Source of the DNA: Cellvibrio sp. OA-2007
GTDB lineage: Bacteria > Pseudomonadota > Gammaproteobacteria > Pseudomonadales > Cellvibrionaceae
NCBI RefSeq assembly: GCF_000953825.1
Contig: NZ_BBUL01000075.1
Span: 1 to 41,518 of the forward strand
Direction: 5' to 3'
Length of the DNA: 41,518 nucleotides
A program made the translations under genes and the position numbers. The notes beneath the pieces are model-generated. The model ran no database searches, was not told the origin of the DNA, and saw only the letters and a program-made list of their open reading frames with translations. Each line of letters opens with the position of its first letter. Within the stretch, counting starts at the first letter, position 1. Below are positions 1 to 41,518 of the stretch, piece after piece.

Positions 1-32
1 TTGTTCGTTTGCGTGGATTGTTTCTTGCTCAT
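1..32 (-). CDS. Partial gene start at window edge, unknown product
   Basis: Reading leftward off the window edge, an ATG at 32-30 opens 10 codons (MSKKQSTQTN) and runs out of sequence. An AGAGGTG Shine-Dalgarno lies 4 bases upstream, which is the main reason to believe the start. Too little protein is visible to assign a family. It is divergent from the nuclease remnant at 157. Confidence 0.35.
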   Translation of the reverse strand, partial: MSKKQSTQTN

Positions 33-156
33 GGATCACCTCTGGAGTAAGTTTACTCAGTTTCTAAGGTGTCCGATATTCGCGGTAGGGATCACAGATG
101 CTGCAGTATCAAAAACAGATTTTTCTCACATTCAAAAATAGAAAATATATAACAGA

Positions 157-396
157 ATGAGAAAACAAAAAATCATCGCCCGTACGTTTATGGCCGATGA
201 TATTCGCTGGATAGTGGATTACAAAAGCAGTGATATCGAAAGCGGGGAAACAGAAGCAGCGTTTATCGCAAGAGAAATGGAATCCTATAAAGCCCAATTA
301 TTGCGTTATCAAAATTTATCAGCCATAGCAGAAACAATGCCAATAAAAACGGCGCCTTATTTGATCAGCATTGAGAAGTTGGTTGAAACGGTGTAA
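157..396 (+). pseudogene. Remnant of the C-terminal PD-(D/E)xK nuclease domain of a RecB/AddA-like UvrD helicase
   Basis: The 79-residue reading frame carries DIRWIVDYKSS followed by EAAFIAREMESYKAQLLRY. This matches the usual C-terminal end of UvrD/RecB-family exonucleases, where the D-x-K of VDYK(S/T)S belongs to the PD-(D/E)xK metal site and the following helix has an REx2xYxxQLxRY pattern. Complete family members exceed 1000 residues; here the frame has a stop (TAG) five codons before the ATG and no helicase upstream, so this is a fragment. It could still be expressed as a small protein, but there is no convincing ribosome binding site. A hairpin terminator follows its stop codon, as would be expected if this is the true 3' end of an older gene. 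The family call is from sequence pattern only. Confidence 0.5.
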
Positions 397-400
397 ATAA

Positions 401-428
401 AAAACCCGAGTGCAGGCTCGGACTTTTG
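401..428 (+). terminator. Intrinsic terminator after the nuclease remnant
   Basis: A CCGAG stem (406-410) pairs with CTCGG (417-421) around a 6-base loop and is followed by ACTTTTG. The stem is short, so it is modest as a terminator. It sits 10 bases after the TAA of the nuclease remnant. Confidence 0.5.
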
Positions 429-807
429 TAAGTTAATCACATTATTTTATAAGTCTTCACAGCAGTAATATCTTAGCAATCCAAAAATTTGGAACTGACG
501 ATATATGGCTTGATTAATTCCTAGATATATAGCCTCTATTTTTGAGCTTCCGCTTTGGGCACGTTACTCCCCTAAAAACTGTTGCAGTTTACAAACGCGA
601 TTACGCAATCCACCCCAACCAATTCACTCTTACCCTGCCGGCAGAAAATTTCGTAAATCACACCTGCCCGCAAACACAAAACCGCATTAAAGACTATTGC
701 CGGATATTACGCCAGCGGGTATTACAGGATATTACATGAGGGGTTTTGTAGATTATTACTCCCCAAGAACAGCCTGCACGTATAGGATAGCGGCTGTAAT
801 TTTTACG
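429..807. other. Intergenic region, no supported gene
   Basis: About 380 bases between the nuclease remnant and the CDP-alcohol phosphatidyltransferase. Short open frames here have neither a recognisable family nor a ribosome binding site. An AGGA at 726-729 sits 6 bases before an ATG at 736, which is an alternative in-frame start of the downstream gene. No repeat, RNA gene or clear promoter was recognised. Confidence 0.5.
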
Positions 808-1938
808 ATGATGAACCCAATGTATTCAACTATAAAAAACGAAATACTTTTAGCTGCTTTAGTGAGCATGGCGGTGCTGCTGGGTGTGTTTGTTGCGCTT
901 GAGCAGTTCACCGCGCTCAATGCGCTGCAATGGTTGCTGCTTGCCGATGGTTTGTGGGCTTATGTGTGCTGGCAGTTGTGGCGGCGGGTGGAGTTGAACC
1001 GCGCGGATGAAAGTGCGCCGCTCTACCCTACGTTGGGTTGGGCAAACCGGTTGACTTTAGTGCGTGGTGGGTTGATTGCATTGACCGGGGGATTTTTGTT
1101 GCAACCGCAGACGGCAGGATTGATTGCTTGGGTTCCGGGCGTACTGTATGCGGTTGCGGCGCTGCTTGACCGCATGGATGGATTTATTGCGCGCCGCACC
1201 AAACACACAAGCTTATTGGGCAGCGAATTGGACACAGTGTATGACGCGCTGGGTTTATTAGTAGCGCCGTTACTCGCCGTGGGTTACGGCAAGGTTCACT
1301 GGAGTTTTTTACTGGTAAGCGCGGCTTATTATATTTTTGTGTGGGGCATGTATTGGCGGCGCACACATAATTTGCCGGTTTACCCGCTCATGCCCAGCCT
1401 TTTGCGCCGCACCCTTGCAGGTTTTCAGATGGGTTTTGTCGCGTTTGTTTTATTGCCCTGCTTTCACGCGCCCTTAACAACACTTATGGGTATAGCATTT
1501 ATGCTGCCAATTTTATTCGGGTTTATTGTAGATTGGCTTGTCGTGAGCGGCAGGATTCCAAGCAATACACAGAGCCGCGTTTTTTTTGATCGCCTCGCAC
1601 AGTTCAGCCAATATTATTTTCAACCATCGTTGCGCACACTGCTGTTTGTTGTTGTTGTTATTTTTATCTTCCTCGAAAAAACTCATACACCGATATCAAT
1701 ACAGACGAGCTTACTGCTATTAGCCGCCGCCGCCCTGCTCGGCTTCGCTGGCCGCGTTGCGGCGCTGTGCATCTTAATAGTGATTACTTTGCTGCAAGGA
1801 GAAAATGTACTTAATGCGGTGAACGCGGCAATAATACTAAGCAGTGTTTGGTTGATGTTATTAGGCACTGGCCGGTTTAGCATCTGGCAGTGGGATGACC
1901 GCTGGGTTAACCGCCGCGATGGTGAGGACAGCCATTAA
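808..1938 (+). CDS. CDP-alcohol phosphatidyltransferase family membrane protein
   Basis: Integral membrane enzyme expected to transfer a phospho-alcohol head group from a CDP-linked lipid or alcohol at the inner membrane. From the ATG at 808 (376 residues) the family signature D-x2-DG-x2-AR-x8-G-x3-D-x3-D is complete: D121, D124-G125, A128-R129, G138, D142 and D146 (LLDRMDGFIARR...GSELDTVYD). Around it are many hydrophobic segments, including a long C-terminal extension beyond the usual ~200-residue catalytic unit. The start is uncertain: in-frame ATGs at 736 (AGGA at good spacing) and 820 are alternatives; 808 was chosen because the extra N-terminus is not membrane-like. Its TAA overlaps the ATG of the next gene (TAATG), so the two are translationally coupled. 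The substrate cannot be read from sequence; the neighbourhood suggests a glycolipid or cofactor-lipid pathway. Confidence 0.85.
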   Translation: MMNPMYSTIKNEILLAALVSMAVLLGVFVALEQFTALNALQWLLLADGLWAYVCWQLWRRVELNRADESAPLYPTLGWANRLTLVRGGLIALTGGFLLQPQTAGLIAWVPGVLYAVAALLDRMDGFIARRTKHTSLLGSELDTVYDALGLLVAPLLAVGYGKVHWSFLLVSAAYYIFVWGMYWRRTHNLPVYPLMPSLLRRTLAGFQMGFVAFVLLPCFHAPLTTLMGIAFMLPILFGFIVDWLVVSGRIPSNTQSRVFFDRLAQFSQYYFQPSLRTLLFVVVVIFIFLEKTHTPISIQTSLLLLAAAALLGFAGRVAALCILIVITLLQGENVLNAVNAAIILSSVWLMLLGTGRFSIWQWDDRWVNRRDGEDSH

Positions 1939-2996
1939 TGCAGCGCGCTAAATTATTTACTTTTTTACTTTGGCTGTGCGCATTGGCATTAGCTGCCTGG
2001 ACACTCGCACAATTACCGCTCGCCGATATAACCACCAGCATTACCACACTCAGCGCAGCGCAATGGCTTGTTTGGATTGGGCTAAATTGTGCAATTATTT
2101 TGCTACTCAGCCTGCGCTGGCAAATATTGCTACAAGCTTTAGCGGTGCCGATCAATTTTTTCAGGCTGTTAATTATTCGCCAAGCGGGGCAAGCGGTAAG
2201 TTTTATTACCCCCGGCCCACAATTTGGCGGCGAGCCGCTGCAAATTTATTGGTTGTACCGCTACGGGTTGCCCTTGCGCAAAGCACTGTTGTCATTGGGT
2301 TTGGATCGCTTTTTTGAACTCTGGGTTAATTTTTCAGTGCTGTTATTGGCGGTACTGATTTTACTTTTTGCGACTGGCGATGGCGGAAACCCTACAATTG
2401 GCGATTGGAAAAATGCGTTGCTGCCGCTTTTGTTATTTTTAGGGTTAATGTTGTTACTGGCTTGGGTATTAATAAAACAACCAAACTGGATTAACGCGCG
2501 CCTTGAACGAGTCGCCGCGCGCTGGCAACACAATTATCGGCTCAGCAAGATTAATCAACACTGGCAATCATTAGGCGATGATTTACGCAATACGCTACGC
2601 ACACAAAGAATGCGATTTACCTGTGCGATTGTTTTATCGCTGCTCGGTTGGCTGGGATTATTGGGTGAGCTGTATTTGATTTTACGCTTTGTGGGTATTC
2701 AGGCGGATTTGCACAGCTTTTTGATTATTCTAGTGGCAATGCGCATGGCTTTGTTACTGCCTATGCCCGGTGGCGTTGGTACATTGGAGGCGGCGGTACT
2801 TTGGTCTTTTACTACGCTGAATTTACCGGCGAGTGCAGCACTGGGTGTGATTGCTCTAATGCGTTTGCGCGATGGGATTATTTTGCTGGTTGGGCTTGGG
2901 TGTTTGCGTTATAGATCAAAAGCTGGATCCCCGCTGCGCGAGGATGACGACTCCCTACTTGATGAATCCGCAAACGAGAATAACAACTCCCATTAA
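1938..2996 (+). CDS. Lysylphosphatidylglycerol synthase TM region / AglD-type (UPF0104) flippase-like membrane protein
   Basis: Multi-pass inner membrane protein of 352 residues. The segment SFITPGPQFGGEPLQIYWL is the hallmark of the MprF N-terminal flippase-like / AglD family, and a second conserved glycine-rich stretch LLPMPGGVGTLEAA lies near residue 280. Family members move or present lipid-linked substrates across the membrane; there is no soluble aminoacyl-transferase domain here. Translation is coupled to the upstream CDP-alcohol phosphatidyltransferase by a TAATG overlap. The last 25 or so residues (from KAGSPLREDDDS onward) are hydrophilic and unlike the family: they are encoded by a copy of a dispersed repeat that also occurs at 41439-41518, so the native C-terminus has been replaced or extended. 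The general class is firm; the substrate is unknown. Confidence 0.85.
   Translation: MQRAKLFTFLLWLCALALAAWTLAQLPLADITTSITTLSAAQWLVWIGLNCAIILLLSLRWQILLQALAVPINFFRLLIIRQAGQAVSFITPGPQFGGEPLQIYWLYRYGLPLRKALLSLGLDRFFELWVNFSVLLLAVLILLFATGDGGNPTIGDWKNALLPLLLFLGLMLLLAWVLIKQPNWINARLERVAARWQHNYRLSKINQHWQSLGDDLRNTLRTQRMRFTCAIVLSLLGWLGLLGELYLILRFVGIQADLHSFLIILVAMRMALLLPMPGGVGTLEAAVLWSFTTLNLPASAALGVIALMRLRDGIILLVGLGCLRYRSKAGSPLREDDDSLLDESANENNNSH
2920..2955 (+). repeat. Half copy of a dispersed REP-like repeat inside a coding end
   Basis: AAGCTGGATCCCCGC followed by TGCGCGAGGATGACGACTCCC. It matches the right half of the element at 41439-41518 except for a few bases. It is translated as the tail of the flippase-like protein. 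Confidence 0.75.
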
Positions 2997-3010
2997 TACC
3001 AGAACATTCT

Positions 3011-3080
3011 CATCGTCACTCCCGCTTGCGGAAGTCCAGCTTATTATTTTGCTTTAAAACCTATCGATCCCCGCGCGACT
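3011..3080 (+). repeat. REP-like repeat, nearly full copy with degenerate right end
   Basis: Begins CATCGTCACTCCCGCTTGCG, as does the copy at 41439, and after a variable middle reaches CTATCGATCCCCGCGCGA. The left arm can form a CTCCCGC-TTGC-GGAAG type hairpin. It lies between the convergent ends of the flippase-like and PTPS-like genes and could act as a transcription end. Confidence 0.75.
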
Positions 3081-3085
3081 TCGGT

Positions 3086-3463
3086 TTAAAACTGCTTGCG
3101 GTACGCCGCCCAGCAGGTGGCATTTTCCCACAATTTAATATTGAGTGAACCTGTTCCGGGTGGATTAATCAGCGCGATGATTTTTTCATTAATGATGCGG
3201 CTGAAATGTTCGATACTGGGGTTCAATCCGGCGAATTCTTCTTTTTCATTCAGCATACTATCGCGAAAATAGCTGACCACTTTATCCAGTGCGGCTTCTA
3301 TTTCTACTATATCGACCAAATAACCGTGTTTATCCAACTGGTCGCTTTCGATACTTACTTCTGCTACATAGTGATGGGCATGGGGAAAGTTTTCACTGCC
3401 CCAGTCACCGCCGATTAGGAAATGGTTGGCAATAAAATCGCGGGTTACTGCAACGGTATACAT
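3086..3463 (-). CDS. 6-pyruvoyl-tetrahydropterin synthase / QueD-like protein, atypical active site
   Basis: 125 residues, the usual length of the PTPS/6-carboxytetrahydropterin synthase fold. Zinc-ligand histidines are visible at H14 (FIANHF) and in PHAHHY (H28, H30), and the C-terminal SLNIKLWENATCWAAY matches the family's V-x-V-x-E-T-x-x-x-A-x-Y end, with the acidic residue in place (E). The catalytic cysteine normally found a few residues before HGH (as in C-G-x-x-H-G-H) is absent: the stretch is GDWGSENFPHAHHY. Family members convert dihydroneopterin triphosphate; without the cysteine this one may perform only part of that chemistry or use another substrate. It is the last gene of a minus-strand set with an MDR dehydrogenase (52 bases upstream) and a RibD-like reductase. 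It is unlikely to be ordinary QueD, since no queuosine genes are nearby. Confidence 0.8.
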   Translation of the reverse strand: MYTVAVTRDFIANHFLIGGDWGSENFPHAHHYVAEVSIESDQLDKHGYLVDIVEIEAALDKVVSYFRDSMLNEKEEFAGLNPSIEHFSRIINEKIIALINPPGTGSLNIKLWENATCWAAYRKQF

Positions 3464-3515
3464 AAAAATCTGCCTATATTGAAATTAAAAAGATAAACGA
3501 AAAAATGGAAATCAG

Positions 3516-4580
3516 TTATGCAGGTGCATAGGTAAAAACTGCCTGCAGAATTTGCTCAGGGGTTTGATGCAATTGCTGATAAATCGCAGGGGCATCGCAC
3601 AGTGGCGCGCGATGGGTAATCAAATTACTTGGCTGCAATTTGCGCAGCATGTGCCAGCAAAGTTCAAACCGGCGCGTTTTACTCCAGCGGCCACTCAACT
3701 CCGGTGCAAGGCTGCTAACCTGGCTCGTAGTAATGTGCAACCGATTGCGATGCGCATCACCACCCAGAGCAATCGCTGCAGATTTATTACCGTACCAACT
3801 GCCGATCACAATGCGGCTGGCAAACCCGGTTAAATCTATGGCGAGATTTAACGCATCCGGCACGCCGCTCACTTCATAAATTAAATCGGCACCTTTAATA
3901 TTTTCGCTGCAATACAATTGAGCGTTTAACATTTTCATGTCAGTTGCAGAAAATGGATCGGATACACTATTCGCACCTAACTGCAAAGCGCGCTCACGGC
4001 GTAAGGCAATGGCATCTACGGCGTGCAGTTGTGCAAGCGGAAATTGCGCCAATAAACTTGCGAGCAACAAACCGACTATGCCCTGCCCCAATACCACAAC
4101 CCGTTCACCCAACGCGGGCTTACCGTCTTGCACTAAATTTACAGCGGTTTCCATATTGGGTAAAAACACGGCGTCTTCTGCGCTGATATCATCGGGCACA
4201 GGGATAAGATTTTCGGCGGTGGTTATAAAATGGCTTGCGTGGGGTTGAAACGCAAATACACGCCGCCCGAGCCAATCTGCATCTACTTTGTCACCCACAC
4301 GGGTCACTATACCGACGCTGGCATAACCGTATTGCAGCGGATACTGCAGTTGATTTTGCAGCGCACTGATATTTGCATCCAGCGCCATGTCATTGGGAAT
4401 TTGCCCGCGATACACCAACATTTCTGTTCCGGCGCTGATTGCAGAGCATTCGACGGCTATTAATAATTCATCATCGCGCAATTCGCGCACCTGATGCTCA
4501 CGCACTTCAACTTGCTCAATATCGGTGAACCAGAGTTGTTGTATAGGCGGGATTTTTTTTGCTGGGGAGATAGTCGTCAT
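3516..4580 (-). CDS. MDR-superfamily (zinc-type alcohol dehydrogenase-like) oxidoreductase lacking zinc ligands
   Basis: 354 residues with a medium-chain dehydrogenase layout: an N-terminal GroES-like half and a Rossmann half with VVVLGQGIVGLLLASLLAQ (Gly motif at 165-170), followed by an acidic residue (D189 region) suggesting NAD(H) preference. The positions that normally hold catalytic zinc ligands differ: the GICGTD-type motif is ECSAISAGTEMLVYRG and the GHE motif is YGYASVG. This resembles zinc-free relatives such as BchC-type enzymes. It probably carries out a NAD(P)-dependent oxidation or reduction on the same intermediate as its neighbours. Its ATG overlaps the stop of the RibD-like gene (ATGA), indicating tight coupling. 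Confidence 0.8.
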   Translation of the reverse strand: MTTISPAKKIPPIQQLWFTDIEQVEVREHQVRELRDDELLIAVECSAISAGTEMLVYRGQIPNDMALDANISALQNQLQYPLQYGYASVGIVTRVGDKVDADWLGRRVFAFQPHASHFITTAENLIPVPDDISAEDAVFLPNMETAVNLVQDGKPALGERVVVLGQGIVGLLLASLLAQFPLAQLHAVDAIALRRERALQLGANSVSDPFSATDMKMLNAQLYCSENIKGADLIYEVSGVPDALNLAIDLTGFASRIVIGSWYGNKSAAIALGGDAHRNRLHITTSQVSSLAPELSGRWSKTRRFELCWHMLRKLQPSNLITHRAPLCDAPAIYQQLHQTPEQILQAVFTYAPA

Positions 4581-5290
4581 GCTGCGGTATCGCCATAGGA
4601 AATATTTCCCCAGAGGATGAGATCATCACCCAGACGTTCGGAGAAAAAAGGATTTAATTTTGGTAATGCGGCGCGCGACGTTTGCTCTAAATCTTTAACC
4701 GCTTTGTAACCGCCAACAAATTGCGGCGTAATGGTGAGCACAACTGCATCCACCAAACGCGCCGATAAAAATGCGCTGATCACACTTGCACCGCCTTCCA
4801 CCATCAAACTCTTGATGCCACGATTCCACAATAATTGTAATGCGTGCGGCAAACACACGCGGCCATCGGCATCGCCTTGCAGCGCGGTGATATCCAAACC
4901 CTCAATCACTGCGCCGTGATCATCCACCGTGGTTAACACCCAGCAGCGTTTATCGGGCAGGCAACATAAACGCGCCTTGGGGGGCATACGCAATTGGCTA
5001 TCCAACACGATGGGCTGCGGATTTTGACCGACCCAGTGGCGCACGGTGAGCTGCGGGTCATCACTTAACACCGTGCCAATACCCACTAAAATGCCGTCGT
5101 GAATACTGCGCAATTGATGGGTTAAACGCAGCGATTGTTCACCACTTAATGCCAGTGGTTCGTCGCAGCGCAGGGCGATACTGCCGTCGAGACTCTGTGC
5201 ATAACTGAGTGTGACAAAAGGTCGGCCAGTTGCGCGAAATGCTTTTTTATTATCAGACAGCCAATGTTCAATTCGTTGATTCAGATTCAT
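4577..5290 (-). CDS. RibD C-terminal-type (pyrimidine/pterin) reductase
   Basis: 237 residues from the ATG at 5290, a dihydrofolate-reductase-like fold of the RibD C-terminal family. Diagnostic segments are FVTLSYAQSLDGSIA (residues 25-39), DGILVGIGTVLSDDPQLTVR (65-84) and SLMVEGGASVISAFL (161-175). The family reduces a ribosylamino-pyrimidine with NADPH in riboflavin synthesis; stand-alone copies without the deaminase half often serve other pathways. There is no RibD deaminase domain (no H-A-E zinc motif), so this is not a complete riboflavin enzyme. A longer in-frame start at 5380 exists, but its 30 extra residues are basic and unlike the family. It is the first gene of the minus-strand trio and overlaps the next by ATGA. 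Divergent from the glycosyltransferase at 5566. Confidence 0.85.
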   Translation of the reverse strand: MNLNQRIEHWLSDNKKAFRATGRPFVTLSYAQSLDGSIALRCDEPLALSGEQSLRLTHQLRSIHDGILVGIGTVLSDDPQLTVRHWVGQNPQPIVLDSQLRMPPKARLCCLPDKRCWVLTTVDDHGAVIEGLDITALQGDADGRVCLPHALQLLWNRGIKSLMVEGGASVISAFLSARLVDAVVLTITPQFVGGYKAVKDLEQTSRAALPKLNPFFSERLGDDLILWGNISYGDTAA

Positions 5291-5523
5291 GCATATCACT
5301 GTGATGGAGCGTTTATTGTGGTGGGCTTTGCGCAAGCCGAGCGCAACCGCGATCTTACGGCGCACTCTCACATTAGGCAAGGCAACTAACCCAATGATTC
5401 ACAGGGGTGTGAATCACGCCGTTTATGCTGGCAATCACACTGCGACTCATGGAGAATTGCACCGCTACTGTTGAAGAATTGTGTTGCCATAGTCGGCTGA
5501 AAATTTTCTAACTATGTTATGTA

Positions 5524-5559
5524 ACGAACAATTCAGGTCACGAACAATCTACGAGCAAT
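5524..5559 (+). repeat. Three short direct repeats before the glycosyltransferase start
   Basis: ACGAACAAT at 5524-5532, ACGAACAAT at 5540-5548 and ACGAGCAAT at 5551-5559, ending 7 bases before the ATG at 5566. They lie in the 275-base divergent promoter region. They may be regulator or leader elements; no function is shown. Confidence 0.45.
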
Positions 5560-5565
5560 GGCGTA

Positions 5566-6612
5566 ATGGCGGTTATTTATTTTGCAATTCCCGGTGATAT
5601 CAACACCTTAACCGGTGGCTATGCTTATGACCGGCGTTTGATCGTTGAGTTGCAGGCACTGGGTCACACTATTCACCTGGTTCAATTATCCAGTCGTTTT
5701 CCCGCACCAGATGCAGCGGTACTCGCTGCTACCGCTGCTATATTTGCTACCCTGCCCGACCAAAGTATTGTCATTGTTGATGGCCTCGCGTTTGGCGTTA
5801 TGGATATTATCGCCGCAGAACATGCCGCGCGCCTCAATATTATCGCACTCTGCCATCACCCATTGATGCTGGAAACGGGATTAACACAGCAGCAAACGCA
5901 ACAACTTTTTTTATCGGAACAGCGCGCACTGCATGCGGCCAAGGCCGTAATAGTGACCAGTGCAATGACGGCAAAAATTCTCACTGAACAATTTGTCCTT
6001 CCCGCAGCGAAAATCACCATCGCACTGCCGGGAACGGATGCACAAACCTTTGCACCCTGCAACGGCAATCCGCCGGTGTTATTAACCTTGGCCACACTCA
6101 CACGGCGCAAAGCGCACGATGTATTGATCGACTCACTCGCTCAAATACAACACCTGCAATGGACTGCGCGTTTTGTGGGCGGAATGGAATTTGACTCGGA
6201 CTGGGTTTTAGCATTGAAAAATAAAGTGGCCGATTACGGGCTGGAACAACGTATAGTCTTTGTCGGCAATGTCACTGATTCAGCGACAGAATATTCTTCG
6301 GCAGATGTGTTTGTATTGCCCTCACTGTTTGAGGGCTATGGTATGGCATTTGCGGAAGCGCTGGGTTTTGGTTTACCGATTATCGCCGCGCGCGCAGGCG
6401 CAGTACCTGATGTAGTGCCCGAAAGCGCGGGCATACTCGTCGCACCGAATGATTCAACCGCACTCGCCCACGCATTACAAACATTATTGACGGATAAGAA
6501 CTTACGCCAGCGCTTGCAAACAGGTGCACAAGCCACCGCAAAAAAATTACCTCGCTGGGCTGACAGTGCGCGCACTGTCGCACAGCTGCTTCAGCAACAT
6601 ATTCCAAAATGA
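5566..6612 (+). CDS. GT4-family (GT-B fold) glycosyltransferase
   Basis: 348 residues. The N-terminal half has the nucleotide-sugar transferase glycine loop (NTLTGGYAYDRR, 13-24) and the C-terminal half has the GT4 E-x7-E motif EGYGMAFAEAL (E256 and E264), preceded by the VLTLATLTRRKAHDVLI-like donor-binding strand. It therefore transfers a sugar from a nucleotide donor, probably retaining the anomeric configuration, in the cytoplasm. No signal peptide or transmembrane helix is seen. It is first in a plus-strand pair with the methyltransferase 21 bases downstream and divergent from the RibD/MDR/PTPS operon. The acceptor is unknown; the context suggests a pterin-like or lipid-linked intermediate. 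The start ATG at 5566 is used because the ATG nine bases earlier runs straight into a TAA. Confidence 0.85.
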   Translation: MAVIYFAIPGDINTLTGGYAYDRRLIVELQALGHTIHLVQLSSRFPAPDAAVLAATAAIFATLPDQSIVIVDGLAFGVMDIIAAEHAARLNIIALCHHPLMLETGLTQQQTQQLFLSEQRALHAAKAVIVTSAMTAKILTEQFVLPAAKITIALPGTDAQTFAPCNGNPPVLLTLATLTRRKAHDVLIDSLAQIQHLQWTARFVGGMEFDSDWVLALKNKVADYGLEQRIVFVGNVTDSATEYSSADVFVLPSLFEGYGMAFAEALGFGLPIIAARAGAVPDVVPESAGILVAPNDSTALAHALQTLLTDKNLRQRLQTGAQATAKKLPRWADSARTVAQLLQQHIPK

Positions 6613-6633
6613 AAAGTAAAAGTGAGTCATCCT

Positions 6634-7437
6634 ATGAGTAGTTTTTCAATCACTTGGCTGGATTTACGTGAAAATGCCGATTTTGCTGCACGCGATAAAT
6701 CCCTCGCGACACAAGCGTTGGATTGGCTCGGCCAGGCAACCGATCCGATTTCACCTGACCGGATTATCGTTGATTTGGGTGCGGGCACCGGCGCAACTCT
6801 GCGTGCACTGACCAAACTTGGCGCCAACAATTTGGTGTGGCGACTGGTTGATTTGGATGGAAAATTATTAGACGAAGCCCTGCGCCGCCACGGCAAAAAC
6901 TATTTGATTGAAGACTACCAAGCGGATCTGAATGTGATTGGCGAATTACCTCTGACCGGCGCACATATAATCACCGCCTCGGCATTGATGGATTTGGTCT
7001 CAGCTGAGTTTATCGATGCCTTGATTGATCGTATCAGTGCACACAAAACAGCATTGTACTGTGCGTTAAATTACGATGGCACAACCCAATGGATACCAGC
7101 GCATCCGCTCGATGAAAAAGTGCTGTCCGCTTTTAATCAAGATCAACGTAAAGACAAAGGTTTTGGCCCGGCACTCGGCCCTGACTGCACTGAGTATTTA
7201 ACACAAGCGCTGGAAAACAGGGGTTATACCGTTTCAATCGCCCAGAGCCCTTGGCAATTAATGGCAAATGATGCGCAGCTGCTAACAGAATTAATCAATG
7301 GCATCGCAGCTGCAATTGATGAAGATTATGGATTAAATACTAACGAATTAACCGAGTGGAAAAATTTTCGTATATCGAACATAAACAACGGCAGTTGTGT
7401 TGTCGGCCACTTTGATGTGCTCGCGCTGCCGCGTTAA
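6634..7437 (+). CDS. SAM-dependent class I methyltransferase
   Basis: 267 residues from the ATG at 6634. Motif I, IIVDLGAGTGATLRAL (residues 44-59), is the SAM-binding loop, followed by an acidic motif II (LVDLDGKLLDEA) and a later ITASALMDLVS segment in the usual motif IV position. A GTG four codons upstream is an alternative start. It follows the glycosyltransferase by 21 bases and is presumably cotranscribed. Its TAA shares a 4-base TTAA with the stop codon of the converging phosphotransferase gene. Substrate unknown; the group is likely to modify the same glycosylated product. Confidence 0.8.
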   Translation: MSSFSITWLDLRENADFAARDKSLATQALDWLGQATDPISPDRIIVDLGAGTGATLRALTKLGANNLVWRLVDLDGKLLDEALRRHGKNYLIEDYQADLNVIGELPLTGAHIITASALMDLVSAEFIDALIDRISAHKTALYCALNYDGTTQWIPAHPLDEKVLSAFNQDQRKDKGFGPALGPDCTEYLTQALENRGYTVSIAQSPWQLMANDAQLLTELINGIAAAIDEDYGLNTNELTEWKNFRISNINNGSCVVGHFDVLALPR

Positions 7438-9074
7438 TGATTTGGCAATGAAAAAGCCTCGATAAACTTATTGCGTAATTTATCCATGCGCCACACCGGC
7501 GCATCGACAGAGGGCACCATGCCCGCTGTCCAATCCCACTGTTCTATTGCTTTTATTACCTGTGGGTCACGCGCGATTATATGAATGGGTACATCCATGC
7601 TACCGGGTTTAGTGCGATCTGTTTCACCGGTAACAATCGGCGCGGGTTGATGATCGCCCAATACCAATACCACTAAATCATCATCACCGTAATTCACAAT
7701 ATAAGACGCAATAGTTTGCAGTGCATATTCGATTGACAACCGGAATTGCAAACGAATGCGCGCATTATTTTTCCAGACTTCTTCCGGGCTATCGCCACTG
7801 CCTGCTTGCGTATTAAACACAGTGCCATCACCCACCGCATTCCAGTCAATTAATTCAGGAATTGGCGTCCAGGGGGCGTGGGAAGAAATTAATGCAATTT
7901 CAGCCATCACTGGAATTGAGGATTTTTCCGCAAGTTCACGTTTATGAAAAGCAGACAAAGTGTATTGATCCGGCATAGTCACCCAATTAAAGGGCTTGCC
8001 TTGGTAACCGAGATTGCGCGAGTGGTAGATATGATCGTAGCCGTAATAATTTCCCTCTGGCCAATCCATAGTGATCGCGGGCATAACCGCCACTGTGCGC
8101 CAGCCTGCTTGATTAAACAGGCGGTTCAACGTGGGCTGTTTGCTCATCATCAAACTGTTGTAAGTGATTTGATTGTCAATCCACACACCTGACAAAGCCG
8201 TGCCATGGGCGAGCCAACTTAAACCACCCACGGTGGGGGAGGTTAAAAAGCCGCTGCGCATTGCAAAACCTTGCGCCTCCAGCTCAGTGGAAACTTGCTC
8301 TAGCAGCGGGCGCACATGGGGTGAAAATTCCGGATTATCCAGCACTGTGCGACCATAGGATTCCACAAATATCACCAGTACATTTTTACCTTGCAAACGG
8401 GAAAATAACGCGCGGTATTGATCAACGAATTTTTCGCTTTTATCTAATTGCGCATTGAAGGTTTTGAGGTCGGCAAGCGTCGCAACAACGGCGCGCGCGT
8501 GGTTGGATAAATGCTGATAGAACTGCATGGATGCTTTTATTGAACCGCCAAAAAACAAGGCAAACCAAAACGCCGCACCAACAAATAATCCAGCTATTAA
8601 CACCAATGGTGCGCGCTGCTCAGCTTTGCGCAACAAATGCTGCACGCGCCCCAAGACCCAAAACGCCGCCAGGGTGATGCTCAACACCAACAATATTAAT
8701 AATGCGGCCACCACTAACGCGCCCACTTTACCAATCGCACCGTTGAGCAAGTTCATACCATTAGCAAACAAATAGCCATCAAACACCGGATTAAATGGCC
8801 GCGCAAATACGTTAAACGTTGCCATATCGGCACACTTAAAAATAATTCCCAGGGCTAAAAACCCGGCCATTATCCAGCGCAGAATCAAACCCACACGCCC
8901 GCGCAACAGCAGGAGCACACTGAGCACTAGAATCTCTACAGGAAAAAAATAAAAGGATGAAATGCCCAGCGCATCAATGCGATTGGGAACGAGCAACGCA
9001 ACCATTAACAAGGCAAGCGCAAAACAATGCAGACCAAACGACAAATAGGCGGGAGAAGAGCTCGTTTTATTCAT
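7434..9074 (-). CDS. LtaS/sulfatase-like membrane phosphotransferase (alkaline phosphatase superfamily)
   Basis: 546 residues. Residues 1-180 contain about five hydrophobic helices; the rest is an extracytoplasmic alkaline-phosphatase-superfamily domain. Metal-site signatures are LVIFVESYGR (E238), a probable nucleophile region SPTVGGLSWLAHGTALSG (T281 or S286) and VVLVLGDHQPAP (Asp-His pair). This is the arrangement of lipoteichoic acid synthase-like and phosphoethanolamine or phosphoglycerol transferases, which use phospholipid head groups as donors. In this cluster it could attach or remove a phospho-alcohol on a glycolipid made by the neighbouring enzymes. Convergent with the methyltransferase; the stop codons overlap. 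A sulfatase role is less likely since no C/S-x-P-x-R motif is seen. Confidence 0.8.
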   Translation of the reverse strand: MNKTSSSPAYLSFGLHCFALALLMVALLVPNRIDALGISSFYFFPVEILVLSVLLLLRGRVGLILRWIMAGFLALGIIFKCADMATFNVFARPFNPVFDGYLFANGMNLLNGAIGKVGALVVAALLILLVLSITLAAFWVLGRVQHLLRKAEQRAPLVLIAGLFVGAAFWFALFFGGSIKASMQFYQHLSNHARAVVATLADLKTFNAQLDKSEKFVDQYRALFSRLQGKNVLVIFVESYGRTVLDNPEFSPHVRPLLEQVSTELEAQGFAMRSGFLTSPTVGGLSWLAHGTALSGVWIDNQITYNSLMMSKQPTLNRLFNQAGWRTVAVMPAITMDWPEGNYYGYDHIYHSRNLGYQGKPFNWVTMPDQYTLSAFHKRELAEKSSIPVMAEIALISSHAPWTPIPELIDWNAVGDGTVFNTQAGSGDSPEEVWKNNARIRLQFRLSIEYALQTIASYIVNYGDDDLVVLVLGDHQPAPIVTGETDRTKPGSMDVPIHIIARDPQVIKAIEQWDWTAGMVPSVDAPVWRMDKLRNKFIEAFSLPNH

Positions 9075-9153
9075 GATATAAAGCTACGGCGACCTGAAAT
9101 TTCTAATTATCGCTCAAGCTTATCATGCCGGGATCATTCAGGGCGATGCGCAT

Positions 9154-9183
9154 AAAAAAACAAGGCGGTGGTTAGCCGCCTTG
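9154..9183 (-). terminator. Intrinsic terminator of the GH5 cellulase gene
   Basis: CAAGGCGG (9161-9168) pairs perfectly with CCGCCTTG (9176-9183). Read on the minus strand the hairpin is followed by TTTTTTTATG, a strong Rho-independent signal 35 bases after the GH5 stop codon. Confidence 0.9.
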
Positions 9184-9217
9184 TTGATCTTGCAGTTTTG
9201 TACCAGCCGTTTAGGGA

Positions 9218-11053
9218 TTAATCATCTGCCTTCACAATGGCTTGAATCAAGTTAGGGTAAAGCTGGGCACCCGAGGCGCGATCAAACAATGCCATGCCTC
9301 CGTTACCGCCGTAACCATTATCCCAATACACCGGTACCATGCCATGAGTGTAGGCAGATTTGGTGATGTATTCGTTCCAGTAGTTGCGATAGGTTTCGTG
9401 ATCTGCAACGTTGGTGCGTGAAACCACACCGTACTCGCCCAGAATGACCCCGATACCTTTATCCACAAAATTGATTTTCATTTTTTGAAATTGTGCATCG
9501 GTATAGGCTTCATTTGCCCAGGTTTCCGTCGCATTGGGATTAGTCGCATTTTTGCCCCACTGGGTAATATTGCTGCTGGTGTTCAAGGTGAAGTTGTAAG
9601 GATCGTAATAATGCACTTCCATCATTAGACGATTACTAACGGTATCGGTCGGGATTTTTGCAAAATTAACCGTGTGATCGATATTGGTATTGAAGCCTTG
9701 CACTACCAAATGACGAGTCGCATTTTTTCCACCGGTCGCACGCACCGCGGTAACAAAAGTTTGGTTGAAACTATTTTGCACTGTGTAGTATTCGGCAGTG
9801 GGTGTGCCGTAATCGCCATCAACCATCACTTCGTTAGTACCTGCAAAGAGCAAGCGATCATCGTAGTTGGCAAAACGCGTGGCGATCTGCGTCCACATAA
9901 TTTTCAAACGATTATTGACATAGGCTTGTTGCGCATAGGTGGGTTGCATCCAGCCATTATCCCAATGGATATTCATCACCACATACATATCCGCGTTTAG
10001 TGCGTAATTCACCACCTGCTCAACACGATCCATCCACGCGGTTTGAATCACAAAATTTTGCTCGTTTGAAAATTTACTCCATGCGACAGGCAAACGAATT
10101 GTTTTAAAACCTGCTGCTTTCACCGAGTTAATTAATTGCTGGGTAATTAAGGGATTACCCCAATTGGTTTCACCGCCGATTGCATCCAGCGAGTTACCCA
10201 CATTCCAACCAATACCCATCAACTTAGTCAGTTGTACGCTGGTTACACCAGCAGAACTTAACGATGAACTGCTCGAAGAGCGACTAGAAGAAATACTGGA
10301 GCGAATACTTGAGGAACTTAGCGAAGAGCTGGATGAACTCGATTGCACACACGCGCCACCTGTTACACCAAACGGCGAAGGCTGGCTGGTACAGGTATTG
10401 CGGGAAATACAACTCTTATTGTTTTCATAGCCCCAGCCACTTTGCGTAGTCACGCACAAAGGATAAAGCGAGCCGTACCAGTTACATTGCTGTACGCCCG
10501 AACAAGCCGATGTTGATGAACTAACGGATGAGCGAAGGCTTGACGAAGACACACTACTCAATGACGAAGATACGCTACTCAATGAAGATGAGCGACTTGA
10601 CGGAATATTCGATGAAGAGCTGTATGCACTGGTTGAAGTAGAAGAAGCACTGTAACTATTCGTACAAATACTGCCGTACACAGTAGGCGCTTCAATCGCG
10701 CCATTGCCATTAACCTGCACACCGACTGAAATGGTTTGACCTGGCTGGATGTTAGCGTTCCAACTTAAATTGCTAGCAGTGTATGGGTTGCTGCCAGTAA
10801 CCGCTGCATTCCAACTGCCAGTCACACGATTATTGGCATAACTCCAATTCACACTCCAACCATTGATTACCGTAGACCTTATGTTGGTAATTTCTATGCT
10901 GGCCGTCGCACCACTTCCCCAGGAGTTATTCACTACATACTTACAGTTGGCGATGGGCGCTACAGAACTTAGCGCAAGCGAACCTTGCGCCGCGAACATA
11001 CCGGCACTCAACAGTGCGGCGGTCGCGAGTTTTTTAAGCTGCGAGATATTCAT
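9218..11053 (-). CDS. Secreted cellulase, CBM2-CBM10-GH5
   Basis: 611 residues. Signal peptide about 1-27; CBM2 36-130 with the conserved tryptophans (NGWSVNW, GSWNA, LSWNA) and flanking cysteines C37/C130; Ser-rich linker 134-182; CBM10 184-222 ([11 protein letters not shown]...[10 protein letters not shown]); a second poly-Ser linker; GH5 catalytic domain from about 272. The catalytic pair is E408 in GTNEV (acid/base) and E540 in LGEYG (nucleophile); the opening [14 protein letters not shown] with ETNWGNP is typical of subfamily GH5_4. It hydrolyses internal beta-1,4-glucan bonds outside the cell, the CBMs holding it on crystalline cellulose. AGGAG lies 9 bases before the ATG. Its own terminator follows. 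Divergent from the pectin methylesterase across 756 bases. Confidence 0.93.
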
Positions 11054-11809
11054 CAGGGAGTGCTCCTGTTGTTATTGATTTTTAACCCGACGTAAGGACA
11101 CATCCTTTCGGCCGGGAGGATCTGCCGTGGACTAAATACAGCGGCGCTATACAGCATCTACGAGGGAAAATATCGAGAAAAAGCTTTGTTATCAAAATAG
11201 TCAGCAGGACTACATACTAACGACTAATGCGATAAATAAGACTTGAAATATCCGGTCTAATGGTGGCTTTTAGTGACAGAAAACTGAATATGTGACGGGA
11301 TTCACAAATAGAAATGTTTTTATATATGAAAAATTGAGATCACTATTCGGTTTTTCGGCCGTGAATGACATACAAAACAGCTTAATCATTTTTACTAATT
11401 GTTTTTTGTTTTTATATGAAAACAAAAAACATCTGTAAAGCAGCCCCGCTGTGAACAAATGTTTCAAAACAGGCTCCAGTCCACATTTTCATTACCGATG
11501 TTTATGTTTAAAAGCAAACCATATATGTATTATAAATCCGCAATATAGACATCAATAACTATATCCATAAAGGCAGAATTAAGGCCTACCTAGAACCAGC
11601 AACGAATCGGCAATAGCTTGGCAAATATCTCTGCACAAGCGTTTAAAACTACATAAAAAATAGCCAAAGCACTTTGTTGTTCGAACCTATACCGCAGTGA
11701 TATCCAATATCGGTATGTGATCGCCTACCCACCCTAGCCTCTTGGCCTTGGATTGGCTTGCCATGTTCGATAACGGTGCTTCCCAAAAACCACTAGATTC
11801 GGGAACTTT
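11054..11809. other. Long divergent regulatory region between GH5 cellulase and pectin methylesterase genes
   Basis: 756 bases, AT-rich, without a believable gene. It contains a 15-base motif shared with the leader of the gene at 16975 (TTATTGATTTTTAAC at 11072-11086), a perfect AT-rich inverted repeat at 11400-11431, and GATAT-cca-ATATC at 11699-11711. These are candidate operator sites only. The length is in keeping with complex substrate-dependent control of both secreted enzymes. Confidence 0.5.
11400..11431. repeat. Perfect 13-bp AT-rich inverted repeat
   Basis: TGTTTTTTGTTTT (11400-11412) is the exact reverse complement of AAAACAAAAAACA (11419-11431) across a 6-base spacer (TATATG). 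It may be a regulator site or a structured leader; it has too little GC for a normal terminator. Confidence 0.6.
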
Positions 11810-13678
11810 ATGAATTCGTCCACCACTACAAACCTACTTAAACTCTCAGTGCTCAGTGCTGGCATTATGCTGGCTGCTAGCCAACATGCCGGAGCAGCTT
11901 GCAGCTATACCGTCACAAACAATTGGGGCAACGGATTTACCGGTGAGATCAAGGTCACCAACAATACCGGCCAAACAGTCAACAACTGGTCGGTGTCATG
12001 GCGAGAACCCGGTGCGAGTGTGACTAACGCGTGGAATGCAACACTGAGCGGAGCTAATCCTTACACCGCGAGCGCTTTAGGTTGGAACGCGACACTGGCT
12101 CCCGGGGCATCGGCCAGTTTTGGTTTTCAAGCGAATGGCACCGCCAGTACACCAACAGTAAACGGCAGTTTGTGTGGTGTGGCAACCTCATCTACCGCGA
12201 CCACATCCAGCACTCAATCAAGCACTCCGGCTGTCAGTTCGAGTTCGAGTATAAAAAGCAGTGTTGCCGTTAGCTCCAGTAAAAGTTCTTCATCCGCTGC
12301 ATCCTCCATCCCTGCAGAAAGCAGCTGGATTTTTGAAGAAAGTGCGGTGGGATTTTGTAGCAACTCCGGGGTGATCGATACCAAACATTCTGGCTATACC
12401 GGCACTGGTTTTATCGATACAGAAAATGTTATTGGTGCATCTATCCTGTGGAGCATCAACGCTGCGAATAACGCGAGTTATAACATGCAAATTCGTTTCG
12501 GCAATGGTGGCAGTGCCGCGCGACGCGCAAGCCTTGAAGTTAATGATATTTCAATTAAAACGCTGGATTTCCCCACCAATAGCAATTGGACGCAATGGCA
12601 AACCGTTAATGTCAGCGTGCCATTTAAGGCAGGCGTCAACAGTGTAAAACTTGTTGCAGAAACGGCTGATGGTTTAGCTAATATCGATAGCATTAGCGTG
12701 ACAGGCAATGGCGTAACACCTGCCGCTTGCCCTACTGCACCAACAACACCAGCCGCGCAGGATTGCAACAGCGTTACATCGCAACCTATTTTGCAAGTCG
12801 CAGCAGATGGTTCGGCCACTTACAAAACTATCGCGGCGGCACTGAATACGATTTCGAGTAGTAACACTACACCTACGCAAATTCGCATTAAACCGGGCAC
12901 CTATCGCGAAAAATTATTGATCACCAAACCCTTGGTAACGTTTTGTGGACAAACCGGAAAAGAAGCATCGACAATTTTGACCTACAACGATGGTGCCAGC
13001 ACCTTGAAGGCCGACGGCACTGCAATTGGCACATCCGGCAGCGCGAGTGTAACGATCAAAACAAATGATATTTCCATGGAAAATATCACCATCGAAAATT
13101 CATTCGGTATTGGTTCACAGGCGGTTGCGTTATTGGCGCAAGGTCAGCGTTTGCAGTTCCGCAATTGTCGTTTGCTTGGCAATCAGGACACTCTCTATAC
13201 CCACAGCGGCACTCAGTATTATCGCAACTGCCATATTCAAGGCACTGTTGATTTTATCTTCGGCGCAGCAACTGCAGTTTTTGAAAACAATACCATTCAC
13301 AGTGTCGGTGGCGGCTCTGCTCTAACTGCGCCTAGCACAGAACAAACCGTGCCCTACGGGTTGGTTTTTCTCGGCGGCAAAGTCACTGCCACACCCAATG
13401 TCGCCAAAGGTTCAGTGGCGCTAGGCCGCAACTGGAGACCTTATGGCGCAGCCGCCTATATCCGCACTGAACTCGGCCAACATATTTCTGCTGTGGGCTG
13501 GGTAAAAATGAGCGAGAACACCTTGGATACTGCGCGCTTTTCTGAGTATTTAACTACCGGTGCGGGCGCCAATACTTCTGCTCGCGCACCGCAATCCAAA
13601 CAATTAACTGCAACACAAGCAGCGACTTATACCATCGGCAATATTTTTGGCAGCTGGCAACCCAGCTATAGCAAATAA
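11810..13678 (+). CDS. pme8A: Secreted pectin methylesterase, CBM2-CBM35-CE8
   Basis: 622 residues: signal peptide about 1-29 (cut before ACSYTV); CBM2 31-122; Ser-rich linker 125-170; CBM35-like beta-sandwich 172-300 (SGYTGTGFIDTEN, VKLVAETADGLANID); CE8 pectin methylesterase 318-622. Catalytic residues are present: D460 in GNQDTLY, D481 in GTVDFIFG, and R540/W542 in LGRNW. It removes methyl esters from homogalacturonan so that the pectate lyase encoded 52 bases downstream can act. The CBM2 targets cellulose; CBM35 modules of this sort in Cellvibrio are known to bind uronic acid or lyase products. Ribosome binding is weak (GGGA). Symbol follows the naming used in Cellvibrio japonicus for the family-8 esterase; assignment by architecture, not by alignment. 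Confidence 0.92.
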   Translation: MNSSTTTNLLKLSVLSAGIMLAASQHAGAACSYTVTNNWGNGFTGEIKVTNNTGQTVNNWSVSWREPGASVTNAWNATLSGANPYTASALGWNATLAPGASASFGFQANGTASTPTVNGSLCGVATSSTATTSSTQSSTPAVSSSSSIKSSVAVSSSKSSSSAASSIPAESSWIFEESAVGFCSNSGVIDTKHSGYTGTGFIDTENVIGASILWSINAANNASYNMQIRFGNGGSAARRASLEVNDISIKTLDFPTNSNWTQWQTVNVSVPFKAGVNSVKLVAETADGLANIDSISVTGNGVTPAACPTAPTTPAAQDCNSVTSQPILQVAADGSATYKTIAAALNTISSSNTTPTQIRIKPGTYREKLLITKPLVTFCGQTGKEASTILTYNDGASTLKADGTAIGTSGSASVTIKTNDISMENITIENSFGIGSQAVALLAQGQRLQFRNCRLLGNQDTLYTHSGTQYYRNCHIQGTVDFIFGAATAVFENNTIHSVGGGSALTAPSTEQTVPYGLVFLGGKVTATPNVAKGSVALGRNWRPYGAAAYIRTELGQHISAVGWVKMSENTLDTARFSEYLTTGAGANTSARAPQSKQLTATQAATYTIGNIFGSWQPSYSK

Positions 13679-13730
13679 AAAAAGATTCATCATCTAGTAC
13701 TGAAATATTAATAACCACTTTGGAAATATT

Positions 13731-15752
13731 ATGAAAAACTCAAACAAGATTTTTTTCACACCGTTCAAAACAACATTTGCAATAAGCGCTTTGGCGATGG
13801 CGATAGCCTCACCCACATGGGCAGCATGCAGCTATACAGTGACCAACAATTGGGGCTCAGGATTTACCGGGGAAATCAAAATAACTAACAACACCAATCA
13901 ATCAGTAAATGGTTGGTCGGTGTCATGGCAGGAGTCCGGTGCGAGTATTAGCAATACATGGAATGCAGCACTCACCGGCAGCAATCCTTACACTGCCAGT
14001 GCCTTGGGTTGGAATGCAACTCTGGCCCCCGGCGCATCGGCCAGTTTTGGTTTTCAAGCAAATGGCACAGCCAGTGCACCAAAGGTGAGTGGCAGTTTAT
14101 GTGGTGCAACCAGTTCATCGGCGCCCAGCAGTAAATCCAATTCAAGTGTGGTCAGCTCCAGTCTTGCAAGCTCAATTAAAGCGAGTGCACCAAGCAGTTC
14201 AAGCAGCAGCAAATCATCAAGTTCGATGGCGCTAACCAGCAGCTCCACATCAAGCAGTAGCTCGAGTACACCGGCAACCTCATCGTTCACAATTCAAGAA
14301 GAGCAAGCCGGTTTCTGCCGCGTAGATGGCATCGCCACCGAAAATACTAATGCCGGCTATACCGGCAATGGTTATACCAATACCAATAATTCACAGGGCA
14401 CTGCGATTGCGTGGGCAGTAAATGCAACAACCAGCAGCCGTCACACAGTGACCTTCCGCTATGCGAATGGCGGAACAACAAATCGCAATGGAGCACTCAT
14501 CATTAATGGCGGCAGCAACGGCAATTACACCGTACAACTGCCGACAACCGGTAGCTGGGCAACATGGCAAACCGTGAGTATCGAAATAGATTTGGTACAA
14601 GGTAACAATAGCGTGCAACTCACCGCGCTTACAGCCGATGGCCTGGCGAATATCGATTTTATAAAAATTGAAGGCGCGTCCACTAACGCGGGCAATTGTG
14701 GCGGCGTAAGCAGTAGCAGCGCAGCATCTTCCGTAAAATCCAGCTCCAGCGCAGCAAGCAGTTCCGTGCCAGCAACAGGCAACGGCACAATGCTTACCTT
14801 AGATGGCAATCCAGCCGCAAGCTGGCTCAACAAATCGCGCACTAAATGGAATACATCACGAGCAGATGTTGTACTTTCTTATCAACAATCTAATGGCGGC
14901 TGGCCAAAAAATCTCGACTATAACTCGGTGAGTACAGGCAACGGCGGCAGCGATAGCGGCACCATCGACAACGGCGCAACCATTACTGAAATGGTGTACC
15001 TCGCCGAAGTTTATAAAAATGGTGGCACCACCAAGTACCGCGATTCAGTGCGCAAAGCGGCCAACTTTTTAATCAATTCGCAATACAGCACCGGCGCGTT
15101 GCCGCAATTTTATCCACTGAAAGGCGGCTATGCCGATCATGCAACGTTTAATGATAACGGCATGGCGTATGCACTAACGGTACTGGATTTCGCAGCAAAC
15201 AAACGCGCACCGTTTGATACGGATGTATTTAGTGATGCAGACCGCGCAAAATTTAAAACTGCAGTAACCAAAGGCGTTGATTACATTTTAAAAGCGCAAT
15301 GGAAACAAAATGGAAAATTAACAGCCTGGTGCGCACAACATGGCGCGACTGATTATCTACCCAAAAAAGCGCGCGCTTATGAGTTGGAATCGCTCAGTGG
15401 TAGCGAGTCTGTTGGTGTGATTGCATTTTTGATGACTCAGCCGCAGACAGCACAAATCCAAACCGCCGTTAAAGCGGGTCTCAACTGGTTCAATAGCCCG
15501 AACACCTATTTGGAGGGCTACACTTACGACTCTTCCAAAGCATCCACGAATCCTATCGCCCCGAAAGCGGGCAGCAGAATGTGGTATCGCTTTTATGACT
15601 TAAATACCAATCGTGGTTTTTTCAGCGACCGCGATGGCAGCAAGTTTTATGACATCACATTGATGTCGGAAGAGCGCCGTACCGGTTATAGTTGGGGAGG
15701 TTCGTATGGTGAAAGTATTATTAGTTTTGCGCAAAAGGTTGGCTATCTATAA
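13731..15752 (+). CDS. pel10A: Secreted pectate lyase, CBM2-CBM35-PL10
   Basis: 673 residues: signal peptide about 1-31; CBM2 33-124; poly-Ser linker 127-185; CBM35 187-316; second Ser linker; PL10 catalytic domain from about 352. PL10 landmarks are SNGGWPKN (388-394), GTIDNGAT (410-416), ATFNDNGMAY (471-480), AWCAQH (532-537), KKARAYELESLSGSES (546-560) and RFYDLNTNRGFFSDRDG. The family cleaves de-esterified homogalacturonan by calcium-dependent beta-elimination. The CBM2-CBM35-PL10 order is that described for Pel10A of Cellvibrio japonicus. CBM2 and CBM35 are close relatives of those in the upstream methylesterase. A GGAAA sits 7 bases before the ATG. A strong hairpin ends the transcription unit. 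Confidence 0.93.
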   Translation: MKNSNKIFFTPFKTTFAISALAMAIASPTWAACSYTVTNNWGSGFTGEIKITNNTNQSVNGWSVSWQESGASISNTWNAALTGSNPYTASALGWNATLAPGASASFGFQANGTASAPKVSGSLCGATSSSAPSSKSNSSVVSSSLASSIKASAPSSSSSSKSSSSMALTSSSTSSSSSSTPATSSFTIQEEQAGFCRVDGIATENTNAGYTGNGYTNTNNSQGTAIAWAVNATTSSRHTVTFRYANGGTTNRNGALIINGGSNGNYTVQLPTTGSWATWQTVSIEIDLVQGNNSVQLTALTADGLANIDFIKIEGASTNAGNCGGVSSSSAASSVKSSSSAASSSVPATGNGTMLTLDGNPAASWLNKSRTKWNTSRADVVLSYQQSNGGWPKNLDYNSVSTGNGGSDSGTIDNGATITEMVYLAEVYKNGGTTKYRDSVRKAANFLINSQYSTGALPQFYPLKGGYADHATFNDNGMAYALTVLDFAANKRAPFDTDVFSDADRAKFKTAVTKGVDYILKAQWKQNGKLTAWCAQHGATDYLPKKARAYELESLSGSESVGVIAFLMTQPQTAQIQTAVKAGLNWFNSPNTYLEGYTYDSSKASTNPIAPKAGSRMWYRFYDLNTNRGFFSDRDGSKFYDITLMSEERRTGYSWGGSYGESIISFAQKVGYL

Positions 15753-15773
15753 TACTTTTCTATGACTGAAAAT

Positions 15774-15803
15774 ATTGCGCCCGGTGTTACAACCGGGCGC
15801 AAT
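15774..15803. terminator. Bidirectional terminator between pectate lyase and DUF4380 genes
   Basis: ATTGCGCCCGG (15774-15784) pairs perfectly with CCGGGCGCAAT (15793-15803) with an 8-base loop. It lies between converging genes; the minus-strand read has the better T-rich tract (ATTTTC). Confidence 0.85.
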
Positions 15804-15821
15804 AACAAGAGAAAAATATCA

Positions 15822-16862
15822 TTAATCAACTGCATTAATAACACCTAGCCCACGCAAAAATGCGCGTTGTGCTGCTGGAGTTTGCTCGCCACTATAGGGT
15901 AGAAGTGTCCAAGTTTCTGTGGCAGACATAGATTCGTCGGGCTTGAGTGTTTTGTAGGGCGCATGTACCTCCAGCTCTAACAATCCCTCATCTGGATTGG
16001 CATTTAAAAATTCTTGATAAAGTTCAATTTGCCCCTGCTCTGGATGAATCGCATTTTTCGGCTGCAGAGGAAATTGGATCAGCAATAATTGTTGGTCGCG
16101 AAATGCCGCTAACCAACCCTGCTCCGGCTGAATAAAAATTTTGCCTTTTCGCCCTTGGTGTGTAACAGGCGAAAAATTTTCCAACGCAAATAACCCCTCA
16201 CTGAAATTATGTTCCAGCTGCCCATAGGTTGCGTCGGTAAAATGCTCAACGCGCACATCATTCATGCTCGCCACCGGCACATATACATTTGTTGTATGCG
16301 GCACACGGGTGTTAAACCAAATATCCCACGCAACACTGGAATCGCGAATGTTTTGTGCGGTGACATCCACACGAATTTGGTTAGGTTTTCCATCTACCAA
16401 TGCAAACGTTTTTTGCATAGCTACGCCTGACACAGGGCTATTGGGGCTTTGCATAATCACGCGCTGTGGTGTTTTTTCCTGCAGCGTATTTTTCGCGAGA
16501 ATTAAAAAAGGATCTGGCGGCCACACCGCTTTTGCGGCTGCACGCGCTGGATTTACCAGCTGATGCACCCACCATTGGCTCTGCGGACCTACCCAGGTTT
16601 CGTGACCAAAATAAGCAATATTATTCGCATTTGGCGTCACAGCAGGATTAGGTTCGCTGACAACTGCAGCGCCCACACGCAAAAAATTGGGCTGATCAAC
16701 CAGACCAACCGATACAACACGGCCGCCAATATCCGGTGTAACTTCAACAGCAACCGTACCGTTGCTCAATGGAATGCGCGTAATTTCTGCTTGCGCAGAC
16801 AGCGCAGTAAATAAAGACATATACAAAAAAATCCTTACTAAAAAGATAGGAGGAATAGGCAT
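15822..16862 (-). CDS. Secreted DUF4380 family protein (galactose mutarotase-like fold)
   Basis: 346 residues from the ATG at 16862, which has an AGAG 7 bases upstream; an earlier TTG is less likely. An N-terminal hydrophobic signal (IFLVRIFLYMSLFTALSAQA) directs export. The mature protein is beta-rich with IGGRVVSVGL and NFLRV near the start and WDIWFNTRVPHTTNVYVP in the middle, the pattern of DUF4380 proteins, whose fold resembles aldose epimerases and the supersandwich domains of polysaccharide lyases. No enzyme activity is established for the family. Converging on the pectate lyase gene, it may bind or act on released oligosaccharides; that is inference from position. Confidence 0.75.
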   Translation of the reverse strand: MPIPPIFLVRIFLYMSLFTALSAQAEITRIPLSNGTVAVEVTPDIGGRVVSVGLVDQPNFLRVGAAVVSEPNPAVTPNANNIAYFGHETWVGPQSQWWVHQLVNPARAAAKAVWPPDPFLILAKNTLQEKTPQRVIMQSPNSPVSGVAMQKTFALVDGKPNQIRVDVTAQNIRDSSVAWDIWFNTRVPHTTNVYVPVASMNDVRVEHFTDATYGQLEHNFSEGLFALENFSPVTHQGRKGKIFIQPEQGWLAAFRDQQLLLIQFPLQPKNAIHPEQGQIELYQEFLNANPDEGLLELEVHAPYKTLKPDESMSATETWTLLPYSGEQTPAAQRAFLRGLGVINAVD

Positions 16863-16974
16863 GATTGATCTCTCACTCAATATTTTTTGTAGGTTTTTTT
16901 GCAGTGTGCGACAAAATCTACGCTGGATATTGTCTGCACTGAGTCGCTTTATATCGGGATTAAATTAGCTGATA

Positions 16975-17220
16975 TTAGAGCAGTGGCTTGGAACTCAGTA
17001 TTTGCAGTAATTGTTGCAGGTGCACGGAGGACTCATAACCTAATGGAGTGAGATAACCACCATCAACTTGAGTTGTTAACTGTTTTTCAAACAGGCGGCG
17101 GGTTGCGGCGATAATTTCACTCGAAGCATCTGAGTGAACCTTTAATCCGGACTGACTGGTACTGGTATCAAACATACGCAGCACTTGCATTTCGGCAACT
17201 AACTCTTGGGATATTGGCAT
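16975..17220 (-). CDS. TIGR02647-like small conserved protein
   Basis: 81 residues from the second ATG (17220). The first ATG (17226) is only a base or so from GGAG, whereas the second has GGAG at 7 bases, so the second is preferred. The sequence ELVAEMQVLRMFDTSTSQSG followed by KVHSDASSEIIAATRRLFEK and GGYLTPLG matches the pattern of the TIGR02647 family of short proteobacterial proteins with a winged-helix-like look. No function is known; a DNA-binding role is possible. It has no signal peptide and no partner gene, and it shares a 15-base leader motif with the GH5 cellulase gene. Confidence 0.75.
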   Translation of the reverse strand: MPISQELVAEMQVLRMFDTSTSQSGLKVHSDASSEIIAATRRLFEKQLTTQVDGGYLTPLGYESSVHLQQLLQILSSKPLL

Positions 17221-17226
17221 AGTCAT

Positions 17227-17540
17227 TCTCCGTTATTATTGATTTTTAACAGCGCATCTTTGTAACACCAAAGCAGCAAATCCTTTGGGTCATTCAGTTA
17301 TAAATAGCATAGCTAGCGCGTATCACCAAAATAATTAGCAAAAAAAACCGACCAAACACAAAGTGAAAGGTCGGCAACTAGACAGTTTTAGGGGTAACAC
17401 CTGGAATCTGGCAAGTGGCCGGGAGCTGTAATAAAACCGCTCCACCCACCTGAATCCATTGAAAAAATCATCCTTGACCGAGGCATCTCTCCAAATGCCT
17501 GTCCATACTCACTCTCACTCGGTTGCTTACTTCACTACAG
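17227..17540. other. Intergenic region with leader motif and GH6 terminator
   Basis: About 315 bases. The right part is the 3' untranslated region of the GH6 gene, the middle holds its terminator, and the left part holds the leader of the small protein, with TTATTGATTTTTAAC at 17236-17250. No other gene or repeat is recognised. Confidence 0.5.
17341..17374 (-). terminator. Intrinsic terminator of the GH6 gene
   Basis: CCGACC (17348-17353) pairs with GGTCGG (17369-17374); on the minus strand the hairpin runs into TTTTTTT. It lies about 165 bases after the GH6 stop codon, leaving a long 3' untranslated tail. Confidence 0.75.
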
Positions 17541-19661
17541 TTATTGCAGTGGAGGGTAAGCATTGTTCACTAAAATTTGGAATGCGCCCTTAAACCAGCG
17601 ACCCGCCACCGGCGCATTAGCCAAAGCTCCAGTAGTGGTGCCAGCCGCATTGGTGTAGGTTGGATCGCAATTGCGGTCAAAACCTTTCGCTGGATCTTGA
17701 GGGTCAAATGACAACTCCTTAGACGCAGCGCCATCAGATTCACCTGGCGGCTTCACCCATACATACGCATCAATACCTGCAACTGGCGCAGCTTGTGGAC
17801 GCTCACCTATACCACCGGGCTGGTTACACCAATTTCCACGGTGTGCACGACGATCAATACGCGATTGATCTACGAATGTATCCAGCACGGTGCTAGTAGA
17901 TACAGCAGTCGGACGATTTGGACCACCCCAACCATTACGTGATGTGTCTACCAACATACCAATGGTTGATGGGAAACCAGATGCAATCATCGCGGTACGC
18001 CACGCTTGCACAAACGAAACTTCGCTGAAGTGAGGATTCCACTCGTAGAATTTCGCTTGGCGAGTTTGGGTACCACCACCAGTACCGAATGAACCGTTCG
18101 CCAATGAATCCAGGAATGGCTCGTACAGCGGCGTATAACCAGATGTGTTAGAAACGAAACCAGCGATTGAATTTACTCCACCTGTTGCACCTTTAATTGC
18201 ATTGCCAATCAAAGTAACGGCCTTGCCGAAGTTGTCAGTCCAACCCAGCCAACCTGAGTGACCTATATCAACATAGCTGTACACGTTAGTAATTGGATAC
18301 AACTTGCTCAGTGTGTAACGGGTATTAGCCACATAACCATGAGTTGGGTCGGTCGCTTCTTGACATGCAGGCGTGCTCAAGTTGGTAACCAGGTTTGGCA
18401 GCGAATCCGGCTCAATAATCGCGATAATCCGCAGTGATGCGTATTTAGGATCAGAGAAAATTCCGGCAATGACATCGACATACTCGGTGCGGTAGCGTGC
18501 ACTACCCTCAGCAGTTTGTTTTAACTCGCCATTCGATGCCAAGGCATGACAATCACGATTTGGCAGGTCATACACAACAACTTGAATCACATTCGCTTTT
18601 TGCGCCAATGCGGCATCCAAGTGATCGCGCAGGCCGAAGCTGCCATCGGTCGGTGCAATAGCGCCGATGCGATCCATCCACACCGCAGTGTTATAACCGG
18701 CAACTTTTGAACCATTGGTTTCTGCCTGAGCTTTAGCAGACCAGATTGGATCTACGTACCACTGGGCACCCACAAATGGATTATCCATACGCACGCCAGG
18801 CGTCACGCTCGATACTGATGAACTTGAGCGTGAACTAGGTGCAATAGATGAGCTCGTGCTCGGAACTGAACTTGACGTAGTTGCAACACTTGAACTACTG
18901 GGGACCACAGAGCTAGTTGTTGCCACAGAAGAACTACTTGGCGCGACTGATGAACGCGAGCTTGGCGTTACCGAACTGGTAGTCGCAACAGATGAGCTAC
19001 TCGGAACAACAGATGATCGAGAACTCGAACTAGGAGCAATGCTACTGGACGAACCACCTACGATATTGGTACAGGTTGAGCGCGCAATACAGCTCTTGTT
19101 GTTCTCCCAGCCCCAACCGCTTTGCGTGGTAACACACAGAGGGTAAAGGGTGCCATACCAGTTGCATTGTTGGCCGCCATTATTAGGCGCGCTGGAGCTG
19201 CTCACCACAGGAGTAGAGCTGCTAGAGCGAGAAGAGCTAACGGACGGGATGCTCGAAGGTGCTGACGAACTAGTTACTACCGTGCCGGAGCAAATACTGC
19301 CCGTAACGTTCGGAATTTCGGCCACACCGCCGCGCTTATCAACCTGAAATCCGAAACTGGTCGATTGCCCTGGCTGTAAAGTGCCATTCCAGCCCATATC
19401 TTTTGCACTGTAGGGATTGCTACCACTGAGCTGAGCATTCCATGAGCCTGTCAGGCGGTTGGTTGCATACTGCCAACCTACGGTCCAACCAGTTACTGCG
19501 CTATTACCGCTATTGGTAACCACAATTTCACCTGTAAGCCCGGTATTCCATTCATTGCTGATTTTGTAAACACAGCCGGCTGCTGCACCTTGACTAGCCG
19601 CAGCTAAGCCAAGGCTTAACAGCGCAGCCAAGCCATACGTTTTACTTATTGGAGTTGTCAT
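17541..19661 (-). CDS. cel6A: Secreted cellobiohydrolase-type cellulase, CBM2-CBM10-GH6
   Basis: 706 residues: signal peptide about 1-28; CBM2 30-124; Ser linker; CBM10 166-198 (CNWYGTLYPLC...GWGWENNKSC); a 90-residue linker with repeated [11 protein letters not shown] and VAPSS units; GH6 domain 290-706. GH6 landmarks are VVYDLPNRDCHA (D370), IIEPDSLPNLVTN (D419, the proton donor), DIGHSGWLGW, VDTSRNGWGG and WVKPPGESDG (D643). It attacks cellulose chains from the non-reducing end by inversion. AGGAG lies 7 bases before the ATG. Cellvibrio japonicus is described with a single GH6, hence the symbol. About 1 kb of noncoding DNA precedes the gene. Confidence 0.93.
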   Translation of the reverse strand: MTTPISKTYGLAALLSLGLAAASQGAAAGCVYKISNEWNTGLTGEIVVTNSGNSAVTGWTVGWQYATNRLTGSWNAQLSGSNPYSAKDMGWNGTLQPGQSTSFGFQVDKRGGVAEIPNVTGSICSGTVVTSSSAPSSIPSVSSSRSSSSTPVVSSSSAPNNGGQQCNWYGTLYPLCVTTQSGWGWENNKSCIARSTCTNIVGGSSSSIAPSSSSRSSVVPSSSSVATTSSVTPSSRSSVAPSSSSVATTSSVVPSSSSVATTSSSVPSTSSSIAPSSRSSSSVSSVTPGVRMDNPFVGAQWYVDPIWSAKAQAETNGSKVAGYNTAVWMDRIGAIAPTDGSFGLRDHLDAALAQKANVIQVVVYDLPNRDCHALASNGELKQTAEGSARYRTEYVDVIAGIFSDPKYASLRIIAIIEPDSLPNLVTNLSTPACQEATDPTHGYVANTRYTLSKLYPITNVYSYVDIGHSGWLGWTDNFGKAVTLIGNAIKGATGGVNSIAGFVSNTSGYTPLYEPFLDSLANGSFGTGGGTQTRQAKFYEWNPHFSEVSFVQAWRTAMIASGFPSTIGMLVDTSRNGWGGPNRPTAVSTSTVLDTFVDQSRIDRRAHRGNWCNQPGGIGERPQAAPVAGIDAYVWVKPPGESDGAASKELSFDPQDPAKGFDRNCDPTYTNAAGTTTGALANAPVAGRWFKGAFQILVNNAYPPLQ

Positions 19662-20663
19662 TCAAGTTCTCCTGGATCCTATGAGGAAGGCGTAAAGCCT
19701 CGTTATTATTTTGCGCCAACGGTGACGGCGCTGACTTTTTCTACATCCCGGTATATCGCAAGGTATTTGCCAGCATCTGAGCAATCTATGCATAGTTTGT
19801 TTGCGCAATCTTTACGATGAAGTGCAATTTAGAGAGTGACGCCAGCTCAGCAACATACTCGCTCGCAAAAACAATTACGGAATATCTCAAAATGTAGAAG
19901 AAGGACGAAAAAACATGCAAAAACCATCTGAATCACACTTTTTATTATTATTTAAAGCAAAATATGCTGCTAACCCCTAACAAAAACGTCCAGCGATGGC
20001 AGCCCTGCAATAATATGATTTTATCTACATCACCGTCCGAGACCCGGCTCACATTGTACACTTGCACACTAGAAAATCTATCAGATTTATGTTTGCGCAA
20101 CCCTTTAAGCGACAAAATTTTCAAAATTGCCGCTCGCGGTGAAAATTGCTCATCGGAACCATGCAACCAGCTCAATAATAGCCACAGGAAACTATTTTCA
20201 CTTCACTGACGAACCACAACCCACTTCAACGGATTAAAACGAACCAAAATCTGCACAAAAAGCCAATACATAAACAACCTTTTACCTATGAATAGAACCC
20301 ACCCATGCTTTTCACCTCATTCAACCTACATCTCAAGAAAATAGATCTGCTTTGATTTTTATGCATTGTTTGCGCTATCATTTTAGGGTAATTTATCCAG
20401 CGTGCTTAGACTTAAGAGCACACAGTGAACCGATGCAACCAAAAAAGAACACACTCATAAAAAACTACAGTTCGCGTCACAAAAGACAATAACAACAATA
20501 ATTTTTATTTATAAATACATTTTTACCCACAATCACCATTGTATCGAGAGCCACCCCTGTAATACCCAAACCTTATTTTTGTAGTGTTTGTTTAATCCTA
20601 GTTATTCGGTAAAAGTTTGTTAGCGCAACCACACAATCAAAATAGACAAAGGCGTAAATCATC
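19662..20663. other. Long divergent intergenic region, no supported gene
   Basis: About 1000 AT-rich bases between the divergent GH6 cellulase and small membrane protein genes. Two overlapping opposite frames near 19950-20210 encode 75 and 81 residues with cysteine- and asparagine-rich, non-family-like sequence; neither has a ribosome binding site. The GH6 leader has a small hairpin (GAGGC-TTTAC-GCCTTC). Presumably it holds the promoters of both genes; no consensus box was clear enough to report. Confidence 0.5.
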
Positions 20664-21272
20664 ATGTTAAAAACCCTCATTGTTTATGCTCACCTCCTGG
20701 CTGCTTGTGTAGCTATCGGTATTTTACTTATCCAAGACCTGGCGCTCGCCAAATCCAAAGGCAGCCCACTATCGGCTTCCGCCATCAAAGACCTCACCCG
20801 ATCGGCCGAAATCATGTTTATCGCCCTGATCGCCCTGTGGATTTCCGGCCTGTCGCTAGTGCTGATCGGCTATTTAGACAACCCGCAGCAGTATTTAATG
20901 AACCCCAAACTCTGGGCCAAATTCACCGTGGTCGCCGTGCTAACCCTGAACGGTATCGCGCTGCACTACTTCAGCTTCCCCCGCGTTACCTCGCGCAAAG
21001 GGCTGCTGGGGCTGCCGACCTTTGAACAAATTCTGGTGACCCTTACCGGCGCCCTCTCCTCTGTATCCTGGCTGTTTGCCTGTTATCTCGGCATCGCCCG
21101 CCCCTGGAATTACACCGTGGACTACAGCTTTGTCATGTTCATCTACTCAGGCCTGCTGATTGGTGCATTTATTGTGGCCGGTGAAGTCTTGCGCGCCATG
21201 CGCAGAGCAGAACCCGAGCCTCCTATGCTCACCGAACAAATTCGGATGAACACCTCCCGTAAGTTTGATTGA
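20664..21272 (+). CDS. Small integral membrane protein, DUF2214-like
   Basis: 202 residues with about five membrane helices (4-24, 49-71, 84-104, 125-146, 154-177) and a charged C-terminus. Histidines sit in helix 1 (VYAHLLAAC, H10) and in helix 3 (IALHYF, H101), positions where b-type haem is bound in several small membrane cytochromes; this is suggestive, not proof. The first-helix pattern K-x-x-x-x-Y-A-H-L resembles DUF2214/CopD-like proteins. The gene is richer in GC than the surrounding noncoding DNA. It stands upstream of the cellulase-YceI gene but is separated from it by a strong terminator, so it is probably a separate transcript. A role in the redox chain is inference from position. 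Confidence 0.65.
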   Translation: MLKTLIVYAHLLAACVAIGILLIQDLALAKSKGSPLSASAIKDLTRSAEIMFIALIALWISGLSLVLIGYLDNPQQYLMNPKLWAKFTVVAVLTLNGIALHYFSFPRVTSRKGLLGLPTFEQILVTLTGALSSVSWLFACYLGIARPWNYTVDYSFVMFIYSGLLIGAFIVAGEVLRAMRRAEPEPPMLTEQIRMNTSRKFD

Positions 21273-21277
21273 TCTGT

Positions 21278-21305
21278 AAACCCGATAGTTGCTATCGGGT
21301 TTTGG
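21278..21305 (+). terminator. Intrinsic terminator after the small membrane protein gene
   Basis: AAACCCGATAG (21278-21288) pairs perfectly with CTATCGGGTTT (21292-21302) around a TTG loop and is followed by a further T. Confidence 0.85.
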
Positions 21306-21349
21306 TCGTGATGACGGCGCTGTAACAATCATTGCGACCCGCTGCACCT

Positions 21350-21389
21350 GTTTGCTTTACCCGTTCCGTTTGTTTTACCCGTTTTGACA
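21350..21389 (+). promoter_or_regulatory. Direct-repeat element and TTGACA box before the cellulase-redox operon
   Basis: GTTTGCTTTACCCGTT (21350-21365) and GTTTGTTTTACCCGTT (21368-21383) form a 16-base direct repeat with one mismatch and an 18-base period. It is immediately followed by a perfect -35 hexamer, TTGACA (21384-21389). The -10 box is not obvious, which fits an activator-dependent promoter. The arrangement suggests regulator binding next to the -35 box. The ATG lies 60 bases further on. Confidence 0.5.
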
Positions 21390-21448
21390 ATAACGATGTT
21401 GATGACCGTTGCCAGTGCAAGCTGGCATTTACCTCCGAGGAAGACACT

Positions 21449-24370
21449 ATGAGTAGCTTTAAAGCCTCTGCGATCACCCCTCGCCTGGATGGAGCCCTAA
21501 CCCGCTCCCTCTATGCGGTAGGGTTCTCCCTGGCTGTATCCACTCTCTCCACTGCCGCACATGCTGGTTGCCAGTATGTGATTAACAATCAGTGGAATAA
21601 TGGATTCGACGCCAAGATAAGAATAACCAACGATGGGACTAGTACGATCAATGGCTGGAACATCAACTGGCAGTACAGCGGCGACAACCGCGTTACCAGC
21701 AGTTATAACGCCACCCTCACCGGCACTAACCCTTACTCTGCTACCAATCTCAGCTGGAATGGCACTATTGCGCCCAACCAAACGGTTGAATTTGGTTTTC
21801 AAGGCAGCAAAGGTGCGGCAGCGGCACAAATACCTACCATTACCGGCGCAGTATGTGGTGGCACCACAACCTCTTCGGTAGCACCTGCCAGCTCATCTAC
21901 ACCTTCATCAATTCCCGGTGTATCCAGCTCTCGCTCTTCTGTTTCTTCCAACGGCACCACCCAAGGTGTAGCGCCACTGGTAGTGCAAGGCAACAAAGTG
22001 ACTGCTAATGGCCAGCCAGCCAATCTAGCGGGCATGAGCCTGTTCTGGAGCAATACCGGTTGGGGCGGTGAGAAATACTACACCGCACAGACCGTGTCCT
22101 GGTTGAAGTCTGATTGGAAAGCCAATCTGGTGCGTGTTGCTATGGGCGTGGAAGATGCAGGCGGCTATTTGACCGACGCATCCAACAAAGCCCGTGCAAC
22201 AACCGTGATTGATGCGGCGATTGCCAACAACATGTATGTGATTATCGACTGGCATACCCATCACGCTGAAGACAATAAAGCTCAGGCGATTACCTTCTTC
22301 AAAGAGATGGCAACCAAGTACGGCAACTACAACAACGTGATTTATGAGGTGTACAACGAGCCACTGAATATTTCATGGAGTGGTGTACTTAAGCCTTATG
22401 CGACTGACGTAATCAAAGAAATCCGTGCAATTGACCCGGACAACCTGATTATTGTGGGCACGCCTAACTGGTCGCAAGACGTTGATGTAGCAGCCAATGA
22501 CCCTATTACTGCTTACAGCAACATCGCGTACACCCTGCACTTCTACGCAGGCACCCACAAACAATCCCTGCGCGACAAAGCACAAACCGCATTGAACCGT
22601 GGTATTGCCTTGTTCGTCACCGAGTGGGGTTCAGTGAATGCCGATGGCGGTGGCGCTGTCAACACAGCGGAAACCAACACCTGGTTGAGCTTCCTCAAAA
22701 CCAATGGTATTAGCCATGCTAACTGGGCACTGAACGACAAGGCAGAAGGCTCTTCTGCGCTGGTTCCAAATGCCAGTGCTAACGGTGGCTGGACGGCAGC
22801 GCAATTGACGGCTTCTGGCACCTTGGTACGCAACAACATGATTAGCCAGAACAGTGGAACAACCTCCAGTGTTGCCCCCTCCAGTGTTGCCCCTAGCAGC
22901 TCACGCTCTAGCACCCCAAGTTCAGTGGCACCAAGTTCAGTGGCGCCGAGCTCTGTAGCATCTTCTGTGAACAACGGCGCAGGCGTTCTGTTCAGCGAAA
23001 CCTTTGAAAGCGGTGCGGTCAATACTCAACCAAGCGGTTGGGAAAACTTCATTGGCTGGGTTCCAAACAACAGCAACACCACCTCTGGCGCACAATATGC
23101 GTTGATTGACAGCGCCAAGTCCTACAGTGGTAGCAAGTCTATTCACTTCAAAGGCGGCGCGGCACCTGCGCAAATCATCCGCGCTCTGCCGGCTGGCACT
23201 CAACGTCTGTATACCCGCGCCTACGTCAATATGAGCGTTGCGATGGGCAATGTGGCCGGTGATAACCACGAGCATATTCTGGGCCTGAAAAAGACCAAAG
23301 ATGCCAACGATGAAATCCGCGTGGGTCAAATCAAAGGGGTTTTAGGTACCAACCATATCCCAAGCGATAACATCGCGCCAAAAATGAGCCAGTGGTACTC
23401 AGGCCCACAAATGGCGGCCAATACCTGGTACTGCGTTGAGGTGGATTATCTGGCCGATCAAGCCTATGACACCTTGAAAATGCGTGTGAACGGCAATGAA
23501 GTTCACTCCATTACCTCGGCTAACGATTGGAACAACGGCGCCTTGGGTGCTGATTGGATGAGCGATAAGTTTAACTATGTGATGTTTGGTTTCCACAGCT
23601 TCAGCGGCCGTTCTGCTGACGTTTGGATGGATGACATTGTGGTATCTACCCAACCTATCGGTTGTGGTGCGACACCACCACCTGCAAGCTCAAGTGCACC
23701 AAGCTCGGTTGCTCCTAGCAGCTCAAGCGCACCAAGCTCTGTAGCGCCATCGTCATCGGCACCTTCTTCTGTGGCTCCAAGCTCTTCAGCGCCAAGTTCT
23801 GTAGCACCAAGCTCAAGCAGTCGCTCAAGCTCTTCTGTTGCTACAACTGCAGCATGGACTCTGGATACCACCGCGTCTTACCTGAACTTTGTGACCACTA
23901 AAAACACCCATGTTGTCGAAGTGCATAACTTCACCAGCATCAGCGGTGATATCAGTGCAGCAGGTGTGGCTACCCTGAACATCGATTTGAGCACGGTGAA
24001 TACCGGTATCGCCCTGCGCGATCAACGTATGCGCGACCTGTTGTTTGAAGTGACCAGCTTCCCCTCTGCGACTGTGACTGTGGCGGTACCTGCCACGTTG
24101 ATCAGCAGCTTGGCCGTTGGCCAATCGGCTACCACGGATATCTCTGCCAACCTGAATCTGCATGGTGTGACCGGTGCGATTACCACCAAAGTCTCCGTAC
24201 AGAAACTGTCAGCTAACCGCGTCCTGGTACAAAGCTTATCGCCCATCCTGATCAAGGCTGGCGACTATGCACTCACCGATGGTGTAGAAGCCCTGCGTGC
24301 AGCGGTTGGCATCGCATCGATCAGTGTGGCCGTGCCTGTGGACTTCGCGCTCGTCTTTGACGCCCGTTAA
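21449..24370 (+). CDS. Secreted multidomain cellulase, CBM2-GH5-Cip1-like-YceI
   Basis: 973 residues from the ATG at 21449, which has GAGGA 7 bases upstream; a longer frame from 21332 lacks one and reads through the promoter repeat. Signal peptide 1-39; CBM2 40-137; Ser linker; GH5_2-like endoglucanase about 175-465 with E304 (EVYNEP, acid/base) and E392 (VTEWGS, nucleophile); Ser/Pro linker; beta jelly-roll 512-739 ([39 protein letters not shown]) resembling the Cip1/lyase-like domain; a linker of four [10 protein letters not shown]-type repeats; YceI lipocalin-like domain 800-973. YceI domains bind polyprenyl quinones, so this enzyme appears to carry a redox or isoprenoid cofactor together with a cellulase. 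It is 27 bases upstream of the YceI-cytochrome gene and surely cotranscribed. GH5, CBM2 and YceI are firm; the Cip1 label is tentative. Confidence 0.9.
23684..23839 (+). repeat. Tandem-repeat Ser/Pro linker coding sequence
   Basis: In-frame repeats encoding about four units of [10 protein letters not shown] lie between the Cip1-like and YceI domains of the cellulase. Codon variation between units shows that the repeat is old or under selection as a flexible spacer. A related but shorter run is at 22860-22975. Confidence 0.8.
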
Positions 24371-24397
24371 TTGGATGAAGCTTAGAGAGAACCTATC

Positions 24398-27300
24398 ATG
24401 AAAAAATTATTGAAACTGTCGATGCTCTCCTGCGGGGTAACCCTGGGCATCATGGCTTCCAGCGGCGCTATCGCCCAGGGAGCCTGTAGTGTGAATTATG
24501 CTGCCGTCAACAGCTGGGGCAATGGTGCGCAAATTACCACCACCATCACCAATACCAGTGCCGCTAAAACCAGCTGGGAACTTTGCTGGACTTACGCGGG
24601 CAATGACACCATTGCCAACCTCTGGGATGGTGTACACACCCAGACCGGCAAAAATGTCTGTGTGAAAAACGCCGGCTACAACCCTAACCTGCCAGCCAAT
24701 GGTTCGGTGTCATTCGGGTTTATCGTCAACAACCCAGGTGCCGTACCCACCGCCTTCACCCTCAACGGTGCAGCCTGTGGTGGTGCCGCCAGCAGCGTAT
24801 CCAGCGTGGTACCGAGCAGCGTGTCATCCAGCAGCAAAAGCAGCACACCCAGCAGTGTGTCTTCCAGCAGCGTAGCGCCCACCGTGGCCGCACGCTGGTT
24901 GCTCGATGCCAGCAAATCCACCTTTAACTTCGTGACCGTGAAAAAGAGTGTTGCCGGTGCTGAAACCCCCGAAAGCATGACCTTCAGTCAGCTCGAAGGG
25001 ACTGTCGCCACCAATGGTCAAGCCACACTGACCATTCCGCTGGCCAGTATCAGCACCAACAACGTAGTGCGCGATCCACGTATGCAAAGCATGCTGTTTG
25101 AATCCAACTACTTGCCTAGCCTGCACTTCACCACCCAGCTCGACCTGGCGGCGATTGATGCCATGGCTGCAGGCAGCACCAGTGTGCAACCTGTCACCGG
25201 TAATCTGGTTCTGCACGGTATAGTGAAAGCATTGACGTTCGACGTGCTGGTAGTAAAACACGCCAACAACAGCGTCAGCTTCTCGCCGCGCAAACCGATT
25301 GTGATCAACGCTATTGATTTCGATCTGAATGCCGGTGTTGAAGCCCTGCGTGCTATTGCAGGCCTCTCAACCATTGGTGAGAAAGTACCGGTTTACTTCA
25401 AGATGTTCCTGAACCGTGACAACCCCACCAACGTGCCTGCCATCAGCCTCGCCACTGCACCTGCTGCGGCTACTGGCTTGACCGGTACGGTGAGCAATGC
25501 CACTGGCGCTGCCAACCTCAACTGGGCGGACGTTAGCAATAACGAAAGCGGCTTCCTGGTTCGTCGTAAAGGTGCCGATGGTCGCTGGATGACAGCAAGC
25601 AACAATGCAGCTAACAGCGTTAGCTTCATTGACACCCTGACTGCCGCTGGCAGCTATGACTATAAAGTCATCAGCTACGCCGACAGCATTCCTGCTGCTG
25701 CGACTACTCCGTTGTCACTGGTCTATGCCGGCACAACTGGCTCTTCGGTGTCCTCTGTTAACTCTTCAACCAGCAGCTCGGTAGTTACTTCTATTAGCTC
25801 CACTAGCTCTCGTAGCTCCAGCAGTACCGGCGCATTAGTAGGCAATGCTGCTAATGGGAAAACCTTATGGAGCACTCAAAGCTGTATAGGCTGCCATGGT
25901 GTAGATGGCGCTAAAAATGCTAACGGTACTGCAGCTGCGATTGCGCTTAACCCGAACCGCACTTACTATCGCCACAGAAGTGATACGCAGGATCGCTCTC
26001 TGCGAGACTTTATTGCGCTGTGGATGCCACAAGGTGGTGAGGGTACATGTACTGGCCAATGCGCGGCAGATTTGGAAGCCTATATCTGGACATTCCGCAA
26101 ACCCAGTGACGGCATTCCAGATGTACCGGTGAGTAAGTTCAGCTGTCCATCCAATGCACAAAGCTATGGTCAAAGAACCTTGCGTTTGCTGACCAAATTG
26201 GAATATCAACGCTCAGTCAGAGACTTGGTAGCTTATCAAGCGGATGTAACTGCAAGTTTGCCCGATGACTTTGTGTCAGGTGCATTTGTTAACAATAACA
26301 CCCTTGCGATTGATAAGACACGCTACACCAGTTACTTGGCCAATGCTGAACGTATTGCCACTGACGTAGCAACACGCTGGAACGCTGTCCTTAGCTGTAC
26401 TCCATCAACCGCTTGTGCAAGTACATTAGTAAACACCTTGGGTCCACGTATTTTCCGTCGCCCTTTGACTACTGATGAACAAAGTGCTTACCTCGCAGTT
26501 GCTAATGGCACTACCGGTGGCCGCACTGTTGCTGATGGTATGCAAGTTGCCCTGACCGCAATGTTGTCATCTCCACAGTTCTTGTATCGTTCCGAAATCG
26601 GAACCCTGTCAAGCAGCGGCGTGTACAAACTTGACGGTTACGAAATGGCAACTTACATGGCTTATACCTTTACCGGTACTACGCCAAGTACTGCTCTGAT
26701 GACAGCAGCAGCTAACGGCACGTTAAATACAGTTACCGGTATTCGCGCCCAAGCAGCTACTTTACTTAACTCAGCCAATACCAAGTTACTCCTGACAGAT
26801 TTGGTAAACCGCTGGTTAGCTACCGACAAGATCGAAACCCTGACCAAACCGGCTATTAGTGGTTTCGCCACTCTTGGTGCCGACATGAAAAATGAGCTGG
26901 GCAAAAACTTTGCCTACGCGATGTTGGAAACCAATGGTTCGTTTGCATCCGTGTACAACCCATCCTATACCCACGTCAACGCTCGCTTGGCAACACACTA
27001 TGGTTTGGCGTTGAGTGGCACTCTGGATGCAGACGGTTTTGCTCGTGTAACAACCAGCGACCGCGGTGGTATTCTGACTTCAGGTGCATTCTTGTCGCGT
27101 TACGCTAGCACTACTGATTCGAACATGATCACTCGTGCCGTTGCGATTCGCCGTAAGTTGATGTGTCAGGATATTCCTGAGCCACCATCTGGTGTTAGCT
27201 TGGACCGCGAAGCCTTGTTTGCGCAAGACCGCGCGTTCTACGAAGCGCCAACCACTACCCAACACATGATTTTCGACCGCATTACTGCAGGAACCACCTG

Positions 27301-27787
27301 TTCTAACTGCCATGCCGAAATCATCAACCCATTGGGTGGCGGATTGGAAAACTTCGATACAGCTGGCCGTGTTCGCTCAACTGATCTGAAAGGTAATGCA
27401 ATTGTGTCTAGCGGTACTTTCTACTCGCCCTATCCACAACTCCAGTTCCTGAATGATCCGGATCGCGTGCTCTACTCACCTGAGATTAAATTCAACGGTG
27501 CTAAAGATCTCGCACGTACCATTGTTGAACATCCGGAATTATCGAGCCTGGCCCAGACCTGTCTGGCAACCCAGTTCGTAAGCTACAGTTCAGGTATCAA
27601 CTCAATCTTCCTGATCGATTCTGATAGAGATGTTGGCTACAAGCGCATCAGCAAAGACGAAGAAAACGCTTACCGTTGTGATGTGACTGATTTGACCAAT
27701 GTACTATCAACTAGAGGCCCACGTGCAATGCTTGAAGAAATCCCAGCATTGGAATCTGTGATGTACCGGAAGGAGTGGGTGCGCTAA
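24398..27787 (+). CDS. Secreted CBM2-YceI-Fn3-cytochrome c protein with DUF1587/1592/1588/1585 region
   Basis: 1129 residues. Signal peptide 1-27; atypical CBM2 30-128 with extra cysteines; Ser linker; YceI domain 164-340 (RWLLDASKSTFNFVT, VVRDPRMQSMLFES, GNLVLHGI); Fn3-like domain 350-443 (NLNWADVSNNESGFLVRRKG); Ser linker; class I cytochrome c 482-568 with CIGCH (496-500) and a candidate axial Met in LWMPQGG (M543); then a planctomycete-type PSD region: DUF1587-like LRLLTKLEYQRSVRDLV, DUF1592-like SPQFLYRSE, DUF1588-like RGGILTSGAFL...TCSNCHAEIINPLG (second haem site 968-972) and a DUF1585-like end. It would carry a quinone and two haems on the cellulose surface. It resembles in kind the Cellvibrio japonicus Cbp2D/Cbp2E redox proteins, but identity to either is not claimed. 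AGAGAG precedes the ATG by 8 bases. Confidence 0.9.
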   Translation: MKKLLKLSMLSCGVTLGIMASSGAIAQGACSVNYAAVNSWGNGAQITTTITNTSAAKTSWELCWTYAGNDTIANLWDGVHTQTGKNVCVKNAGYNPNLPANGSVSFGFIVNNPGAVPTAFTLNGAACGGAASSVSSVVPSSVSSSSKSSTPSSVSSSSVAPTVAARWLLDASKSTFNFVTVKKSVAGAETPESMTFSQLEGTVATNGQATLTIPLASISTNNVVRDPRMQSMLFESNYLPSLHFTTQLDLAAIDAMAAGSTSVQPVTGNLVLHGIVKALTFDVLVVKHANNSVSFSPRKPIVINAIDFDLNAGVEALRAIAGLSTIGEKVPVYFKMFLNRDNPTNVPAISLATAPAAATGLTGTVSNATGAANLNWADVSNNESGFLVRRKGADGRWMTASNNAANSVSFIDTLTAAGSYDYKVISYADSIPAAATTPLSLVYAGTTGSSVSSVNSSTSSSVVTSISSTSSRSSSSTGALVGNAANGKTLWSTQSCIGCHGVDGAKNANGTAAAIALNPNRTYYRHRSDTQDRSLRDFIALWMPQGGEGTCTGQCAADLEAYIWTFRKPSDGIPDVPVSKFSCPSNAQSYGQRTLRLLTKLEYQRSVRDLVAYQADVTASLPDDFVSGAFVNNNTLAIDKTRYTSYLANAERIATDVATRWNAVLSCTPSTACASTLVNTLGPRIFRRPLTTDEQSAYLAVANGTTGGRTVADGMQVALTAMLSSPQFLYRSEIGTLSSSGVYKLDGYEMATYMAYTFTGTTPSTALMTAAANGTLNTVTGIRAQAATLLNSANTKLLLTDLVNRWLATDKIETLTKPAISGFATLGADMKNELGKNFAYAMLETNGSFASVYNPSYTHVNARLATHYGLALSGTLDADGFARVTTSDRGGILTSGAFLSRYASTTDSNMITRAVAIRRKLMCQDIPEPPSGVSLDREALFAQDRAFYEAPTTTQHMIFDRITAGTTCSNCHAEIINPLGGGLENFDTAGRVRSTDLKGNAIVSSGTFYSPYPQLQFLNDPDRVLYSPEIKFNGAKDLARTIVEHPELSSLAQTCLATQFVSYSSGINSIFLIDSDRDVGYKRISKDEENAYRCDVTDLTNVLSTRGPRAMLEEIPALESVMYRKEWVR

Positions 27788-27836
27788 TGCGCGCCCCTTT
27801 TCCCCTCGCCTTGTTAACGAATTGGAGTAAATAAAA

Positions 27837-29039
27837 ATGAGATATAGAGACTGCTTCGATAAAGAGCGCAGAGACTTTCTGCGTATCGTACAGCGCGCCG
27901 GTATTTCTGCCGGATTGCTGCAAGCTTCCAGCCTGATTGGCGGAATCATGTTGGCGCGTGTTGCAGAGGCACAAAGTGGCGTACCAACCAAAAGCTGCTT
28001 GGTGTTTTCTGGTGGCGGCTGCCAACCTAACCTGTGGTACCCAACAGGCGGCACCTTACCTGCCCAGTCGGCACCACTGCAAACCCATTACAGCAAAATC
28101 GCCATTATGAAGAGCGCCAAGTTAACTGGCGCTGGCCATGGCATCATGTTCCATCGTTTTGATAACGGTAGCTTTTCCAAAGACAGTTTTGATGTAAACA
28201 TGGGGCGTACCATCGGTGCAAACTATCCGGTTAAATACCTAAACGTAGGTACCACCGAAGAATCACAACTGAGCCGTGAAGGCACTGCAAGCAGACCAAC
28301 CATCACCAGTCCTCAGACCGCACTGGACATATTGTTTAGCGGTGGCACCACCACCACTAGCGGTGTCGCGCCAAGAAAATCGATTGTTGATTTGCACTAC
28401 CCTGCAGTTAACAGTTTGAAAACCAAACTGGGGCAGCATGAGAAAGAAAAATTGGATAGCCATTTCACCGCGATCCAAGAAATTGAAGCGGCAATTGGTT
28501 CTGGTAGTAGCGGTGGCGGTAGTAGCGGCTCATGCCCGAAACCAGCCAGTACTGCAGTCACTGGTTTCGATGCACTGGCAAAAATGCAAGTAGATATCGC
28601 TGTGTTAGCACTGAGCTGTAACTTAACTGCATCGGTATCTGTGGCATTTGGTTCAGATGCGCACAACCATATCTTTGATAAGTTAGGTGGTCGCTCATCG
28701 CACCAATCGCACCACTTTAACCAAGCGCAATACACTGAAGACATCGCTTACATGCAAGGTTTGACTAAATACCTGATGGACAAGCTCAATACAGCTGGCC
28801 TGTTTAGTTCAACTGTTGTGACACAAGTGTCTGATATGGGCCTTGCAGATGCTCACGGCAATGACGATGTACCTATGTTGGTTGCAGGTGCAGGCATCAC
28901 CGGCGGACGTGTGCTAGATATCGGCGGCAAAACCCAAGCGGATATCTTCCATACCCTTGCACTGAAATTAAAAGCAGATCAAAGCCCTAACAGTACTGCT
29001 TACCGTAACTGGGGCGGCTCAGTTATCGCAGGTCTGTAA
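27837..29039 (+). CDS. Tat-exported DUF1552 family protein
   Basis: 400 residues. The N-terminus has a twin-arginine motif, ERRDFLRIVQRAG (RR at 11-12), followed by a hydrophobic stretch ending AEAQ, so export as a folded, possibly cofactor-bearing protein is expected. The remainder shows the DUF1552 pattern: KSCLVFSGGGCQPNLWYP, HGIMFHRFDNG, KSIVDLH and an SHQSHHFNQ histidine cluster. DUF1552 genes are regularly found directly after DUF1592/1588 cytochromes, and here the gap is 49 bases with GGAG 9 bases before the ATG. The biochemical function is unknown; histidine-rich clusters suggest a metal. A glycine/serine stretch (GSGSSGGGSSGS) interrupts the middle. It probably works with the upstream cytochrome in the periplasm or outside the cell. 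Confidence 0.85.
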   Translation: MRYRDCFDKERRDFLRIVQRAGISAGLLQASSLIGGIMLARVAEAQSGVPTKSCLVFSGGGCQPNLWYPTGGTLPAQSAPLQTHYSKIAIMKSAKLTGAGHGIMFHRFDNGSFSKDSFDVNMGRTIGANYPVKYLNVGTTEESQLSREGTASRPTITSPQTALDILFSGGTTTTSGVAPRKSIVDLHYPAVNSLKTKLGQHEKEKLDSHFTAIQEIEAAIGSGSSGGGSSGSCPKPASTAVTGFDALAKMQVDIAVLALSCNLTASVSVAFGSDAHNHIFDKLGGRSSHQSHHFNQAQYTEDIAYMQGLTKYLMDKLNTAGLFSSTVVTQVSDMGLADAHGNDDVPMLVAGAGITGGRVLDIGGKTQADIFHTLALKLKADQSPNSTAYRNWGGSVIAGL

Positions 29040-29047
29040 GCCCTTAA

Positions 29048-29088
29048 GCTTTGCGGTGCCAGATTGCTATTGTCTGGCGCCGCAAAGC
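29048..29088 (+). terminator. Long hairpin after the DUF1552 gene
   Basis: A 16-base-pair stem (left arm 29048-29063, right arm 29073-29088, one G-T wobble) with a 9-base loop is followed by GATTTCATTT. It lies 9 bases after the DUF1552 stop codon. It may end most transcripts or protect the 3' end while letting some transcription reach the b561 gene. Confidence 0.75.
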
Positions 29089-29196
29089 GATTTCATTTAT
29101 ATTCCCCCGCTGTAATTTTCGTTTTAATAAAACCGCATTTAGCTGCATCAAAAAAATTCCCCGAATAATCCTATAAAAATAACGCGAGAAAAAATA

Positions 29197-29751
29197 ATGA
29201 TCAGAGACTCCCACCATAATTTTGGTATCGTCAGTATTTTCTTCCATTGGTTAAGTGCCGGCTTAACTTTGTTTTTATTTGGCCTTGGCGCTTACCTGAC
29301 TAGCTACGGCTACTACTCACCAGACTATTTGGAAATCGCACACCTGCATTACGCGATGGGCGTCATTTTATTTGGATTGGTCTGCATCAGGCTGCTGTGG
29401 CGCCTTACCAGCAAAACCCCGACAACACTGGTGGATTCTCTCCCCGTAAAAATGGGAATCGCACTGAGCAAACTGGTACTCTATGTTTGTTTGTTTACAA
29501 TTTTGATTAGCGGTTATTTCATCTGCACCGCTGAGGGGCAATCAATTAATGTATTTGGCCTATTCCAAATGCCGTCAATCGTACTTTTAGAAAATGAGCA
29601 GCTCAATATCGCAGGCTTAACTCATAAATATGCCGCCTGGGGGTTAATGGCACTGGTAATAATTCACGCTGGCGCTGCGCTTGTGCATCACTTTTTTAAA
29701 CGCGATCGCACTCTGGTGCGCATGCTAAAACCAAATAAGCATTCAAGCTAA
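29197..29751 (+). CDS. Cytochrome b561 family membrane protein
   Basis: 184 residues with four membrane helices and the family's histidine ligands: FFHWLS (H17), HLHYAMG (H49/H51), LTHKYAAWG (H143) and VIIHAGAALVHHFF (H157). Bacterial b561 proteins hold two b haems in the inner membrane and pass electrons between quinol and a periplasmic partner. In E. coli a b561 gene (yceJ) sits directly before yceI, so the appearance of a b561 gene at the end of a cluster with two YceI-domain proteins is a matched pair. The stretch between the DUF1552 stop and this ATG is 157 bases and includes a long hairpin, so it may be only partly cotranscribed. The N-terminus is cytoplasmic, without a cleaved signal. 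Confidence 0.88.
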   Translation: MIRDSHHNFGIVSIFFHWLSAGLTLFLFGLGAYLTSYGYYSPDYLEIAHLHYAMGVILFGLVCIRLLWRLTSKTPTTLVDSLPVKMGIALSKLVLYVCLFTILISGYFICTAEGQSINVFGLFQMPSIVLLENEQLNIAGLTHKYAAWGLMALVIIHAGAALVHHFFKRDRTLVRMLKPNKHSS

Positions 29752-29786
29752 GTTCGTAAAAAAAATAAAACCCGCCAGATTATCGC

Positions 29787-31040
29787 TTATGCGTTGAAAA
29801 TTTTTCTCACCTCATCGGCAATAATCTGCGCGCCCTGCTCTACCACACTGGCATCCTGGCAATAAGTCACGCGAATACATTCGTGACAGTGCTGCCAATC
29901 GCCCGCCAATCCGGGAAAGAAATGATGACCGGAGACAACTAAAACGCCGCGCGCTTTTAAACGTTGATACAACTCCTCACTGCTAATCGGCAAATCTTTA
30001 AACCAGAGCCACAAAAAAATCGCCCCTTCCGGCTTGTGGATAAAACACGGCAAGTCACCAAGATGCTTTTTAAAGGTTGCAACCGCGTGCTCCATCCGCG
30101 CGCGATAAAAAGGCGCTATGACCTCACGGCTTAATTGCAGAATTTTTCCCTCGTCCATTAAGTGCCGCGCGAGTGCCGGGCCAAAATTGCCGGTGGCTAA
30201 ACTTAAAATGGTATTAGCTTTGGCGAAAGCGCTAATTACCTCGGGATTGGCGATCACAATACCGGTGCGTGCACCGGGCAAACCCAACTTGGAAAGGCTG
30301 AGCACCAGGATGGTATTGTCGTTCCAGTGCGGCTCGGCATCGGCAAAAATAATATTCGGGAAGGGCGTGCCATAAGCACCATCGACAATAAACGGCACTT
30401 GATGCGCACGCGCTAATTCATCGAGCTTTACTAATTCTTCATCGCTGATGACGTTACCGGTGGGATTAGTCGGGCGCGACACGCAAAGTGCACCCGTCTC
30501 ATGAGTGATCTTGAGCTGTGAAAAGTCCACGTGATATTTAAAAAAAGCATCGGGCAGCATTTCAATACTGGGGCGCGTAGCGGTAAAAAAATCCGTGCTA
30601 ATACCCAAATCGCTATAACCCAAATACTCCGGGGTAAGCGGTAATTGAATGCGCTTTTTGAGGCCATCAGCGTATTCGCCGGCAAACAAATTAAACAAAA
30701 CAAAAAAGGCCGATTGACTGCCATTGGCGAGCGCAATATTCGCCCGTGTAATCGGCCACTGATATTCGGTGTGTAGTAAGTTAGCGATGCTATCCAGTAA
30801 GCCGGCATCGCCTTGTGGCGGTTGGTATACACCTAAAAGCTGATGAGTTTCGTGGGAGCTATTAAGTGTTGCACGCAGCGCGTCTTCAAACGCCTGCTCC
30901 ATTGCGGGAATGCGTGCGGGGTTTCCGCCGCCCATAAAAATCATATTGGGATTAACGCGCAATGCTTCGCCCAAGTCATCCATTAAAGAGACTATGCCGG
31001 CATCCGTACAGAGTTTTTGCCCAAAGCGAGAAAATTGCAT
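29787..31040 (-). CDS. avtA: Valine-pyruvate aminotransferase
   Basis: 417 residues of a fold-type I PLP aminotransferase. The N-terminal signature FSRFGQKLCTDAGIVSLMDD, then FMGGGNPARIPAM, is characteristic of AvtA. PLP-lysine is K251 in LSLSKLGLPGARTG; the substrate arginine is in ECIRVTYCQ near the C-terminus. It transfers an amino group between valine or alanine and their keto acids in the cytosol. It converges on the b561 gene with 35 bases between the stops; no strong hairpin was found there, only a T-rich tract on the minus strand. The start ATG at 31040 is the family start. Confidence 0.93.
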   Translation of the reverse strand: MQFSRFGQKLCTDAGIVSLMDDLGEALRVNPNMIFMGGGNPARIPAMEQAFEDALRATLNSSHETHQLLGVYQPPQGDAGLLDSIANLLHTEYQWPITRANIALANGSQSAFFVLFNLFAGEYADGLKKRIQLPLTPEYLGYSDLGISTDFFTATRPSIEMLPDAFFKYHVDFSQLKITHETGALCVSRPTNPTGNVISDEELVKLDELARAHQVPFIVDGAYGTPFPNIIFADAEPHWNDNTILVLSLSKLGLPGARTGIVIANPEVISAFAKANTILSLATGNFGPALARHLMDEGKILQLSREVIAPFYRARMEHAVATFKKHLGDLPCFIHKPEGAIFLWLWFKDLPISSEELYQRLKARGVLVVSGHHFFPGLAGDWQHCHECIRVTYCQDASVVEQGAQIIADEVRKIFNA

Positions 31041-31115
31041 AAAAATACCGGTAGATTAGTGGCCGCAATTGAATGCGGGGCAATCTAGCGGGTCAGGTGA
31101 AAAAAAACTAGCGGA

Positions 31116-31159
31116 TTAGATCAATCTAAATTTCTTTTTAGATCAATCCAAATTTCTTT
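31116..31159. repeat. 22-bp tandem duplication at the end of the response regulator gene
   Basis: 31116-31137 and 31138-31159 are head-to-tail copies of 22 bases with one difference (T versus C at position 12). The right copy contains the last codons (KKFGLI) and stop of the response regulator on the minus strand; the left copy lies just beyond the stop. Confidence 0.9.
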
Positions 31160-31503
31160 AACGTCGCCGCCAGTTTTTCTGGATTGACTGGTTTTTGAAT
31201 AAACTCAATAGCGCCCAATTGCGTAACACGCGCATGAGCAGTCGGCTGAATATCGCCAGAGATGACAATAATCATGGTGTCTAACCCTTCCGCTTTTACC
31301 GCTTCCAAGACTTGATAGCCATCCATTTCCGGCATAGTCAGATCGAGAAATACCATCTCGCCCTTGCCTTCGCGAATAGCTTGCAAACCTTCAACACCAT
31401 TGGTGGCAAAGGTGATATCGACATCCCAGCCTTCAGGGAGGGAGCGCGCGACTTGCTTGCGCGCCATCATAGAATCATCACAAATCAGTAGAGGTGTCGC
31501 CAT
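31138..31503 (-). CDS. Single-domain response regulator (CheY-like receiver)
   Basis: 121 residues, the size of a stand-alone receiver. Acidic pocket D9-D10 (LLICDD), phospho-acceptor D54 (VFLDLTMPEMDG), S82 (VISGD) and K104 (FIQKPV) are all in place. There is no output domain. It is followed by the avtA gene and no histidine kinase is adjacent, so the partner kinase lies elsewhere. The C-terminal codons are part of a 22-base tandem duplication, the extra copy being downstream of the stop. No clear Shine-Dalgarno precedes the ATG. Confidence 0.92.
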   Translation of the reverse strand: MATPLLICDDSMMARKQVARSLPEGWDVDITFATNGVEGLQAIREGKGEMVFLDLTMPEMDGYQVLEAVKAEGLDTMIIVISGDIQPTAHARVTQLGAIEFIQKPVNPEKLAATLKKFGLI

Positions 31504-31655
31504 TGGGTAAACGTTTCTTTTAATTGATGAAATGAGAGATACAGGTTAAATACTGACCTGACCATTTAGCACAAGAGTCAAAAATCAGTGAGCACTGAAG
31601 AGTATAGTCAGGGATTTTTACCCAGAGCGAGTTTTTTACCCAGCTTTGCGTTGCA

Positions 31656-32930
31656 TTAATTAGCATCAAGCGCTTGACTGCGCGGCACAACAGGCTGCCA
31701 CTCAAAAAGCTCAGCCACCGAAACATTCAATAATTGTTTACTACACCCATCCACACCGCCCAAAACACGCATCGCCTCCTGCCCCCAAGGCACATGGGCA
31801 AGATCACTTTGATCCTCAGGAAGCTGACGGGGCAAGGCTAAAATATCGCTCAACTGATTCAAGCTTAGTAGCTGAAGATTCTGACTGAGTAAATAATCCC
31901 CTTGATAATCCGTACTAATCACATGCTTTTTCACCAATGCATCGCGGAGACCTTGCCACTGCCCTGCAGCCAACCCTTGCGCAAGCTCCCGTTCCGTTAC
32001 CGCCGCCCCCTGACCCGATGCGCTGTAACAGCGCCACAGAATCATTAAACTGGCAAATAGATCCGGATAATTGCGATCCCGCAGCACCACTTGGTGCGCG
32101 CCAATGGCATGTACAAAGACCGCGCCCCCCAAAATCACCGTCCAAATCAAATTGACCCACAACAAAAACAGGGGCAAAGCAGCAAAAGCACCGTAAACCA
32201 GGGTGAATGACGAATGGCCAACAATCCAGCCAAACGCCGCTTTTAATCCCTGAAAGCCGAGCGTGGTAAAAAAACCACCGATCATGGCGTGCCTTACTGA
32301 CACCTTGCAATTAGGTACAGCGACAAACAACAGCGTGAACGCAGCCCAAGTCAGAATCCAGGGTACCAGACGGAAAATCCACTCAATGACCCCCAAACTA
32401 TCGTAAGGGCCGACCAACAAACGCAAAGACGCCAGATAAGTGCTCATGCCCAATGCGGCGCCGAGCAGTAGCGGCCCCAAACTCAGAATTGCCCAATAGA
32501 GTAAAAAATTGGCGACGCCGCGCCGACCGCGTGATACTCCCCAGATGCCATTAAAATTTTGCTCGATATTTTTGAGCATCAAATAGGCAGATACCAACAA
32601 AAATGCCAAACCAAATGCAGTCAGATTGCGCGCTTGTGCGGAAAAGTCTTTCAGGTATTTACCCAGATCCTGTTCACTATTGGGCAAAAAGTGTTCGAAT
32701 AACAATGATTGCAATTGATCGCCAAGATCCTGAAAGGCCGGGATAATCGAAAACATGGAATAGGTCACTGTCATCATCGGCACAGTGGCAAACAGGGTGA
32801 CGTAGGTGAGCGATGCGGCACTCTTCTGGCATGATTTGGCTTGATACTGGCGTATCATCAGCGACAGAAATCCTCTCAACCAACGATATCGTGTATGGAT
32901 AAACTCAACAAATGAGGATGAGCGAAGCAT
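31656..32930 (-). CDS. YihY/BrkB family (UPF0761) inner membrane protein
   Basis: 424 residues. About six membrane helices in the first 290 residues with the family segments [38 protein letters not shown] and [19 protein letters not shown]; a cytoplasmic C-terminal extension of about 130 residues with a winged-helix-like [21 protein letters not shown]. The family was once called ribonuclease BN but is not an RNase; its role in the membrane is unresolved. Divergent from arsC across 84 bases that hold a TATAAT box. Confidence 0.9.
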
Positions 32931-32967
32931 AACGTTAAATCCTTAAACCAAGTCGGGGCGCAGCCGT

Positions 32968-32973
32968 TATAAT
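32968..32973 (+). promoter_or_regulatory. -10 box of the arsC-wrbA-DUF2069 promoter
   Basis: A perfect TATAAT; transcription would begin near 32980. This puts an in-frame ATG at 32988 almost at the transcript start and favours the ATG at 33015 for arsC. The -35 region is weak (TTAAAC at 32943). Confidence 0.5.
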
Positions 32974-33014
32974 CTGCCGCTGCCATTATGAATAAACCTT
33001 ATCAAGAGACAATT

Positions 33015-33952
<938 letters not shown>

Positions 33953-33994
33953 AACTTCAAACTGAAGCTCCCGAATAAAACACAAGGTTGATGT

Positions 33995-34447
33995 ATGACT
34001 AACACGCCAGAACACAATGACACACGCACCGATGAAAAGCCGAAAAAAGTCATTGTGATTACCGATGCGGATTCGGCAATACTCTTTAAAAAATTACGTA
34101 TTGGCCGGTTGGTCGTGCGTGCCAGTTACATCAGCCTACTGGTGTTATTTTCGCTGCTAAACCTTATCAATGAAAATGGCAAAATCGCGCTCTGGCTGCT
34201 GCAAATTATTCCGCTACTGATTTTTATTCCCGCTTTCCTGCGCGAAACACACCGCACTTATAGCTGGCTGTGTTTTGTTGCTCTAATGTATTTTGCGGTG
34301 ATCATTCCACTACTAATGAGCCGTTGGTTGTGGAGCGATTGGGTAATCACCTTACTAGTGAGCGCCATGTTTATCGCGGCCATGATGACCAGCCGCTGGC
34401 TGCAATACTGGAATTATTATTTGTCTACCAAAAGCAACCATTCTTAA
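33995..34447 (+). CDS. DUF2069 family membrane protein
   Basis: 150 residues with a charged N-terminal tail of about 40 residues and four hydrophobic segments. LLQIIPLLIFIPAFLRETHRTYSWLCFVALMYFAV is the family core. AAGG sits 7 bases before the ATG. The family function is unknown. It ends the arsC-wrbA operon and is 22 bases before sppA, so the peptidase may be in the same transcript. The N-terminal tail, rich in Asp, Thr and Lys, is longer than the minimal family. Confidence 0.85.
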   Translation: MTNTPEHNDTRTDEKPKKVIVITDADSAILFKKLRIGRLVVRASYISLLVLFSLLNLINENGKIALWLLQIIPLLIFIPAFLRETHRTYSWLCFVALMYFAVIIPLLMSRWLWSDWVITLLVSAMFIAAMMTSRWLQYWNYYLSTKSNHS

Positions 34448-34469
34448 AATTTTTCAGAAGGAAGTTATT

Positions 34470-36410
34470 GTGTCTGTGAATTATTACGAGCCGCCTGCGG
34501 CGCCCAATTCCGCGCAACCCAGCCCAGCACAACCTAAACCCGCTGCACCGCAACTGCCCGCGCCAAAAAAACGCAGCGCGTGGAGTATTTTTTTTGGTGG
34601 CTTAGGCGCGGGTATTACCTGGTTTCGCAATGCGTTGATGAACACCTTGTTTATCGTTTTTTTGATTATTTTTATCGTCGCTATAGGCTCAAGTGCACCC
34701 AAACCACTACCAGACACCTTTGCGCTGCGTCTGGCGCCCACGGGGCTATTAGTCGATCAACGGAGCTATATAGATCCAACCAGCTTGCTGCTATCCGATG
34801 AAGATCCAGAAGAAAACGAAACGCTGGTAAGTGATATTGTTGAAGCCATCAATAAAGCGGCAAAAGACAAACGCGTCAACTTGTTGGTATTGGAACCCGG
34901 TCGCTTGCTCGGTGGCGGCATCAGCAAAATGGATGAGATTGGCCAAGCGTTAGAAAACTTTAAAAGTGCTGGTAAAAAAATTATCGCGGTCAGCGACAAC
35001 TACTCACAAGACCAATATTACCTCGCCAGTTTTGCCAATGAAATTTATCTGCACGAAATGGGCATGATCGAAATTACCGGCTACAGTCGCTATATGAACT
35101 ATTACAAAACTGCGCTGGATAAACTCGGGGTCACCATCCACGCCTTCCGCTCCGGCAAATACAAAGATTACTTGGAACCCTATCTGCGCGACGATATGTC
35201 AGCGGAATCCCGCGAGCACAATGCCCAGTGGATTAACGAACTCTGGGGCAACTACACCGGAAAAATTGAAAACCGCCGTAAATTGCCACCGGGTAGCATC
35301 AACGATTACGTTAACAACATTGATGCCCACATGGCCTTAACCACCGGCAACAGCGCACAACTGGCATTAGAAAAAGCATTGGTCGATAAAGTAGTTTCGC
35401 GTCAAGACATGGAAAAAATGTTGGTTGAACAAGCGGGGAAAAGCGATGATGGCTATTGGTATAATGGCGTTGGGGTAAAATCCTATTTGGCCGATATTCG
35501 CAAGCACCCCACACTGGATAAAAATAAAGTTGCCGTTATTGTTGCCTCCGGCTCTATTGTTGATGGCTACCAGCCCGACGGCAGCATCGGCAGCGAAAGC
35601 ATGCTGGAATTATTGCGCCAAGTGCGCGATGACAAAAGTATCAAAGCCCTGGTAATTCGTATCGACTCTGGCGGGGGCAGCGCCTTTGCGTCAGAAATTA
35701 TTCGCTCAGAAATTATCGCCCTGCGCGAGAAAAAAATTCCTATTTATATTTCCATGGGAACAGTCGCTGCATCCGGCGGCTATTGGATTGCCACCGCAGG
35801 CGATAAAATCTGGGCGCAACCCACCACCATCACTGGCTCAATTGGTGTCTTCGGAGCGTTCCCGACACTGGAAAAATCCCTGCAAAAAATTGGTATTAAT
35901 ACTGACGGCGTAGGCACCACCGAATTAGCCGGCACTATGCGGTTGGATCGCCCGCTGTCTGAAAAAGCCAGCAAAGTTGTGCAAATGGGCGTCGATCATA
36001 TTTACCAGCGTTTCATCACCCTGGTAGCCGATGCACGCAAGCAAGAAGTCAGCGCAATTGATGAAATAGCCCAAGGTCATGTATGGACGGGCAACAAAGC
36101 CAAAGAAATTGGTTTGGTCGATGAACTGGGTACCCTAAAGGATGTAATTGTGGCCATCGCACAAACAGCAAATCTCAGCAGCTATCAAGTTGAATTTGTG
36201 CAGCGCCCACTTTCCCCCAAAGAAGAATTGTTGCGCTCACTAACAGGCGGACAAGCAGGCAAGCTTGCACCCACATCCTTATTAGAAAAATTCACCTCAC
36301 TCAATGTATTAAACAATCTCGCTCCCACCTTAAAACCGCTCAGCGATTTACAACGCATGAATGACCCGCAGGGAATTTATGTGCAATGTTTGGATTGTGT
36401 GGCGCCTTAA
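34470..36410 (+). CDS. sppA: Signal peptide peptidase SppA, long (67K) type
   Basis: 646 residues, two tandem S49 domains as in the E. coli enzyme. A GTG start is used: AGAAGGAAG ends 5 bases upstream, and no ATG fits. The cytoplasmic tail (1-35) is unusually rich in Pro, Ala and Gln; one membrane helix at 55-73; periplasmic body. Catalytic dyad: K230 in FRSGKYKDYLEPY from the first domain and S435 in TVAASGGYW from the second. It degrades leftover signal peptides in the inner membrane, a sensible housekeeping need in an organism exporting many enzymes. Follows DUF2069 by 22 bases. Confidence 0.93.
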   Translation: MSVNYYEPPAAPNSAQPSPAQPKPAAPQLPAPKKRSAWSIFFGGLGAGITWFRNALMNTLFIVFLIIFIVAIGSSAPKPLPDTFALRLAPTGLLVDQRSYIDPTSLLLSDEDPEENETLVSDIVEAINKAAKDKRVNLLVLEPGRLLGGGISKMDEIGQALENFKSAGKKIIAVSDNYSQDQYYLASFANEIYLHEMGMIEITGYSRYMNYYKTALDKLGVTIHAFRSGKYKDYLEPYLRDDMSAESREHNAQWINELWGNYTGKIENRRKLPPGSINDYVNNIDAHMALTTGNSAQLALEKALVDKVVSRQDMEKMLVEQAGKSDDGYWYNGVGVKSYLADIRKHPTLDKNKVAVIVASGSIVDGYQPDGSIGSESMLELLRQVRDDKSIKALVIRIDSGGGSAFASEIIRSEIIALREKKIPIYISMGTVAASGGYWIATAGDKIWAQPTTITGSIGVFGAFPTLEKSLQKIGINTDGVGTTELAGTMRLDRPLSEKASKVVQMGVDHIYQRFITLVADARKQEVSAIDEIAQGHVWTGNKAKEIGLVDELGTLKDVIVAIAQTANLSSYQVEFVQRPLSPKEELLRSLTGGQAGKLAPTSLLEKFTSLNVLNNLAPTLKPLSDLQRMNDPQGIYVQCLDCVAP

Positions 36411-36438
36411 TAGTGCACATTAAGAGATTATTAATTCA

Positions 36439-37527
36439 ATGGATCTGGTAACACTGGTCAGTTTGTTTAATGCAGGGATGCTGTCTATCGCAGTACTTGG
36501 TTTTTTAATGTTTATCACTACACCTGCTTATCGCGGTGTATGTGTGCTGCTTGCGTTGATAGGGATTGCAGCTATTACCAATGTGCTTGAAGACCTGCGC
36601 ATCTCCGGTGAGCTACATTTAATTTCCCCCATCTTTGTGCTGGGTTACGGCCCAGCTTTGTATTTTGCCGTTAGACGGTTAATTGGCGGGACTGCCGGTT
36701 ATCAAGCGGTTTGGCATTTTTTGCCGATGTTATTGGTCATACCTTTCACTGCTCATACACAACTTATTATTGCGGTGGGAACCGTCTGGCGTATTGCTTA
36801 TGCTCTCTTAACACTAAAACTTATTATCGACTTCAATCAGCAGCTAACAAAGCAACGCTCGGATGCAGCTGAGGTTTCCTTGGCTTGGCTTGCTTGGTTA
36901 ATTGGTGTCTCAACCCTGTTCAGTGCGCTGGATCTACTCAGGCTTAACTTTCAGATAGAATTAGGCGCACAGCTAAATACTATCGGCTACGCGGCGAGCT
37001 CTTTTATTTTTCTCATCGTCTGTTTGTTACTAATCTTAATTCTCAACAATCGCCGCGCGAGCTTGGAAACTGTAACAGGCACGACAACTACTGAATCCTC
37101 TGGTATCAATACTGAAGCAAAAAAAGGCGAAGAATCAGCCGCAGACTATCAAAGCCTGTTTGCGATTCTCGATAAAGAAATCCTTGCGCAGCAATGGTAT
37201 TGCCAACAACGGCTAACGCTTAATCAATTGTCAGATCTGTCTGGAATGGCAACGCGGGATATTTCCCGATCTATCAATTTGGTCGCAGGCATGTCATTTA
37301 ATGATTACATTAACCAGCATCGCATTGAGAAGGTCAAAAATGCATTAAGTGCTCACAACAATATCAACCTCACTGATTTAGCTTTCGCCGCGGGATTTAG
37401 TTCAAAAGCCACTTTCAATCAATCATTTAAGAAAGCAACGGGGATGACACCCAGCGAGTTTCGCGATACGACTCTCGCTCAAAACGTCCAGAAACAAGAT
37501 TCCAGCCGTTTAGTATCTCGCGATTAG
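36439..37527 (+). CDS. Membrane-bound AraC-family transcriptional regulator
   Basis: 362 residues. The first 215 residues are about seven membrane helices; a 45-residue hydrophilic link follows; the C-terminus (about 245-345) is an AraC/XylS double helix-turn-helix with LTLNQLSDLSGMATRDISRS and LTDLAFAAGFSSKATFNQSF, then KKATGMTPSEFR. It would sense something in or across the membrane and act on DNA near the membrane. The gene is 59 bases ahead of a secreted amidohydrolase in the same direction, which is its most likely target or partner. A weak AAGAG precedes the ATG. Confidence 0.9.
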   Translation: MDLVTLVSLFNAGMLSIAVLGFLMFITTPAYRGVCVLLALIGIAAITNVLEDLRISGELHLISPIFVLGYGPALYFAVRRLIGGTAGYQAVWHFLPMLLVIPFTAHTQLIIAVGTVWRIAYALLTLKLIIDFNQQLTKQRSDAAEVSLAWLAWLIGVSTLFSALDLLRLNFQIELGAQLNTIGYAASSFIFLIVCLLLILILNNRRASLETVTGTTTTESSGINTEAKKGEESAADYQSLFAILDKEILAQQWYCQQRLTLNQLSDLSGMATRDISRSINLVAGMSFNDYINQHRIEKVKNALSAHNNINLTDLAFAAGFSSKATFNQSFKKATGMTPSEFRDTTLAQNVQKQDSSRLVSRD

Positions 37528-37586
37528 ACGAACGCAACACCTATCCATGAAATAGTGCTTTCCATCTACTCAAAGGAAACGCACTT

Positions 37587-38975
37587 ATGAAAACACCAAC
37601 AGTCACCACCCGATTCCTCATTCTATTTATTGTCGCAATTGGTCGCTTGTCAGCCTACGCCAGCGATACTGACAAAAATGCCGACTTATCTCTTTATATT
37701 GATAATGTACACATTCTCAATATAAATACTGCTCAAATAATTAGAGACCAACAGTTGCAAATACTTAACGGCAAGATCACTGCTATTAAGCCTGCACGCA
37801 CTCCGATTACAGACGAACACCATACACGACATGATGGCAAGGGGTCTTACGTCATGCCCGGGTTAATTGATATGCATGTTCATGCATTCGACCCCGCCGC
37901 TTTTACTATCGCGTTGTCTCACGGCGTTACCCACGTGCGGCTGATGAACGGCGTAAAAGAACATTTACAGTGGCGCAAAGAGCTTGAAATCGGCAACAGG
38001 ATTGGCAGCACCCTAACGGTGAGCAGTCCGATTATTTCCGGTTTTAAAAATGCACACATACACTACTCAGCCCAAACACCTGCCCAGGCAAGCAAGGCAG
38101 TGATGAAAGCCAAACAACAAGGCTATGACCTGATAAAAGCCTATGGCAATTTGGATGCGCCGGTGTTGCAAGCTTTATTGCGCGAAGCCAAAAAACAAAA
38201 GATCCCCGTTGCCAAACATGGCCCTCACCCGGCACCTGATATGGAGTGGAATACGCTGGCGGGATTACAATCGCTGGAACATGTTGAAGATATTTTTCAA
38301 GGGTCACTGAATTATCAGCAGGACCAGCAAAAGCTGGATGAAACTATTGTTAAATTGAAAACGCTGAATACACCCATTACGCCGACCTTGAATATTTTTT
38401 GGCAACTCACTGAAATCAGCGCACAAAAACAAACCTTTATTGATGCGTTACCGAAGGGTTATATTTCACCCATTATCGCGCTGGAGGAAAAACAAAACCA
38501 AGTCAAACGCTGGTCCAAAAGTTCAGTAGAGATGGTTGAACACAATCAAAAAACATTCGCCTTCTTACAGGAAATTACCCGCGAGCTCTATCGAGCTGAT
38601 ATTAGTCTGTTGGTTGGCTCCGACTCAGGTGTATTACTATCGCCCCACGGCTTGGCCACCCATAAAGAGTTAGAATTAATGCAGCAGGCGGGGCTTCCCT
38701 CAGTTGCAGTTCTGCGTGCTGCCACTATTAACGCAGCTAAAGTACTGGGTAAAGAATCAGAGTGGGGGCAGGTCGCCATTGGCTATAACGCCGACCTAAT
38801 TTTGTCTGAAGATAATCCGCTGGAGAATTTATCCACACTTCAGAGTCCCCACGCCGTGGTAAAACACGGCCAGTTTTTCTCCGCATTACAATTACAAAAA
38901 CTACGCGAAACAGCAATTAAAGAACGAAGCTTTTGGCAGGAGCTAAATACTTTGCGAAACGCTGGCGAGCTTTAA
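37587..38975 (+). CDS. Exported amidohydrolase family protein (metal-dependent, imidazolonepropionase/prolidase-like)
   Basis: 462 residues with a signal peptide ending near AYAS (26). Metal ligands of the amidohydrolase superfamily: H97/H99 in DMHVHA, K184 in DLIKAYG (carboxylated-lysine position), H211 in VAKHGP, H232 in SLEHVE and a final Asp in LLVGSDSGV. The last segment WGQVAIGYNADLILSEDNPLE is the usual beta-strand return. This group hydrolyses cyclic amides or dipeptides in the periplasm; the actual substrate is unknown. AAGGA lies 9 bases upstream. Preceded by the membrane AraC regulator; converges on the PQQ dehydrogenase gene with 22 bases between. Confidence 0.88.
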   Translation: MKTPTVTTRFLILFIVAIGRLSAYASDTDKNADLSLYIDNVHILNINTAQIIRDQQLQILNGKITAIKPARTPITDEHHTRHDGKGSYVMPGLIDMHVHAFDPAAFTIALSHGVTHVRLMNGVKEHLQWRKELEIGNRIGSTLTVSSPIISGFKNAHIHYSAQTPAQASKAVMKAKQQGYDLIKAYGNLDAPVLQALLREAKKQKIPVAKHGPHPAPDMEWNTLAGLQSLEHVEDIFQGSLNYQQDQQKLDETIVKLKTLNTPITPTLNIFWQLTEISAQKQTFIDALPKGYISPIIALEEKQNQVKRWSKSSVEMVEHNQKTFAFLQEITRELYRADISLLVGSDSGVLLSPHGLATHKELELMQQAGLPSVAVLRAATINAAKVLGKESEWGQVAIGYNADLILSEDNPLENLSTLQSPHAVVKHGQFFSALQLQKLRETAIKERSFWQELNTLRNAGEL

Positions 38976-38997
38976 TTTTTATCAGCCCTATAGATTT

Positions 38998-41283
38998 TTA
39001 TTGTGCGCAGTTTTCCAATCCACCAATCCAAGCTGCTATAACATCCACTGCCGCTTGATCAACCAAATGCGAGCCCAAGGGTGGCATTTGGTTGTCATCT
39101 CGCGCTTTCATACGCGCAAGCAATACTGAACGTTCAGGCTCACCCGGTGCAATGATACGTGCGTTACTGATACCCAAATCGCCCGCTACTGGTTGCATAT
39201 TGCAAGTGAAGGTTGACGACAAAGTTGTGCTGAATCGCAAATCCAGATTTACTGGTGTGGGGCCGCTTGGGCTATGACAATTACTACAATTACTGTGCAA
39301 ATAACTGCGCGCACGTTGCGCGAGGGTTGCGCTGGTATCATCCAGCGCGAATAGTGTTTTTGTTTTTTGTGCAGCTGAAATCTCGGAGGAAAAGATATTG
39401 ATATGGCCAAGCGTATCCAATTGATGTGCAGTGACACCACTCGCGGTGTAGCGAATAGCATTATTGAGTTGCAGAGTTTCCAAACCCAATACAAAGTTTG
39501 CGACCTGTGTATGACAAGTGAGGCATTGGCCGCGACTGGGGTATTGCCATTGAACACCTTCAATTAGTTTTTCTTTGCCGTCGGATAATAAGCGCGCGTC
39601 CGTTTGATCGTCGCGCCATTCGTAACTAAAACCCTGCCAGCCTAGTTCACCGCGTGCAAACAACCGTGTTTCTATATAACGGTTATTTAATTTGAAATGT
39701 TTCATCAACACACTGCCGACAGGAAATAAAAAATCACCGGCACTGGTTAAATCGATTGATGTGTTATTCGGCAGCGATAAATAGCGTTCCTTTTCTGCCG
39801 TATCAGACCAAAACGGGCTGGCAACTTTATAGGGGATCATAGCCGCAGCAGGCAGTGTTGGATTTGCCGAGTTGACACAGCCTGTTGCCGATAAATTCGC
39901 GGCCATTGTGCCCGGCTGCAATTCTCCACCAGTGGCCTGCATTTTTACGATTTGCACACCGGCACCTGATTGGCCAAGTGCATACAGCTCACCTAAATTA
40001 TCTTGCGCGAAAGACACTATATTGAGGGGCACATTACCGTGACTACTAACACTAACAGTGCCGCTGCTGTTACGTGTGATTGACTGCATGGTATTAACGC
40101 AGTAATCGGTGAAAAAATATTTTCCGTAAGCGGCAGGATATTGTGCCCCGCGATAAACATAACCGCCAATCACTGAGCACACGCCAGTATTGTGACTAAT
40201 CGACAACACCGGTTTTATTTTATTAGCCATAGAGCAATTGGCGCGTCCGCTATAGCAAAAGTCACCTTCCATATCACCCCAGCCGTAATTTCCTCCAGCG
40301 GTTACCAAATTAACTTCTTCCCATGCACTCTGCCCCACATCGCCCACCCACAATTCATTAGTTTTCCGATCAAAACTAAAACGCCAAGGATTGCGCAAGC
40401 CATAGGCCCAAATTTCAGCTGCACCGCCAGTAGTCGCAAATGGATTATCAGCAGGAATTGCGTAATTGCGCCCGCCACTGATGTTATTGACGTCAATGCG
40501 TAAGATTTTACCGAGCAGATTATTTTTATTCTGTCCGTTCTGCTGAGGATCACCCCCACTGCCACCATCACCGGAACTAATATACAAATATCCGTCGCTG
40601 CCAAACGCAACTTGTCCGCCGTTGTGATTCGAATAAGGTTGATTGAACCGCAGCAAAATAATTTCTGAATCGCGATTAATCACTCCATTGCTAGATACTT
40701 CAAATCGAGTCACGCGAGTCTCCAAATTATTACTCGCGTTGCGCCCAATATAATTGAAATACACATAGCGATTCACGGTGAATTGCGGATGAAACGCCAT
40801 ACCTAGCAAGCCAGTCTCACCGCCAGAAAAATCTACGCGGTCTTCAATATTTAATACTTCGGTTAATGTATTGACGTTAGCATTATTTTGAAAACGCACT
40901 ACCCTGCCCGACTGCCGTGTTGCGTACCAATAGCTATTGTCATTGGGTGCCTGCAATAAATTGGTGGCGTTAGCGATATTCGGCAGAGAAGGAAACACTG
41001 CTTGCCAATTAATACTGATCGGTGCACTGGCGGTAATTGGCGCAGGTGCAAGGCAAGTCGTATTGGATGGACGAACGGCCAAACCCGATACAATGCTCGC
41101 TGCACTGGATGAAAGAGCAGAAGAAAAAACAGCTGAAGAATTAATCAGGCTTGCTGATGACTGTGCAGTGCTTGTTGCAATGGATGATGTGGATTTATTA
41201 CCGGAACCTGAACTACCGCCACCACAGGAAATAAAACCCAAACAACTGGTAATAACTAGCCATTTTTTTACGCAGGTTTTCAT
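38998..41283 (-). CDS. Lipoprotein fusion of PQQ-type glucose/sorbosone dehydrogenase and two-CxxCH cytochrome module
   Basis: 761 residues. A lipoprotein signal ends in LGFISC (C20), then GGGSSGSG and a Ser-rich spacer to 70. Residues 90-450 are the six-bladed GSDH/YliI-like domain: GGETGLLGMAFHPQF, NHNGGQVAFGSDGYLYISSGDGG (PQQ/calcium region) and GLRNPWRFSFDRKTNELWVGDVGQ. The rest (460-761) is an SO2930-like cytochrome part with CLTCH (587-591), CSNCH (666-670) and DNQMPPLGS (M733, possible axial ligand). It would oxidise a sugar or aldehyde and pass electrons through its own haems, anchored to the outer membrane. GAGG stands 8 bases before the ATG. It could feed electrons to secreted oxidases or the YceI/cytochrome proteins; that is inference. 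Confidence 0.9.
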   Translation of the reverse strand: MKTCVKKWLVITSCLGFISCGGGSSGSGNKSTSSIATSTAQSSASLINSSAVFSSALSSSAASIVSGLAVRPSNTTCLAPAPITASAPISINWQAVFPSLPNIANATNLLQAPNDNSYWYATRQSGRVVRFQNNANVNTLTEVLNIEDRVDFSGGETGLLGMAFHPQFTVNRYVYFNYIGRNASNNLETRVTRFEVSSNGVINRDSEIILLRFNQPYSNHNGGQVAFGSDGYLYISSGDGGSGGDPQQNGQNKNNLLGKILRIDVNNISGGRNYAIPADNPFATTGGAAEIWAYGLRNPWRFSFDRKTNELWVGDVGQSAWEEVNLVTAGGNYGWGDMEGDFCYSGRANCSMANKIKPVLSISHNTGVCSVIGGYVYRGAQYPAAYGKYFFTDYCVNTMQSITRNSSGTVSVSSHGNVPLNIVSFAQDNLGELYALGQSGAGVQIVKMQATGGELQPGTMAANLSATGCVNSANPTLPAAAMIPYKVASPFWSDTAEKERYLSLPNNTSIDLTSAGDFLFPVGSVLMKHFKLNNRYIETRLFARGELGWQGFSYEWRDDQTDARLLSDGKEKLIEGVQWQYPSRGQCLTCHTQVANFVLGLETLQLNNAIRYTASGVTAHQLDTLGHINIFSSEISAAQKTKTLFALDDTSATLAQRARSYLHSNCSNCHSPSGPTPVNLDLRFSTTLSSTFTCNMQPVAGDLGISNARIIAPGEPERSVLLARMKARDDNQMPPLGSHLVDQAAVDVIAAWIGGLENCAQ

Positions 41284-41394
41284 AGTGATTACCTCGTAGT
41301 GCGATAAGCCGAATGGGAAAATTTAATGCTCAATCATGCGCTTCATTGCTCCATGCAATCTTGCTAACCGATCACACTCCTATCGGTTGCCCAT

Positions 41395-41418
41395 AAAAAA
41401 GCCAGCGCAATGGCTGGC
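41395..41418 (-). terminator. Intrinsic terminator for a gene to the right of the window
   Basis: GCCAGC (41401-41406) pairs with GCTGGC (41413-41418); on the minus strand the hairpin is followed by TTTTTT (41400-41395). It would end a minus-strand transcript coming from beyond the window edge, upstream of the dehydrogenase promoter. Confidence 0.7.
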
Positions 41419-41438
41419 GAACTGCTTATTTATTGTTT

Positions 41439-41518
41439 CATCGTCACTCCCGCTTGCGGGAGTCCAGCTTTTAGTAATTAAGCCTATGGATCCCCGCTAC
41501 GCGAGGATGACGACTCCC
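41439..41518 (+). repeat. REP-like dispersed repeat at the window edge
   Basis: About 80 bases. The left arm CATCGTCACTCCCGCTTGCG can fold (ACTCCCGC-TTGC-GGGAGT); the right arm has GGATCCCCGCTACGCGAGGA ending in TGACGA, so TCGTCA...TGACGA are inverted ends. The same arms occur at 2920-2955 and 3011-3080. Confidence 0.8.

What the first reader, a model, noticed from the sequence alone, without database searches (positions are those of the whole stretch)
21449..29751. Candidate cellulose-tethered redox chain: YceI-cellulase, YceI-cytochrome, DUF1552 and b561 in one cluster
Seen: four same-strand genes with small gaps encode a cellulase ending in a YceI domain, a CBM2-YceI-cytochrome c-PSD protein, a Tat-exported DUF1552 protein and a b561 cytochrome. 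Known: YceI domains bind polyprenyl quinones, b561 proteins exchange electrons with quinol and are paired with yceI in E. coli, and CBM2/YceI proteins of Cellvibrio have been implicated in redox support of cellulose attack. Inferred: b561 draws electrons from membrane quinol, YceI and haems relay them to the cellulose surface, where they could drive LPMOs or a still unknown oxidative step by the DUF1592/DUF1552 pair. Having both a cellulase and a cytochrome with matched YceI domains in one operon is unusual.
Basis: partly seen in the sequence, partly recalled or inferred. Interest (0 to 1): 0.9.

Follow-up and report, generated by a model that had tools for sequence, protein, structure and literature searches.

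The report
Cellulase-fused cellulose redox gene cassette
A soil bacterium carries an uncommon version of a gene set, already known to matter for growth on cellulose, in which one haem/quinone-linked helper protein has been fused to a cellulase; comparing relatives points to an unstudied protein (DUF1552) as the constant partner of the set's cytochrome.

Summary
The genes are real and mostly read correctly. They are a variant of the Cbp2E-Cbp2D gene pair of Cellvibrio japonicus (CBM2-X158/YceI; CBM2-X158-FN3-X183-X132). Here Cbp2E carries a GH5 endoglucanase plus an X122 (Cip1-like) domain between its CBM2 and YceI parts.

Three corrections. (1) The b561 gene lies behind a strong terminator-like hairpin and directly follows only 4 of 35 cassettes, so it is not a core part. 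(2) The constant third gene is DUF1552: 32 of 35 cassettes, the 3 misses cut by sequence ends; family-wide, 30 of 30 and 29 of 30 sampled loci show the pair. (3) The cassette is two exchangeable blocks: [E + N-half of D] and [X183-X132 + DUF1552]. Distances of X132 and DUF1552 correlate at 0.99, against 0.45 between the two halves of the D gene. One genome holds tandem cassettes 99.7% identical up to the FN3-X183 linker, then with different C-halves and DUF1552s.

Elsewhere the X183-X132 + DUF1552 unit carries a sugar-dehydrogenase-like (GSDH) domain instead of X158. I read it as a cellulose-anchored redox unit: interchangeable electron input, fixed X132-DUF1552 output. Electron flow and the DUF1552 reaction are inferred. 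The parts are known; I found no description of the GH5-fused form or the DUF1552 partnership in the library searched.

The parts
20664..21272 (+). DUF2214 predicted membrane protein (family name), probably its own transcription unit; found near 20 of 35 cassettes
   Evidence: Pfam 5.2e-8, 33.4 bits against a gathering score of 34.1; paralogs 80% and 64% identical beside the two other cassettes of this genome; His10 and His101 kept in 23 of 23 non-identical homologues from the fetched loci; neighbourhood count
21278..21302 (+). terminator-like hairpin followed by TTTT between DUF2214 and the cassette
   Evidence: fold of 21273-21312: -14.5 kcal/mol, z -3.52, 0 of 200 shuffles as good
21449..24370 (+). 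E gene: signal peptide-CBM2-GH5-X122-X158 (Cbp2E with an endoglucanase and an X122 domain inside)
   Evidence: start set by alignment with the paralog L010:7668-8735
21566..21856 (+). CBM2 of E
   Evidence: Pfam 1.6e-30, residues 40-136
21998..22741 (+). GH5 catalytic domain; NEP and TEWG motifs present
   Evidence: Pfam 5.6e-67, residues 184-431; PDB 4m1r 1.5e-150; motifs located; that they hold the catalytic Glu pair is recalled
22976..23668 (+). X122 (Cip1-like jelly-roll) domain of unknown activity
   Evidence: PDB 8q2a 1.2e-85, 8q28 6.4e-81, 3zyp (Cip1) 1.6e-8
23855..24358 (+). X158 / YceI domain of E
   Evidence: Pfam 1e-14; PDB 2x32 9.3e-51
24398..27787 (+). D gene: CBM2-X158-FN3-X183-X132, a Cbp2D homologue
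24896..25402 (+). X158 / YceI domain of D
   Evidence: Pfam 4.2e-16; genome search places it at C23:24896-25402
25832..26107 (+). X183 c-type cytochrome domain, CXXCH at residue 496
   Evidence: PDB 7b21 (C. japonicus Cbp2D X183) 4.7e-38; coordinates and motif
26135..27784 (+). X132 = PSD3-PSD5-PSD4-PSCyt3 region, second CXXCH at residue 968
   Evidence: Pfam 5.2e-13 to 1.4e-25; no fold match in PDB beyond the X183 part
27837..29039 (+). DUF1552 protein with Tat-like start; constant partner of X132
   Evidence: Pfam 3.4e-30; adjacency; low-confidence model resembles sulfatase/alkaline-phosphatase folds
29048..29088 (+). strong terminator-like hairpin closing the E-D-DUF1552 unit
29197..29751 (+). 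cytochrome b561 gene, downstream of the hairpin; optional neighbour
   Evidence: Pfam 1.4e-24; NCBIfam cytochrome b561 below cut-off, 52.2 of 170 bits; directly follows 4 of 35 cassettes and L172

Best explanation
A cellulase-bearing variant of the Cbp2E-Cbp2D cassette plus its constant DUF1552 partner. Genes E, D and DUF1552 are made as one unit and exported (inferred from gaps, hairpins and signal-like starts). The CBM2 modules place E and D on cellulose (family knowledge); E's GH5 cuts accessible chains (inferred from close homology). The X158 domains of E and D hold a quinone or other isoprenoid and work as a pair (inferred: a relative was crystallised with ubiquinone-8; E and the D N-half share one history). 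Electrons pass from X158 to the X183 haem and on to the X132 haem (inferred). X132 and the DUF1552 protein together are the conserved output that carries out the terminal reaction at the cellulose surface (inferred). In relatives a GSDH sugar-dehydrogenase-like domain stands in place of X158, so X158 and GSDH look like alternative electron inputs to the same X183-X132-DUF1552 unit. Shown here: domains, gene order, constancy of DUF1552, two-block exchange, hairpin before b561. Not shown: electron flow, cofactor content, the reaction of X132-DUF1552.
For: Domain identity. Paralogous cassettes in the same genome: CBM2-X158 + D + DUF1552 (L010) and lipoprotein-like YceI + YceI-cytochrome + DUF1501 (L009). 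DUF1552-type gene directly downstream of 32 of 35 X132-type genes (one of the 32 is the DUF1501 protein of L009); the other 3 are cut by the end of the sequence, and one of those continues into a DUF1552 on the next stretch. Family sample: 30 of 30 DUF1552-centred loci have X132 beside DUF1552, 29 of 30 D-centred loci have DUF1552, the 30th ends at a contig end (the two sets share at least 5 places, and the first 15 D-centred loci are the window and Cellvibrio loci mostly already counted). In 24 complete cassettes distance correlations are X132-DUF1552 0.99, E X158-D X158 0.77, D X158-X132 0.45, E X158-DUF1552 0.33; partial correlation X132-DUF1552 0.98, 0 of 2000 permutations. Supported tree splits in conflict: X132 against DUF1552 0 of 12, N-block against X132 3 of 12, N-block against DUF1552 4 of 12, E against D N-half 0 of 10. 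G014 tandem cassettes: 99.7% identity over 5195 bp up to about D residue 475, then a different C-half and DUF1552; a third cassette has the same E without GH5. GSDH input in 8 of 8 tested CBM2 proteins of this type outside Cellvibrio. Literature: cbp2D and cbp2E needed for growth on insoluble cellulose (PMC12542752, abstract and sections 13, 19, 22); CjX183 is a redox cytochrome at +193 mV (PMC8981238, section 11).
Against: No experiment on this cassette. Co-inheritance of X132 and DUF1552 is partly explained by their being adjacent on the DNA; linkage alone could give the 0.99 if breakpoints never fall in the short gap between them. The E-D N-half agreement can likewise be plain shared descent. 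The DUF1552 fold assignment rests on a weak model (pLDDT 58.6, TM about 0.4), and a hydrolase-like fold does not suggest an oxidoreductase. No structure explains X132. The X158 ubiquinone may come from E. coli expression (my caution). DUF1552 starts Tat-like, E and D look Sec-type by eye, and whether DUF1552 reaches the cell surface is unknown.
Confidence: 0.5

Rival explanations
1. LPMO reductant: quinol on X158 reduces X183/X132, which reduce LPMO copper at the cellulose surface; DUF1552 is accessory.
For: CjX183 reduces two bacterial LPMOs and supports cellulose oxidation (PMC8981238, section 11). Its +193 mV lies below LPMO copper (above +220 mV, same source) and above ubiquinone (about +100 mV, recalled), so the flow is downhill. 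The window's genome has LPMO_10 genes, 3 matches of which one is short. An X122 domain is also fused to an LPMO (L043). 17 of 21 genus genomes have an LPMO_10 match.
Against: Rates called rather slow (PMC8981238) and apparently too slow to prove a function (PMC10154616, passage); TtX183 domains did not drive TtAA10 (PMC10916295); cbp2D/E mutants are reported worse than lpmo10B mutants (PMC12542752). G019 has five X132 matches and no LPMO_10 match; G006 and G011 have LPMOs but no X158-type D match. No LPMO gene was seen inside the cassettes, DUF1552 is constant.
Confidence: 0.2
2. DUF1552 is a hydrolase of the sulfatase/alkaline-phosphatase superfamily that removes a substituent; the cytochrome protein mainly carries it or senses something.
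For: Foldseek: the 50 matches shown are mostly sulfatases and related enzymes (YejM, LtaS types), best 9.3e-6, 59 matches with E up to 0.001; H289, H293 and H340 invariant in 16 of 16.
Against: Weak model. The first strand, which bears the metal-binding Asp pair in sulfatases (recalled), has no Asp at residues 53-62 in 16 of 16. It does not explain why the partner is always a haem-motif protein.
Confidence: 0.15
3. Reverse flow: the cellulose-bound unit oxidises sugar ends or carbohydrate and passes electrons to a respiratory acceptor.
For: The same X183-X132-DUF1552 unit is fused to GSDH-type domains in relatives, and some Verrucomicrobia PSCyt genes carry CBM-like modules (PMC5615132, passages).
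Against: X183 at +193 mV cannot readily reduce a ubiquinone on X158 (about +100 mV, recalled). No activity or cofactor binding was found for the Teredinibacter dehydrogenase-like domain pair (PMC10916295, passages).
Confidence: 0.15
4. Tether, not redox: X158 binds isoprenoid lipid and holds the cellulase and cytochrome at the outer membrane or on vesicles.
For: YceI/X158 domains are polyisoprenoid binders (PMC8981238, passages); the L009 paralog has a lipoprotein-like E without CBM2 (read by eye).
Against: The D genes pair X158 with haem domains; in relatives X158 is swapped for a dehydrogenase-like domain, not a lipid anchor.
Confidence: 0.1

Closest known systems
Cbp2E-Cbp2D of Cellvibrio japonicus (B3PLJ6/B3PLJ5; PMC12542752, PMC8981238)
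   Same: Gene order E-D, CBM2-X158 in E, CBM2-X158-FN3-X183-X132 in D, two haem motifs; L052 (G002, whose 4,576,573-bp size I recall as that of C. japonicus and whose D is 1122 aa as in PMC12542752) has DUF2214-E-D-DUF1552
   Different: E here is 973 aa with GH5 and X122 inserted; a b561 gene follows. DUF1552 does not occur in the main texts of PMC12542752, PMC10916295 and PMC10154616, and a library-wide search for the word finds 2 other papers only
PSCyt3/PSD genes of Verrucomicrobia and Planctomycetes (PMC5615132)
   Same: PSD/PSCyt3 genes usually next to one unknown gene family, some with carbohydrate-binding modules; function unknown
   Different: Here fused to CBM2 and X158 and organised with a Cbp2E or cellulase gene. 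That the unknown neighbour family in that paper is DUF1552 is my inference: the word is counted 3 times for that record but not in its main text, and its supplement was not read
TERTU_3803 and TERTU_2913 of Teredinibacter turnerae (PMC10916295)
   Same: X122, X183 and X132 domains, signal peptides; CBMs in TERTU_3803
   Different: GSDH-like pf08450-X173 domain pair in TERTU_3803 instead of X158, X122 on the cytochrome protein rather than on a cellulase
GH5 endoglucanases such as PDB 4m1r
   Same: Catalytic domain (1.5e-150)
   Different: The solved construct holds no X122 or X158
E. coli yceJ-yceI (b561-YceI) pair
   Same: YceI-type and b561-type proteins near each other (pair recalled)
   Different: b561 here lies behind a strong hairpin and is an optional neighbour; a YceI + b561 locus exists elsewhere in this genome (contig C9)

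Membership tests
Cbp2E-Cbp2D cassette | D with CBM2-X158-FN3-X183-X132 and two CXXCH | tested here: met
Cbp2E-Cbp2D cassette | E with CBM2 and C-terminal X158 directly upstream of D | tested here: met
   27-nt gap; E X158 matches 2x32 at 9.3e-51
Cbp2E-Cbp2D cassette | E consists of CBM2 and X158 only | tested here: not met
   GH5 and X122 lie between them; hence a variant, not a plain member
Cbp2E-Cbp2D cassette | needed for growth on insoluble cellulose | not testable with these tools
   shown for the C. japonicus genes in PMC12542752 only
PSCyt3/X132-DUF1552 pair | PSD/PSCyt3 gene with DUF1552 adjacent | tested here: met
   49-nt gap; conserved
GH5 cellulase | GH5 domain and NEP/TEWG motifs | tested here: met
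   activity not tested
yceI-b561 unit | b561 in one transcription unit with the YceI gene | tested here: inconclusive
   157-bp gap with a strong hairpin and rarity in other cassettes speak against it; no RNA data
LPMO electron donor | reduces an LPMO | not testable with these tools
   published for isolated CjX183 (PMC8981238)
LPMO electron donor | co-occurs with LPMO genes | tested here: inconclusive
   17 of 21 genus genomes have LPMO_10 and 18 of 21 have an X132-type match; G019 has X132 without LPMO, incomplete genome
sulfatase/alkaline-phosphatase superfamily (DUF1552) | fold | tested here: inconclusive
   Foldseek 9.3e-6 but TM about 0.4 on a pLDDT 58.6 model

The most novel reading that the evidence does not exclude
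X132 plus DUF1552 is an unrecognised two-protein, haem-fed enzyme that attacks polysaccharide directly: the cutting activity that Kakacek et al. 2025 postulated for Cbp2D/E, with DUF1552 (three invariant His on a sulfatase-like fold) as the missing catalytic subunit. Different X132-DUF1552 pairs would serve different substrates, powered through interchangeable inputs (X158 quinol or GSDH) and aimed by interchangeable CBMs. In the window the same complex also carries an endoglucanase, coupling oxidative and hydrolytic attack.
Probability: 0.2. Interest if true: 0.92.

Novelty: new variant of a known kind. Interest (0 to 1): 0.62.

Why it matters
Cbp2D and Cbp2E are among six genes reported as required for growth on insoluble cellulose in C. 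japonicus (PMC12542752), yet their chemistry is open and single domains tested alone have given slow or no activity. The comparison names a constant partner, DUF1552, whose name does not occur in the main texts of the three papers checked for it, and suggests that the natural unit to express is X183-X132 together with its own DUF1552. That gives a direct test. The GH5-fused Cbp2E, and a genome with nearly identical E genes with and without GH5, offer natural test pairs. It also ties an obscure cytochrome family, described from Planctomycetes and Verrucomicrobia, to a genetically tractable cellulose degrader.

Tried and rejected
b561 as a core component: rejected on gene context.

Recent sideways spread of the GH5 module: its protein identity to other E genes (92-95%) exceeds that of the flanking CBM2 and X158 (69-71% to L047/L048), which looked like recent transfer. 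Four-fold degenerate sites are about as diverged in GH5 (41-54% identical) as in the other domains (37-68%), so strong selection explains it; rejected. Only in G014 is the with/without-GH5 difference recent.

Chance as the source of the C-half correlation: rejected by permutation and by the tree comparison, but physical linkage remains as a partial explanation.

DUF1552 against PDB by sequence: best E 0.16, a sulfatase, not significant. X132 against PDB by sequence and fold: nothing beyond the cytochrome X183 part. The genome-contig scan with the D alignment chose YceI peptide patterns, so 52 of its 69 loci (L082-L133) match only around the YceI part of the query; I did not use them for cassette counts.

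A conserved terminator after every DUF1552: not borne out. Of 32 downstream stretches folded, 7 had z of -1.0 or weaker (100 single-base shuffles each).

Rows dropped before counts: one search used the window, L009, L010, L038-L064, L065, L076 and L077. It left out L066-L075 and L078-L081 (the same places as loci already in), the short loci L001-L008 and L013-L037, L011, L012, and L082-L133. One search used 24 of the 35 rows, dropping those without a visible E or DUF1552, L009 (different C-half) and the broken D at L048. Not every X132 match was fetched; L164-L173, fetched later, all show X132 beside DUF1552 (L170 and L171 repeat places counted before).
Full report
What is there. The window lies in a 4.6-Mb genome (G000, contig C23) whose nearest relatives are Cellvibrio (record titles of the best matching loci; genus search). 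The 'YceI-cytochrome' is CBM2-X158-FN3-X183-X132, with X183 matching the solved Cbp2D X183 domain of C. japonicus (7b21, 4.7e-38). X132 corresponds to the Pfam PSD3-PSD5-PSD4-PSCyt3 region; that equation is mine, helped by a figure legend in PMC10916295 that marks a DUF (printed DUF1687) at the N-end of X132.

Probably not one four-gene operon. A 17-pair hairpin closes the DUF1552 gene (29048-29088, z -7.65; found) before b561. Many other cassettes also fold a stable structure right after DUF1552, but not all: z was -1.0 or weaker in 7 of the 32 listed. The DUF2214 gene upstream is also followed by a hairpin with TTTT (z -3.52). The likely unit is E-D-DUF1552.

Paralogs show what the core is. 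The same genome has two more cassettes. L010: CBM2-X158 (plain Cbp2E), D, DUF1552, DUF2214. L009: DUF2214, a lipoprotein-like YceI, a YceI-cytochrome without CBM2, and a DUF1501 protein. The window's E aligns with the plain Cbp2E from signal peptide through CBM2 and again over X158, with GH5-X122 lying between.

Genus-wide census. A search with the E protein found matches in 20 of 21 genus genomes. Local profile annotation of fetched loci gave 35 X132-type genes (one of them, in L009, with a different C-half). A DUF1552-type gene is directly downstream in 32 (in L009 it is the DUF1501 protein); the 3 misses end at the edge of the sequence. An E gene is upstream in 28 of 35 (my reading of the table; the entry there for L048:1048 is a piece of its own broken D gene); 5 of the 7 misses lie at or near the start of their stretch, L040 and L044 have room and lack it. 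DUF2214 is near 20 of 35. A b561 gene directly follows 4 of 35 (window, G014, G016, and L065 from Cellvibrio sp. 79), with one more at L172. E variants among the 28: CBM2-X122-X158 in 3; CBM2-GH5-X122-X158 in 4 (window, two in G014, one in G019); CBM2-GH5-(a very distant X122 relative, about 21% identity)-X158 in 2 (G009, G016); the rest mostly CBM2-X158. So GH5 occurs in 6 of 28 E genes, in 5 genomes.

Two blocks. In 24 complete cassettes I compared pairwise distances. X132 and DUF1552, two separate genes, correlate at 0.99; X183 with each at 0.90; E X158 with D X158 at 0.77; but the N- and C-halves of the same D gene only at 0.45. Trees agree: no supported conflict between X132 and DUF1552, or between E and the D N-half, but 3 to 4 of 12 supported N-block splits conflict with X132 or DUF1552. 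G014 shows the exchange directly: four tandem cassettes; the first two are 99.7% identical over 5195 bp from DUF2214 to about D residue 475, in the linker before X183, then carry different C-halves and DUF1552 proteins; the third has the same E (99.3-99.8% by domain; 91.5-94.8% over longer stretches) without GH5. Linkage on the DNA could produce part of this pattern.

Family-wide. In a sample of 120 family genomes, DUF1552 is found in 69 and X158/X183/X132 relatives in 72. Of the loci fetched (30 from each search, the best of a genome), 30 of 30 DUF1552-centred ones carry an X132-type gene beside DUF1552, and 29 of 30 D-centred ones carry DUF1552. The sets are not independent: at least 5 places are in both, and 15 of the D-centred loci are the window and other Cellvibrio genomes. 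Of the 15 D-centred loci outside Cellvibrio (L189-L203), 4 have X158 in D and 8 have CBM2 with a GSDH domain instead (8 of 8 tested, on the part of each gene inside the locus); L189 has CBM6; L190 and L191 were not tested by Pfam. In the C. japonicus-sized genome a 2323-aa protein joins four CBM26, GSDH, cytochrome and PSD domains next to a DUF1552. L044 joins CBM2, GH5, an esterase-like domain, CBM9, cytochrome and PSD domains next to a DUF1552. So the unit X183-X132 + DUF1552 is constant while binding and input modules vary.

What DUF1552 may be. An AlphaFold model from 16 sequences is weak (pLDDT 58.6, pTM 0.61) but Foldseek finds sulfatase and related folds (best 9.3e-6, TM about 0.4). H289, H293 and H340 are invariant in 16 of 16 sequences and H101 in 15 of 16, while residues 53-62, around the first strand, hold no Asp in any of the 16. 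A metal site is plausible; the reaction is unknown. The X183-X132 model (pLDDT 74.1) matches only known X183 structures at good E-values.

Mechanism. Best reading: CBM2 anchors, GH5 hydrolyses, X158 quinol feeds X183 then X132, and X132-DUF1552 uses the electrons. Direction is inferred from the published +193 mV of CjX183 (PMC8981238), a recalled ubiquinone potential near +100 mV, and from GSDH standing in place of X158. The LPMO-reductant idea in print is possible but does not explain the constant DUF1552, and G019 has cassettes without a detected LPMO_10.

What is known. Seen: PMC12542752 (abstract, sections 13, 19, 22, passages), PMC8981238 (section 11, passages), PMC10916295 (passages), PMC10154616 (passages), PMC5615132 (passages), PMC2754498 (one passage), PMC10714805 (term search only, nothing found). 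Library searches: Cbp2D/YceI with Cellvibrio, 11 papers, all listed; DUF1552, 2 papers; DUF1592 and related with three terms, 1; planctomycete cytochrome terms, 82 at two terms or more, 15 listed; X158/X183/X132, 60 at two or more, 12 listed; YceI with cellulase terms, 131 at four or more, 15 listed; C. japonicus redox terms, 49 at three or more, 8 listed; PSCyt3/DUF1588/HXXSHH, 2. None of the titles and abstract starts listed describes a GH5-X122-X158 protein or a Cbp2D-DUF1552 link; capped lists were not read further. The library lacks most subscription papers; Gardner 2014 and Vincent 2010 were not read.

Noticed in passing
window 9218-19661: Polysaccharide-degradation neighbourhood: GH5-CBM2-CBM10 (9218-11053 -), pectinesterase and pectate lyase each with CBM2 and CBM6 (11810-15752 +), GH6-CBM2-CBM10 (17541-19661 -).
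   Followed up: partly
window 38998-41283 (-): 761-aa protein with a GSDH (glucose/sorbosone dehydrogenase) domain, about 9 kb from the b561 gene; the same domain type that stands in place of X158 in relatives.
   Followed up: no
L009:6801-13313: Third cassette of this genome with a lipoprotein-like YceI and a DUF1501 partner instead of DUF1552, suggesting a parallel X158-cytochrome system.
   Followed up: partly
L044:2623-10480: 2171-aa CBM2-GH5-esterase-CBM9-cytochrome-PSD protein followed by DUF1552: cellulase joined directly to the cytochrome unit.
   Followed up: partly
L164:1359-9738: 2323-aa protein with four CBM26, GSDH, cytochrome and PSD domains next to DUF1552 in the C. japonicus-sized genome; possibly the gene called cbp26A in PMC12542752 (inference).
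   Followed up: partly
L043:7431-10259: LPMO_10-GbpA_2-CBM10-X122-CBM2 protein: an X122 domain on an LPMO.
   Followed up: no
L045/L046 (G014): Four tandem cassettes in about 36 kb with three E architectures and four different X132-DUF1552 pairs; reads like a cassette-diversification locus.
   Followed up: yes
L001, L011 (G000 contig C9): YceI gene with a b561 gene beside it on the same strand, the usual yceI-b561 arrangement.
   Followed up: partly
L041:2525-5113 and L042:1-2520: E-like genes with CBM2 and X158 that also carry a cytochrome domain of their own; L041 has CBM6 too.
   Followed up: no
L048:37-2967: D gene split into three reading frames at a contig edge; frameshift or assembly error, not examined further.
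   Followed up: no
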